Assembly (NCBI GenBank): GCA_006503535.1 | Contig: QYRS01000003.1 | Location: forward strand, 3,906,001-3,970,000 | DNA length: 64,000 nt | Direction of reading: 5' to 3' | From: Arthrinium phaeospermum | Lineage: Eukaryota > Ascomycota > Sordariomycetes > Amphisphaeriales > Apiosporaceae | Shown here: one piece after another, positions 1-64,000 of the stretch | How the letters are laid out: each line of letters opens with the position of its first letter | How positions within the stretch are numbered: the stretch's first letter is position 1 | The notes under the pieces: model-generated | Seen by the model: the letters and a program-made list of their open reading frames with translations, nothing else | Told to the model about the DNA's origin: nothing | Databases searched by the model: none | Made by a program: the position numbers and the translations under genes

Positions 1-277
1 GCACAAGTAAAGTACCCCTTAACGGCTTTAAAGAGCTCGAGGGAATGAACGGCATCAACCGATTCAACATTCACCGTGACTATGGCAACAAGGAGAGACT
101 TCCCAGCTCGCATACCTGCTTTAACCGTAAGTGTACTCACCCACCCTTCCACTTGAAGCCCCGGCTAACCTCTCCCGGACAGAACTTGACCTCCCCGAGT
201 ACGAGAGCTACGATACTCTCCGAGCCCAAGTCCTCAAGGCCATCACAGCTGGAAGTGACTACTTCGGATTTGCCTAA
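1..277 (+). CDS. HECT E3 ubiquitin ligase, C-terminal end (TOM1/HUWE1 type), partial
   Basis: This is the last part of a gene entering from the left edge. Exon 1-126 reads in frame 3 and contains [12 protein letters not shown] and [11 protein letters not shown] 56-bp intron (127-182, GTAAGT...CAG) follows. The final exon 183-277 encodes [18 protein letters not shown] and ends GSDYFGFA, then TAA. The pair LPSSHTCFN / LDLPEYES with a terminal GFA is the end of the HECT C-lobe, and the catalytic Cys is the one in HTCFN. HECT ligases accept ubiquitin on that Cys and pass it to substrates; Tom1/HUWE1 proteins are very large. Only about 73 residues are visible, so assignment to TOM1 rather than another HECT ligase is inference. 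Confidence 0.85.
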
Positions 278-1372
278 GTAGATGAGATGCGTTGTCCCGC
301 ATTGTCTACGGTGGCCTTTGGCCGTGGCAGCACCAGAAGCGCATGATAATGATGTATTGTTTTGTACGACATAGTAGATTCGGGGAAACAGGAGGCGCCG
401 ACGAGCAGCATACCCTTGGTACTGGCTTCTTTCTTTTCTTCTGAGCATTTTCATACGCAAGGGGGTACAGACGCGAGCATTCGATGGACCGACCACGCCG
501 GCGGAGTGCAGGCCGCTCGACGTTGGTCAACATTGCAGCTTGGCGGCTTTCATCCCTTGGTTCTCGCAATTTGCATCATGTAGATGAGGGTTGTTTACCC
601 CTCCCCAGATAGGCATGATTATAGTTCCGCAATAGAGGCGAATGCATTCCCTACTCTTCAATTGCCTCTCAGTGCTATGTGTGAAGTGTTTTGTCGTAGA
701 TTGACCGCTCGTAACTAGCAGTATAGAATAATACTGTTCGTGTGATGACCAACATGGCATGTGTCCTCCTGATTGGCATTTTAACAGGTGGCTGGGACTG
801 GGCAAGCCCCTACGAGAATGAAACGGTGAAGTCTCCGGAATAAGTAGTTTGGAAATCATCAAGACAGGCGCGGTCATGGTATGGAGAAAGTACGGTTTTA
901 CTCCTGCACCGCCAAGACGAAGTATCGTATTTGTTTGGTGACCCCCATATGTGTCCGCGCTGGTACTTTCATTTGTTTTCACTTGATATTCGATGAGCTG
1001 TGTGGAGGATAATTCATCATCACTCGATAAGCACTGTTCGGGACTCGCGGCTCTATGGGGATTGCTGGGCTATGACTTCAGGAGCCAGGTGGAATAAATC
1101 TCACAAAAAAACCTTGATTTCTGGACATGGACAAGTTCTCACGGTTCTCATATACACCTATGTTTGAGTGCCATTAACTTGATGGCTCTTTCTACTATCC
1201 GGCCCGGATTACCTGTTCGCCTTCATGGCTTTCCTCCATTTCACCAGCGGCGGCAAGAGACTCGGGCATCAGGAAGCGTCCACGTGAAAGGCTATAGGCT
1301 TATCACAAGTGATGCCCGTGGCGTACTAGCTTATAATCTCGAGAGGCCTCCATGATATGAACTGTGCAACTC
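278..1372. other. Convergent intergenic region
   Basis: The space lies between the 3' end of the HECT gene (plus strand) and the 3' end of CTF8 (minus strand). It must hold both 3' UTRs. I see no ORF with protein-like composition, no tRNA-like pair of A and B boxes, and no repeat. Confidence 0.5.
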
Positions 1373-1876
1373 TCATTGAGTGCCAACAGGTTCGGGTCGT
1401 GATGAGAAGACTAGCTTGTACTTAATAATCTCCACGATCTCGAGATCCTCCGTAGACGAGTCATCTGTTGTGGCTGTTGGTTTGGTTGCAAGATCGCCTG
1501 TCATTTCCGTGTCCCCTGCAGCTACGCCAGCTGACCGTTTACGGATGACGGCTATGGCCCGGGGAAGCTTCTTGACCTCGCCCGTCATGCGCTGATGCTG
1601 GCCCACGTACATGTGCACCCGCTTCATCCAGGCGGTGCTCTTGGGGTCCAGGGCGTTGGGGTTGTAGTCCGGGAACCAGATACGCCCAATGGGGATCTCG
1701 GGGGCGTTGTTGTTGTCGTCGTCGTCTTCGGCACCCGCATGATGGGGCAGGTTGATGGTGCCCTGCAGCTCCAGCAGTGCCAGGCCCGACGGGGTCTGGA
1801 TCAGGGGCGGCAACGGATTGGCGACGGAAGCCTCAGTGTTGGCGGGCCGCCGTGGGTAGAGCTGGACGGAGGCCAT
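1373..1876 (-). CDS. CTF8: Chromosome transmission fidelity protein 8 (Ctf8), alternative clamp loader subunit
   Basis: A single exon encodes 167 residues. Ctf8 joins Ctf18 and Dcc1 in the Ctf18-RFC complex, which loads PCNA and supports sister-chromatid cohesion in the nucleus. The family signature is clear: IQTPSGLALLELQGTINLP near residues 26-45, then IGRIWFPDY, the block KRVHMYVGQHQRMTGEVKK, and the C-terminal LEIVEIIKYKLVFSSRPEP. The poly-Asp/Asn stretch near residue 52 and the acidic/Thr-rich insert near residues 120-140 are fungal-type insertions. The start ATG at 1876 gives a full-length family member. The gene is head-to-head with the eS6 gene. Confidence 0.9.
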   Translation of the reverse strand: MASVQLYPRRPANTEASVANPLPPLIQTPSGLALLELQGTINLPHHAGAEDDDDNNNAPEIPIGRIWFPDYNPNALDPKSTAWMKRVHMYVGQHQRMTGEVKKLPRAIAVIRKRSAGVAAGDTEMTGDLATKPTATTDDSSTEDLEIVEIIKYKLVFSSRPEPVGTQ

Positions 1877-2439
1877 GGCATCTCACGTCACCACACAACT
1901 GGAGAGCGCGGGAATGTGGATATGAGAGAAGGATTCACGTGCGTGTATTCACATGTCCTGGTTGCTTGACTTGATCGGGCCTGGAACGCGCTCGCTCGCG
2001 TGCCCCATTTAGCCAATGAAGTTAGCCCCGTACGGGAGACTGGCAGACTGGAGCTCCCTGATGCTTAAGGCTTAAGATGCCTTTATCGATTCGCTAGTGG
2101 CCGATAACGATAATGCTTTTGCCTGCTGCACGTATGGACTGCATCGAGTCCGTGCACCAAGCCCTAGATACGTACCTTTTTCTTGCTCCATCAGCACGGA
2201 CCGGAAAAAGCTGGCCCAATCTAATCAGCCAATTTTCCCACACAATTGCTGCGAGTAGGGGAAAATTGCAAAGCCCAGTAGCACCCGCACCCTGCCCACA
2301 CCCACTTTGTCAATTTCTGTGTGTATTGCTCTGGTCACGATCTTTTTCTTTTCGACCTCCGAAATCTTTCCTCGATCGTACTAACCCCCCCGACCAGCCC
2401 AGCTTCTTTCGAGTCGACTCGCCCACATCGACCGCCAAC
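1877..2439. promoter_or_regulatory. Divergent CTF8 / eS6 promoter region
   Basis: This 563-bp space separates two divergent start codons. A pyrimidine-rich stretch (about 2335-2375, CTTTTTCTTTTC) lies just upstream of the eS6 ATG, as is common before highly expressed ribosomal protein genes in fungi. No TATA box is convincing. Confidence 0.45.
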
Positions 2440-3572
2440 ATGAAGTTGAACATCTCCTACCCTGCCAATGGCAGCCAGAAGCTCATCGAGATTGAGGATG
2501 AGAGAAAGCTCCGTGACTTCATGGAGAAGCGCGTACGTCCGACCTCGAAATTTCTCTCTACGAAGCCGCGTTATTGGTGCTGGGTGATGGATCTCGAGAT
2601 GGACGAAATATTTTTTCACAACTATTTCTGCCGAACCGAACATCAGACATACACACACACCATCAATAACAGGCTGGCCCTTGTGCACGACGACACGTTA
2701 CTGACTTTGATGGCTTTGATAGATGGGCGCTGAAGTCCCCGGTGACAACCTCGGCGACGAGTTCAAGGGCTACATCTTCCGCATCACCGGTGGAAACGAC
2801 AAGCAGGGTTTCCCCATGAAGCAGGGTGTCATGCACCCTACCCGTGTCCGACTTCTGCTGTCCGAGGGCCACTCTTGCTACCGCCCCCGCCGCACCGGCG
2901 AGCGCAAGCGCAAGTCCGTCCGTGGCTGCATCGTCGGCATGGACCTGTCCGTCCTCGCTCTCTCCATCGTCAAGCAGGGAGACAACGACATCCCCGGCGT
3001 TACCGACGTCGTCCACCCCAAGCGCCTCGGTCCCAAGCGCGCCACCAAGATTCGCCGATTCTTCTCCCTCAGCAAGGATGACGATGTAAGTTGCCAACGC
3101 ATCGTCGTCGCCTGCCCGGTCGTTGTTGCTGCAGCTGGTTGAACTTTCGAAGTTCTCGGCCTCTGCACTTATACCACCGGGTAGAGACTGAGATGTAGGA
3201 AGTCCAGTAAAACATGACAGCAATACTAATTGCGCAACACAAATAGGTCCGCAAGTACGTCATCCGACGTGAGGTCCAGCCCAAGGGTGAGGGCAAGAAG
3301 CCTTACACCAAGGCCCCCAAGATCCAGCGCCTGGTCACTCCCCAGCGCCTGCAGCACAAGCGCCACCGAGTCGCCCTGAAGCGCCGCCAGGCCGAGAAGG
3401 TCAAGGATGAGGCTGTATGTTGCACCCCAATATCATTATTCGCAAGTTGTAATATGGCACTAACATATTACTACAGTCCGAGTACGCCGCCGTCCTGGCC
3501 AAGCGTGTCTCTGAGGCTAAGGCCCAGAAGGCCGAGTCCCGCAAGCGCCGCGCCAGCTCCATGCGCAAGTAA
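2440..3572 (+). CDS. RPS6: 40S ribosomal protein S6 (eS6)
   Basis: Four exons, 2440-2532, 2723-3085, 3247-3414 and 3477-3572, join in phase 0 to give 239 residues, the normal length for eS6. The protein starts [20 protein letters not shown]. It contains the conserved [20 protein letters not shown] and [19 protein letters not shown]. It ends in a very basic tail with [10 protein letters not shown], where the Ser residues match the known TOR/S6-kinase phosphorylation region of eS6. It is a component of the small ribosomal subunit. Introns are 190, 161 and 62 bp; the long first intron near the start codon is typical of fungal ribosomal protein genes. Confidence 0.97.
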
Positions 3573-4926
3573 AAACAGCAACCTCGTGCCATAGGCGTTA
3601 GGGTTTTTCTTCGGGTGTCTACATAGTACTCCCTCATGGGCAGCGTACGGTTCTTGCATTCGCCACGTTCGATCGGGAAAGAGACGTTCCTGGCAAATTA
3701 GGGATATTTGTCATTCGGCCTGGCATGGTCTAGTGTTTTCGGGGGTCCTTTCACGATGTTCACGACATGACCACTGGCCCGATGAGAGAGCTAGATAGAC
3801 GACGAAAGGTGTATTCTCGGCATGAAAAATGGATATGATGATTCCCGGAATAATATCTGCATTTCACTTTTTTCTTTGATGACAACCTCTGTTCTTCAAC
3901 ACTTCCATCTTGTGTCCCTGCTTTGTGATACAGCTGCAGCCATGTCACAGTTGCCTCTAAAATATACTATTCCGAGTTCAACTGGGCAAATGCTAGGCAG
4001 TCAAGTTGTACTTCACAGAACACTATGTCTCTCGTACCCCTTCCTAATGGGCGCACTTACGAAGCCAGCCAGGAGGGCAAAAGCCAAGAGACCTATTTGA
4101 CTTGGGTTCAGAGTTTGCATCCACTAAATTGTTGCTGCTATCGTGGCCTAAGGAATAAATGAACGCAATCCATCTCTCAGCTCTGCTCCCAACAACTTAG
4201 GAGGACAAGAAAAGCAGAATAAAGCCACAGACACCTCTCGATGCCCTCTCTGCGCTGTTGCAAAACTTACAAGATTAGAGGGGATATTTTGTCTCTGCGA
4301 CGATTATAGCCCACCACCAACACCTGTGTCGAAGATTGAATTTTCACCATAACAGCATCGACGTTCATAGGGAGTGGGACGTTTATATACATTTATGTAG
4401 TTTTGTCCCATGCATGGCCCTTGCAACTGGAGGCGCGTCGTTCACATATCGGAGCTGAACAGCTATGCATGATTGAATGTAGGTGTATCTATGCCATCCG
4501 ATAGGGTGACACACCTCTCTATGCGAGTGTAATGTGATATCTATCCGTTCAAGAGGAGTGAGAGCCTGGAGAGAGAAAAAAGATAGGCGCCATTCTCCCC
4601 CTTTTTTTCTACTTTTCTTTTCAACACAAAATATGCCAGCCTAGGTAATGATGTTGTTGTATGTCCAGTCAATCAAACCTACCCATGCCGGCCCCTCGAG
4701 CGAAGAGATAGAAAAATGTATGAGGTTTTACCACGTTTTGTCGCCATGGAATCACAAAGCCTCCCCTCTTCTAGGTGACTAATCGAAAAAACGCATGTCC
4801 CCCCTTTCACCCGAAAACTTACTCCGTTCCTTTCCATATGTGCATGTGTAATTCGTATCCCATTATGCCGTTCCCGTCACGTCCCACGACGAGAAAATAA
4901 GCCCTTGAACCCTGCTAGCTGCGGCT
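3573..4926. other. Convergent intergenic region
   Basis: This 1.35-kb space lies between the 3' ends of the eS6 and PRPP synthetase genes. It is more AT-rich than the flanking exons. I see no coding frame, repeat or RNA gene in it. Confidence 0.5.
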
Positions 4927-6290
4927 CTATACAGCTGGGGCATGGTGGAACAAGAAGCTGACGCTCTCGCCGTTGTGGGTGCGGCGGATGGCCTCGGCGA
5001 TGGTGGGGCTGACGTCGATAACGTTGAGCTTCTTGCACCGCTCCTGCTTGTCGCCGAGGGGCACCGTGTTGGTGACGACCACCTTGGACAGGCAGCTGTT
5101 GTTGATGATGTTGACGGCCTCGCCGCTGAGGATGCCGTGCGTAACGATGGCCACAACCTCGGCCGCGCCGTTCTCCTTCACCGTCTGCGCCGCCTTGGCC
5201 AGCGTGCCGCACGTGTCGGCCATGTCGTCCACCAGGATGGCCACCTTGTCCTTCACGTCGCCGACCAGCACCATGCGCCCCACCACGTTGGGTCGCGGGC
5301 GCTCCTTGTGGATCAAGGCGAAGCCGCGGTCGAGGCGGTCGGCTATCGAGGTTGCTCTGTTGTGCTAGGGTTAGCAAGTCGAGCTCAGAATATTGGCGAT
5401 CGCTTATATGTAGTTTCTTCCCCTCCCCTCCTTTTTACACAACACTCGACACCACAACCCCGCCATGTTCGCCGTCGCATACGACAGGAAAGGGGAATAG
5501 CGCTTACCTCTTGGCACCACCGGCATCGGGGCTGACAATGACAATGTCCTGGTCAGGGTAGTTTTCCCGGATCCAGCGCAGCACACTGGGTTCGGCGTAG
5601 AGGTTGTCGACGGGAACGTTGAAGAAGCCCTGGATCTGGCTGGCGTGCAGGTCCATGGTGATGACGTGGTTGCAGCCGGCGGTCTGCAGCATGTTGGCGA
5701 TGAGCTTGGCGCTGATGGGGGCGCGGCTCTTGTCCTTCTTGTCCTGGCGGGCGTAGGGGAAGTTGGGGATGACGGCCGTGATGCGGCGGGCCGAGGCGGT
5801 GCGGCAGGCGTGGATCATGATGAGCAGCTCCATGAGGCCGTCGTTGATGTTGTTGGGGGCCGTCGACTGCAGGATGAAGACATCTTCGTCGCGCACGGAT
5901 TCTCCGACCGTTACCGAGGTTTCTTGGTTGGAGTAATTGAGGGACATCGTCTTCGCGATCTCAATGCCCAGTCTAAATTGCGGACGGGTTTGTTAGCTTT
6001 TGTCTTTGCTTGCTTGCTCAGTCGTCCTCTCGCGCCTGATGCGCTTCTCTGCTTCTTCGGGGCCGGTCTCCATGATTGCTCGGTGCTCTTGGCATCGCGA
6101 AGCTGCATTCCGCATTCCCCCAATGACGGAGGGTGGTGTGTAACAGGTACTGGCGCGGGGCATCCCGACAAAAGACAGGACGGTAGAGGAATTTGGGGAC
6201 GGTTTCGTCATACCTGTCTGCAACGCTCTTTGCCAGGCTCGGGTGGCTGTTGCCCGTGAGCAGCTTTATTTCGTTGGCCATGTCGCCCAT
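4927..6290 (-). CDS. Ribose-phosphate pyrophosphokinase (PRPP synthetase)
   Basis: Three exons on the minus strand, 6290-6214, 5972-5508 and 5356-4927, have consistent phases and give 323 residues, the usual PRPS length. The enzyme makes 5-phosphoribosyl-1-pyrophosphate from ribose 5-phosphate and ATP for purine, pyrimidine, His and Trp synthesis. Exon 1 encodes the N-terminal [20 protein letters not shown]. Exon 2 holds [20 protein letters not shown], the ATP-loop region [20 protein letters not shown] and the Mg site region [11 protein letters not shown]. Exon 3 has the PRPP-binding loop [15 protein letters not shown]. An in-frame ATG nine codons upstream (6317) is an alternative start. Several fungal paralogues exist, so no specific PRS number is assigned. 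Confidence 0.95.
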
Positions 6291-7594
6291 GGTGACCGAA
6301 GGAGGAAGAGATTCCACAGAGATTGGCGGTTACGGGCAATAAAAATAGCTTCGCCTTCCGTCGGAGCTTTGCTTGCTTATTTTTTCGCTCGCTTTTTTTC
6401 TGTCGCTCCTGTGACCCTTTCGGATTTAAAGTGAGAACGCAGTGCAACGGTTCTAGAGTCGTCGCGGGCCCAATCAGGTGTGGCCGTGGGGGTTGTCTCG
6501 TTTCGCTGTAAGCAGGTCAGAGGGAAGGGAACCAGTGGGAAAAGAGCCCTCGTACGCGGGACAGCAGAAGAAGAAACTGACGTTTGCGGCGGCTTGGAGG
6601 CGATGCAATCAGAGCTGGAAAAAGAGTATCAAGTAAGTATATAGAGTCTTTTCAGAGCGACGACTTGCACGAGCCAATGAAATAGTCATTCAATCAAAAT
6701 CGCCGGCGAATTGATATATAAACGGACGTACGCAAGCAACTTTTGTCTCTCACCCTCTTTTTTTCCTGGTGGTTCTTGGGACTACCTCAGACTAGTGCGG
6801 TTTGGAGGGGCAGCACAGGATGTGACAAGCGATGACGGAACACCGCTGCAGGGCAGTGAGGTAAGACAAGCTCCTTCCGGATAAGAGAGGTAGCAATGCT
6901 ATTTTTAATTAGCAAAGCAAAAGGAGTTGATAATGGTGAGTTTTGGTAGTCGAAGTGCCAGCAGCTTAGAGCTGTCACGGAAGCTCCTTTGTCAAAGAAA
7001 ATCGAGGATTCGTCTTGTCATGATGAATGCAATAAACATCTCCAGGCACACAAATGGACGAAAAGTTTGCCGACATGTTCGTTTTTTTCTCGCTTTCTCT
7101 TCCTGGTCCCTCTCTCTCCGCCCTGGGCTGGCTGTTGGTCCGTCCGTTTGTACCCTTACTTTTCTCTCGTCTTGGGGCTAGGCCTGGCTAAGACAAGCCA
7201 TGGTGTGGGGAAGGTGGGGTGTCTTTCCAATTGAGTTGGGCTGCTGGCACGGGCTTGGAGAAAAAGGTTCTCGGCCTTTGCCAGTTCGGCTTGGAAGTTG
7301 GAACGCGTCGCTATCAGATCAAAGCACTTGACGGTGCAAATCCCAGATCATATCTCGGACCAGTCAAACTTCAGATGAAGCATCTCGTCAAGTCTTACCT
7401 TCTGAGCGTTCCCATGGTGGTCAACCGCTATGTTCATTAACGAGCCGAAAAGCACCAACACGAGTGAGAAACGGAATGAAATTCGTTCATTGGAAGATGC
7501 CATTTGCTCTTCTGCAGTTAATCTTCATAGTCCCAAGTCCCCCAAGCTGTCCCTATTTCGACTTGCACAGCTGCGTTAGTGAGAGCGATGCATC
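6291..7594. other. Upstream region of PRPP synthetase and 3' flank of the GFA-like gene
   Basis: Both flanking genes lie on the minus strand, so this 1.3-kb space carries the PRPP synthetase promoter and the GFA-like 3' UTR. Short open frames here have no recognisable motifs and unlikely composition. Nothing else is visible. Confidence 0.4.
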
Positions 7595-8178
7595 TCACGA
7601 AGGTGGCCCGTTCTCCACCTGGTTTCCCGTCTTGCTGTCCTTGGCCCATCCCGGCAGGTTTCTGGTGAAGATGTGGGCGACTGGCTGGTTATCGAGCGCC
7701 CCCTCCACGATGGGTGCCTTGACGAAGCAAGTGCCATCTTCGATCTCCGAATAGATCCCACTGCCGCAGCGTCCACAGAACCGGCGCAACACAGACTTGC
7801 CTGAGTCAGTGTTCTTGTCTATTTGGTGGCGTTATGACATGTCAGTATCGTGTCTGTGTGTTCGTATATGTCTGTCTCGTGACAGAGGAGAATGAAGGGA
7901 AAGGGGGTGTTGGCTGCCCAGCCATCATGATGAAGCAATATGGTGTGCAGTCATAGACAAGGGAAGCGATGCATACCTTCGTATGTCTTGAGGTCGTCGC
8001 CCCCTTTGGTGACCGTGATGGTGTCCTTCGGGTAGGCCAAGTTCACGGTAAAGGCCGAACCACTGCAAATTTGGCAGTTCTTACAGCTGCAAGCGACGCA
8101 TGCCTTGAAGTCGCCCTCGGCTTTGATTTCGATCGTGCCACAGAGACACTTTCCGTGGCTCACCTTGGAAGAGGCCAT
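7595..8178 (-). CDS. GFA / CENP-V domain protein (glutathione-dependent formaldehyde-activating family)
   Basis: Two exons, 8178-7977 and 7818-7595, join within a Glu-Asp boundary in good phase and give 141 residues. The fold binds zinc through conserved Cys residues, all visible here: HGKCLCGTIEI near residue 10, SCKNCQICSGSAFTVNL in the middle, and RRFCGRCGSGIYSE after the splice. The family includes the bacterial enzyme that forms S-hydroxymethylglutathione and many fungal proteins of unproven function, so catalysis is not established for this copy. The 158-bp intron uses a GTATGC donor. Confidence 0.9.
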
Positions 8179-9602
8179 TGTCGCGTGCTATAACCGTTAA
8201 TGGAATTGGTATGATCTCAAGAAAGGTTAGGCAGTGGTTCAGTGAACCGCATCACGGAGACTGAGGGGCGGGAGGGGTCTTAATATGAACGAGAGCCTCG
8301 GGCCAATGCGTCCATCGGGAAGAAAAGCCCTTGCGTTGACTTTCGTGTATGACAACATACATGCTTGAGGATACCCCGATCGGTCCAACCCAGAAGCTTA
8401 AAGCCGACGGTTCTAGTGTGGCTCTTCCTTGGCCGTGTCGCACATCCACAAGCTACCTATCGTGTAATTGACATCGGACGTGGAGGATTGCGCTACAATG
8501 AACAACAACGGGCACGCTCGAGTAACAGAGCTTTGGTGCTGAACTCATCATTCAACACAGTTCGTGACCCGAAGCCAGAAGCGGCCAATAAGACGCGGTG
8601 CATGAGTCGTACAAAGTGTTTGCTTAAACTGTAATGGCAGAGTTGCGAAGTTAAGACGACGATGTTTATATAGGTCTGAGTACTATATCAATAACCTTAT
8701 TTCAGCTGAATATATCAAAGTGACAGATATGTATGTAGATATGCCCAGGGGAAGGCTCAATCTCGAGCAGCAAATATTGAGTGTGACAGTATGGAAACGG
8801 CACGACGGGTAGTGCTGAGTGGCATCCCACTTCGCGCATCTCCATATAAAAATGGGGCCACCCAGATCTTGCCGATCTTGTTTCGATTCTGTTTCATAGA
8901 CTCCAAAGCCCATATTGGCTGCCGAAGGAACAACTTCTCAAAGATATCGTGTGTAGAACAGAGAATAGGACTACTCCGTAGTTGGTGGTGGTGTTCCTCA
9001 GAGAAGAATTACATGTACATCACAAGCCTTATACTTGCTGATCTACGTGCATACCTCACATGCCAGAGCTACCTAGATCCAGGACAAGATGTTGGTAGAT
9101 ACAGAGACACCGGAACGCCAAGCCCATGGGGCTTGCGGTACAACCACACCGAACTGCCGGGCGCCGAACATAAGTCCAGACGACAAGATGCCGAAAGATG
9201 ATGACTGTCCTTTTCTGGCTACCCTTCACTCAGATAGCCCACAGTTTGGTCAGCACTTGTTTCACATCCCTGCATCGAGACTGCTGCCTCCGGAAACAGA
9301 CTAGCCGATACATGGTCTGACGCCAATATCACCCTCCTTTCCGACCTGGAATCTGTCTGATTGGTTTGACATTGGATGTATACGACCCCCCGGCTAAAAA
9401 TGAAGATAGGCTTTATTTGCCAGTAAACCGACATGAAGGATAGTTTGTTTTGTTACTTCATTTTGACAGGACAAGTGACACAGAGAGCGCCACATTAATA
9501 CCTTTGCACTGTCACTATCACCGAACAGCACCAGGCGCATATCACAAGGCAAGGCCAGGCGGGTTGGTGACGCGCACGCACACGCACATATCACACTGAA
9601 CC
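8179..9602. promoter_or_regulatory. Divergent promoter region of the GFA-like gene and P450 1
   Basis: This 1.4-kb space separates divergent start codons. Frames up to 136 codons occur, but their composition and lack of family motifs argue against coding. No repeat or RNA gene was recognised. Confidence 0.35.
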
Positions 9603-11653
9603 ATGGTCAACCTCCTCGTCCTTGGCGGCGCGCTGGCCGCGGCGACGCTGCTCTACAGCGTGGCCGGGCTCTACGCCAACTACAACAAGGTGCGGCAGAC
9701 GCGGATCCCCGTCATCGTCAGCCCCTTCTACACCTTCAACCCGCTGTGGATCGTCGCGCAGTCGTGGCTGGCGCCGCGGGCGTGGTTCCTGCCGCTCTGC
9801 CGCCTGCTGCCCGAGCCCTTTTCCCTCTTCACCCGCGTCGTCCTGATGGACTGGCCCAAGGAGGACGGCTGCGACCTGCACGCCAAGTTCGGCCCGGCCT
9901 TCTGGGTCATCAGCCCGGGCACCATCCAGCTCATGTGCGCGGACCCCGTGGCCAACGAGGAGATCATCTCCAAGTACAAGGCTTGGCCGAAACCGCCGGA
10001 TCATGTCGGTATGTACCCCATCTGGATATGACCACTGATATATATCAAGTATTGACCTTATCACAGCTGCGCTGGGAATGTATGGCCCAAATGTCCTGAC
10101 GGTGAGCACTTACTTTCACCCCTTATTCGGGGTCTGTGGAGAACCTCGGAAAGCTGACACTACTTATAGGTTGAGGGCGAGGACTGGACGCGCCACAAGC
10201 GCATCATCGGCCCGTGCTTCAACGAGCGCATCAGCGTGCTGGTCTGGGAGGAGACGATGCGGCAGGTGCAGGACATGCTGGACAAGGTGTACGCGGACCC
10301 TTCGCACACGCACCGGACGCTGTGCGACGACAGCCGGACCATCGCGCTGCACGCCTTCATGGGGGTCGGGCTCGGGGCGCCGCAGGACTTCTCGACGGGC
10401 GCGCGCCAGAAGAGCGGCGACCGCCGCTTCTCCTTCCGCGACGCCCTGACCAAGGTCCTTCACGAGATCATCTTGACCACGGTGGCCAGCCAGCTGCCAC
10501 CCGCTATTCTCAGACTCCTGCCTAAGTACATCAGCGAGATGAAGGTCGCGTTCGACGAGGCGGGGCAGTACATTGGGGATTTGGTTAGGGCACAGGAGGA
10601 AGTGGGCGGAGTGACGAAAACAGCAGCGTCTGCTTCATCGACAGAGAAGAAGCCCAACACGTTCCTCGCGGCGCTCGTCTCCAACGCCCGCGACGACGCC
10701 AACACGACGGAGGAGTCGGCCACGGCAGGCGGCGGCGGCGGCGGCGGTCGCAAGAAGGGCTTCTCGAAGCAAGACCTGATGGGCAACATGTTCGTCATGA
10801 GCTTCGCGGGCCACGACACGACGGCCTCGTCGCTCGCCTTCACGGTCAGCATGCTGGCGACGCGCCCCGCGCACCAGAAGTGGATCCAGGAGGAGATCGA
10901 CCAGGTCCTCGCAAGCGGTGTCGACCGCGGCGACTACAAGGCCATCTTCCCGAAGTTGAAGCGGTGCCAGGCCCTCCTGTTCGAGACGCTGCGGCTGTAC
11001 CACCCGGCGCTGCTGGTGACGCGGCAGACGGCGGCGCCTAACCAGCTCGATATCGCCCTTGGCGGCGAGAAGGGACAAGAAGAAGATAAGAGGGCGGTAC
11101 AGATCCCCGCGGGGACGTTGGTCCATGCTAACCTCCACGCTACCTACCACTCTCCCGAGCTCTGGGGCCCGGACTGTGAGGAGTGGAAGCCTGAACGCTT
11201 CATCATACCGGCCGGCACCGATAAGCCGGGTTGGCCTGAGTACAGGCCCGAGCCCGCGGGGCAGACGGCGGAGAAGCTGGTGGCGCCGCCGCTGGCGCTG
11301 AGCTCGTTTTGGTCGATGGGGCCGCGCATCTGTCTGGGGATGAAGTTCTCGCAGGTAAGTTCACACATCTACAACGACATGCTTTCTTTGCCGTCCAATA
11401 CTTTCATTTGCTAATAGCCATCTTTGCTCAGGTCGAATTCACAGTCGCCATGTTCACGGCCTTCTCGCAAGCCAGCGTAGAGCCCGTGCCGCGGCCTGAG
11501 GTGGTCGCCAGGACGAACTCGGCGGAGGCGGCGATGGAAGAGGCGCGCGTGGAGCTCAAGGCGGTGCTGGATCGGTCGGGGTTCGGGACGACGGGGCCGC
11601 TGCTGCATATTACGGAGCCGGAGAAGATTGTGCTGCGGTGGCATAAGAGGTGA
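9603..11653 (+). CDS. Cytochrome P450 monooxygenase (P450 1)
   Basis: Four exons, 9603-10008, 10067-10101 (only 35 bp), 10170-11354 and 11432-11653, give 615 residues. That is long for a P450. An N-terminal hydrophobic anchor (LVLGGALAAATLLYSVAGLY) places it in the ER membrane. The I-helix has the classic oxygen-activating AGHDTTAS near residue 360. The ExxR motif is ETLR near 419. The heme loop is SSFWSMGPRICLG with Cys near 535; Trp stands where the consensus FxxGxRxCxG has Phe. A low-complexity insert with seven consecutive Gly lies near 334-340, just before the I-helix. The domain matches fungal CYP4/CYP3-like enzymes with a WKPERF motif. Substrate is unknown, and no biosynthetic core gene lies nearby. 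Confidence 0.92.
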
Positions 11654-11739
11654 TGTTGGCTAATCTGGATCTGATAGAATAGAGGAGGCGATTTTGTTAC
11701 CATATGCGAGACAATGTATAGACATGAATAGAGAAGGCC

Positions 11740-11844
11740 AGTGGTAATCATTAATCAAGATGTGATTTCTGGTTTGGAAGTGCAGTAGGATAGTGGTAAT
11801 TATTAATCAAGATGTGATTTCTGAGCTGGGAGTGTAGTATTGGA
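11740..11844. repeat. 52-bp imperfect tandem duplication
   Basis: The stretch beginning AGTGGTAATCATTAATCAAG at 11740 recurs at 11792 with a period of 52 bp. The two copies differ at several bases, for example AATCAT versus AATTAT. It lies in the 3' flank of P450 1. Confidence 0.75.
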
Positions 11845-12215
11845 TGTGAAGCTTGTATTGCATTTGGGGAGGTACCATATACGTCATCGTCAAAAGCCTT
11901 GTCGACGACAAAGAGGGCGCGATGGGTGATGCTGGCAGCGTGTGAATACAGGAAATGTCTTATTTTATTGGCCTTAATATGTTAGGTTTCATTATGTCTG
12001 ACAAATGGGAATCCCTTAGTTGAGCCACGCATGCCAGGGGTTTCAACATTGCTGCTTCCGGCATGTTTAGCAACCCTCCCTTCTCAGGGACAAAGAACAA
12101 CCAGTAGCGCGCAGTCATCCAGTGCCCCCGAGTCCATACACTACATACTCATGAACATCACCATCCAGATTGAGTGTTGTGATAATACTCCAGCAGCAGG
12201 AAACGATACGCCAAC
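11845..12215. promoter_or_regulatory. Upstream region of the 762-residue membrane protein gene
   Basis: This space follows the 52-bp duplication and runs to the next start codon. It must carry the promoter and 5' UTR of the plus-strand gene at 12216. I see no clear TATA box. Confidence 0.35.
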
Positions 12216-14504
12216 ATGTCGGGATACCAAGGCTATCGCTACCAAAACCAACGCCCACCTTTCGCCAAGGATGAAGGATGGGAAGATGACTATACACGAT
12301 ATCAAGGGAACAATAGCACATCGGCCTATCAAGCACCTCGTAATCAGGGCAACGGCCTATCGCAACGACGCTACAGCTCCTTCGTGGATGAGCCGCAGGA
12401 TGAAGAAGTTAACGACATTCGCAATTACGACCCCCAAACACCCGCCGCGATCGAAGAGGAACAATATCCCACTCCCGAATCTTCGGGAGGCGAGACAGGA
12501 TATGACCAATTCTCCTCCGAAGAAGATGACAGCGACGACAGCGATACCTCACCGCCCCCTGTCACATCCACCAAAAGCGACGACCTCGAACGGTACCGCC
12601 GCCGCCGCCGCCAGCAGGGCACCCGGGGCGGTCCCAACGGAATCGGCAACATCGCACACACGACCTACCGCTGGGCCTCGCAAGCCGCCGAAGCCGTGAC
12701 CGACAGCCTCGGCCGGGCCTTCCGGGAGTCCAGCCCGGGCTTCCTGTTCCTGTGCCTCTTGATCTCTATGGCGGTACTCGCGCTGTGCTACGCTCTCGGC
12801 TTCCTGACCTCGAGCCAGGAAGAGCGCCCCCAGCGGCCGAAGCGGTCCCGGCACCCCTTCAACCTGACAGAGGACTTCACGTCGTCCGAGGAGGCACCTT
12901 GGGGGTTGTACGGGAAGCTGCTGCGCGAGGAGGGGATGGCGACGTGGTTCGACGACGCGCGCCGCGTCGACGACGTGGTCGCGGCGCTGTGGGAAGGACT
13001 GCCGCCGCTCGAGGGGTTCGTGGGCCCCCCGTCGGCGGTACCGGAAGGAAGCGAGCCCCTGCCCGTCACGGTGACGGTCACTTATCCCTGGGGCAGCGAG
13101 CGGTTTGAAAGGGAGACGGCGGTCCAGCGCCGTCTCCGGATGCGCAGCGCCATCGACATGCGCTCAACCATGCGCAAGCGCGCCGAGGCTTACTTCGAGA
13201 ACTTCCTCGCCAACCGCGCGGCCGTCGTCGGGCGGGCGCTGGACGAGGCGCGTCGGTTCGGGGAGCTGGTTGAGACGCACCTCATTGCCCCCGTGACCAT
13301 CGACGACGGCAAGGATGGTGAGGGCAATGAAACGGTGGTCGGGCCCGAGTTCCACGCGGACGTGGCGGCCAAGTTCGGGCCGGAGTCGGAGAAGAAGCGG
13401 AAGGTGGACGAGTTCGCCGGGGTCGTCGTCAAGAACCGGACCAACTACATCCTCAGCTACGCGGGCCTGCACCTCACGAGCCGCCTCCTCGAGATACACC
13501 AGTCGCTCTTCGCGGCGGCCCGACCGGAGCCCGCCGACCTGCCCGCCGACCTGAAGGGCCAGGCGTCGCTGCTGGTGACGGCGAAGCCAGGCGACTTCAG
13601 CGTGCACGCAGACCTGTATCGCGCCGAGAAAGCCGAGAAGGATTTCCTGGCGGACCTGATCAAGCAGAGCACGTACGGGAAAGTCCTCGCGACGAAGCAG
13701 CTGTTGCCGCTGAGGGTGCGGCCCTTGGACGCGGGCAAATCCGCGACGAGGGCCCTCGTGCAACTGGTCGACAAGGCGCGGGAGCTGCAGACACTGCTGC
13801 AGAGCGCGGGGTTCCACTTGGACGGGATCAAGCAGCGGCTCGGGTCGGTTGTCGCGGCGGAGACGGGCGCCGAGTTCCACTACGATTACAAGTGGGAGGC
13901 TTTGCGGCCTATAGCCGCCGGGCAGTGGGGGTGGGTCGAGGCGGCCGGGGATCTGGTGGAGAGTTGGGGGCGCGTGGTGGAGGAGGTGGCGGAGGCGCTG
14001 AGGGCGAATGAGGAGGAGGCGCGGGAGTTGTTGGAGCAGCAGAAAAAGAAGAAGAGAGATGAGGATATGAAGGCGGCCGTGGCGAAGTGGAGGGTGGATC
14101 ACTGTGCGCGGGCGTCTTGTTATGGGGATATTGTGCCTGTTAAGCCGGCTGTTATCAGCGACGAGAAGAAGACGAAGAAACAGAAGGAAGGGAAGTCATT
14201 GATGGGCTGGTTCTGGGATAAGAAGGCAATTGCAGGAGGGGAGGAGCAGAAGGCGGACGAAGTCAAGGAAGAAGTAGGGGAGGCTCCGACGGAGGAGCAA
14301 AAGCCCCTTTCTGGCTCTGGCGACGAGGCCAAAGTAACGACGGTGTGTGGCGATGTCGCTACCCTGGAAGGGAAGGCTGCGTGCGACAGGGTATGTTGTG
14401 GTTACAGCATGCATAACGAGTGGGCGGATATTCTCATGTACGGAGACCGGCAGTTCACGTATCAGGATTTGTACAGTGGGCAGCCGGAGGGGGCTTTGGT
14501 GTAG
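12216..14504 (+). CDS. Uncharacterised single-pass membrane protein with coiled-coil C-terminal half
   Basis: One exon encodes 762 residues. I do not recognise a named domain. Residues 1-170 are polar and low-complexity: Tyr/Gln-rich at the start, an acidic Ser/Asp block near 98-112, and an Arg cluster near 127-133. One hydrophobic helix follows at about 175-197. The rest is charged and helical, with likely coiled coils near the EEEARELLEQQKKKKRDEDM segment, and a late Cys-containing block (DHCARASCYGD; AACDRVCCGYSMHNEW). The layout suggests a type II membrane protein with a cytosolic disordered N-terminus, perhaps in the ER or nuclear envelope. That is inference. GC-rich codon use resembles its neighbours, which supports a genuine gene. 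Confidence 0.75.
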   Translation: MSGYQGYRYQNQRPPFAKDEGWEDDYTRYQGNNSTSAYQAPRNQGNGLSQRRYSSFVDEPQDEEVNDIRNYDPQTPAAIEEEQYPTPESSGGETGYDQFSSEEDDSDDSDTSPPPVTSTKSDDLERYRRRRRQQGTRGGPNGIGNIAHTTYRWASQAAEAVTDSLGRAFRESSPGFLFLCLLISMAVLALCYALGFLTSSQEERPQRPKRSRHPFNLTEDFTSSEEAPWGLYGKLLREEGMATWFDDARRVDDVVAALWEGLPPLEGFVGPPSAVPEGSEPLPVTVTVTYPWGSERFERETAVQRRLRMRSAIDMRSTMRKRAEAYFENFLANRAAVVGRALDEARRFGELVETHLIAPVTIDDGKDGEGNETVVGPEFHADVAAKFGPESEKKRKVDEFAGVVVKNRTNYILSYAGLHLTSRLLEIHQSLFAAARPEPADLPADLKGQASLLVTAKPGDFSVHADLYRAEKAEKDFLADLIKQSTYGKVLATKQLLPLRVRPLDAGKSATRALVQLVDKARELQTLLQSAGFHLDGIKQRLGSVVAAETGAEFHYDYKWEALRPIAAGQWGWVEAAGDLVESWGRVVEEVAEALRANEEEARELLEQQKKKKRDEDMKAAVAKWRVDHCARASCYGDIVPVKPAVISDEKKTKKQKEGKSLMGWFWDKKAIAGGEEQKADEVKEEVGEAPTEEQKPLSGSGDEAKVTTVCGDVATLEGKAACDRVCCGYSMHNEWADILMYGDRQFTYQDLYSGQPEGALV

Positions 14505-14704
14505 ATTAATCAGATCGTAGGTAATTGGTATTGGTTTATGGCTATCTAAGAACTAAGTAGTATCCAGTGGTGCATCATCAACTCTGAGGGTCGCATGGTG
14601 TAAGGGGGGTTCTCGTAGATTTCCCATCTATTCATCCGCAAAGACCAATCTGTTTTGTGTCATGCCAATCCCATTCAGTACCATTTTCAATCCCGCTCAT
14701 TTCT

Positions 14705-16198
14705 TCAACCATTGTGACACGCCTTCAATATCGCATCCATGCTCATGGGACTCTCTTCGTCACTAGAGTATGATGCTTTGCGCGCCGTATGGCCAACGCG
14801 AGTTTTGGGGTTGTGGATTCCGCCGGGACCGTAGCCGCTTGGTCCCTCGCCGTGGTCGTCATTGCCATCGCCGCAACTCATCGTCTGAAAGTCCGGAGGC
14901 GATGTCTGAGACGAGAAGTCCCGGGGGTGGTGGTGGACAATGGTCTCCGTATCAGTCTCAGCATCGTTGCCGCCGCGCCCGCTACTCGTCGATCTCTTCC
15001 GTGGTTCCGCTGCCTGAACCCCCCGGGCGTCAGCTTCTTTCCCCTCTTCCTTAAGCATATCGGGCGAAGATGAATGTGAAGGGAAGGATCGTGCCGGGTG
15101 GTTCTGCTTGCCTTTGCTCTTCTTGCTCTGGTTCGTCTTGGTCGTGCTGGCGCTGGTGACGCGCGGATTTGTCGATTTGCGGTCGCCGCTGCCGCTCTCG
15201 CTGCCGTCGTCCGTGGTCCAGACCTCGAGCTGCATGGCCCATTGCTGGAGCGAGACGAGGCAGCTGGCCGAGGCCGCGTCGAAGCACTCGCCGCCCGTGT
15301 GGGAGCGCGCCATCAGGACCTTGCCCGAGTTGGGCGGGGCGAGGCGCGCGACCAGGTCCGCGATCTTGGCCGTGTTGGGCAGCGTGGCCATGTAGAACAG
15401 GGGGCCGGGGAAGCCGCTGGACGCGAAGGGGTTGCGGGTGTAGTCGACGATGGGGAAGGTGATGTTGGAGACGCCGCAGGGCCAGATGTAGACGTTCTGG
15501 CCCGAGCCGCTGTAGCCTGGGGCAGAGACAGGGGGAGGATGGGGAGTGGCACGCTGCTGCTGCTGCTGTTGTTGGCCGTTCTTAGGCTGGTGCTGGATGT
15601 GGCTCATCATAGGATGGGTGTTGGATAATCTCAAGTTGTTGAGACCATCATTGATATCGACAGGGTCCTTCTGCTTGGCCGATGCCTTGCCGGGCTGCTG
15701 ATGCATGGCTTGCTCGCGGACGCCGCGACAGGTTCCGCACTGGCAGCCGTTGGTGGCTCCGTCTGGCCCCATCATCATATAGGGGCGGTTGAAGTCGTAC
15801 CAGCACTGGTTGGGATCCATGATGTAGAGCTTGACGGTCGGTTTGGGTGGAGGTGATGGTTTGGTGGGAAGGTTGACTTCTGTCTCCTGTTTCTCCTGCT
15901 TCGACTTAGCTTTATACCGTTTCCTGGCGGCTTTGACGCAGTTTGGGCAAGGCCAGAGGGAACAGATGCCTGAGCAGGGGCACTGTTTCTTCTTGTTTTC
16001 TTTGTTCTTCCTCTCCTTCCCCTCTTTCCCCTCCTTCCCCTTCCCCTTCTCCTTATTGCTATCCTCCTCCTCCTTCTCCTTAGGCTTCTCCTTCTCCTTC
16101 TCCGGTTTCCTTGGTGGGTTCTTATGTTTTTCCTTGGCGGCTTTGAAACATTTCGGGCAAGGCCAGAGAAAACACCTGCCTGGGGTATGGAGGGTCAT
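14705..16198 (-). CDS. Uncharacterised Cys-motif protein with Lys/Glu-rich linker
   Basis: The first in-frame ATG is at 16198 and gives 497 residues. No named domain is recognised. A short Cys motif is duplicated: GRCFLWPCPKCFKAAKEK (Cys 9, 14, 17) and GICSLWPCPNCVKAARKR (Cys 79, 84, 87), separated by a Lys/Glu-rich linker. A third Cys cluster, GCQCGTCRGVREQ, lies about 100 residues on. These look like small zinc knuckles. The centre contains PNQCWYDFNRPYMM, a poly-Gln run and a better-conserved-looking block around NVYIWPCGVSNITFPIVDY. The C-terminal third is Ser/Thr-rich and disordered. The gene is convergent with the membrane-protein gene 200 bp away. Function is unknown. Confidence 0.65.
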   Translation of the reverse strand: MTLHTPGRCFLWPCPKCFKAAKEKHKNPPRKPEKEKEKPKEKEEEDSNKEKGKGKEGKEGKERKNKENKKKQCPCSGICSLWPCPNCVKAARKRYKAKSKQEKQETEVNLPTKPSPPPKPTVKLYIMDPNQCWYDFNRPYMMMGPDGATNGCQCGTCRGVREQAMHQQPGKASAKQKDPVDINDGLNNLRLSNTHPMMSHIQHQPKNGQQQQQQQRATPHPPPVSAPGYSGSGQNVYIWPCGVSNITFPIVDYTRNPFASSGFPGPLFYMATLPNTAKIADLVARLAPPNSGKVLMARSHTGGECFDAASASCLVSLQQWAMQLEVWTTDDGSESGSGDRKSTNPRVTSASTTKTNQSKKSKGKQNHPARSFPSHSSSPDMLKEEGKEADARGVQAAEPRKRSTSSGRGGNDAETDTETIVHHHPRDFSSQTSPPDFQTMSCGDGNDDHGEGPSGYGPGGIHNPKTRVGHTARKASYSSDEESPMSMDAILKACHNG

Positions 16199-17442
16199 CC
16201 TCACACGTCATACGAAGTCTGAGGAGCCATGTCTTTCCGGGCGGTTTTCGATGCCCGGAATCCATCATTATCTACATACTTCAGTGGTCTTCCCAGGCTA
16301 TAGGATAATCATGATTGCTACAGTGCTTGGGTAGTGACTATAAAGAAAGAAGATGCATGTTGAGCTTCTTGACAATGCCAATGGGGGCGTTGTTCCTGGT
16401 AGACAAACACACTACACACACTTAATGCCAGGGCCTACAATCAAACAGCAAATTCCCATCGGATCAATTGCTTTCAGTTCGTTGTTTTGGCGATACATAT
16501 CCTTAGGCAGTATACTGGTGTGAAAGTGACTTCCAGGCCTCAAAATACTTACAAGTTTGTTCTGAACCTGGGTTACTAAGGTAGAAGGGACTTTTTCTCA
16601 GCCTAAATACCTACGATCGAGGCCCATGAGCCAGTCAACTGGTAAAAGTAGGTACTTATGAGGACATACATTCATCATGTCAAGAAAGAGTTGATAATGA
16701 CGGTAATGCGAGCGATGCCTGGCAACTTATTGTCGCGTGGGGCGCCCCTGAAAATGCCCGCACCCCAAGTACTTCGATCCCTTAGGATTCAATGTCTGTC
16801 CTTAACTTTTATGGCTCGATTTGAGCTTTCAAGGGTTTCCTTGAATATAGAGGCTTGCGGGCTGAAAAATCCATTTACTCGAAAACGATTACTGAATCGT
16901 GACTTCGTACCTTAGTAGTGTGCATATCATCTTGAAAAACGCCGGCCAGGTGTTGATGATGCAAGGTAACTGTAGGCCTTAATTAGTGGAAGAGTCCAGG
17001 CTGGATAGCGCCTGGAACTGACTCTGAGCCGCATCCCCGGCTTGCCAGGTGTCGGGAAAAGTTTGCAACCGACATACCGAATTGTAAGCTTCTGGCGCTG
17101 AGTGGATCAGACACTGAAGCACTGGACCTGGAGAAAGCCTAGCGGAATTGGACAGCTCACCACCTGGCCAGCAACCAGGACGCTCTGACGCCGTCTTTAT
17201 CTCTCCAGCTTTTTTGGTTGCCAAGCCCAGCACTACGCACTCTAAGAATTTTTGTGGACAGGGTCCTCTTCTATCTTTCTCCATTGCCTTCCCTATCGCA
17301 ACTGAAAAGGCCACTCTTCAACTCGCGCATCCTACTTCACTGCTGGCATCTGGTGCATCTTCCGTTCAGCAACCTTTTCTCTTTCTCTATACTATACCAT
17401 TCCTCTCGCCAATCCGGCCTCGTCCAGCAACCAACCGCAAAG
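16199..17442. promoter_or_regulatory. Divergent upstream region before PHO88
   Basis: This 1.24-kb space separates divergent starts. Pyrimidine-rich sequence (about 17330-17400) precedes the PHO88 ATG. No coding frame or repeat was recognised. Confidence 0.35.
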
Positions 17443-18208
17443 ATGTTCGGCCTCAGCCCCCAAATGTATGTACCTGCCCATTAATTGTCGCGTGCCGCAT
17501 GGTTGGGCCAGGCCAGTCGCATAGGTGGCGTAAAGTGCGTTGAAGCTAATCGTATGCGGTTTTGTAGTGAGAACCTCGTCATCATCCTCGGGACGATGCA
17601 GATCGCGAAGAAGATCCCCTTCGATGACCCCAATGTCCTCAACATGTGCCGCGCTCTCTACATCGTCAGCAACTTGATCATTGCTGGTCTGTACCTCATG
17701 GTGCAAATGAAGGTCAACAAGCAGAAGGGTACGCTCACATCCACTCCTGCCGCGCACAGATTGACGCGAAGTCGCACCCACCAACGGCACCGCTGACATT
17801 CAATCTACAGATATGACCACCCTGAAGTACGTCGAGCCTGCCCCGATGGGTTCGACCGAGGAGCCCAAGCTCGTCACCACCACGATCCACGCGTACGACT
17901 CGGCCCAGGTTAAGACCTCGTTCCGGTCCCAGATGATGGGTGTCGCCATGATGGCCGGCATGCACCTGTACATGAAGTACACCAACCCCCTCATCATCCA
18001 GTCCATCATCCCCCTCAAGACCGCCCTCGAATCCAACATCGTCAAGATCCACATCCTTGGCCACCCCGCCAGCGGCGACCTCAAGCGCCCTTTCAAGGCG
18101 GCTGCTGGTCTCATGGGCGGTCTGCAGCAGCAGGGCCCTCCCCAGTCCGACAAGAAGGCTGTCGAGGCTGCCGAGCGCGCCGGCCGTGGTGGTGCCAAGG
18201 AGGAATAA
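17443..18208 (+). CDS. PHO88: PHO88 / SND3 family ER membrane protein
   Basis: Three exons, 17443-17465 (23 bp), 17568-17728 and 17811-18208, give 193 residues. The junctions produce MFGLSPQIENLVIILGTMQI and NKQKDMTTLKYVEP, both standard for the family. Yeast Pho88 was described as a phosphate-transport factor. It was later named Snd3, a component of the SRP-independent ER targeting route. Visible features are an N-terminal membrane segment, the conserved KIPFDDPNVLNMCRALYIVSN, a second hydrophobic region around MMGVAMMAGMHLYMKYTNPL, and a C-terminal basic tail. Length and motifs fit a complete protein. Confidence 0.95.
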
Positions 18209-18836
18209 GCTCCTTCTATACTCGGGAGAAATGCAATAAAAAAGTATACGACCACCTGGTAGAGGTGGTAGCGAGGGTTCGCACTGTTTTTACTCTATCT
18301 AATACGATCGATTACTTGGCTAGATGCTCCACGAAGTATAGAACGGGTGCGATTCGTGTGTCCCCCAGCTTCTTGCCATATACATCTGCTTATGTGCCAC
18401 GCATGCAAATACAAAAAGTTTACGTCAACAGTATTCAACAGTAGAACTACCAGAGTCCATTGCGACATGCTGAATCTATATACCTACTAAACCTATTGCC
18501 CCTGAGCTCCGGAATCCAGATGCAAATAGACTGACAAGAAATTGGCAGCAACTTGACTGAAACCTTTGCACCAGCGCGATTCAGTAAATCTGGGCGGCTC
18601 AGTGGCGATCGGACTCGGTGGGTCTCAGGGTCCGACGTCACCGGGGTTAAGCTCCAGGCAGTCAATGATCCCATCTTTTTCTTTATCAATCACCATTCTT
18701 TAGACCCTGTGTCGCAACCTACGCATTCTTTACCCAATAACCTAGCCGGTTTGTCGTACAGTCAAACGACTTATACTTTCTCTCTCATTTGCCATCTGCA
18801 ACTGTACATACCTTTTTCAACCCACAGAAAGCAGCA
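18209..18836. other. PHO88 3' flank and RAD14 upstream region
   Basis: The two flanking genes are in tandem. The last 150 bp is CT-rich and likely 5' UTR. Nothing else is visible. Confidence 0.4.
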
Positions 18837-20221
18837 ATGCCACGACCATCGACACCTCCCCGTGCGCCGGACCCCTCCAAGGCTGTCGTTTCGCCTCCAA
18901 CACCAGATGTGACCCGTCGCATTGTGAGTCGCAACCAAGCCGTTCTATAACCCGGCTAGTCTAATCATAGAATGCAACTAGGAGGAGAACCGTCTACGAG
19001 CCAAAGCCATCCGCGAAGCGAACGACACCGCGCAACGGCAAGCTGGCGCGCCGTCGCTGAGCCGCACGCGCTCGGGCTTCGTCCCCGAGGACGAAGTTCA
19101 CGCCCCCAACACCCGCAAGCGAAACCACGACGCCATATCCTCCTCCGCCGCCGCCCCCGTCCGCAACCTGCCCGCCACAAGCCGCGATGGCCGCATTAAC
19201 GGCGCGACCGAAGCCGCCCCCGGCGCAGCAAAGAGCGGCGGCAAAGACAAGGGCAAGGATGATGACGGGGCGATACGGCCGGCGCGCAAGTTCACCAAGT
19301 TCGTCGACTACGACTTCGACAAGATCACGGACACCAAGGGCGGGTTCCTGAGCACCGAGGACGACCCGTTCAACAAGGCGATGAGCGGATCCGCGACGGC
19401 GAACGGCAGCAAAAAGCCCGGGCAGCCGGAACCAGAAGAACGACCGAAAGGCATGACGGCGGCGGAGTGGGAGCGGCTGCAGATCCTCAAGCGGCTGCGG
19501 CGGCAGAAGGCGGGGCCGTTCGAGCCGGGGCTCAGCGTGCTCAAGGACGAGAAGGAGCGCAAGAAGTGCCGAGAGTGCGGGAGCCTCGAGATCGACTTTG
19601 TGTGGGAGGAGACGTTTGGGTGCGCCGTCTGCGGGCGGTGCAAGGAGGCGATGCCGGAGAAGTATAGTTTGCTCACCAAGACGGAGTGCAAGGATGATTA
19701 CTTGTTGACAGATCGTGAGTGCCCTCCAACATGCATACTGCTTTGAAAGGCAAGGAAGACGAATGGACTAACGCTAGTCAATAACAGCCGAACTGAGGGA
19801 CGAGGAGCTGCTCCCGCATCTGTCGCGCCCGAACCCCCACAAGTCGCACTGGCACGACATGATGCTGTTCCTGCGGTACCAGGTGGAGGACTACGCCTTC
19901 AGCGACAAGCGGTGGGGCTCGGCGGAGGCGCTGGACGAGGAGTTTGAGCGGCGCGAGACGGAGAAGAAGAAGCGCAAGGAGGCCAAGTTCAAGTCGAAGC
20001 TGCTGGACCTCAAGAAGCGCACGCGCACCGACGCCTACCGCCGCGAGCACGGCAAGCTCGGGGGCGGAGGAGGTGCTGGTGGCGGCAAGGCTCGGTTCGA
20101 CGATGCCATCGGGGGCGGCAAGCATGTTCATGAGTGGGGGCGCACGATTGAGAATGAGGCGGGGATGACGGTGAAGACTTGTACGACTTGTGGGATGGAG
20201 GTTGAGGAGTTGGAGTTTTAG
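18837..20221 (+). CDS. RAD14: DNA damage recognition protein Rad14/XPA
   Basis: Three exons, 18837-18923, 18982-19714 and 19788-20221, give 417 residues. Rad14/XPA verifies damage and organises the pre-incision complex in nucleotide excision repair. The zinc finger has the XPA spacing C-x2-C-x17-C-x2-C (Cys 225, 228, 246, 249). It sits just before the canonical KYSLLTKTECKDDYLLTD. The DNA-binding domain continues across the second intron into PELRDEELLPHLSRPNPHK and MMLFLRYQVEDYAF, then a basic helix rich in Lys/Arg. The C-terminus ends with KTCTTCGMEVEELEF, a further Cys pair seen in fungal homologues. The N-terminal 150 residues are Pro/Ala-rich and disordered, as usual. Confidence 0.95.
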
Positions 20222-20424
20222 GGAGAGGAAAGGCTGGCTATGAGGTGAGGCGAGGCGAGGCGAGATGTATATGATGTTATGATACCCATACCCCTGATTG
20301 AGGAAATGAAGCGCGAGTATTATTCGTAGTCTTCTAGGGAATTCTTCCACATGTTTCGAAATGCTAAAAAATATCGAACTGAACTACAGAAAGCCCTCCC
20401 AATTCCCCATCGCCCGATAGGCTC

Positions 20425-23400
20425 TTAGGCCGACCTCTTCGACAGCAATTTAATTGCTGAATCGGCAAAGTGTGAGAAGGCGATATCGACACAGCCAGTG
20501 TTCCCTCGATTACTCCATGCTTCTTGTATCGCCGTTTGTAAGAGATGCGCTGGGATTTCCATGAGCTCCATGAAATCCACTACCCATGACAATCGGCGTT
20601 CGTACCAATCTTCCAAGTCCTTGTCATCTTGAGTACTGCCCATTGCGTGTCTCTCCTCTAGATCAACGATGTAGTAGACAAGTTCCCTGATCGGCTCTTC
20701 CGGCGTTGAAGTCAACAATTCAGTAAAGACAAACATGTCGTCACGGTAATTTACATGACTGCCCTGTGTCACATACTTGGAGTCCTGTCCCCTCAATTAG
20801 CTCTGGCCGTAGTAGAGGAGGGTGCTGAATTGGATATGGCGTTGTAGCTTACCGGCAACCTTGGACACCCCCTATACTTTTGCAAGACCTCATTCCAACA
20901 TGGCAGGCCGCTCTTGGCGAGATAATTACCATAGCTCTTAGAAATTTGGTGAAGCCATTTGCTCCTCAACTCTGCAACTCCTAGCCCCTCGGTAGCTTCC
21001 ATTTCGGCGTGAAGTTCTGCATGTATTTGAGATGACTGAACCGTGGTAAGAGGCAGTTTCGCCCCATGTCTTTGGCTTTGGCAGCAAGTGTGGTCAAGTC
21101 CCAGCTCCTCGAAACGAGAACGTCGTATGAAAGTGATCAAGGAGTTCTTTGAATCATCCTCTCTCCCAAGCTCGTTGAGAAGGTTCAACCATTCTGTTGC
21201 AACAAAAGGCCCCTCATCAACGAAACCCCCATGTTTGCTGGTAGGGAATTGACAGGAGAATACGTGCATGATCGTGCACCCATCTTTCGAACAGGGACAC
21301 CGGCAATGATCCGTAGTCGATATAGACGCACCAGCTTGCAAAAGCAGCCTCGCAATTTTCAAATAGTCGACCTCCGTTCTTTTGCGCGGCAAAAAGAATA
21401 ATTCTTTCTCTCCTGCGTAGTTTACCCACTGTCTGATAACATGAGCCAGACTGGTTTTACCAGCGTCATCTTGATCGTTTATCAACGCATTCATTGCGAT
21501 GTAGTACTGGACTAAGCTCAGGTTCCCGTCTTGAGCTGCAATCATCAGAGGTGTCATTCCATCATGGGCCTTGCAATTGACGGAGGTATAGCCGTGTTCA
21601 AGAAAGATCTCGACGTACTCCTGAGGCCAGGGGAAGTGAAGAAGCTGCTTCCCCTTATTAACCCCGTATGACTTTAGTGAAACCAGCTCGAAGTTTATAT
21701 CATTTACCATATCGACGAAAGATGTGATATCGTCGTACGAAAAGAAATCTTCCAACACAGAAGAAATCGAGCATCGAGAGATCCAGGACAGGATATGTTC
21801 CGCGAGTGACGAACAAAGCTCTTGCTGTTTACTTTCCGTGAATGAAGTTTGAACGTGATGCAAGGCCTCGAGTATGTAGCCACGTCGAGACCTAGAAAGT
21901 GCGCCGCCCAAGAATGTTGGTCCGCAGGGGGAGAGAGGGTGACATTTAAGGTCAGCGCCTGCCGAGATAAGTATTTTTGCACACTCGATGTTATCGAGTG
22001 TAGCTGTATACTCTAAGGGGGTCCTACAAAGCCAATCCAGGTCATCAACCGGGTGGCCAGCATCCAGCAGTGCTTGAATCAGTTCCGAGTTGCCTTGTAT
22101 AACTGCTAGATGCAAAGGTGTCTGTCCCAGAAAGTTAGGCGTAGTATCCAGGTCGTTTGCTTGACGATTTAGCGTCACCAAAGCCCTCTCAGAATTATGG
22201 AAAATATCATGTTGCAAGGGCGATGTGTTCCCGAACTCTGGGGATAGTCAACATCTCATAATAGAGAGACAGAGATATTGGTCTGGATATGGTCTTAGTA
22301 TACGTACCTGGATCTAATTGTAGCATCTTGTGGATGAAATTGAAATAGAAATGGTCCACATCCACTGGTTCCAAAGAATGGCAATATACGCCTTCTTTTA
22401 TCGCCTTCTCAGACCGCAGTGCTCCTAACTCTATCGGATCGAAGCCAAGACTGACAAGTTCGTCAATCAGAACCAGATGGCAATTGTCGACTAATAACCA
22501 GAGCATACAGGTGTGCAGCAAACTGACCAATTCCTGGATTTAATAAGCTGCTCCAGGCAGTATATAGTAAAACCCATAAAACATTTGTACTTACTCTGCA
22601 TCGTCCAGACCTTGCGTCATTTTAAAATTGGAAATAAATAGCCGTAAGAGCGATATGATCACTTCAATATTCGCTTCAGTACTGACCCAAGTCATTGGGT
22701 AGTTAATAAGATACTGTAAATGCAATTAGAACTACACCCATTGAAGAAGAGGACATGTTGAAATACCTGTATATACCCTTCCCCACTAGGGTTAACATCG
22801 TGTATAAAGGAAGGATTCTTTTGATACATCTTGGTTAACCTCAAGGTTGCTTCATCAAGGGTAATGAGCTCCTCTCTAACACTGTGAAGTATCTCAAACC
22901 CCGGAGACGTATATCGAACGATACACTGGGGCCGCAAAGTTAGCCCGATGGAATATCCCGTTGACTCGCTCTGGATGCCTATGGCAGCTGTGACCGCCCA
23001 TGGAAAGCCGAGTTGAGAAAGGGCCACCCTGAAGGAATAAAAATATTGCCTTCCGTTACAGGTGGGACTATTGCACTCGCCGAGGACCATCGACAGAGGT
23101 GTGTACTTGAAGGCCCAGAAACGTCGATGAACAGTTCCCTTTGTATGGCAACAGCAGGTACAGCCTTTCTTGAGGCAATTTTGGCGGCGGCGATTCCGGT
23201 TGGTACGCGCCTGGAGAGATATCGAAGTGTTGTGACCATTGGTAATGAGGCAATCGTTAGATGTATCTTGTATATGCAATGTAGGCGGTTGCAGGGGAGG
23301 CGATGTGGTGACCGATTGAATCGCACCCAACTGTCCCATGCTTTGATTCTTAGTCAGTACGAGCTAGGGGCAAAGGACAAGAAGCAGAGCACCCTGACAG

Positions 23401-23822
23401 GCACATGATACTTACAGAATCAGATTTGCCTTCGCATCCACCACGAGCTTTCTGAGCGACTCGAGGTCATCCTGACAAGAGCTGATCCACTTCAATCTCT
23501 GCGCGGAGGTCTTCAGTCCCCTTTGAGAGTCCAACTCAGACGCCCTTTGTGACAGGGCATCGATAGCCTCTACCAGAGCTTGGATACTGGCCTTGCAGTG
23601 CGCAGCGACGAGGTCGGCCTGGTCCGTCTGATCGTCGGTACAATGAAGCCTCTTGGCAACTTCGCATATGAAATCAAGATCTCTGGCTACCCTCTCCAAT
23701 TCGACCGAAACCGTCTTAGTGAGCTTGTACGCCTTCCGGAGCCGACTAGTGCCGCTTGCGAGCTGTAGAGTCAGAGAAGTCAGGCCTGCCGCACCGCTGA
23801 CGATGCCCAGAATTTCGGCCAT
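20425..23822 (-). CDS. Ankyrin-repeat protein with fungal STAND-like N-terminal domain
   Basis: Six exons splice cleanly: 23822-23416, 23340-22767, 22713-22595, 22522-22308, 22237-20853 and 20784-20425, for 1019 residues. Residues 1-135 (MAEILGIVSGAAGLTSLTLQ, then LRKAYKLTKTVSVELERVARDL) resemble the helical N-terminal domains found on fungal NACHT/STAND proteins. A Cys-rich block, CLKKGCTCCCHTKG, then YTPLSMVLGECNSPTC, marks a family of fungal ankyrin proteins. Ankyrin repeats fill exon 5, for example LGQTPLHLAVIQGNSELIQA and DGMTPLMIAAQDGNLSLVQY. No P-loop or NACHT is visible between them. Such proteins are often linked to fungal self/non-self or stress sensing, but that is inference here. 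The exon 1-2 junction uses an AAAG acceptor and is the least certain. Confidence 0.8.
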
Positions 23823-25312
23823 GGTCGAGGGCTAAGTGAACGCTGATGTCCGACACTCAGAGCAATGAGGGGAAGTCAATATGACGAGACATGAGACAGG
23901 CGATGACGGCGCCTATGCTGACACAATCATGGTGAAACCAGCAATTTGGCGATGCGTATGGTGTTGGCTTGGGAATCTTTCGCGTCTACCAGGTTTCGGA
24001 TCTTGCGAAGAACCAAATTGAAGAAAGCTGGAGAACAAGAAGACAGTTTCCTGTCTGGGTATTACCAAAACCCCGACAACGAGGCAGACTCGTCACGCGG
24101 ACTGCTACCCCGCCGAAGCCTTACTTGACGGTTGAACAAAGGCTCACTTGCCCATAGCGACATATGCATATGTAGACGTCCAATCATGGGATATCTTCCT
24201 AATTATGTGGCGTGCGATTTGGCAAGTCCCGGTAGTACAATATGGCGGTGTAATTACACTGCCACCGACCCCAGACCCTATCGCTGTAGACCATCATATC
24301 GGGAGGGCCCTCAGATGTTGCAGTGGCTCGCCTCCCCTTTCAATACCTGGGTCTGGAGTCGCTATGCTTTCCATGTCAATCGATAGCTTTGAGGGGCACT
24401 TTGATCTGGTCGTGCCCCTATGACGTGAATAAGACTAGATTCGCAATTGGAAACCAATCCAAAGACTCCACGAACCCGAAGTAGGCAACAGATTCAACTT
24501 ACAGCCATATACCCCAGTGTGCCCTCGGTTAGACACAACCGATAGACCATATTGGCCAGTCCGAGCATCGCCACCGGCATCCAAGAGATCAAGGAAGGCC
24601 TCGCTGCGTAGTGGCCATCGAAGACTCTTTAGACATGTGTGCTGTTAGGCGTCTGCAGGAGTGCTGAATTCCTGGCGGACCATCCGGCCTGTGGTATCCA
24701 GTTGCGATTTCTGTTATTGTGTGATATAGACAAAATACCATTCGAAGCGGAATGTCACAGGGGAACTCCTTGGTTGTGTTGCATATTCCATTGACGAGAA
24801 GCGCATTGCTTGGCGTAACCGATTTATCTACGTTGATGTTAGGCCGGATTGACGAGGGGTTTGAGGTTCTGAAGATGAGCACTACAGGGATGAGCTTGGC
24901 CCCTCTAGCTCTGGGTAGATCGACCCCTCCCACTGAATAACCCCCCTTTGCTCCCAAGCATCCATGACAACCAAGCCAACCCATCAACCACGTGTATTTC
25001 GATTTCGGAAGATTGAAAATATTAATCGCGTGGACATCAAGTTTTGCCGAGGAATTATACGGCTTTTGCGATATGTATGCTGTCCGGTCAAAACCTCATT
25101 TGTGTGACAACTCGGTTAGCTACTGCGCCTCCAATCCCTTGCAGCCAACATCCATGGCTACCGTGCCGCTCTAGCTGCACCACGTCACCCTTTGAATCAG
25201 AGAGCCAGCTCAAAAACACCTTTGAGGACGACTGCTCTCGAAATAGATAGTCTTGAATGATATTGCCTCGAAACTCAATTTTTCAACGGCTTTGCACATA
25301 TAAGCAGCTAGA
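23823..25312. promoter_or_regulatory. Divergent upstream region of the ankyrin gene and P450 2
   Basis: This 1.5-kb space lies between divergent start codons. Short open frames on both strands have no family features. No RNA gene or repeat was recognised. Confidence 0.35.
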
Positions 25313-27178
25313 ATGGCGTCCAGGTTCCTGGACGTCTCCGACATAAGCAATACAACCCTTGCAACCGCAATTTTCGGCGCCGTGTGTCTCTCTTTCCTTC
25401 TCCCAACCAACACCGGCTGTCGAAACTCCATGCCGGCATTTCAGAGCTAACACTCTTCATAGATCACCACTTATGCCTTGACGCGAGCTATCTACCTGCT
25501 CTACTTTCACCCGCTCTCCCACTTTCCGGGCCCGCGACTCGCCGCCGTCTCCAACCTCTGGTATGCCTACCACTGGCTCTCCGGGCGATGGCCCTGGACG
25601 GTCGAGAGCGCCTTGCGCAGGTACGGCCCCGGGGCCGTCCGGATCGCGCCCAACGAGCTGGCCTTCTTCACGCCTCAGGCCTTCACGGACATCTATGCGC
25701 CGCAGCACAAGAACCTGGAGGACTTCGTCAAGACCGACTTCCAGAACCGCGGCAAGGACCTCGGCGGGCTCATTTGGGAGGAAGACCCCGTGCGGCATCG
25801 CAGCGTGGCCCGGCAGATCGCTCCGGCTTTCGGCAGCCGGTTCCTGCGGACCTTGGAGCCCGTCGTGCACGAGCACATGGACTACTTCGTGACGAGAATG
25901 AAGAAGCTCTCTTCGAGCCAAGAGACCACGGGCGTGCCGCTGGTGAAATGGACCAATTGGTTGGCAATGGATATGGCGGCAGACTTGGCGTGGAACGAGA
26001 AGATGCACCAGATGCGCGACAGTAAAGCCCTCCCTATGATCATCCCAAAGCAACGGAATTTTCCCGTGTATCACTGACCACGGCCAATAGTGAAGGATTC
26101 AGTTAACCTTGATGTTCTACTCAGCTTCAACTCTTTCGCGACCGTCCTTCAGGTGTTCAAGCGGTTCCCGCTCATCCGCCCGCTTCAATACTTGTTTGCG
26201 CCCTTTGGCAAGATCACGCTGTTTTCCCAGATGGAGAAGGCGACGCGAGATAGTGTGATGAAGCGTATTGGTATGGTACCCTCTCGTTGAAACTTGAGCT
26301 GGAATCGCTCTTTGCTGTGTATTTCTCTTCTGCTGGATAAACTACGAGGCGACCTCAGACACTAACACAGATGTTCAATAGACCAACGAGGCCGTACGGA
26401 GCACCCAGACTACTTTGACTACATCCTCCCAGTAGATGCCCCATTACCCACAGACGAGAAGGAGCTCCTTCATATAGGCTCCGTCGCGTTGCAAGTAATG
26501 TTTGCCGGCTGGGGCCCTATGGGAGACTTGTTCTACGGCGCCCTCGTGCTTCTGCTCGAGAACCCCGAGACGCACCAGCTTCTTACCAAAGAGATCCGGG
26601 AGACTTTCTCAGAGTACGAAGAGATCATACAGGGGCCAAGGCTGACATCTCTGCCTTACCTGCACGCCTGTATCGAAGAGACGCTACGCATGCTCCCAAG
26701 CAACAATACGGGTCTGCCACGGATCAGCCCAGGGGCTATGGTAGATGGCCAGTACATCCCTAAGGGCGTGAGTGCTGCTTTATAACTTCTCTCAGGAGTA
26801 TGCCTGGTATACTGACACGTCAAGCCACAGACACACGTACAATCCTGCATCTGGGCGTTGGCACGCCATCCGGACTACTTCCACCAACCACTCCACTTCC
26901 GGCCTCAAAGATGGCTGCCTGCTTCCCATCCACGTTACGACCCAGCATTCGCCAATGATCACCTCAAGAGCCTGTACCCTTTTAGCCTCGGCCCGAGGGT
27001 CTGCATGGGGCGAGAGACGGCGTGGACGCAGGCGAAGCTGTTCCTGGCCAAGGTCCTCTGGTCATTTGATGTTGTCGCGGTAGAGGGGCAGAGGGTCGAC
27101 CTGGAAAGGGATCTGCTGCACTACGGCTTCTTTGAGAAGCCCGAGATGCATGTCAGGTTTCTGCCCGTGTCACGATGA
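25313..27178 (+). CDS. Cytochrome P450 (P450 2) with atypical I-helix
   Basis: Five exons, 25313-25381, 25463-26021, 26091-26270, 26382-26767 and 26831-27178, give 513 residues, normal for a fungal P450. The first exon is a 23-residue membrane-anchor segment. Exon 2 has the fungal hinge YFHPLSHFPGPRLAAVSNLW. ExxR is ETLR at about 369-372. The heme loop is FSLGPRVCMG with Cys near 456. The I-helix segment is QVMFAGWGPMGDLFYGALV at about 307-325. The usual AGxDT/AGxET acid-alcohol pair is absent, replaced by AGWGPM. That Thr/Asp pair delivers protons during oxygen activation, so a non-monooxygenase or unusual reaction is possible. Architecture otherwise resembles isotrichodermin-hydroxylase-like fungal P450s. 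Substrate is unknown. Confidence 0.9.
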
Positions 27179-27261
27179 AATATGAACCTTGTAGTTAGCC
27201 GTTATAACTACTGATACCTGGAAAGAGACGCACCGCATACCGTGGCATTCGATCGCATTTA

Positions 27262-27840
27262 CTAATGCATGTTATGTGACATTCTAAGCACCGAATTGCC
27301 ATGTTCGTTTTCACTATCGCGGCACATGAAACGGATCGGTTTCGTCTTGATTTCCGACAGGATGCACAGCAGCGGCGTCCACACTTTATGACTCGCAGCG
27401 TTCACGTCCAGTCCCGCGCCCAGAAGGAACTCGAGCATGTCTTCCTCTCGCATCCCGGCGGCGGCGCAGTGGAGGAGGGTTTTGCCGTGCGCGTTCCGTA
27501 GCTGGATGCTGCCCTGGATGTCGTCGGCTTCGTAAGAGACCCTGGACAACAAGACCGCCACGGCCTTGTCGCACCACGCCCAAGTATTCACCTTCAGCGC
27601 CCCCTGCTTCTCGTTCGCGCTCCAGCTGTCCCAGACACGGAGAAAGTAGGCCGTCACCTCTGCCTGGTTATTGCGGGCTGCGACCGGGTTCGAGCTGGTC
27701 TGGGGTCCAGGCGGACACTGCTGAGATGAAAGCGTCCCTCGGGCCGACGAGCCGCCACAAGACGCGCACCATCTGCTATCGGCTATATTGGGTCGTGGCC
27801 GGGAGCGGGGTGAGCCGAGATCGCACGAGTTCTGCAGCAA
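27262..27840 (-). pseudogene. Ankyrin-repeat gene remnant
   Basis: An open frame carries one convincing ankyrin unit, NAHGKTLLHCAAAGMREEDM followed by LEFLLGAGLDVNAASHKVWTPL. The frame begins without ATG; its only in-frame ATG codons lie inside the repeat. Composition upstream is mixed. It may be the 3' exon of a decayed ankyrin gene or a fragment left by rearrangement. I cannot find partner exons within the next kilobase upstream. Confidence 0.4.
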
Positions 27841-28086
27841 GGCAACATCTGCACTTGATTCTGATGAACAAAGGTATGAGTAGGGAGTACGGCAGTGATC
27901 GAATTGAGTAAACAGTATTCCTCTATATTGATAAGTTTACCAACAAGAGCACTATATTATTTCACTGTATACAGAGAACGGAAAATCTCAAGTGAAGCTA
28001 TTGAGGATGGGCAAGCGAACGTCCATTGAAACCCTCAGATACCTCAACAAGTACAAGCCCTAGCAAGCCCAATCCAGTCATCATGA

Positions 28087-28804
28087 TCAGCATTTAGCCC
28101 TGCGAACAAGGGTGTTCCAATTGCCAGGCTCGAACCCCTGACCAGAGAAATCCGATCCCCGATCAGAGCATTGGTCGAGAATGGCTTGGGCGCTATCGGC
28201 AATCGCGTTGAAGCTGTCAAGAGTTCGGGACTTCTTGTTCTGTAGAACCAGATGAGAAAACTGGCATCAAAAGACCATGAAGCTGACAGGGCCAAGGTTG
28301 ATGAGAACCAACTTACATCGTTGCACCACCAGATCGCAGAGTCCCAAGAGCAGCTGACACGACCGCAACGTCCGGGACCGGGGCCATTTTGGGGGCGGCC
28401 GGGTACGCCGCGAAGATAGTTGATGCCATCCTGGATACCGGTCTCGTGGGCTTTGGGGAAAAGGTCGCAGATGACCTTGTCTGGCGTCTTCACTGGAGGC
28501 TGCGGAGGCACATGAAGAAGCTTGAAGCCCGGGTTGATTCGGAGAGCTTGATCATAGACTTGCTCTACCGTACCACACAGGGTCTCGGTCTGTCCCGGCG
28601 CCACCTCGACAGTCCACTGCAGTGTCTCGACGCCATACCCCGGAGCCGGAGATTCGGGTTCGTCGGTGACCCAGGGGCACCCCTTGTCATGCATGTTCAG
28701 TATGACGACGTCGTGTTAAGTTTTGGCTGAAGCAAATCGTAACTTACTTTGACCGCAACTGCGGTAATGAGGATAAGTAAAGGGGCAGACGAGAGCCGCA
28801 TCAT
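28087..28804 (-). CDS. Small secreted Cys-rich protein (effector-like), unknown function
   Basis: Three probable exons. Exon 1 (28804-28748) encodes a signal peptide, MMRLSSAPLLILITAVAV, ending at a GTAAGT donor. The main exon ends at 28317 (GTAAGT donor). Exon 3 (28239-28087) ends RRAKC. The acceptor of exon 2 is unclear; GACAAG just before 28683 keeps frame and joins signal peptide to GCPWVTDEPESPAPGYG. The mature part has eight Cys. It contains LCGTVEQVYDQALRINPGF, VICDLFPKAHETGIQDGINY and GRCGRVSCSWDSAIWWCND. Size, signal peptide and paired Cys match small secreted proteins of plant- or host-associated fungi. I know no function for it. Confidence 0.6.
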
Positions 28805-29885
28805 GACAGGGTGGCTGGATACAGCTCGAGACAACTACTGGCAAGTGGCTTGAGTAGACTTGGTTCAAGGTATTGATGATGGAGAAGAAAAGCTCAACGG
28901 TTCTCATGTTCAGGAGGAGTGCTAATGGGATCTTCTTATAGGCCACTGGCGAGTACTGCGTTGTAAAAGCACCCATGCTACCTCAGGCAGTTTGCCTCCA
29001 GAGCAATGATGCCCTTGAATGGAGGCCATGTGTCGCACAGTTTGCTGCTTGAGCAAACGGGTCATGATGGAAATGCAGGTGGCTGTCCACTCCAATGGGT
29101 CCGCATGGACATGACCAACTGGCTGGAAAGGCAGTAAGTGACCTTGGTCATTATCCCGCTCGAATTACCTCCGGTGGAAGTCCTAGCTACGCATCTGCCC
29201 GTGAGCCTGTCCCAGATGCAGCAAAAACCTGCAGGATTAGGATGTGATGTAACATTTCCTTCTCTTGGCTATAGATGCGTCCAGCCAGGCGGGATCACCA
29301 GGTTGTACCTCGATGAGCTATGACCAATCTTGCACTAAGGGATATGATAGTTTGACGGCTACTTCGTGTTGCTACTACAAACAGGTCTATGTTTGCTGCT
29401 GATTAGTTATTGCTTTTGAATCTGTTGCCGATTCAAGCTAGGGACCCCTGCTTGCTGCAGCTGCAAAGAGTAGTTGTTCGACTTGTCCATCGAGTCCGAG
29501 CAAACTGCTTTCCACCTTCACGACATGCATGAGAATAACACTCGAAGGCGAAATAAGTAAGCAATATGTCCGATTTACTAGCGCCGTATCTACTATCAAT
29601 GCTTGATTCCTCTATGCTCTGCGCGTTCGCGCTGCTGGGACCACCCTAGTTCAAAACACCAACTAATTATCGTGAACCCACTCTCATCGACCTTGTGCCA
29701 AAGAGTCGGCCCCAAACGTCCTTGCATCTCTCCACTCATGATAAGAGCAACGTACCACTCCATTATCATATGAGTTGGACCTATTTCAGTAGCTGCGATT
29801 GCTGCGCGACTGAACCAGAACTATCCGGACACTAGAGCTCTCCTTTGTCGAACCTGTTGCCCATAGGGTAATGATCGGGTATGCT
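28805..29885. other. Intergenic region
   Basis: This 1.1-kb, rather AT-rich space lies between the secreted-protein start and the 3' end of array copy 6. I see no coding frame, RNA gene or repeat. Confidence 0.4.
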
Positions 29886-30356
29886 TCACTCGTCGGTATC
29901 GATCACATCCTTGAGAAACTTATAAAGCGCGTTGTTGATATCAATCAAATCACCAATGGGCAAGTCGAGCAGTATCCGGGGAGGCTTTTTATGTAAGCCG
30001 TATTTGCAAACGTCCTTGACCCCGTTGATAACCATAAAAAGGCCCTCCTCCTGGCCACGTGTGGACCCAGCGAAGATAGCGGTGTCAACAGTACCTCGAT
30101 CATTATCCTGCGCTCGCAAAGCTTTGCGGTAGTTGCCCATGATATGTCTAGGTATGATGGCTAGCTTAGCATAGACGCTGTCGACTGCATCATACATAAC
30201 GATGGATTGCAGCACGTATCGTAATTCTTCGATGGAGGTCGTGTCAAATGACAGAGCATTCAGAAGTTCGCCGTTGGTGTCCATCATCCGAAGTCGACGA
30301 TCTGCAACGCTGGGATGGATGTGGTCCAGGACACCCCTCAGTTCGAAAACATCCAT
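29886..30356 (-). CDS. Array copy 6: internally deleted member of the local paralogous family
   Basis: An intronless frame encodes 156 residues from MDVFELRGVLDHIHPSVADR. The N-terminal motif IHPSVADRRLRMMDTNGELL and the next block NALSFDTTSIEELRYVLQSI align with the start of the full-length copies. The sequence then jumps directly to the C-terminal block IIPRHIMGNYRKALRAQD, and ends PIGDLIDINNALYKFLKDV. About 220 central residues are missing relative to 373-381-residue copies, and the frame is kept. It may be a short functional variant or a decaying copy. It is the most downstream gene of the array. Confidence 0.6.
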   Translation of the reverse strand: MDVFELRGVLDHIHPSVADRRLRMMDTNGELLNALSFDTTSIEELRYVLQSIVMYDAVDSVYAKLAIIPRHIMGNYRKALRAQDNDRGTVDTAIFAGSTRGQEEGLFMVINGVKDVCKYGLHKKPPRILLDLPIGDLIDINNALYKFLKDVIDTDE

Positions 30357-31215
30357 GGTGTACGACTGACTGCAAGAGGCCTGGCAAACGTGGCCAGAAC
30401 AGCTATTCAGCTCCATGAGAGACGAAGAATTCTTGAGCCAAGAAGTTTCAAGGGGCTCGAATATCAGGATGGGTAAACCCTCGATCACAACTCACTTCGG
30501 TAATCGGGGTTTCCTTTCCTTGCGAGAGGTTCTAGTTGTAGAAGGACACGATTGAGAGGAGCTGGCGAGGCTGGCTCAAAAAGGCTATTTGTGCGTAATT
30601 GCAGATCTGGGTAGAAAGAGGGTCGGATCGTATTGATGTTTTGCAACAGTGGTAGATGGGATCCAAGTGTGGATGTTGGTAGCAGCTCCAGAACTGGAGG
30701 TTTGCAGGCCAGATGTTGGTGCAGAAGTGAAAACATGATGGTTGATTGAATTCCGGAAGGTGCATATTTGTTAATTGGTAATATTCGGAAGGAGCTTTGG
30801 CAATTGGATGGTATAAATGGAATTGGGAAAGGAAGCCACTGAACACAGGTACCTAACATAAGTTCGCAAGAGACCCACATTCAATCGGGCTTCTGTTGTA
30901 TCCCCAACCATATTTCTAGAGAAGAAACACAACAAGATATGGGGGCTCAAAGCATTGGGGAACTGTAATATTCATCTGCGGCCCAGTTCTGTCATGGCTA
31001 TGGATTCTAGTATACAATATGAACGAAACGCATCCGAACGTCATCTGCAGTTCTCAATGACCCCGTGCCAGAATATCGTCCCCAGATGCCCCGGCACGGC
31101 TCCGTACTTTTCAACCGCCCTTTTCCTGTCCACCTGGGCGACATGGCCCGCCACAAGAGCGAAGACCGTGGCCTTGTTGCAGCCGCCAGTCGAGAAGAAT
31201 CCGTAACCAATGCTC
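30357..31215. promoter_or_regulatory. Spacer between array copies 5 and 6
   Basis: This 859-bp spacer upstream of copy 6 contains its promoter and the 3' UTR of copy 5. Overlapping minus-strand frames are open here, but they lack family motifs and an ATG context. They are probably 5' UTR sequence. Confidence 0.35.
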
Positions 31216-32337
31216 TCAAGTGTAAACTCTCTTGCCCTCGGGGGACCATCCTTTGCTTTCGAGGTAATCGATGAGCGCATGATGGATACCAATCAGGATA
31301 TCGGTGGGCGCCTCGAGCAGGGATTTGGGAAGCATGTGAGGTCTCAATTCGTATTGAGGGTGCTTACATTTCATGCAAGCAGAGTCTACGTCGTAGATGA
31401 CGTCGAACACAGCATCTCCGTTGTTCTCATCTTTAGACAACTCGTAGATTTCGGATCGGAACTTGTTAGGATCGAAGCCCTGGATGTCGTCTCCATACTT
31501 CAAGGCCGCGTGGTAGTTCCGGGTGACATATCGCGGTAGCTTACCCAATCTAGCATAGGCGTAGTCTACGGCATCGGAAAGAAGGTTGACTTTTTCAGGT
31601 TCGGCTTTTTGAAGGATCCGAGATAGCTTGGCAATGTACTCCGGGTCCAACTTTGTTCCGACCTGGCTATCCTGTGCCTCTCCCAGAAACTCACCGATAA
31701 GTTTCATTCTGGGGTAAAAATGGAGCCGGAACTCGGAAGAAGAGCTGAGGATAATCTTCGTAATGTCCAAGTTGCAGCGCGAAACCAAGCGGGCTAAGTC
31801 CGACGAAAGGAGCGTGGTCTCGGTGCTGTAGGTCAAATGGAGGTACATGACCTCCCTCTCTTGCGGCGTCATGTTCTCGACCATCCAGTCGATGTTGTTG
31901 AGAGCAGCTCTCTTATTCAATTGAGGCTTACTGTAGATGCGGGCCAACCTGTCGAAGATCTCGGGTTGTTTCTCGCGGAGGTTCTCGAATGTGGGGTGCT
32001 CAAGGATCTTGGCGTTGTCCTTGCTCATCTGGCGCCAGCAAGCAAGACGGAGTTCCTCGTCGGTGACGGGCGTGTAAGTTTGCAAGAAGTCGATCATGGC
32101 TTGTGTGACATGCTGAGGAGTATCCCAGCATTTCTCGAGGTTCGACAGGGCAACTGTATATTGGTCGAATTCTTCATTGGCAATCTCAAAAAGTACGGTT
32201 TTGAGCGCTTTTGCATGATGATCAGTGAAGGGCAGAGCATGCAGCAACTTCGTGTCGGTCTTCAGCTCCCAAAGTCGTCGTGTGGCGACGCACGGATGGA
32301 GATTGTCCAGGATTGTCTTGAGATCGGAGGAACTCAT
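31216..32337 (-). CDS. Array copy 5: intact member of the local paralogous family
   Basis: An intronless gene of 373 residues starts at MSSSDLKTILDNLHPCVATR. Family blocks are all present: LHPCVATRRLWELKTDTKLL near residue 14, HALPFTDHHAKALKTVLFEI, LGKLPRYVTRNYHAALKYGD in the last third, and MLPKSLLEAPTDILIGIHHA followed by LIDYLESKGW. The protein is predicted mostly helical, with no signal peptide, membrane segment or Cys motif, so it is probably cytosolic or nuclear. I recognise no named family. Its closest visible relatives are its neighbours, which makes local duplication the likely origin. Confidence 0.75.
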   Translation of the reverse strand: MSSSDLKTILDNLHPCVATRRLWELKTDTKLLHALPFTDHHAKALKTVLFEIANEEFDQYTVALSNLEKCWDTPQHVTQAMIDFLQTYTPVTDEELRLACWRQMSKDNAKILEHPTFENLREKQPEIFDRLARIYSKPQLNKRAALNNIDWMVENMTPQEREVMYLHLTYSTETTLLSSDLARLVSRCNLDITKIILSSSSEFRLHFYPRMKLIGEFLGEAQDSQVGTKLDPEYIAKLSRILQKAEPEKVNLLSDAVDYAYARLGKLPRYVTRNYHAALKYGDDIQGFDPNKFRSEIYELSKDENNGDAVFDVIYDVDSACMKCKHPQYELRPHMLPKSLLEAPTDILIGIHHALIDYLESKGWSPEGKRVYT

Positions 32338-33241
32338 GGTGGCGTGAGATGACTGGACAAAAGTTAGATCCGGAATTCGATACAGGGTTCTAGATGGAAC
32401 CAGAATTGAGAATTGGACTGTGCGAAATATGGAAATCGTGAAGTCGGAGAGCTCCAATATGATGTGGTGGGAGAATGGGTAAAGTTGCACAGCTGACCTT
32501 TGGAGACTGATGGTGGTTCTGTAATGTGACGCGCAACTTGCGAGAGAACACTTGCATAAGACGAGCTTTCAAAGGCTTGATGAAAAGGATAGATCGTAGA
32601 CTGACCGCAGCCTGAAGATCTTGGTGATCAGAAGGGAGTGGTGAAAAATATCAGTATTAGTGCTTGTGTAGGATGATGTCAGATTTTGTGTTGGCTTTAA
32701 GAAGAGGTGATGCATGAGAAGGGCTACAAGAGAGAAAACAAGTTTTTGGATCTTCAATTAAAAACAGGAAGAGCAGTTGCTGAAGTGAGCCGGGTGCAGG
32801 AGGGCATGATATGAGCGGGTGCTATCAATCTTAGATGTTGTAGAACCCTCACATTTTACTGATCTCTTGTTTGGGTATCAGCACATAATTCTTCGCGATT
32901 AATACGTTTCAGGATATGTTTATGTAGTGTGACTTTCGCAACATGTCAACGCCCATCATGGTATGGCGATTGGCGAAATGCAAGAAACCAAGAAAATAAA
33001 AATGCATTGACTTGTTCAGCCTTTTCATTGTTGGGGCCGTTATACCATGGCAAGCCAAATTATATACCCAAGGCAATACCACACGTCTGTTCCAAAAGTG
33101 AGGTATCTGGTCTCATTTGCCTCGTGCATATAATTAATCATCTAAAGCCTTGCTCGTACCGTCTGTTCGTAAACGCTCCATCTACTCCCTTGCGCTTGTA
33201 GAAACCGACCCGATCATTGTAGGTAACAACACCATTGTTTG
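32338..33241. promoter_or_regulatory. Spacer between array copies 4 and 5
   Basis: This 904-bp spacer is AT-rich and carries the upstream region of copy 5. No coding frame shows family motifs. Confidence 0.35.
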
Positions 33242-34348
33242 TCATGGTTGAACCCGCCCAGGGGACATCAAAGATTCCTCATGCTTACATTCGATCTCCT
33301 GGAAATAGCTAATTATCGCGTTGTTAAGATCGAACGCCACATCTATTGAAGCATGGAGCAGGCTGTTTGGTATCAGGCGGTGCTCATCTGAGTTCCGCTT
33401 GTCGCAGGCGCGCGCCAAGTTCTTGAGCTACCGATCGAGTCCGGCCTTGTCGATAATGCCATTTATGCCATACCGGGCGAAACATTGTTGGACAGCGGCT
33501 GTGGCCCTCTCTATGACGTGCTTCTTCTTCTCGGGTTCGAATCCCTTGCTGCCGCCTGTTGACGACAGCTTTCCCTTGGTGATTACGTTGCGGAAGGTAC
33601 GCAAAATGGCGCGCTGCATCTCGCACGGCATCTCGCAAGCGGTGTCAGTGGCGGAACTGACCGTACCTTGATCCTTGGCGCTGAGAGACCCGGGGATGTC
33701 GCAGAACAAACTGACGAATCTGAGGCCGTTGTCGCTGTCACATACGTATTTCTTCATGTAAGAAACAATTTCCTTGAGATCCGAGCTCGGCTGGCCGCAA
33801 ATTATCAAGGGGGAGGCTTGTCCAGCGATGTTGCGCTCGCAGCAGCGTTCGGCGAGCCGGACCATGTCGGATCGATGTAAGCCTCCCTTGGGATACTCGA
33901 CCATGTCGTAGTACAAGCCCTGCTTGCGAGTCAGGTTCTTGCACTCGCTGCTAGTAAAAGCCAGGTTCTCGAGACGACCTTCGACTCGTTGTGATATCTT
34001 CTTCTTCTTCTTCGTGTTGACACCAGGGCCACGGGATTCAAAGATGTTGGCCTGCTCTGAGGACCAGTTGCGGTGGCACACGTCTCGGAGCTCGTCGGTC
34101 GATATGGGAGCGGCATCACGCAAGATGACCATGACGGTCTCGAAGGCGGCGCCAAAACAGGCTCCGCGAAGAAGGAAACTGGTAGATGCCTCGTTACGGT
34201 CGAAGGTCTTCTCGCGACGGCATTTGTAAGGCAGCAATTCACGGAGGGCGTCAACATGATAAACGTTGAAAGGCATCACTTGGATAAGCTTGGGGTTGGT
34301 TTCAAGCTCCCGAATACGGCGCAAGGCCACGACGGGACTCAGAATCTC
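33242..34348 (-). pseudogene. Array copy 4: pseudogene of the local paralogous family
   Basis: The frame reads SPVVALRRIRELETNPKLI, then QVMPFNVYHVDALRELL, matching the N-terminal blocks of the other copies. No ATG precedes this region in frame; the frame extends upstream only by a GTG codon. Three residues of the HP motif appear deleted. A TAG at 33430-33428 stops the frame. Past it the same frame resumes with LKNLARACDKRNSDEHRLIP, then NSLLHASIDVAFDLNNAIIS, the family C-terminus, and ends at TGA 33244-33242. The centre is diverged, with a Lys-rich run near TKKKKKISQR. Loss of the start plus a nonsense codon makes this a pseudogene unless readthrough occurs. Confidence 0.7.
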
Positions 34349-34880
34349 CAGAGCAAAACAGTACGAGCTGTACGAAGGTAGAGCAGGAGCAGTACCGGGG
34401 TAGAAAGCTACAGTGAGTTGAAGAAGATGCTTGCCTTGAAAAGCTCCAGGGATCACACGTCTAATCCACTTCCTATCCTCAAGCTGTTGATCTAGTGGCA
34501 CTAACCCGTTGTGGCTGTTTCATCAGAGCCACCTCCTTCCCGATTGTAGTCGTCGACAGATGATGAACACTTCTTCACACATTATAGCAATTCGCGAACA
34601 GATAGCATTAGGAAACGCAACAAGACTCGTGTGTTCATTGAAGTAACCAATGTATTACTATGGTGTAGCCAGGTCTCCGTCTCTGCGTAGCAATACGGGC
34701 GAGACTGTCTTACTATGCAACTTATGACGCAAGCTTACTACCTGTCCCCATATGCCTGCTGCTCGGATGCTAATCAACCAAAAAGCGCTGCCCATATCCT
34801 TTTACGTAGGTTCCACCGTATCGTACACCCTAGAACCCGGCCGCAAGCACCATACTCGCAAGCAACAGCCAGTTGCCCGA
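34349..34880. other. Spacer between array copies 3 and 4
   Basis: This 532-bp spacer separates the degenerate start of copy 4 and the stop of copy 3. Nothing recognisable is present. Confidence 0.35.
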
Positions 34881-36026
34881 TCAGGGAGCAATATGGTAGA
34901 TCAAGTCCCCCTCGCGAGTCCAGCCCTTCTTCTCAAGATAGACCATGAGCGCGTAGTTGAGGTCGATCAACAAGTCCACGGGCGCTTTGGACAGGCTGGC
35001 GGGGATCATCCGGTGCGTGCTGCCGGTGAAGCGCGCGCCGCATTGGACATCGAGGTCCTCCAGGATCGGCTGTACTTGGGCCTTGTTCACGGCTCGGTAA
35101 ATCGCGGCAACGACTTCGCTCTTGGCCGCCTGGCTGTATCCCCAGCCGCCCCGCTTCAGCGCCATGAGGTAGTTGCGCGCGATGTGGCGCGGCAGGCCGT
35201 GCAGCCGGGTGCAGGCCTCGTCGACGACCTCGAACAGGGTCTTGGAATCCTTGGCGTCGAGCTGTCGGATGAGGCTGTACAGCTCGGTGAAGTGGTCGCT
35301 GCTCGTCGTGCGGGGGGCCTTCTCCATGCAGCGGATTACCTGTCGCAGCTTCGACGAGGGCGGGGACTTGGCCTTGATCAAGAAGATGGCATACCTAGAG
35401 ACCTGAAGGCCACAGCGCTTGGCCAAGTCGAGCATGTCTGCGTCGTGGTAGCCGGACTGGGAGCCGCTCGGATTGTTGGCGATCAGGTAGAAGTAAAGGG
35501 CTTCTCTTCGAATCTTGCCCATCCGGAGATCTTCCTTACTTGAGTGCTTGATCATGCCGTCGACGATCCTAAGCAGCTTCTTCTCGTCGCGCTCGCTTCC
35601 GGCAAAGTGCTTGTCCAGCTTATCACCGACGTCCTGGTATGCCATACGGCTGGCGAACAAGTTGTTTTTGTTGAAGAGCTTGGCGGTCTTCTTGTTCAGG
35701 CAGCGGAGGCAGACGTTTCGGAGCTCGTCGTCCGTGATCGGTGCGGCAGCTTCGAGCACGCCCTTCAAGATGAAGAAGGTCTCGTCGGGCCAGTTTCGCT
35801 TCATGAGGCGGGCAGTCAGAGCCTTTATGTCAACTTTGCCGCCGCCAACGATCTCCTCGAGAACCTCACGCAGGGCGGAAACGTGGTCGCCATTGAATGG
35901 CATAGCGCGCAGGACCTTGGGATTGGTATGAAGCTCTCGAATGCGGCGCTTGGCAATGAGAGGGTGCATATGCTCCAGGATGTCGGTGAGTTGCTCTGTC
36001 TTGAGCTTGACCATAGAAGTAGCCAT
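34881..36026 (-). CDS. Array copy 3: intact member of the local paralogous family
   Basis: An intronless gene of 381 residues begins MATSMVKLKTEQLTDILEHM. It has the best-preserved family pattern: MHPLIAKRRIRELHTNPKVL, RAMPFNGDHVSALREVLEEI, then AAPITDDELRNVCLRCLNKK, a helical centre, LHGLPRHIARNYLMALKRGG, and MIPASLSKAPVDLLIDLNYA followed by LMVYLEKKGW. The blocks align in order with the last two thirds of the four-exon protein at 38764-41205. A TATAAAT-like sequence lies about 250 bp upstream. No targeting signal is visible. Function is unknown. Confidence 0.8.
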   Translation of the reverse strand: MATSMVKLKTEQLTDILEHMHPLIAKRRIRELHTNPKVLRAMPFNGDHVSALREVLEEIVGGGKVDIKALTARLMKRNWPDETFFILKGVLEAAAPITDDELRNVCLRCLNKKTAKLFNKNNLFASRMAYQDVGDKLDKHFAGSERDEKKLLRIVDGMIKHSSKEDLRMGKIRREALYFYLIANNPSGSQSGYHDADMLDLAKRCGLQVSRYAIFLIKAKSPPSSKLRQVIRCMEKAPRTTSSDHFTELYSLIRQLDAKDSKTLFEVVDEACTRLHGLPRHIARNYLMALKRGGWGYSQAAKSEVVAAIYRAVNKAQVQPILEDLDVQCGARFTGSTHRMIPASLSKAPVDLLIDLNYALMVYLEKKGWTREGDLIYHIAP

Positions 36027-36776
36027 GATGGACGGTTTATGGGTGTAACGTTGGTAGAGGTGGGTTTGTTGGAGGTAGAATTGTTGCGTAGGAGTGAGGC
36101 CTGGAGATCAAGCGTGATGTAGATCGCAGAGAGTGAAAGACAATGAGAAAGAGAGGCACGAGGTAGCAAGACACTGCTCTGCTGAATGTCTGGTTGATGC
36201 TTTACCAGTGGTGATTCCGAAGAGAGTGTGAGCAGAGAAGAGGATGGAAATAATGACTGGTGGTGGAAGTTGACGGATTTATAGGTCCACTCAACACCTC
36301 AAGCTGGGACGGGTGATGAGCAATTGAATAATGTATGTAGACCCAATTGAATGCAGAAAACCTGGCAAACCCACAGCAGCTACTTCACATGTTGATAAAT
36401 CCCCGTACTGCCAATGTGAAGTAGCCTATCCATGTATTTACTAATAACCAAGAAAAGAGTACTACAGGCAATGGAGCGAAATAGCAACCAAAAATGTGTT
36501 GAAATAGTAGATAATGGACCTGATCGACATCCCATCCTTGTCAACCATGAGATATCATGTGGAAATATAGTAGTGTTCTATAGCTATGTAGCGAACGTGG
36601 GTTTCCGTATCTGAAAAGTAGTCGTGTGTATCATGCCTTTGTCTCATGCAGTTCATTCCGTCGTAATTCCTCCGAGGTCGAAGCCCCATGTGTATCCCAA
36701 TCTTCATGTATGGCGCTTCCCTCCGTTTTTTTTATATGAGTGTAGCCCCTCAGGGCTACTCCGGGTATCCTATTTC
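36027..36776. promoter_or_regulatory. Spacer between array copies 2 and 3
   Basis: On the minus strand CTATAAATC lies at about 36276-36284, some 250 bp upstream of the copy 3 ATG, and could be its TATA box. The remainder is AT-rich and non-coding as far as I can see. Confidence 0.4.
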
Positions 36777-37913
36777 CTATTTCCAACTCTTGAAGATCCA
36801 CTCCCCCTTGTAATCCCAGCCCTTGTCCTTGAGGTACTCGATCACCGCGTTGTTGAGGTCGATGACGAGATCCCGGTTATTGACATCGAACAGGCAGGGC
36901 GGCACCAATCGGTGCTTGTCGAAGCCGGAGTAGCAGGCATGGACAAGGCCCTTAAGCAAGGGCTGAACTTGCTCCTGTCGGTTCGCAAAGTGGTCGCTGA
37001 CGATGTCTGCCTCGAGGTGTCGCCACGCCACGTGGAGGTCGTCGGGGTCCCGCCATAGCGCGTCGAGGTAGTTCTGGGAGATGAACCGTGGCATATAGAG
37101 CAGCCGCGCGTGGGCGCGCTTGATGGCCGTAAAGACCATCTCCATGTCTAGTCGGTCCAGCCGCTGCAGGAGCTCGTACAACGTCGCCGTGAAGTAAGGG
37201 TCCATGCGTTTGTCGCCACCGGGTGTAGTGGACCACCGGAAGCGCTTCAGGAAGGCGACGATCTTCTTGACCGGAGGGGACTGGCACTCGAAATCCAGGT
37301 GGGGGAGAGCTTGTACGGCAACGTCGGCGTCGCAGGCCGTGGCCAATTGCAGCATTTGAGAAGGGAGGTAGGGCGGTCTGACGCCGGCGTCCGATATCAA
37401 CGCGTAGAACAGCGTCTCCCTCTGAGACGGATTCAGCTTGTGTATGATCCGGTTGATCATCTTGAGGACGAGCCTATCACTCGTATCCTTCTTATGAAGT
37501 CGGAACTGCAGATCCAAGGTGTCATGGTAGCGCTCGAAGCCGTTGTTGCTGTCGCTCATGAACGCCGGGTGCTTCAGGACGCCGAGCGTCTCCGCGTCGA
37601 GGAAGCGAAGGCATACCAGATGCAGCTCCTCGTTGGACACGATCGCCGCAAGCGAAGCTTGGAGGCATTCGACCATGGCATCGATGGCCCGGTCGGGCCA
37701 CTCGTGGAGGTGGAGATCTGCGACCTCACGGACCCCGAGTCCGCCGTGCCTGACGATCAGCTGCAGCACGTGGCGCAGCTCGCCGAGGTAATCTCCATTG
37801 AACGGCAGAGCCTTGAGTAGCTTGACGTCGGTCGCGATTTTGGCTAGCCGCTGCTCGGCGACGGCGGGGTGCAGCCTGTGCAGTATCTCCTCGAGGGCCT
37901 TGTGGTTGGCCAT
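36777..37913 (-). CDS. Array copy 2: intact member of the local paralogous family
   Basis: An intronless gene of 378 residues starts MANHKALEEILHRLHPAVAE. Blocks in order are LHPAVAEQRLAKIATDVKLL, KALPFNGDYLGELRHVLQLI, SNEELHLVCLRFLDAETLGV, LLYMPRFISQNYLDALWRDP, and LVPPCLFDVNNRDLVIDLNN followed by AVIEYLKDKGW. It is rich in Leu and charged residues and should be helical. It lies next to the four-exon member, with 850 bp between them. No catalytic motif is evident, so a binding or scaffold role is more likely than an enzyme; that is inference. Confidence 0.8.
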   Translation of the reverse strand: MANHKALEEILHRLHPAVAEQRLAKIATDVKLLKALPFNGDYLGELRHVLQLIVRHGGLGVREVADLHLHEWPDRAIDAMVECLQASLAAIVSNEELHLVCLRFLDAETLGVLKHPAFMSDSNNGFERYHDTLDLQFRLHKKDTSDRLVLKMINRIIHKLNPSQRETLFYALISDAGVRPPYLPSQMLQLATACDADVAVQALPHLDFECQSPPVKKIVAFLKRFRWSTTPGGDKRMDPYFTATLYELLQRLDRLDMEMVFTAIKRAHARLLYMPRFISQNYLDALWRDPDDLHVAWRHLEADIVSDHFANRQEQVQPLLKGLVHACYSGFDKHRLVPPCLFDVNNRDLVIDLNNAVIEYLKDKGWDYKGEWIFKSWK

Positions 37914-38763
37914 CTTGGAGATTATACCGAATGAGCCTCGGAATTATGAGTCGTCATGCTATGCACAAGTGACAGAGGAGCAGAGGTTGACGCCCCCGCG
38001 ATTGACCGGAATGACGGAGATCGCGGCTGGGGGAAATTATCCATAATTATGGAAAAACGATAGTTGGACGATTGAGGTTAGGTGGTGTGGATGATGTTCC
38101 CAAGGAAGGTTTAGGTTGGTAGAGATCCCGTGAAGCTCATTGGGGAGGCATCGAAATAGTCAAGGCCTTGCCAGCGTGGCCGTGGAGTCTCAACCAGCTT
38201 TGGGACGCAAGTTTGAGCAACATGGTGAGGCCGGGTCCGGGTGGAGCAAATGCACATATACAATTGGCCAGAATGTGCCTCTGGCGCTTACACGATTGCC
38301 GCACATGTTCAACGTCGCCTCGGCGAAATACTGCAAGCGAATCTTCAAGGCGAGTTGCTATAATGAGTGTAGACATATTCCTCGTAATCATGGACGGGTT
38401 TAGGTCAAAAGCAGCCTTGCAGACGATTTGTAACATCGAACCGAGCGCTGACAGAAAAACAAAATGCAAAAACACAGTTAATAGTAATTTACAAACTTGT
38501 GTCAAGAATCAACTGAATTGATCGAGGGGATTATCTATTAAGGACTCAAATGATCTCCTATCTCATTGAGTGTAAGCCATCCTATTCTGGCTCAGATCCT
38601 CTTGACATGCCGGTCCTGGCAGAATCCCAAAACTTCTCGCACGAGATTTCTCTTGATCTCGCAATTTATAATACACTATGTTACATTGATCTGCCTAAAG
38701 GTTGCGTCAGTATTGTTGTTTCAACGCGTGAGGAAGGATAGTACACACCTGCTATCCGAATCC
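37914..38763. promoter_or_regulatory. Spacer between array copies 1 and 2
   Basis: This 850-bp spacer carries the copy 2 upstream region and the copy 1 3' UTR. No supported coding frame was found. Confidence 0.35.
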
Positions 38764-41205
38764 CTACTCCAAATCCTCGACCGAGTCAGTGAACGGGGGA
38801 GGGTCGCGCCCATCCGCCGGCTGGAGTGTAATGATCTGGTCCTCCAGACCATGCATCTTCGGATGCTTAACGATCATGTTATTGAGCTTGATGAGCTCAA
38901 GGAAAGACAACTCCTTCACCGCATCGGGAACGGAGTAAGTGCCGTGCTCGGCAGTCTCAAGGGCCTCCAGGTAACCCAGGAAGAGGGACTCAACGACGTC
39001 GGATGCCCGATCCGGATCGAAGGCACAAGCAGGAACGAGCGAGGCAGTGAAATCGGCTCGATTCCAGCGGGGCTTCGCGACCAGAATCCGCCAGTTGCGG
39101 ACGACCTGCTGCTGGATAACACGAACTTGGTTATCGGCGCTCGAAATCTTGTCCCGGAGCTGCACATAGCTCTGCACGGTCAAGCCCTGAACTTCTCGAA
39201 GCAGAACAGCGGTGTTCTGCATGATACTGTCGAATTTGTCCGTGTCCAGGACAGCATCGGCCGATTTCAACAGGGGAACGAGCCAGCGAGGCCACGACCC
39301 GGCGCTCAGATTGTGGCGGAAGCCGGTCAGCGACTCCGGCGTCAAGGCCTTGGCCAAGTCGATTGCTCGCTCCAGAGACTGCATACCGTTTGTCCGGGCT
39401 GTCAGAGTCAAATACAGATCTTCCCGCAGACGAGGCGTGGTTGCGCGCTTGACGAGCTCCTGCGTGTCGTCCAGGAGCTGGAGGCGTGACTCTGAGTCCT
39501 GCTGGTCCAGGATGCGCTTGATCTGGATGTAGCGCATGGTAAACGGGCGGTCCTTATAGACCGCAGCACCTAAATCGTGTTAGCAAGCATGTTGTGAGGC
39601 TGGATGGATATAGACGGTATACGTACCCTCGAGGCAGTCAATGTTGTTCGCGGTGAGTTTTTCGAGGCAAGCGAACAGGAGCTCCGCGAAACTGGTCGGC
39701 CGGGGAGTCAAGAAGTCTTCAACGGTCTTAACCCACTGGTTGCTGGGCTCGACCTCGATGAAGTTGAAGAATGCCGTGCGGAACTCGCGTCCCTTCTCGA
39801 CATCTCGGAGAATTGTGACAAGTGCCCGGGCTTGAGCTTGGGTGGCTCCAGGCAACAGCTGGCTGGGCATTTCCTCTCCGCGCAACTGGATGAGACGACT
39901 CCGCGCCATGTACAGGGTCAGGTCTGTAAGCATTGTATAGACCCGTTGCCAATTGAACTGCGAATCGGTGACAGCTTCTGTGGTGGTTAGCTAAGACATC
40001 CTGAGAAAAAGGAAAGAAAGGGAAGGATCGTGGGTGGAGGAAATTATATATGTGTGTGTGTTCGTAAAAGAACGAGGGGAAAATGAAGTCGAACATACCA
40101 AATTCCTGATTAGCTGACGACCGGGTTCGTTCCTGATCAATAGCGGCGGCTTGGATCCGGTTTTGCTGAATGATGGCTTGGGCCTGGCTTTGCTCCATTG
40201 CCATTTGGATATCATCCTGGGCAAACCGGACAGGGCCTCGCTGGGTCTGCTGGCCTCGCTGAATAGCAGCCAAGATTCGCTCCTGATCAATAACCTCTTG
40301 ACGCTTGCTTTCCTCAATTGCGTTCTGGAGAGCATCCTCAAACCCATCTTGGACATCGTCTTCCTGGTGTTGCTGGCCACTCTGGATTGCAGCCAAGATG
40401 CGTCCCTGCTCGATTGCCTGTTGGTCGTTGCTCTGCTCAATCGCGGCTTGAAGATTATCATCAGCAGGCTCATCTTGGGTATGGGCTCCCTGGTTTTGCT
40501 GGCCTCGCTTGATGGCATTCCAGATTCGCTGCTGATCGATTGCCTCTTCCTTCTTGCTTTGCTCGATTGCCGATCGGATTTGATTGGAATCAAACCCTTC
40601 TGGAATCTGGCTCTGATCGATTGCTTCCTGGATCTCGTCTAGCATGAAGCCATCTTGGATGTTGCAACCCATCGGTGTGCGGGTGGACAGGAATTGGATC
40701 TGTAGTGTTGTTCATCGTTAGCATGTTTAAGTGACAAAAGTAGGATTTGCTGTGTGCCATGAAGCAAGCAAGCAAGTAACCAAGATGCCAAACACAAGTG
40801 GTACTGCTAGCACAAGCTGCGCGCGGGGGGAGAGAAGGGAGAGGAGAGGAGGGAGTGGATGAAGAGGAGGGAGGTGATGAAGGTGATGAAGGTGATGAAG
40901 GTGATGAAGGTGATGAAGGTGATGAAGGTGATGAAGGTGATGAAGGTGATGAAGGTGATGGAGAGGAGGGAGAGGAGGGAGTATGATAAATCAAACCTGC
41001 TTACCTTTGCCTTGATCTTGGGGTACTTGTCAGCAGCGACCTCAAGGGCGACCTTGGCGGCGTAGTAGTTGAAGAACAACAAGAGGAACGTGTAGCCAGG
41101 GATGGTCTGCTTCGTGACGTCGATGATGAGGAGGGTGAGAAGCATAGCAAAGATGCCAAGGAGGGAGAAGTCGGAAAGAGGCGACCAATCCGTGGTGAGA
41201 GCCAT
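38764..41205 (-). CDS. Array copy 1: membrane-anchored protein with five UIM-like repeats fused to the family domain
   Basis: Four exons, 41205-41005, 40699-40099, 39977-39627 and 39569-38764, join in phase to give 652 residues. Residues 14-50 are hydrophobic (LLGIFAMLLTLLIIDV, then YTFLLLFFNYY), one or two membrane segments. Residues 87-260 hold a repeat of about 40 residues. Each unit has a ubiquitin-interacting-motif-like core (EIQEAIDQS, QIRSAIEQS, NLQAAIEQS, ALQNAIEES, DIQMAMEQS) and a second element like QERILAAIQRGQQ. From about residue 275 the sequence follows the neighbouring intronless copies: MARSRLIQLRGEEMPSQLL for the HP block, VVRNWRILVAKPRWNRADF for the RNY block, VPDAVKELSFLELIKLNNMI for the C-terminal block. 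Ubiquitin binding at a membrane is inference. Confidence 0.75.
40876..40956. repeat. 9-bp minisatellite, nine perfect copies, inside intron 1 of array copy 1
   Basis: GATGAAGGT is repeated nine times without error. It lies in the 305-bp first intron (40700-41004) of the UIM-repeat gene, so on the sense strand it reads as a C/T-rich tract. Purine-rich sequence (GAGGAGGGA) flanks both ends. Confidence 0.9.
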
Positions 41206-41239
41206 GATGAAGGTGTTCAATTGTTGTTGTTGATGAAGC

Positions 41240-41450
41240 TACTGGAGAAGAAGCTGAAGGTGATGAGGCTAGCGATGGCGAAGCTAGCGATGATGGAGTT
41301 GATGTCGATGAGGTCGACGTTGATGAAGTTGATGTTGATGCAAGTTGATGTTGATGCAAGTTGATGTTGATGCAACTTGATGTTGATGGAAGTTGGTGAT
41401 GATGAGGTTGATTGCGATGGAGCGATCGAAGTTGATGAAGCTTTCAATGA
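41240..41450. repeat. Degenerate GATGTT/GATGAA repeats upstream of array copy 1
   Basis: Imperfect trinucleotide-like repeats, such as GTTGATGTTGATGCAA recurring three times around 41330-41385, lie in the presumed 5' UTR or promoter of the gene starting at 41205. They resemble the motif of the intronic minisatellite and probably expanded by slippage. Confidence 0.6.
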
Positions 41451-42282
41451 TGAGGTGTCAAAGATGAAAATGTGCCGAAGCAAAAGGTGAAGCGCGCGTT
41501 GCGCAAAGCGGTTGGTTGCGAATAGCAACAAGTAAAGATGAGAAGAGGTGTGATGGGTGAATGTTCTCGTTGATGGAGAGGATGGAGATGAAGGAGTAGA
41601 CCACTTCAGAAGTGGAAGTGAAGGATGAGGAGTTGTGAGGATGGACTGCGAAGTTCAGGTGTGAATGTGGTTTGTGTTTGAGCACAAGTTGGGAAGAGGA
41701 ATTGAGGGTGGGAAAGTTGCCCTCTTTTATGTTGATGAGGGAGTGATCTGATGGGAGAGGATCAAGAATCAGATCAGCCAGTTACTGTGTACAGGTGGAA
41801 TCCAATCATTGAATAGAGGCATGAATTAGAATCCGGCCAATCAGAAATCCAGATCAGCTCGAGATTAAGGAATAGGAACGCAGTAACTGGCCAACTAGTA
41901 GCTAGGATTATAGGGAACAACCACTTACACAGGTATCTAGAGTAGCAAACAGACCCCACATCTGTCCGAAAGAGGAAATCAGATCAGCCAGATCACTGGA
42001 AATAGGAAGCAAACATTGAAACAGCTATCCGAAATAGGAAACCACACGGAAAAGTGGACCCGACGGCAGCACTGGCGATGAAATCATGGTGTTTAGGGCT
42101 CTATTGACTACCTAGGTACTTGTGCTCAACCAGTCACATTTCAGTAACCAGGTGGATTTATTCAGTAGTGACCAGAATCAGTCTCTCCAAACCCCTCAAT
42201 GTACCTGTAAACTCAAGCTCTTCCGCCCTAGCCTAAACGAGAAAATAGCTGTAGTAACCCAATTCAAGATCACTCTTCTCAA
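41451..42282. other. Upstream region of array copy 1 and 3' flank of the beta-propeller gene
   Basis: Both flanking genes are on the minus strand. A short motif, AGATCAGCCAG, occurs at about 41772 and 41985. No coding frame was recognised. Confidence 0.35.
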
Positions 42283-43485
42283 TCAGTGCCCCTCATCCGC
42301 GGCATGTGTGGTATCGATAGCCACAACCTTGGCGGGCTCGACAAACGAGCCGTTGACGGGGCTCGTCAGTCCTCCAGCCGTGACCACGTAGAGCATGTGG
42401 CTATCCGAGTCGGTTCTGCCGAAGACGGCCGCGTTGGCGCCCGCCATGGTCTCTTGATGCTGATCGCCCGCCACCACTGCCGACATGCCCGTGTCCTGAT
42501 TGTAAGCGATCACCGTGTTGTTCGGGTTCGTGGTGATCCACAGGGTCCCGTTCTCGGCAATGGCGAAATCGTCCATGAACGTGATGGGCATGGAGACCAC
42601 CGTCTCCACGGTCACATTGGTGGAGTTGTTGTTGCCGCTCTCGAGAGTAGCAGTAAACATAGGACCGCTGAAATCAACCGTAGTAGTCGTATCAGGTAGG
42701 GAATCTGAAGATGAAGGAGTGGCAGGGACAGCGTAGCCGTCCTCGTCGATGGCCATACGGTACATGGTGGCGGCGAAGCTGTTGGTCCAGTAGACATAAC
42801 CATCGTGGATCTTGATGCCGTTGATGCCCATCAGGAAGGGCCATCCTTGTACGGGGGCCATCTCGGGGACAGCAGCTACGATGTCGATTTTGCCCGAAGT
42901 CACATCGACTCGGAGAAGAGAGCCCATGGAGTCGGCGACGAAGATGACACCCGGCCTATCCGGGACGCTGGTGAGCCCATTAGGATAGACGTTCTCAGGC
43001 AAATTCAGCAGCTTAGTGAAGGAGGGATGCTTGCCACTCCAGACGCAGTCAATCTTGCAGGTGACGGCAGCGTCGGCCATTGAGACCCGCCAGAGTGAGA
43101 AGGTGCCGAAGATGGGCGTGGCCGTGCCGGTGAACTTGCCGCCCGCTACCACAAAGACATCGGGAGAGGCCTCAGTGATACCCAGCACGCCAGTCATGTC
43201 GGGAAACTCAAAGAGCAGAGTGACCTGGGGCTCTTTGGATTGAATCGCCGACAGGGAGTAGAGCTGAGGGGCGGGCTGGAGCACAGTGAACAATAGATCG
43301 CCGTTGGAGCGAGCAGCGACGTTCTCGATCCATGTGCCGTTCTGCTCAAACTGGAATAACTGGCGAGAGGGAAAGGGCAAATGAGCCATGTTGACGTTGT
43401 CGATGGGGATGCTGTTGGGGATGACATCGGCGACTGCCAGACCCAAGGTCTGGTTCAGCAGGATTGCCAGAACGAGGAAGAACAT
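42283..43485 (-). CDS. Secreted SMP-30/TolB-like six-bladed beta-propeller protein
   Basis: One exon encodes 400 residues. A signal peptide, MFFLVLAILLNQTLGLAVAD, directs secretion, and several N-x-S/T sites (NGT, NNST, NVT, NGS) could be glycosylated. Blade-like repeats are visible: ENVAARSNGDLLFTVLQPAP, PNGLTSVPDRPGVIFVADSM, LMGINGIKIHDGYVYWTNS, MDDFAIAENGTLWITTNPN. This pattern (NG-x-x-x-D-x-YW-TN) is that of SMP-30/gluconolactonase-like fungal proteins. Some relatives act as pericyclases (hetero-Diels-Alderases) in tropolone-sesquiterpenoid pathways. No such pathway is visible here, so function is open. Confidence 0.85.
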   Translation of the reverse strand: MFFLVLAILLNQTLGLAVADVIPNSIPIDNVNMAHLPFPSRQLFQFEQNGTWIENVAARSNGDLLFTVLQPAPQLYSLSAIQSKEPQVTLLFEFPDMTGVLGITEASPDVFVVAGGKFTGTATPIFGTFSLWRVSMADAAVTCKIDCVWSGKHPSFTKLLNLPENVYPNGLTSVPDRPGVIFVADSMGSLLRVDVTSGKIDIVAAVPEMAPVQGWPFLMGINGIKIHDGYVYWTNSFAATMYRMAIDEDGYAVPATPSSSDSLPDTTTTVDFSGPMFTATLESGNNNSTNVTVETVVSMPITFMDDFAIAENGTLWITTNPNNTVIAYNQDTGMSAVVAGDQHQETMAGANAAVFGRTDSDSHMLYVVTAGGLTSPVNGSFVEPAKVVAIDTTHAADEGH

Positions 43486-45332
43486 TTTGACTGAAGTCTT
43501 GAACTCGTTTAACAGATCGATGTCGGATGAGAGAAATGGAGCTTGTTGTTGGTGAGCATGAAAGTCGGCGATGTGGGTTTGAGATGGGATGCTAGTGAGA
43601 TCAGATTCACCTTGGTAAGATGGGACCTTGGCAAGATGAACAATGGACTATTGATGGGCCTATGGGTGCCAGAGGTGCCACTGAATAGACTAGATCAACT
43701 AGCCCAAGCCAATGAGTGAGGGATAGAAGGTATGGTGTGTAAGTCGACGACCAGTCCCCTAGGCTTGATTATTTCCCTGTACGATAGAGCATATGCGACC
43801 AGTTGTGGTTTAGTTTAGTGATTTATTCCTTAGGTCTATGCCTACTAATAACTACGGGAACACTACAGCAGAATTGGCCCGTCAGCTGCAGCCGTATTCA
43901 TCCCTTGCTGTCTGCTACCAGACGGTGTATGCGATCCCTACGTTTGGTCTTGGCAGGGACGTCGTGATCCTTCACTTTGGACCTGGTCCATGCATGCAAT
44001 CCCGCTTCCCGCGCCACAGCAGCAAACCTCGTATCTCGGGTAGGGGTTGCTTGTTGACCTTGAATAGCGAATGATGATGATATGATAGTATTCTCATGGG
44101 ATGTTAGCAATAAATTGCACATTGTTTGGGGGTTGAGTTGAGGTTCTCCAGATCGGATCGTCTGAATGCACTGGTAAGGCGCAGTACCGTAGGGCACAAC
44201 GTTAATTGCACATCAATGCGGGGAAGGTCACAAATTACGGGCGTCTCAATCAATGCCATATCTACGGACAATGGATATGCCGAATTCGTGATTACCTTAC
44301 TCAAATATGGGGTTGAGTGGACGCAGACCAGCCAAAGGTTTCGGCATCGTGTTTAAACCACATCTGAGAGGTAGGTAAGTAGCGAGCGGGCGTCAATCAG
44401 GCTATTGTCTGTCTGGCGCATATGCACGAAAACGGCAGAGGTTCTAGCGCCTTCTGCCGTGCGACGCCCGTCTCCACGCTTGCCACGAGCCACGGCAGGA
44501 GCGAAACCTGCAGTGCGCTCCGGCTGCAGAACGTGCAAGCTCTTCGCCGATCTTTTCAATGGCTTCGGAGTTTAGAAGGAGGACCTCGAGGGGTCCGCGT
44601 TGCGTGTTGCTGAGCTGAGCGGGGGGACAACAATGCGCCGGGCACCCCGCCGACGACCGCCAAGGCCAATTGCCCAGGGTCTTCCCTCCTAATTGTCGCT
44701 CAATCTTGATTCGAATCTTGGAGGGCGTTTACGACCGATCTTGCTGCTTGCTTATCCAAGACCCTGAATCGCTCGTCGCCAAGATCTCCAACGTTTTTTT
44801 CTCGGGCTGACTAACGAGACGGACTGGCGTCGGCTTTACCGGGCGCTGCGACCGACCCTGGACAACATCGAGACAGCCAACCTTTTTCCCACATCACACA
44901 CCGCAGCAATTGGCGGACCCAGTTTCGCGGAACATAAGGCTATGACGGTGCGGAAAAAGCCGCATGGAGCACATCGGTGTTAGTTAGCCTTTGTAATGTT
45001 GCTCCATATCTCCATACTTGACAACGTCATGCAAACTGTACCGGTAGCCTCGGTGCTTGGCAGCCATGACCCAACTATGCGTTCAGCAGTATAAAACATC
45101 AAGAGCGTCCGCCTCGAAATTCAGACTAGAAATTTGAAGTACCAATCTCATCATCTCATCCATCGTGTGTCTTTGACATTGCAACAACTTAAACCCAGTT
45201 CTACTTGTCCTACTTGAACCTGTCAGCACCCTAATTCGAAGCTTAAAAGCCCCTGACGCTAGAAGCCCCCTAGCGCTTCCAGTCCACTAATAAGACCCCT
45301 CAACCACAAGCCAACCACACTTCACCACCACC
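43486..45332. promoter_or_regulatory. Divergent upstream region with TATA box for the reductase gene
   Basis: This 1.85-kb space separates divergent start codons. A good TATA box, GTATAAAAC, lies at about 45089-45097, 240 bp before the reductase ATG; the sequence after it is CT/CA-rich as expected of a 5' UTR. No supported gene is seen between 43500 and 45000. Confidence 0.5.
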
Positions 45333-46400
45333 ATGGGTGTCAACAAGGCCCTGATCTTCAAGAAGGTCCCCGACGGCTTCCCCGTTCCCGGCGAGCACCT
45401 GACGGTCGAGGACGTCGGCTTCGACGCGGAGGCGCCCGCGCCCAAGGGCGGCATCACGGCCGAGGTGCTGTACGCCTCGTACGACCCGTACCTGCGGGGC
45501 CGCATGCGCGAGCCCAACACCAAGAGCTACTCGCCGCCCTTTGAGCTCGGCAAGCCCCTGGTCAACGACACCATCGCCCGCGTCCTCAAGTCGGACGCGG
45601 CCAACTACCAGCCGGGCGACCTCATCAAGACCTTCGGCCCCTTCCAGGAGTACATCACCATCGACCTCGGCGCCAAGGTCCAGAGCGTCTACAAGGTCGA
45701 CCCGGCCCAGAAGCTCGACAACCCCCACGGCCTCGAGCCGGGCTTCTTCCTCGGCGCCCTCGGCATGCCGGGCCTGACGGCCTACTCGTCCCTGCTCGAG
45801 ATCGGCAAGCCCAAGAAGGGCGAGACCATCTTCGTCAGCAGCGCCGCCGGCGCCGTCGGGCAGGTCGTCGGCCAGGTCTCCAAGCACCTGGGCCTGACCG
45901 TCATCGGCTCCGTCGGCTCCGACGAGAAGCTCGACTTCATCACCAAGGAGCTCGGCTTCGACGGCGGCTTCAACTACAAGAAGGAGAGCCCCGCCGACGC
46001 GCTCGCGCGCCTCGCGCCCCAGGGCATCGACATCTACTTTGAGAACGTGGGCGGGGAGCACCTGGCCGCCGCCCTGGACGCCATGCGCGAGGACGGCCGC
46101 GTCGTCGTCTGCGGCATGATCGAGGGCTACAACTGCGCGCCCGAGCAGCGCTACGGCGTCAAGAACCTGTTCCAGCTCGTCGCCAAGCACCTCACCATGC
46201 GCGGCTTCCTCGTCGGCCAGCCCGACATGGGCCCCAAGTACACCAAGGAGCACCAGCAGAACGTCCAGAAGTGGCTCGCCGACGGCAGCCTCAAGGCCAA
46301 GCTCCACGTCACCGACGGCATCGACAGCGCCGCCGAGGGCTTCCTCGGCATGCTCAAGGGCGAGAACTTTGGCAAGGCGGTGCTGAAGATCAAGGCTTAA
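45333..46400 (+). CDS. NADP-dependent alkenal / leukotriene B4 12-hydroxydehydrogenase-type reductase (zinc-free MDR)
   Basis: One exon encodes 355 residues with very GC-rich third positions. The protein belongs to the zinc-independent medium-chain reductases that reduce alpha,beta-unsaturated aldehydes and ketones with NADPH. Visible motifs are the N-terminal YASYDPYLRGRM, the substrate/cofactor loop LGALGMPGLTAYSSL near 141-155, the nucleotide-binding FVSSAAGAVGQVVGQ near 167-181, and GIDIYFENVGGEHLAAALD. There is no structural-zinc Cys cluster, as expected. Role is probably detoxification of reactive carbonyls in the cytosol. A TATA box stands 240 bp upstream. Confidence 0.95.
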   Translation: MGVNKALIFKKVPDGFPVPGEHLTVEDVGFDAEAPAPKGGITAEVLYASYDPYLRGRMREPNTKSYSPPFELGKPLVNDTIARVLKSDAANYQPGDLIKTFGPFQEYITIDLGAKVQSVYKVDPAQKLDNPHGLEPGFFLGALGMPGLTAYSSLLEIGKPKKGETIFVSSAAGAVGQVVGQVSKHLGLTVIGSVGSDEKLDFITKELGFDGGFNYKKESPADALARLAPQGIDIYFENVGGEHLAAALDAMREDGRVVVCGMIEGYNCAPEQRYGVKNLFQLVAKHLTMRGFLVGQPDMGPKYTKEHQQNVQKWLADGSLKAKLHVTDGIDSAAEGFLGMLKGENFGKAVLKIKA

Positions 46401-46506
46401 AATGGTGGTTGTGTATGACTGCAATATAAAATAAATAGCTTTACGAATAATGATATCTGATACCAAGGAAACCTTGAACATCCACCTTGATTAAATCCAG
46501 TTTGGT

Positions 46507-48776
46507 TCAACCCAAGCAAATCGTCTTTTCTTCTGCATCTTGCAGCCACTTCTGCTGTCTGAGAGGGATCGGATCCACTGATCGTGATATCTCGATAGCG
46601 CCATTCGAAAGATCGGTAGAGTGAAACCCACAGGTTGTTGAGGCGTAGCATTCGTGACGTGACTCTATCGGAGCAACTTTTACCAGCCCCACGCGCTCGA
46701 AATGACCACCGGTCTCTTTCATCACAAGCAATGTTGCCTGTTGAGCTGTGGAATTCTGTCCTTCGCAACAGGGAATATATTCTTCGTGCTCTTCTAGTAA
46801 GATGGCTGGATGTGGAGTCATCATCTCCACCGTTTCGTCCATATGTGTGGCACAGACTAATTGCTCCGTGTCTGTGACAGGCAGAATGGCCAAGAATTTG
46901 GGGGGTCGTTCCCTTGAAAAACGCACGTCCACTGATTTAACGTGCTCCCATGGGATGAGTGTCACCTCTGTAACTTCGGATCTCAAATACAAGAATCTCG
47001 GCGGAGCATCACTGCTGCTGAGATTCTGGTAAACTCCCTCGAGAGGGATCTTCAGCTCCTGATCGAGGTACACCATTGATAGCATCGGTCTGTACTCAAT
47101 GGGGAGGTGAACCCAACCATCCCAGCCGGTCCACGACCAGCTAGGGAAACCAGAGCGCCGCCGCGAAGGCTCCTCGGTTTCTTTCACCCAGCCTAGATCA
47201 ATGTATAGCTTCCCGAGTGTTTGTTCTTGTAATATTGGAACACCCCACAGGTGATCCTGGGTGGTACCGCTCTCGCTGTAGTCGTTGAGTACGCCCAGGA
47301 AGGCCTGAAGTGAGTCGGAATCATGTGTCAACATCCTTTTGCTATATTCTGTGATATGCGTAGCAATTTGTTGGTGGTGGAGGGTACCGTCGTGAACTGG
47401 ACCCTTGATGAAGAATCGGGGAGCGTCGAAAGGGCTCAACTCAATGCCATGGGCAACTGATTCCGGAAAGATCATCTCGTCGCACACAAAGCATGTCTGA
47501 CTATTGGAGAAGAACAACCGGTGGTGGGAGAGATATCCTTCCTGGTAGGTCCATCCTCGCGTGGCCCATTTGGTGGACCGGACATAGTGAAGAGTGGAAG
47601 GGGGCATATGTCGGAGCGTGAAAGATCCAACAGTGAAGTCCAGTAGCGGCTTGCGTCTGACGCTGACTCCTGGTAGCCCATCGTCGGCGCTGTCCCCTGT
47701 TGCGGCTATAATGACAATGCGGGCTTGTTTGTACACTTGATCCATCCTGTTGATGATGTGTTCTTTGTAGGCACTATCTTGATCAATGCACTAGCAGTCT
47801 CACTTTAGCTCGGGGATCTCAGTCTGACACAAATTGATCAACTGATACTTACATGTCTATCGACCCAGAGGTAGCGGTATCCGAGTGCCAAGGTCACCTC
47901 GATACTATCGCGAACGACAGCAGGGAAAATAGTTCCCTTCTTTTCAGAACTCATGGGATCCATGGCCGTTGTAGAATCACCCCAAACGTAAGACAAAGCC
48001 ACGTACTCGGAGTGGTGATCGGCTTCGACTACTCGCTTTGTATGGCAGTCAATGAAGCGAAGCCGTAAGCCCGGATTTATGCTCTTTAGACCCCGACAGG
48101 CCGAGTGAGTGGAGCGACATGTCTTCTCGGCCTTTTGTATATAACCAAAGTGGGCGAGTTCTCCAAGAAAACGTATGGGCTCATCTTTTGGGGACTGAAC
48201 CTTTTCGACACATTGGGTATTGTTTCCGAGCCCAGCCTCGAGTAGTACAAGGAAGCCATTCTCAGAAATTAGATAGAATTCATCCGAGCCGTATGCCACA
48301 AATGGGCTGTAATCAATGTAAAGGACTACACATGGTTCCGAGTTCCCAATGTGCCACAATGTAGATGCCAACACGTACCCGGGAAAGTCGAGCGCTATGG
48401 TTGCCACAGCGCGGCAGATTTGGCATTTTGACGTGCACAACGTATCTTTAGTCTCATCCGGCAAAAACTGACGAACCCGTACACGTCCACGGCCAGCGTT
48501 GTGGGTTAGTCGGATAATTTCGTCCCAATTGATTGCCTCGCATGTTGTGCAGAGTGAATCCTTGTCCTGGGACGTTTCCGGCAGTGGTAAAAGATCCATG
48601 TGATCTAGAATTCCTGTTTGTGGTAGTAGTTCTTGCGCTGGTTGGATAGTTGATTGACGAAACAAGAGATTGGATATCCATGCAAATAGTAACGATGGCA
48701 GATATCTTGGGTTTGGATCAGAGCCTGAAATGATCGTTGCGGCTGAGAGGGGTTTAATGGCATTAGACATCAACAT
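46507..48776 (-). CDS. Heterokaryon incompatibility (HET) domain protein
   Basis: Two exons, 48776-47853 and 47790-46507, splice in phase 0 and give 735 residues. The HET domain spans the intron: EYVALSYVWGDSTTAMD, then AVVRDSIEVTLALGYRYLWVDRH, joined to CIDQDSAYKEHIINRMDQVY, ARIVIIAATGDSADDGLPGV and WATRGWTYQEGYLSHHRLFF. HET domains are distantly related to TIR domains and trigger cell death when incompatible hyphae fuse. The N-terminal 250 residues include a Cys-containing segment (CTTCEAINWDEI; CTSKCQICRAV) common in these proteins. The C-terminal part has FPSWSWTGWDGWV. It lies convergent with the reductase gene, 106 bp apart. Confidence 0.93.
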
Positions 48777-50235
48777 TTATCCGATGATCGCTTGTATGTA
48801 AGCTGCATGTACATACTTGTACATACTTACTCTAATATGGTTGGATGAAGGGGGAAACATTCTATCGTTGAGGCCGCGGTTAGCCGACAGAGATATCGCT
48901 CTGTCAGCACTACCATCCGTCCTATCTTCATTCGCCCAGATATGTACTTTGATGCCTGTCTCTAGACCATAAGCCGCGAGACGCGGGAATGAGTAAGGCC
49001 AAGCCCCATTGGAAAGTCGGGCGTGACTGTCGCTGCTCGATGGCCTTCATGCGCAATCAAGGTGTCTAACTGTCATCAACTTTTATCGAATGCCACTTCT
49101 CGAGATCCCGCTGCAGATCTCCGTTTCCCTTTGGCTGACAGGCCGGGATGCGCTGATCTTGAAACTGGCTCGTGTATTGTTAACCTTACTTGAAAGCGAA
49201 GTAGCATTGAAGGTTATTGGCTGGACTCCTTGAAACCCAGTGGAGAGTTCGTCGCCCCGCCCAAGGATCCCCTGCATGGCTGGGCATTTCACATCGATTT
49301 CTCGACGTTCGCATCGACATTGAGCATCATGTTAAGTAATCCGGTGCCATGGAGATGATGGACGTTTGGATAATCATAACCGTGTACTCCGTAGCCCTGT
49401 TCGCATTTACTCGAAGTCCATAGCTTTTGGTGCGAATGCATGGCCTGTGAAGCTGTTTGTTGTCGGATTAGTGAGCTTAGGGGCTAGTTCCGCTAGGGGG
49501 GGTTTAAGCTTAGCCAGCCCGAGCCCTGCAGCACCCAAAAACCCCACTGTGGTCCCGTATTTCAACGGGCGCTTGTTGTGATCCCCCTAAAACCGCATCG
49601 TCGGATCTTTCAGGGCGCGCCAAGATTCAAGCGAGGAAGATGTCAGGGGTGTCAACCTGTCTCAAGAGAACCATGGCATCGCGCATACTAGGGTGAGACT
49701 TGATGCAGAGCCTCACCGCGCTTCGACCAAACCTCGCCCCCCCCATCGGAGACCCCGGCCCCAGTTGCCAGCATCTCTCGTCCGCTTTTCTTCGGGCAAC
49801 CTGCCAGATCTGCTCAGCTTCGGGGATCTGAGCCAACCATCAGCCCCGGCGCACATCAAACGACTCCGTCCAGGATGAGACCAAAGGTCTTGGCCGACCA
49901 GCCGAACGAACGGCAGATCGGCTTCTCGAGAGAAACATCGTGAGCAACTCCCGCGCCAATGCGACATTCGCAACGGATTTAAGAACGCCTGTCCTGCCCT
50001 GCCTGCACTGCTTTCTCTCTTACCCTTCCTTCCCCAACCTACCTTCGTGTATCTTTACCTTCATTTCAACCAACGTTACCTGTAACTATCTATCTTCCCC
50101 TCCGGCAAGGGTTGCTTCCATTCGTTTTTCTACAACAAATCATCTTTTCGCCCCCGGCAATTGATCTTCATTCTTTAACTTAAACGCAACCACTTTTACC
50201 AAAACCCACCGAAAACCACCACCAATACCGCCAAT
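48777..50235. promoter_or_regulatory. Divergent upstream region of the HET gene and a secreted-protein gene
   Basis: This 1.46-kb space separates divergent start codons. From about 49990 to 50230 it is strongly C/T- and C/A-rich, a likely long 5' UTR of the secreted protein gene. No other gene is supported. Confidence 0.4.
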
Positions 50236-50889
50236 ATGCAGTACTCCACTTCTCTCACCGTCGCGGCCCTGTTCGCCTCGCTCGCCGCCGCCGTCCCGAC
50301 CAACCACCACACCTTCGTGACGGACAAGCCCGTCATCGAGCTTCCCTCTGATGCCGCTGCCGCCCCCGCCCCCGTCGAGGCCCGCCAGAACGGCGGCGCC
50401 TGCTTCATCACCGGCAACGCCCAGCTGCCCGCCGAGGTCTCGGCCGTGGTGCAGCAGCTGGGCCCGAAAGTCAAGTGCAACGCCGCCGTCAAGACGCTGG
50501 GCGGCGTGCCGGACGTGACGTCGGGCGGGCAGACGTACAGCCAGATCGACTTCAGCAAGTCGGGCAAGTCGGGCCTCGAGTTCGCGCTCGACACGTTCGT
50601 GACGGCCGACTGCATGGCCGACAGCAACCTGCAGGCGTTCGAGGAGGCCCTCGACGTCTACACGGCGACCGAGGCCGGGCTCCGCAGCAGCGGCGGCAAC
50701 TTCAACACCATCAAGGCGCCCAAGTTCTTCCTCGCCATGCAGATCGCCCGCATCAAGACGGCGCAGGGCAACGCGCCCACCGACGCGGCTAACCAGGTCG
50801 ACCATCTCGCTGAGAAGGTCACCAAGAACGCCGGCCGCGTCGACCAGTCGCTCATCAACAAGGTTAACGCCCTGGCCAAGCAGACTTAA
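50236..50889 (+). CDS. Conserved-looking fungal secreted protein, unknown function
   Basis: One exon encodes 217 residues with strong GC3 bias, suggesting high expression. A signal peptide, MQYSTSLTVAALFASLAAAV, is followed by a Pro/Ala-rich pro-like segment ending EARQNGGACF. The mature part has Cys near 56, 76 and 119, and the block SGGQTYSQIDFSKSGKSGLE. The C-terminal half is helical (FFLAMQIARIKTAQGN, then KVTKNAGRVDQSLINKV). I do not recognise an enzyme signature. A cell-wall or extracellular role is inferred from the signal peptide alone. Confidence 0.85.
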   Translation: MQYSTSLTVAALFASLAAAVPTNHHTFVTDKPVIELPSDAAAAPAPVEARQNGGACFITGNAQLPAEVSAVVQQLGPKVKCNAAVKTLGGVPDVTSGGQTYSQIDFSKSGKSGLEFALDTFVTADCMADSNLQAFEEALDVYTATEAGLRSSGGNFNTIKAPKFFLAMQIARIKTAQGNAPTDAANQVDHLAEKVTKNAGRVDQSLINKVNALAKQT

Positions 50890-51135
50890 GAAGTGAGAGG
50901 CAGAGGAGGTGGAGAGGAGGGGAGACGTATGTAGATGCCATGCGGGTATATACTAAGGGTTGAATGAAACTTTTCGTGGCTTTCGTCTTCAATTGTGATT
51001 TATGACGCCTCTAAGGATTTGATTTGACCCCGGGAATGCAAGTGCAGAGTGGATGTGCGATTAAGTATGTATGTGCCCTTTCTATCAACATCCCGCGCTA
51101 CGTGATCAATCTCCCCAATATACCATTACTCAGCA

Positions 51136-52538
51136 TCAAACGGTCGCTCCAATATCTATACCATCCCCCTCCGCACTCTGTTCAATCTCCCGTTTCTTCA
51201 CCTCAATAAGGCGAACAATCTCGGGCCAGTTCCTCTTCTTCGCAATCTCCAGCGCATCCCTCCGTTTTCTCCTCGGCTGGTTCATATCCATCCGGTGCCC
51301 GTCAACATCGGACTCAATGCGGTTCCGTCTGTACCTGGGCGCCTCGAGCGACGCCCCCGCCTCGAGCAGCAGCCGGACCGTCCGCGCGTCCCCGGCCTTG
51401 GCCGCGAGCTGCAGGCACGACCGGGGCGTGTAGTCGGTCGCGTCCGGGTCGGCGCCGTACTCGAGCAGCACGCGGGTCGATTCGGCCGCCCCGCGCGGGC
51501 AGCTGCAGAAGGCGAGGCAGTAGTCGAGCCGCCCTAAGAACCTGGCCTCGGTAATGGGCGGATGCTGCCGAAAATCCTCCAGGAGCGTCCGGAGCGTCCG
51601 GGGCTGGTTCGCGTACGCCGCGTGCTTGATGGCTTTGGCCACCTCCCGCCCGGTCTCGGGCCGGCCCGCCTGCAGGATCGCCCGGACGATGCTGTCGTGG
51701 CCCAGGTGGGCGGCGGCCACGAGCGGGTTCTCGCCCAGGACCAGCTCGTTGTTCCAATTGGTGGGGGGCTCGTAGGGCATGGCGCCTCGCTTGAGGAACC
51801 ACTGGTAGAGGCGCAGGTGTCCGCCCGCGGCGGCGGCCCAGGAGGGTCTTCCGAAGAAGGAAGGCGGGTCGAGGGCCGCGACGCCCCCGTCGGCGCGGGC
51901 CCTGGTGTTGAGGAGGGAGTGCACCACCTTCAGATCCCCCATCCACGCGGCTACGGCCAGGCAGTTTTCCCACTTGCCGCCCACCAGATGGTCCTTGTGG
52001 TAGAGCAGCTCCTCTGTCGTCAGCAAGCCCTTGAAGACCCAGTCGTTCGCGTTGACGGCCAAGCAGCGGCAGGCGCTGGTTCGGATCTCCTCGAGCGGCG
52101 GCAGAGAGTGGCCGGAAGAGGTCCTGTGATCTGCGAGCCGCTCGCAGGTCTCGCGGATGGTGCGGATCCATGGATGCGTGTCGGGTCCGTCGGTGCAGAC
52201 CCGATGGTGAATATATCGCGCAATCACGTCGAAGTGCGGTTTCAACCGCTGCAGACTGCCATCGTGTTCCGCGATATCCTCGATGGCTCTCGTTGTAATG
52301 ACGGCGTCCAGGACTTCAGTGGCAAATATTCCTGCAGAAGCATTTAGCAGAAGATCCGACGTTACACCTATGCACGAAACCGCCTGCCGCATTGGTAACC
52401 TAACGGCAAGACCGGTCCGAGGGGAAAAGTATACATACGGCAGACACTTCGAGACTTGATAGACTTCCGGCCCTGGTCTCGAACAACATCCCGGATGATC
52501 AGTCTGAAAACGTCGAGGGGGAGTTCTAACAACTGCAT
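51136..52538 (-). CDS. Ankyrin-repeat protein with F-box-like N-terminus
   Basis: Two exons, 52538-52439 and 52331-51136, join as SVC-R-IFATEVLDAV and give 431 residues. The start MQLLELPLDVFRLIIRDVVR is the opening typical of fungal ankyrin proteins with an F-box-like helix. Ankyrin units follow: WENCLAVAAWMGDLKVVHSL, GENPLVAAAHLGHDSIVRAI and RSCLQLAAKAGDARTVRLLL. The C-terminus is basic and helical (RRKRRDALEIAKKRNWPEIV). It may be a substrate adaptor or simple scaffold; no partner is evident. It lies convergent with the secreted protein gene (246 bp between stops). Confidence 0.85.
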
Positions 52539-52906
52539 TTTTGCCGGGGGGCAGCGGCGCTGCGAAAGCTGGGCTGGGGGCAGTGCAATGAAGAAGGAAC
52601 ATTCGGAGAAGGTAGACGAGGGGGCGACTGGGATGAGTTTTATATGTTGGCGTAGGACAGAAGTGGGGTCGGACGCCCAGCTTACATGGATGGTGGCCGC
52701 CACCAACACGCTGACCTCTTTGTCGTTTGAGCCACGGCTGAACGGTACGGAACATGGGTAGCTCCAGCAAAAATAGAAATGAGATTTACACAAGATCCTA
52801 CAGCCGCTTCCAATAAACATAGTAACCTCCAATACTAGATAAACAATACACAAAACAGAAATCAATGTACACAAAAGAAACATCCCCCTACCCCATTCTA
52901 CGCGTC
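52539..52906. promoter_or_regulatory. Upstream region of the ankyrin gene
   Basis: The two flanking genes are in tandem on the minus strand. This 368-bp space holds the ankyrin gene promoter and the next gene's 3' UTR. No clear element was identified. Confidence 0.35.
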
Positions 52907-54108
52907 TCAAACCTTGTCAAAGTCAAGACTCATGGTACGGGGGTCCCCGTTGGTAGTGATGCTGACCAGTTTGTAATCCTTGAAGAAGTCCGGGTTCTTG
53001 CCCACGGTATTGAGGAACGACCAGTTGTTATCGAGGCCCGCCAGGATCTTGAACTGCTCGCCTTCGACCCCCGGGGCGCCATTCTTGAACGTGACCACCT
53101 CGTTCTGCTTCTTTTCCATGGCCGTGTAAGCCGCAGGGATAGCCTTCTTGGCCGCGTCATTCTGGATCGACTCGGAGACTAGGAACAGCTTGTCGCCGGC
53201 CTTCATCTGCTTCGACTTGACGCCGGCCTCGTACACCAGCTGGTAGACGGGCACCGACTTGGTGTCCTTGTCGGGGCTGGAGATCGGCTTTCCGTTGGCG
53301 TCCTTGGCGGCCGAGAAGCCGTCGAGCTTGTACCGGTTCCCGTCCCGGTCGGCGTACCGCTCGTGCGCCACGATGGCGCTGTACTCCTTGCCGTCCTTCT
53401 GGCCGGTGCCGTAGCTCACCTTGGCCAGCTCGAGCTCTTTGTTGTTCGTGGAGAAGATCTTGACCGTTTTCCAGCCCTCTTCGTTCTGGAAGCCGTACTT
53501 CTCGCCCAGGCCCAGCTTGGGAATCGAGTATTCGACGCCTTCGGGCGACTTGGGGGCCGAGAACTTGTAGTTGACCAAGCGGTCGGTGTAGTCGGTGCCC
53601 TTCTTGGGGCTCGCAACCAGATCGATCCCCGTCTTGCCGCGGGAGGCTAGGTACTCAGGGGAGGTGAGGTCCTCTTGCTTGTTGGCGCCGCCCCCGTTGT
53701 TGTTATTGCCGTCCTTGTCCCCGGCGCCGATGTGCACTGGCGGCTCGTCGCCCTTGCCCCCATTCCCACTGGTCCCGTCGCCCGCTCCGATATGGGTGCC
53801 TCCGCTGGTGTTGGTACCTTCACCTTCACCGTTGCCCTTGCCTCCACTGCCCCCACTGCCTGTGCCCCCCTTGTCGCCACCGCCGATTCGCACCGGCGCG
53901 CCGCGAGCCTGGAAGTGGCCGTCGTATTTGTACACTGATGCATCATCAACTCGGGTCTCACTTGGTTTCAAGGGGCGAGGTAGGAACTCCCGAGTCACTT
54001 ACAGGCAACAGCATCAGTCGTTGATCGAGGAACGGCCCGGCCCAAACCTTCTGGAATGCTGCTTATAGCAGCGAGACCTAGGACGAAGGTCTTGACGTTG
54101 AACAACAT
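52907..54108 (-). CDS. Secreted Gly-rich protein with duplicated HIGAGD motif, unknown function
   Basis: Two exons, 54108-54003 and 53934-52907, give 377 residues. A signal peptide, MLFNVKTFVLGLAAISSIPE, is followed by a short pro-region and then YKYDGHFQARGAPVRIGGGD. Residues about 50-125 are Gly/Asn/Lys-rich, with three related copies of an xHIGAGD element (VRIGGGDKG, THIGAGDGTSG, VHIGAGDKDG). The C-terminal 240 residues form a compact-looking domain without recognised relatives: FSAPKSPEGVEYSIPKLGLG, KVSYGTGQKDGKEYSAIVAH, KAGDKLFLVSESIQND. There are almost no Cys. It is presumably extracellular. A TATATAA on the minus strand lies about 175 bp upstream of the ATG. Confidence 0.8.
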
Positions 54109-54278
54109 GGTGACTAAAGAATATAAAGAAAAATGTTTAGCGAGGGCTTGAAGGGAATAAACTATGTATTACCGAAAGAATGGATGGCAGCCAGGCGCCC
54201 TGGGAACGTCTTGCTGTTTGAGGGTACGATGGCTTAATATGCTATTCATATTCTTGAAAACACGACGAGGTAGGTATC

Positions 54279-54287
54279 ATTATATAA
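54279..54287 (-). promoter_or_regulatory. Probable TATA box of the Gly-rich secreted protein gene
   Basis: The minus strand reads GGTTTATATAATG here, about 175 bp upstream of the start codon at 54108. Position and sequence suit a core promoter element. Confidence 0.4.
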
Positions 54288-55542
54288 ACCACGACGCTCC
54301 CTGAGCCTCACGAGTTTGTAAGAATAGGTTGTAAAATGATGCCTAAACGCAGCTTCTCCTCAGCCGGGCAAGTGAGTCCGACCCGGTCATTCCAATTTCC
54401 ACACACGTATCTGAAAATATGTCCTCAATATCCTACAGTGGTAAAAACGTGAGATAGCCATAATGGAGGATTGCCGGATACCCCTTAATCTACACATCCA
54501 CACACTCTCTTCGACCGAACCGAAAATCATATGCATGAGCACCCAAACGCAGATTCGGCGACGAACTTCTGTGTGTAGACTTATGTTCCAGCCCTGAGGA
54601 ACAGCTATTTATAGAACTGACAGACTGAGGGCTGACGGGCTGGGGCAGGAATGATGGGGTGGGGGCTGTCAGGTACGGCCAGGGGACGATGGTGGGATGA
54701 TTGTCGTGCCAAATCGCCTCGTGTCTACTGTCTGACCAAGTCCAACAAGTATTGATTGCTTACTAGAATGGCAGTCGACACACAATAAGTGTTTCTATGC
54801 GAGGTCCATCGCTTGGCGTCCAATCGGAGAGAGATAAAACCATTTGGGCAATATTGTGCCGAAGAAGATGATATCTTCAGGTAAAACAGATGAATCAATG
54901 AGATATGCACTTTATTGGATACAGGAGTCGGTAATTGAGCACATCCCATTTCCAATCTTGTTTGGAAAGGTTTCTATATTCTTCGTAAGGCTGGCCGTAT
55001 CATCCATCCATGTTTCGATGGAAGTCTGCAGTGGTGCCACTTTTGCCTCTTCAGTCTTCAGCCGCGGCCAGTGCAAGAGGATTTGCCGATGTAAATTCCA
55101 CGTTTTGGCCATGTAGTGCGCCCCCAGGACTGCTTACCTGGCGCAATGGCCAAGTCTGCTTCCGAATGTGGCGTATCAGACGCCCCCAAAGGATTTTACG
55201 CTGACGCTACTTGCAGGAGCTTGGTAGCACGAACGCTGCTGAGGGTTGCCTCGTCGCATTTGGCAGCCTGATTATCCCTATCAGCACGCATGAACAGTTT
55301 GCTTGAAACATTGTTATCGCTCAATGTCAACACAGCCATCGCAGTACAGGTAGGTTAGACATGCTTTTGAGAATCCAGGCTTTTTACCACCCCTTGCATG
55401 TGGCGTTATGACTGTAGCGAGGGGTCAAGGTAACAATGATAATCCGAGACAAGCCACCAATGTCTGCCTGAGCAAAGGCTGGACAACACAACCTCAGCTG
55501 CTTGACGGATACCCGGCGACCTATGTGTCAGGACCTTACGGC
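54288..55542. other. Divergent intergenic region before the F-box gene
   Basis: No convincing gene or repeat is visible. An in-frame ATG at 55408 could extend the F-box protein upstream by 45 residues of unlikely composition. Confidence 0.4.
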
Positions 55543-56493
55543 ATGGCCAACGAAAGTCGCACCCACGTATTTGCGACAACAGAGCTGCTGGAGAGCATCT
55601 TGCTGCACCTCGAACAGAGGAAGCTTCTGACTCTGGCCCAGCTCGTGCAGCGCAGATGGCGCGACGTGATCCGTGACTCGGCGGCTCTGCAACAGAAACT
55701 GTACCTGAGCGGCACTCACGACAAATCCCCCAACAGACCCCGGGAAATAAATCCACTGCTGAAACCCTGCTTCCCCTGTTTCGTCGACGAGCGACCCTCC
55801 AAGCCCCATGATTCGTTTTTACAAATAATCTGGAGTCAAATGTCCCTCCCTCAAGACAACCCCAGCCGCTCCGAATGCCAGGCGCGCACGATCACATACG
55901 GCGATTTACTTTCAAACCAGCCGTGGGCCGGCAACGCCAAGCGGCTCGATGCATTTCTGCGCCCCGAGGCCAGCTGGCGGAAGATGTTGGTGGCGCAACC
56001 GCCCATACGGCGCCTGGGGCTCGTGAGGTGCGCGTTGTATGGCGCGCCCGACGCACCGTATCGAACCGCCGAGCTGGACATGCGGAGACGACAGCACGAC
56101 AGCAGCAGCGATGGGCTACGTATGGGCGAGCTGTACGACGCGGTGGCGGCATGGGTCAGTGTCCCGCGGCCGGGACCGCGGCGACTCTGCGTGGTGTGGA
56201 ACCCCTCGGCTGCGCATCCGGTGCCAAATCTCGTCACCAGGGACGTGGACGACCGGAACCTCCAGGCCTTGAGGGCAGTGGCCGAGCGCGTGGACCTGCT
56301 TCTCGAGCTCCCCGAGCCGACCGTCGACTATGGGAGCACGTCGGAGGCCTGGATGCGTATCTTCCACCAGCGCTCCATTGACGAGTTCCGGTCGCACTTC
56401 GTGAACCCTGAAACCCACGAAAAGCCCAAAGATGCAGAAGAGGTCCCTTACACGGATATATTGGCCGCTATGCGGGATCTATACAGAACATAG
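55543..56493 (+). CDS. F-box domain protein
   Basis: One exon; from the ATG at 55543 it encodes 316 residues. The F-box is THVFATTELLESILLHLEQR followed by LLTLAQLVQRRWRDVIRDSA and ALQQKLYL, a very common fungal type. F-box proteins bind Skp1 and present substrates to SCF ubiquitin ligases. The C-terminal part contains EASWRKMLVAQPPIRRLGLV and GLRMGELYDAVAAWV, seen in many fungal relatives of unknown target. I chose the second ATG because the 45 residues before it do not look like the family; the upstream ATG (55408) remains possible. Confidence 0.9.
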   Translation: MANESRTHVFATTELLESILLHLEQRKLLTLAQLVQRRWRDVIRDSAALQQKLYLSGTHDKSPNRPREINPLLKPCFPCFVDERPSKPHDSFLQIIWSQMSLPQDNPSRSECQARTITYGDLLSNQPWAGNAKRLDAFLRPEASWRKMLVAQPPIRRLGLVRCALYGAPDAPYRTAELDMRRRQHDSSSDGLRMGELYDAVAAWVSVPRPGPRRLCVVWNPSAAHPVPNLVTRDVDDRNLQALRAVAERVDLLLELPEPTVDYGSTSEAWMRIFHQRSIDEFRSHFVNPETHEKPKDAEEVPYTDILAAMRDLYRT

Positions 56494-57041
56494 GGTGTCA
56501 GTCATCAACTGCATCCACCCGATCGTCGAACATGGGGTTTTGCCTCTCGTTTCTTGCTTCGCAGCCTCGTAGCCCGGTGTGAATTACCCGCTTATATAAG
56601 CTAGTCCTTACAAAGTTATGTGTTTTTACATCTGAAGAGAGCCTGCGATCTGCCTCTGATGACGTATGAACTTGACCCCTGACCCTGCATATGAAGTAAC
56701 CATGTATGTCTCGTAGACACTTGAGCCAATGCCCTCTCGTCGACGCCGCCTCGTCAGGTTTGGGCTCCTGCAGAAGCCCAGCAGAGCCGAGAAAGTCAAG
56801 GCTTTACTTTATGCGTACAGCTCAAACGCACTCAATCTTCTCGAGATTAGAGCCACAAAGTCATCTAGGAAGATATTACACGAGGACAAGGGGGAAGCGG
56901 TTGCTCACGCAGCCGTTGCCGAGCTCTCAGGGGCGGGTGCTGCCGCTGGACACTTGGGAGTATTATAGAGACACTTTCCCGGCCGTTGCGACCGGTGGTG
57001 GACCAGGTAATAATTGCATAGATTAGTATTCACTTACTGTG
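56494..57041. other. F-box gene 3' flank
   Basis: Two overlapping plus-strand frames of 79 and 106 codons are open between 56706 and 57026. Their sequences lack protein features. I see nothing else. Confidence 0.35.

Positions 57042-57079
<38 letters not shown>
57042..57079. repeat. Homopolymer of 38 adenines
   Basis: An uninterrupted run of A is followed by CCCCGAAAACC. It stands alone in intergenic DNA. It could be slippage, the tail of a retroposed transcript, or an assembly length artefact. Confidence 0.95.
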
Positions 57080-57081
<2 letters not shown>

Positions 57082-57903
57082 CCGAAAACCGAGTACATAG
57101 ATAGAAATAGGTATGTTGATGCCGTATTACTATCGTGTCCCTAGATTGGGGAGGAAAAAGGAGATTCTGTCTAGTAATAAGTACTACCCCATCTCCCGCA
57201 TCTAATGCTGTAACGCTGCACCAACCTAAGCACCACAGCCGATGCGACGAGGATTGCGCCCAGGGAGACCGAACTCTTGGGTAAGTGTGTAGTAGTCTTC
57301 CACACTCCGTTAGGATGCACGGACCCTATGAGCGAGATGGTCCGTTCAACCGCACGGACCAATAACACCATGTGGCAGATGGCTCGTGCTGGGTGAGTCT
57401 GGCTATAGGAACCGCCATCCTTTCTCGATCTCCCCAGGGACAATCTCCGCTGGGAGCTTGGAGACTATGTTCACAAGGAGCTCTTTCTGATTAAGGACTC
57501 TGTTCGACTATTCATCCATGAAACAATTGTGAACAGGTGCGGCGTTCGGCGTTAGTGAGGTACTTTATAGTCGCATTTGCTGAACACCTCATCCCCTTCC
57601 CTGCAGGAAGCTCATTGCTCGTCTATGACATATTGAATAAAAGACCGACCAGACTCCACGTCCTGGAACAGTCCGTTCTTTATTCGTGCCTCGTTACTAG
57701 ACATTAGATTGTAGCCATCAACCTTACTCTATGTCTTAGTAGAAGCCTTTAACATGAAGGCAATACTAATCTCACATGTGCACAGACTGCCGTGAACCTA
57801 ATCTGTGAACTATATCCTTATTTCGACGTGAATGTTCAATCGACCAATCGCCTTCTACATCATGCCGCCCCTGCACAGTAACTACTCACAAGGGTCGTCG
57901 TCA
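57080..57903. other. Intergenic region
   Basis: This space lies between the A tract and the 3' end of the propeptide-like gene. No coding frame with protein-like composition was found. Confidence 0.35.
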
Positions 57904-58491
57904 TCAAAGCTCAACCGCCGCCAACTCCGCCTCAAAGTCCCCAAACCGCGTCTCCTCCGCCGACCCAATCTTCTCCAGCTCCTCCGCCTTGAAATCATCC
58001 GCGCCCCAGACCCCCATCCAGGTACCCTTGCACCGCACCGTCATCTTGCCCCGGAGCTTGTCCAATGGCACGACGGGCTCGCCCAGCTCCAGCACGTTCT
58101 CCTGTTTCTCACCGGCTTTGATGGTGACGACGGAGTCGCTCTCGGGTGGCATCTTCCGCCGGATCTGGATGGTGTGCAGCTGGATCGGCTCCGACGAGCC
58201 CGCGGGGACGAGCTCGACCAGGCCCAGCTTGAGGGCGAGGGGGTCCAGGGGTGAGTTCCAGGTCAACACGTTCAGGGGCTTGTCGCCTGTGTTGGTGACG
58301 GCGAGGGCCAGCTTGCGCTCGCCCGCCTGGCGGATCGAGACCTCGAGGTTCGAGGCGGCCATGCTGCTGGTGGCTGAATTGGGGGGAGAGCCCGTTGTCA
58401 GGGGAAAGGAGTCGGCCGCAGAGTTCTTCCAGAAGAGGAAGAGCAGGGCGACTGCGACGAAGACCAGGGCCGCGTTCTGGGATCGGCTCAT
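57904..58491 (-). CDS. Deuterolysin-propeptide-like small secreted or anchored protein
   Basis: One exon encodes 195 residues. The N-terminus, MSRSQNAALVFVAVALLFLFW, is a signal peptide or membrane anchor. Residues about 47-98 (SNLEVSIRQAGERKLALAVT, then NTGDKPLNVLTWNSPLDPLA and LVELVPAG) follow the pattern of the propeptide of M35 deuterolysins. The deuterolysin encoded 2.1 kb away has VPLAVTLEKTGNTQVKATVV and NNGKEAIKVF at the same position. The remainder (SVVTIKAGEKQENVLELGEP, MTVRCKGTWMGVWGADD) also fits a propeptide-type beta domain. There is no HExxH and no protease domain. A trans-acting chaperone or inhibitor of deuterolysin is inference. Confidence 0.75.
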   Translation of the reverse strand: MSRSQNAALVFVAVALLFLFWKNSAADSFPLTTGSPPNSATSSMAASNLEVSIRQAGERKLALAVTNTGDKPLNVLTWNSPLDPLALKLGLVELVPAGSSEPIQLHTIQIRRKMPPESDSVVTIKAGEKQENVLELGEPVVPLDKLRGKMTVRCKGTWMGVWGADDFKAEELEKIGSAEETRFGDFEAELAAVEL

Positions 58492-60590
58492 GGGCTGCGG
58501 GATCTGGGTTAATGCTTGTCGTGTGTGGCCTGTGTATGGAGAGCGGACGTACGATGGAAAAAAAGGAACAACGGAGAGATATCGAATATGCGACTGGTCG
58601 TTTAGGGCAGGTCGGAGACAGCTTGGGCAAGTAAGAGTGGTGGGAAGATAAAGGGCAAACAGGGAGCGAAGTTAAAGTAAGAGTAGTTGTCAAATGTCGT
58701 TGTCCGTATGTATTGCGGGGCAGGCATCCGTCCAGAGCTTCAATCAAAGTGGACCGACGCAAAGCGACGCTGAAGCGAGACTGCCAGAAGCACACGAATG
58801 GCTTGGCCCCGAAGGCTTGTTTGCCCACGGAACCCTGACGATCGGTGATTAGCAATAGCAACTGCCTAATCGGGCATGGAGCTCACCTGGTAAACACGGC
58901 TTTTACATGTGGCAGATATGGCATTTCGCAAAGGCGCTGCGACGCTGGACCAGCGCTTGTCCAGCGGGGACCCTGCGCGCCAAGCCTGAACTGCGGGTCT
59001 CTGGTAGGACCTGCCGCCGGACGCCAGCGGCCTACTCAGTACTGTCGCTGCAGCCACGGACAAAGGTAGCGATTTAGGAAGGTCCTGGGGGCCGCCACGA
59101 GCCTTCGTCGGGATTGGGACTTGGGACTCAGGTGGAGCGCATGCGCATGCGAGCACTGATTGATATCGGTTCTGATATCTTTTGGGTACTACTACGCCCC
59201 AGCACTGGGCACTGCGGTGCTACCTGTAGTCACATCAATTACTCAGCAGCCGGCAGATAGCACTGGGTAGACCGGGTTCTGCGCTTGATTGGCTCCATTC
59301 CATATACTATCAAGACTTGATTAGAGATACACGCCAAACAAGCGACCGAACGAAGCGAAAACCAGCGCGAGAGGATAAGGCCCTAGTTTCTTTCGGCAAA
59401 CGGCACACCATGATTCGCAGCGCTACCGCACCGAAGTAAGGCACCACGGAGCGGCAGTGCTGATCCGGGACTATCACTGGGCAAAATGTCTGGGCGGCGA
59501 CTGGGCAATGGGCAAACGGAGGGTGGGAAGTGATCGGCAGTCATCAGGTACGAATCTGGGGTAGTCTCGGGAGATCTGGGGCCCTGCTCCGAGAGATTCT
59601 TGGACTGATAAGCAAGTTGCATGGCCCGTCCTCTAGCCTGACTGGTTGCTCACGTCCGGTAGTCGTGCAAAGACCCCACTCCCGTCCGTTTCAGACTAGG
59701 CTGGATGGATGCCCTCCCTCAGAGTCCTCCAATCCGTTGGCAGTTCAGGCGTGAGGAACATGTTGTGCGATCCGAAAAGCAATGTGAACCGCAGCATAGA
59801 AAACGCCGACATTGCGACCCCTTAATCTTCACCGACGACTTCGCCCCCGGGGGTCCAAAAGCAATGGGGGCATCAGCGTGTCCGCCTGACATCGTTGTAC
59901 TAGCACTTTGGAAGTCGAGGAAGCTGATAGACCCCAAGCCAGAAGGGCCGGGCGAGAGAGCGAGAAGGCCAGACTACCCGGCATAAAAGCAGGCCCCCAA
60001 CTCTTGGCACCATGTTGAGTAATTCTCGAGCTAAGGAGAGGAGATTGTTCCACAAATGGTTCGCCTTCCTTATCATGCATGGGCGACGACATTAGGACAC
60101 CCGCATATATTAGCCTCTCTGTATTAATAAATTAACGGGATCACATAACGGACCACACATCCATCCTTATGCTCCTGCCCGCGCCCGCGCCCGCTGGCGA
60201 GCGACTTCCGGATTCCCGTCCAAGTGGTGGGTGTGGGTGCCATTTCGAAAAACCACATGCCTTCTTCGACTTGTCTGGCCGAGCCCGTGACGGCGGCTGC
60301 ATCTCTTGGATGCGATTGGTCGTCGCGAGGTCTACGCTACACAGCTTCCTTTCTTTGCTTAGGAGCATTCTGTCTAGCATTCCGAGGCTTGCAGGCAGGC
60401 TATAGTTGAGGCTATAGGGACCATCAACTCATCATGTATAAGTATCGATGAGACATCTCTGAAGATTGCTCCTGTTCTTTTGATCCTCATTCCCATCGAC
60501 CGACCCTCGCTCAGCCAAGACTCCAAGGCAGCCACATCTTCATCTTCAGCAGACCCCCTTCGTTCATCAAGCCCAACTCTCGTCTTCATC
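58492..60590. promoter_or_regulatory. Shared divergent upstream region of the propeptide-like and deuterolysin genes
   Basis: This 2.1-kb space separates two head-to-head starts. A TATAAG sequence lies at 60437-60442, about 150 bp before the deuterolysin ATG. No other gene is supported. Confidence 0.4.
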
Positions 60591-61899
60591 ATGAAGTTCT
60601 TCGCCACCGTGACCCTGCTCGCCTCCGCGGCCAGCGCCGCCGTCCTCGACGTCGCCAAGCGCGACGTGCCCCTGGCCGTCACGCTCGAGAAGACGGGCAA
60701 CACCCAGGTCAAGGCCACCGTCGTCAACAACGGCAAGGAGGCCATCAAGGTCTTCAAGACCGGCACCTTCCTGGACTCGGCCGCCGTCGAGAAGGTCGAC
60801 GTCTTCCAGGGCTGTAAGTTTTCGTCCTACTACATATATACCCTTGCCAACAGGATACAAGACTGACACGACCACCCCTTCATCAGCCGAGAAGGTCGCC
60901 TTTGACGGCCTCCGCCTCCGCGTCGCCACCTCGGGCCTGCCCGAGGAGGCCTTCAGCGTCATCGCCCCCGGCGCCTCGGTCGAGGCCACCTTCGACATCG
61001 CGCAGCTGCACGACCTGAGCGCGGGCGGCGCCTACGACGTCGTCTCGCAGAGCGGCTTCCTGACGGCCCCGCTCGACTCCACCAACCTGGACGGCGTCGT
61101 ACCCTACGTCTCCAACACCCTCAAGGCCGAAGTCGACGGCGCCGAGGCCGCCGAGGCCCGCGCGTCCTTCCTCGGCCGCCGCACCTCGCTCCAGTCCGAC
61201 TGCACCGGCTCCAAGGGCACGGCCATCCGGTCCGCCCTCAGCAACTGCGCCTCGGCCGCCAGCAACGCCGCCAGCACCGCCCGCTCCAGCTCGTCCAAGA
61301 TGACCGAGTACTTCAAGTCGTCGTCGTCGTCGACCGTCAGCACCGTCTCCAACGTCTTCACCAAGATCGCGTCCGAGTGCGGCAGCACCAGCGGCGGCAG
61401 CTCGTGAGTTTTCTCTCTCCTTCCCCTCCTTCTTTTCTTCTCTTCTTTTCCTCTTCCATGTGTGTCATACTATACAGAAACACCAGCTGACTAGTGAATT
61501 ATCAGCCGCCTCTACTGCTCCGACGTCTACGGCGCCTGCTCTTCCGGCGTGCTGGCCTACACCCTGCCCTCGAGCAGCTACATGGCCTACTGCAACCTCT
61601 TCTTCAGCGCCCTGTCGGGCGTCTCGCGCACCTGCCACGACCAGGACCAGGCCAGCACCGTCCTGCACGAGGCCACCCACCTGACCCAGATCAAGGGCAC
61701 CCAGGACTACAACGGCTACGGGTACAACTACGTCCGCAGCCTGTCGGCCAGCCAGAACTTGAACCACGCGTAAGCTTTTCCCATTCCCTCTCCCTTTAAC
61801 TGTTCTCCGCGTTCGTGTGTGTGTTATGTATATACTAATGCTTCCTGTGATAGTGACACCTACGCTCTGTTCGCTCAGTCCATCTACGCCGGCTGCTAA
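60591..61899 (+). CDS. Deuterolysin, neutral zinc metalloprotease (M35 family)
   Basis: Four exons, 60591-60813, 60887-61403, 61506-61769 and 61854-61899, give 349 residues, the standard length. Signal peptide MKFFATVTLLASAASAAVLD is followed by a propeptide with a KR site at 23-24. The GRR at 171-173 before TSLQSDCTGSKG marks the likely mature N-terminus. The mature enzyme would be about 176 residues. The aspzincin zinc site is complete: LHEATH (His 301, Glu 302, His 305) and GTQDYNGYGY (Asp 314). Cys residues expected for disulphides are present, including the terminal AGC. It is secreted and cleaves proteins, with known preference of the family for basic substrates. It is divergent from a propeptide-like gene. 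Confidence 0.96.
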
Positions 61900-62365
61900 G
61901 TGCTTCGCAGTAGAGCATATGTTTGTTGTGACTAGGTTTTGTTGGGATATGATGGGGATGTAAAAGGGCATACGAGGAAAACGTTGTTTCTGCTACATAG
62001 GATACCGCTCATACATGGACTCAATAAAACATGTGCTGCAATGTCAAGAATGCCAGTCTTCACCAGCGTTCACAGTACTGCATAATCAATAGATTTAAAT
62101 GATCAACACCTGGCATTTGTGGGAAAACCCTTTGTTCATTATTAGCTCCTTCACAACAAAGACGCCGTGTCTCACGCCGTGATGAAACGTTCGTAAACGG
62201 GATTAACTCTACCGAGAAGAGGTGCGACTGATCTCAACCCGACGGCGTGTCTTACGACGTTCGAGATTCAGTCTACCGAGAAGAAACGCGAACGAATTAG
62301 AGACGTCGGCGTCCCGTAGTCCTGTCTCTAATATCTAACAATATCCACATCCTGAACCAACGGTC
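61900..62365. other. Intergenic region with a degenerate direct repeat
   Basis: Two related stretches, about 62160-62226 (GACGCCGTGTCTCACG ... CTACCGAGAAGA) and about 62241-62292 (GACGGCGTGTCTTACG ... CTACCGAGAAGA), form a short imperfect direct repeat. No gene is supported. Confidence 0.5.
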
Positions 62366-62533
62366 TCATCCATTTCGTGTATTGATCTGGCTTCTGGCGT
62401 TGGAAGGTACGGCAGCCTCTTCACGTTGCTTGCCCTCGTCCAGCTTCTTCGGGGTACGGCGTCGTCCAAAAAGGTCAAGATCATCGTCCTCTGCCTTCGA
62501 AGGAGCCTTGCGCTTGGAAGATGAGGCCGACAT
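62366..62533 (-). CDS. Small ORF, 55 residues, charged
   Basis: The frame runs from an ATG at 62533 to TGA at 62366. It encodes MSASSSKRKAPSKAEDDDLD, then LFGRRRTPKKLDEGKQREEA and a short polar tail. The basic-acidic composition resembles the N-terminus of a nuclear protein. It may be a complete small protein or a first exon whose partner I could not find. No family is recognised. Confidence 0.4.
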   Translation of the reverse strand: MSASSSKRKAPSKAEDDDLDLFGRRRTPKKLDEGKQREEAAVPSNARSQINTRNG

Positions 62534-62762
62534 TTTGCTGGCAAGGAAACGAGAATAATCTCGCTGGTAGTGGAGGAAAGGCCTGAGGAGGAAAAGGAAT
62601 TAAAATACAAGAATAGGCCGAAGGTGTGCGTTGTAATGAGCTGCAACGCTGTGGGATGTTGTAGTCAGAGTGGGATGCCGCTTGCAGGTTGGTGAGGTTG
62701 GGGTGTGGATGAGGGGATGAGTGCCCTCTACACGCGAGGGGGATATTTGGATGAAGGAGGGC

Positions 62763-63330
62763 GACCAGTTCATTAGTTCTTCTTGGACCGTTTTGACGGC
62801 GTTGTCCTTGAGTTCCTTGTAGACGACGGCGTGTTCAAGGTCGGCGTTACAGGTTTCGAGCAGGGCGCGCAGGGCAGATCGTCGCGCCTGAGCATCGGGG
62901 GACAGTTTGTGGGTGGGGGGAAATCCAAAGACTCATCTTGACGGCGATTCGTTGGAGGATATGCTATGGTACAGTTGGAGGATGCGGAATTTGCTGTCAG
63001 AAAGTCAACTGTCAGTGTTATTTCGTATCCGGGCCGAGCACCAGACTCCCTCGTCAGAGTAGTCGACATTCATGTTCAGACGTGAGTACTCCCGCCCTTT
63101 TCGCCTTGTCAACCCCCATAGGGGGCATCTCGCCCAGGATCTCGCCCAGGATGAGAATTGCAGTGGCAGACTGGAGGCGGGCCTCGGCGAAGCGGAACAG
63201 GACCTGGTCGACCAGCCAGCAGAACCGGTCCTCTGGGAACTTGCCCCGGTGGTGGAGCTCCCACAGGAAGCGGCAGACGAAAAGAGAAGCTGTTCGGCGG
63301 TTTCTGGAATTGAGACAGTATTTTATAGTC
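62763..63330 (-). other. Unresolved minus-strand coding exons
   Basis: Two stretches look protein-coding but do not join into a full model. At about 63300-63090 one frame reads RRTASLFVCRFLWELHHRGK, then FPEDRFCWLVDQVLFRFAEA and SATAILILGEILGEMPP, before a possible GTACTC donor. At about 62900-62760 another reads ARRSALRALLETCNADLEHA, then VVYKELKDNAVKTVQEEL. An intermediate piece, KFRILQLYHSISSNESPS, sits near 62990 after a CAG acceptor. Neither has an in-frame ATG at a suitable place. They may be exons of one gene with unusual splice sites, or a decaying gene. The product is not recognised. Confidence 0.35.
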
Positions 63331-63399
63331 AACTGCAGTGGTGAATGCAGACTCAGTAATGCATTGAATGCACGCGGGGTAAGGCATTGAATGTGTAAG

Positions 63400-64000
63400 T
63401 CAGGCAGAGGGAAAACAGGTAAGTGCGCACACGCTGGCCCGAGCGGCGGGCAATCTGATAACGCACTCAGCAGGTGCTCAAGCAAGTGCAACTATGTGGT
63501 TGATACCTACGACGTCTATTTGCTAACTGTAAAGATACCTTACAGAGGGGTAAGATGTTTACCATGAAAGAAAATACCGATTTCACCGTTAAATACAGCG
63601 GATATATAATAAGGAGAGAGTATCAACCCGTTTCTGTCATACTTAACAAGGCCTGTATAATCAAAAGCTGTATATGGCGCATTGTGTATCTTATTGAACA
63701 GTAACGCGGGAATAATGTTACAGTCGTCAACAGAAAGGAAAGTAACAAAGAAGACTTTTCTCTCAGAACTGTACGTAGACAAAGGAGACCAAATGACGTG
63801 TCAGTGGAACCCTGCTTGCGAGTCTACAATACCCTTGTCTCAAGTACAACAACATGCTACCTGAAAGCAACAAGGCCAATGTTCGTAGATCCAGTGAGAT
63901 CATCGCTAGTGTAGCGAGGGATATATAGGAAGATGGCTATCCGGCCTACTCTTGCTCATCTCTCTCATCCGCACCCGGACTATCACACCCAACACCACCC
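63400..64000. other. Right edge, no supported gene
   Basis: AT-rich sequence with only short frames. The last 60 bp is CT/CA-rich (CTCATCTCTCTCATCCGC, then ACACCCAACACCACC) and could be the 5' UTR of a plus-strand gene beginning beyond the window. Confidence 0.3.

Follow-up and report, generated by a model that had tools for sequence, protein, structure and literature searches.

Organization of the array

Six co-oriented loci (c1–c6) lie on the minus strand between 29,886 and 41,205 of the window, that is, of the whole 64,000-nt stretch of DNA analysed here. The question they raise is whether such a row of highly divergent neighbours descends from one gene and, if so, whether it serves recognition or conflict, as the first-pass annotation had supposed from its apparent birth and death. 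Common descent was borne out: mutual homology of c1–c5 was clear in every pairwise shuffle test, and c6 is, on sequence comparison, a divergent member of the same family (see below). A family profile, which contained c2, c4 and c5 themselves, singled out c1–c5 when run against the window translated in six frames (1,567 fragments). When the 48.4-Mb, 19-contig assembly holding the window was searched, c2, c4 and c5 gave matches at the array locus only, and exon 4 of c6 matched only itself. With relatives as queries, c6 was the sole match of P0012, and P0007 added one chance-level match elsewhere (E 8.5). Since this search scores the best candidates only, a very diverged member could escape it. 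Altogether, we consider it almost certain that the family is an old tandem array traced, where the source is named, only to Apiospora, with a domain predicted to be all-helical, one member carrying a hydrophobic N-terminal segment and ubiquitin-interacting motif (UIM)-like repeats, and very unequal divergence between related genomes.

The mixed states of the loci were likewise confirmed. Three are intact, single-exon copies, namely c2 (31216–32337, 373 aa), c4 (34881–36026, 381 aa) and c5 (36777–37913, 378 aa), and c6 has four exons. The internally deleted copy c1 (29886–30356) retains a 156-aa in-frame ORF, in which the N-terminal block is joined to the C-terminal part, and the profile matches it in one frame at model positions 1–55 and 252–355. 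The pseudogene c3 (33266–34351) has a TAG at 33428–33430, lacks an in-frame ATG before the first block and has lost the PR/NY block. The deletion in c1 and the decay of c3 add loss inside the array. In c2, c4 and c5, a strongly hydrophobic stretch is absent throughout (best 19-residue hydropathy 0.86–1.20), and hydropathy gives no hydrophobic N-terminus that would suggest a signal peptide.

The copies also differ in how close their nearest relatives are. The closest relative returned for c4 was the A. marii protein P0001 (PG991) with 89% identity; compared per 50 residues, the two were 78–98% identical with the minimum at 51–150, and no strong hypervariable patch was seen at this resolution. 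This closeness of c4 to Apiospora proteins points to an Apiospora species, or a very near relative (Ascomycota, Apiosporaceae), as the host. Identity of c2 to P0008, P0009 and P0010 was 52, 50 and 55%, respectively. The branches of c1, c3 and c5 were long in the tree (1.35–1.97). c1 grouped weakly with P0007 of A. aurea (83/87), and its grouping with the c2 type was not rejected by the test (p 0.15).

Relatives, domains and predicted fold

Protein searches with family members returned 12 relatives, and the nine that carry a source name all belong to Apiospora. These searches require shared 5-residue words, thus distant relatives, or genes of the c5 or c3 slot elsewhere, can escape them. The family had been thought to be unnamed, and this view held: none of the 12 relatives has a precomputed Pfam domain, and 13 family members scanned with Pfam and NCBIfam gave marginal, scattered rows only. 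PF06985 (HET) gave no row in c2, c4, c5, c6 or the scanned relatives, using the same library that detects the neighbouring HET gene. NACHT or NB-ARC rows were absent from the Pfam scans of the 13 family members and three c6 sequences, and the family members scanned yielded no domain for cell death or signalling. No description of the family was found among the best-matching titles and abstract openings of papers that deal with genomes of Apiospora, with orphan families, with UIM/incompatibility or with allorecognition in fungi. Neither of the two contrary outcomes looked for, copies without similarity to one another or a strong resemblance to a family already characterised, was seen.

The helical nature proposed at first pass agrees with the AlphaFold2 model of c4, which is all-helical (pLDDT 85.7, pTM 0.81) and for which Foldseek found nothing significant in the PDB or in a viral library. 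The model of P0011, a relative of c6, reached pLDDT 63.7 and pTM 0.40; it is no independent test of homology, because its input alignment A7 (12 of 15 rows, without P0004, P0007 and P0010) contains relatives of c6 next to the family rows.

The fused member c6

The four-exon model of c6 predicts a 652-aa protein and has canonical GT/AG introns. Exon 1 (41005–41205) encodes a hydrophobic N-terminal segment at about residues 8–36, exon 2 (40099–40699) five UIM-like cores, exon 3 (39627–39977) the diverged N-terminal block of the family and exon 4 (38764–39569) the remainder of the family domain. Two annotated Apiospora proteins, P0011 and P0012 (646 and 634 aa), match 99–100% of the length of c6, therefore the fusion is not an artefact of the first reading. 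Their identity to c6 is 87 and 62% in local alignment and 88 and 69% in the multiple alignment; the relative from PG985, a genome labelled A. marii, is 88% identical to c6.

The C-terminal half of c6 aligned with the family profile over 270 columns in a profile–profile comparison (E 3.3e-6, probability 88), and 14 columns were invariant across 12 rows spanning the c6 group and the single-domain group. In shuffle tests, exon 3 scored z 8.5 against c2, and exon 4 alone was not significant against family members.

Hydropathy detects one strongly hydrophobic stretch in c6, at the N-terminus, with a 19-residue peak of 2.3 at residue 13; the same peak is present in P0011 and P0012, and the segment is nearly unchanged between the three proteins. 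By this measure it is likely a membrane anchor. The core hydrophobic-xx-Ala-hydrophobic-xx-Ser is known from UIM proteins, Vps27 and S5a among them. The five cores of c6 exon 2, which lie in predicted helices, follow this pattern as I/L-x-x-A-I/M-x-x-S and partly alternate with RIxxAIxxGQQ. Shuffled sequences contained 0.04 such cores on average, and none of 2,000 shuffles reached five. P0011 and P0012 have five and four cores, respectively, so that the hydrophobic segment and the cores occur together in all three c6 sequences examined. Unlike Vps27 and S5a, c6 has no known accompanying domain that we could find, and a different helical domain follows its cores. As the Pfam UIM profile (PF02809) matched weakly (E 0.034) and in one of the three sequences, ubiquitin binding by c6 may be taken as a lead.

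Two repeats lie close to these exons: a 9-nt minisatellite, AGGTGATGA, is present in 9.9 copies at 40872–40960 within the 305-nt first intron, and a 16-nt repeat occupies 41291–41412, immediately upstream of the c6 start.

Slots and their turnover across genomes

Of the two trees used, the one for clade tests omits c1 and c3, the other includes both, and c6 is in neither; alignment A4 has 13 rows and omits c1, c3 and c6. The c2-type (c2, P0008–P0010), c4-type (c4, P0001–P0006) and c5 lineages separated in the tree, therefore the duplications are older than the sampled species. The high divergence ascribed to the array was upheld, and c5 is only 35% identical to its closest returned relative. 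Gene numbers, a proxy for position, suggest a shared order of conserved slots. PG996_003310/003312 and PG984_005660/005662 are c4-type/c2-type pairs and PG985_009445/009447 is a c4-type/c6 pair, which fits the order c6-c5-c4-c3-c2 of the window, where one locus lies between c4 and c6 and one between c4 and c2.

The occupants of these slots diverge very unequally. Between PG996 and PG984, the c4-type proteins (P0002/P0004) are 92% identical with a tree path of 0.07, whereas the c2-type proteins (P0008/P0010), two gene numbers on, are 50% identical with a path of 1.02. P0008 grouped with P0009 at 100/100 instead of with P0010. P0009 is presumed to come from the same third genome as P0006, which is 54% identical to the c4-type protein of PG996. 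The forced clades P0008+P0010 and P0002+P0006, which were picked after the identities had been seen, were rejected with p 1.6e-8 and 4e-49, respectively. In the free tree, the pairing of P0002 with P0004 had a support of 71/66, and the order of c2, P0010 and P0008/P0009 one of 51/14; the gene models of P0010 (297 aa) and P0004 (351 aa) appear shortened, by truncation or by a gap. Within the c4 type, c4 and P0001–P0004 share 66–92% identity and two further rows stand apart at 51–54%; between P0001 (PG991) and P0005 (PG985), both from genomes that bear the label A. marii, identity is 51%. The c6 relatives are 62–88% identical to c6.

As far as the sequences tell, the gene trees of the c4 and c2 slots are in conflict and slot occupants turn over unevenly, which lends cross-species support to the birth-and-death pattern seen at first pass. 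Old duplications, slots conserved by gene number and uneven turnover of their occupants are what the comparison suggests beyond that annotation. Long-lived alleles of the kind known from the Neurospora doc locus would fit the slot pattern; so would reciprocal loss among old paralogues, which accounts for the trees equally well.

Possible function of the array

The doc locus is the nearest working analogue of the array, the likeness being one of pattern and not of membership. As far as the available part of its description goes (PMC4831770), the doc-1/doc-2/doc-3 greenbeard locus resembles the array: its paralogues are linked and highly divergent, some have been deleted or duplicated, transmembrane segments are predicted for a few of them (DOC-1 and DOC-2), the taxonomic range is restricted, and deep lineages cross species, as they cross genomes in the array. 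The same part reports about 35% identity between haplotypes, trans-species polymorphism, DOC proteins of 828–920 aa and a phenotype tied to the locus by allele swaps (PMC4831770). In contrast, the array is known from sequence alone and comprises full-length single-domain proteins of about 370–385 aa and one 652-aa member. No DOC protein was among the results of the c6 search, which returned two Apiospora proteins only from the 7,994 best word-sharing candidates scored, within a length range that admits DOC. The het-B locus (Bh/Bp) of Podospora, according to the accessible portion of its report, also comprises neighbouring genes whose haplotypes diverge strongly and show trans-species polymorphism, and it makes use of a HET domain together with a lectin fold and a PII-like protein (PMC10890737); unlike het-B, the array gave no HET match in the scanned family members. 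HET genes, in the section available, are said to be frequently hypervariable within Neurospora and to show poor conservation when distant species are compared (PMC10197012).

We tentatively consider the array a polymorphic recognition or conflict locus with c6 as a partner, a serious possibility but one that falls well short of an even chance. Under this mechanism the most elaborate member, c6, would be anchored in a membrane, its repeats and helical domain facing the cytosol. The variable partners would be the single-domain paralogues, themselves cytosolic, which would bind c6, one another, or a protein of foreign or allelic origin, and mismatch or target binding would be read out via ubiquitin. 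Rare variants would be favoured, so that deep lineages persist and others die. The slot-specific turnover between PG996 and PG984 counts for this mechanism, as do the deleted copy and the pseudogene. The divergence of the two A. marii-labelled genomes at the c4-type slot also speaks for it, all the more as P0001 is so close to c4 and the PG985 c6 relative so close to c6. Further points in its favour are the conflicting slot trees with both forced clades rejected, the agreement in slot spacing, the hydrophobic segment and UIM-like cores shared by the three c6 sequences examined, and the like pattern at doc. Against it count that reciprocal paralogue loss explains the trees equally well, that c4 and P0001 differ by no strongly hypervariable patch, that the UIM profile match is weak and that the members scanned gave no cell-death or signalling domain. 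The HET gene nearby is no evidence for it, because the genome has at least 152 HET matches. We put recognition first since it makes the clearest testable prediction and not because its probability is higher; the odds of an ordinary orphan family that evolves fast are at least as good.

Tandem orphan families are common in fungi, and a lineage-specific one, whose duplicates drift and subfunctionalise under weak constraint and have no role in recognition, comes fairly near to an even chance. The tree conflict would then reflect reciprocal paralogue loss and uneven gene prediction. Besides the commonness of such families, the long branches of c1, c3 and c5, the one dead and one deleted copy and the lack of a domain tying the family to immunity agree with it; however, most c4-type and c6 sequences are conserved, hence constrained, and turnover is concentrated at certain slots. 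Alternatively, the family could consist of membrane adaptors linked to ubiquitin, with a role in housekeeping or stress peculiar to Apiospora; c6 would then be the functional ancestor and c1–c5 its shortened, freely evolving duplicates. The architecture of c6, kept whole in P0011 and P0012 with its hydrophobic segment and regular UIM-like cores, would suit this explanation, but we judge it quite improbable: the c4 type is kept about equally (89, 72–73%), which leaves c6 without a clear claim to be the constrained core, the UIM profile match is weak, and c6 relatives were returned from two genomes only, which is patchy for a housekeeping gene, even if split gene models could hide more. An effector-like family, intracellular or unconventionally exported and acting on plant hosts or rivals, would account for the fast evolution, apparent genus restriction and clustering; the large size of the proteins and the lack of a strongly hydrophobic stretch in c2, c4 and c5 make it very unlikely. 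Equally slight is the chance of a domesticated viral protein. RNA-virus nucleoproteins are all-helical and of similar length, and four of them were among the 50 viral-library rows listed for the c4 model, but these rows, obtained with that model only, are at chance level (E 1.1–8.4, query TM 0.13–0.18, rmsd 17–20), and the sequence searches with the family returned no viral protein.

In its most specific form, the recognition reading is unlikely: an undescribed fungal self/non-self or conflict locus that evolved within Apiosporaceae, in which a membrane-anchored, ubiquitin-reading helical c6 would act with slot-specific, haplotype-variable helical partners of a fold unrepresented among solved structures. 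If the slots do hold long-lived alternative lineages, the array would stand outside the HET/NLR repertoire as a new locus of recognition or conflict, found from its sequence alone, whose helical fold seems to be unrepresented and which may be read out via ubiquitin. Even without a recognition role, a clean, uncharacterised and apparently genus-restricted family is defined.

Neighbourhood of the array

Upstream of c6, a 400-aa ORF on the minus strand (42283–43485) with a hydrophobic start and no Pfam match at E 0.001 lies between the array and an alcohol-dehydrogenase-like gene (45333–46400). The HET-domain gene (46507–48776, minus strand), about 5 kb upstream of c6, consists of two ORFs, each with part of PF06985, and a probable intron between them. 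Ankyrin-repeat ORFs flank the array on both sides (20793–22217, 27262–27840 and 51136–52770, all on the minus strand). The plus strand carries two cytochrome P450 ORFs (10236–11414 and 25478–26077, the second just under the Pfam cut-off), a DUF7143 protein (50236–50889) and a fragment of a deuterolysin M35 protease (60844–61407).
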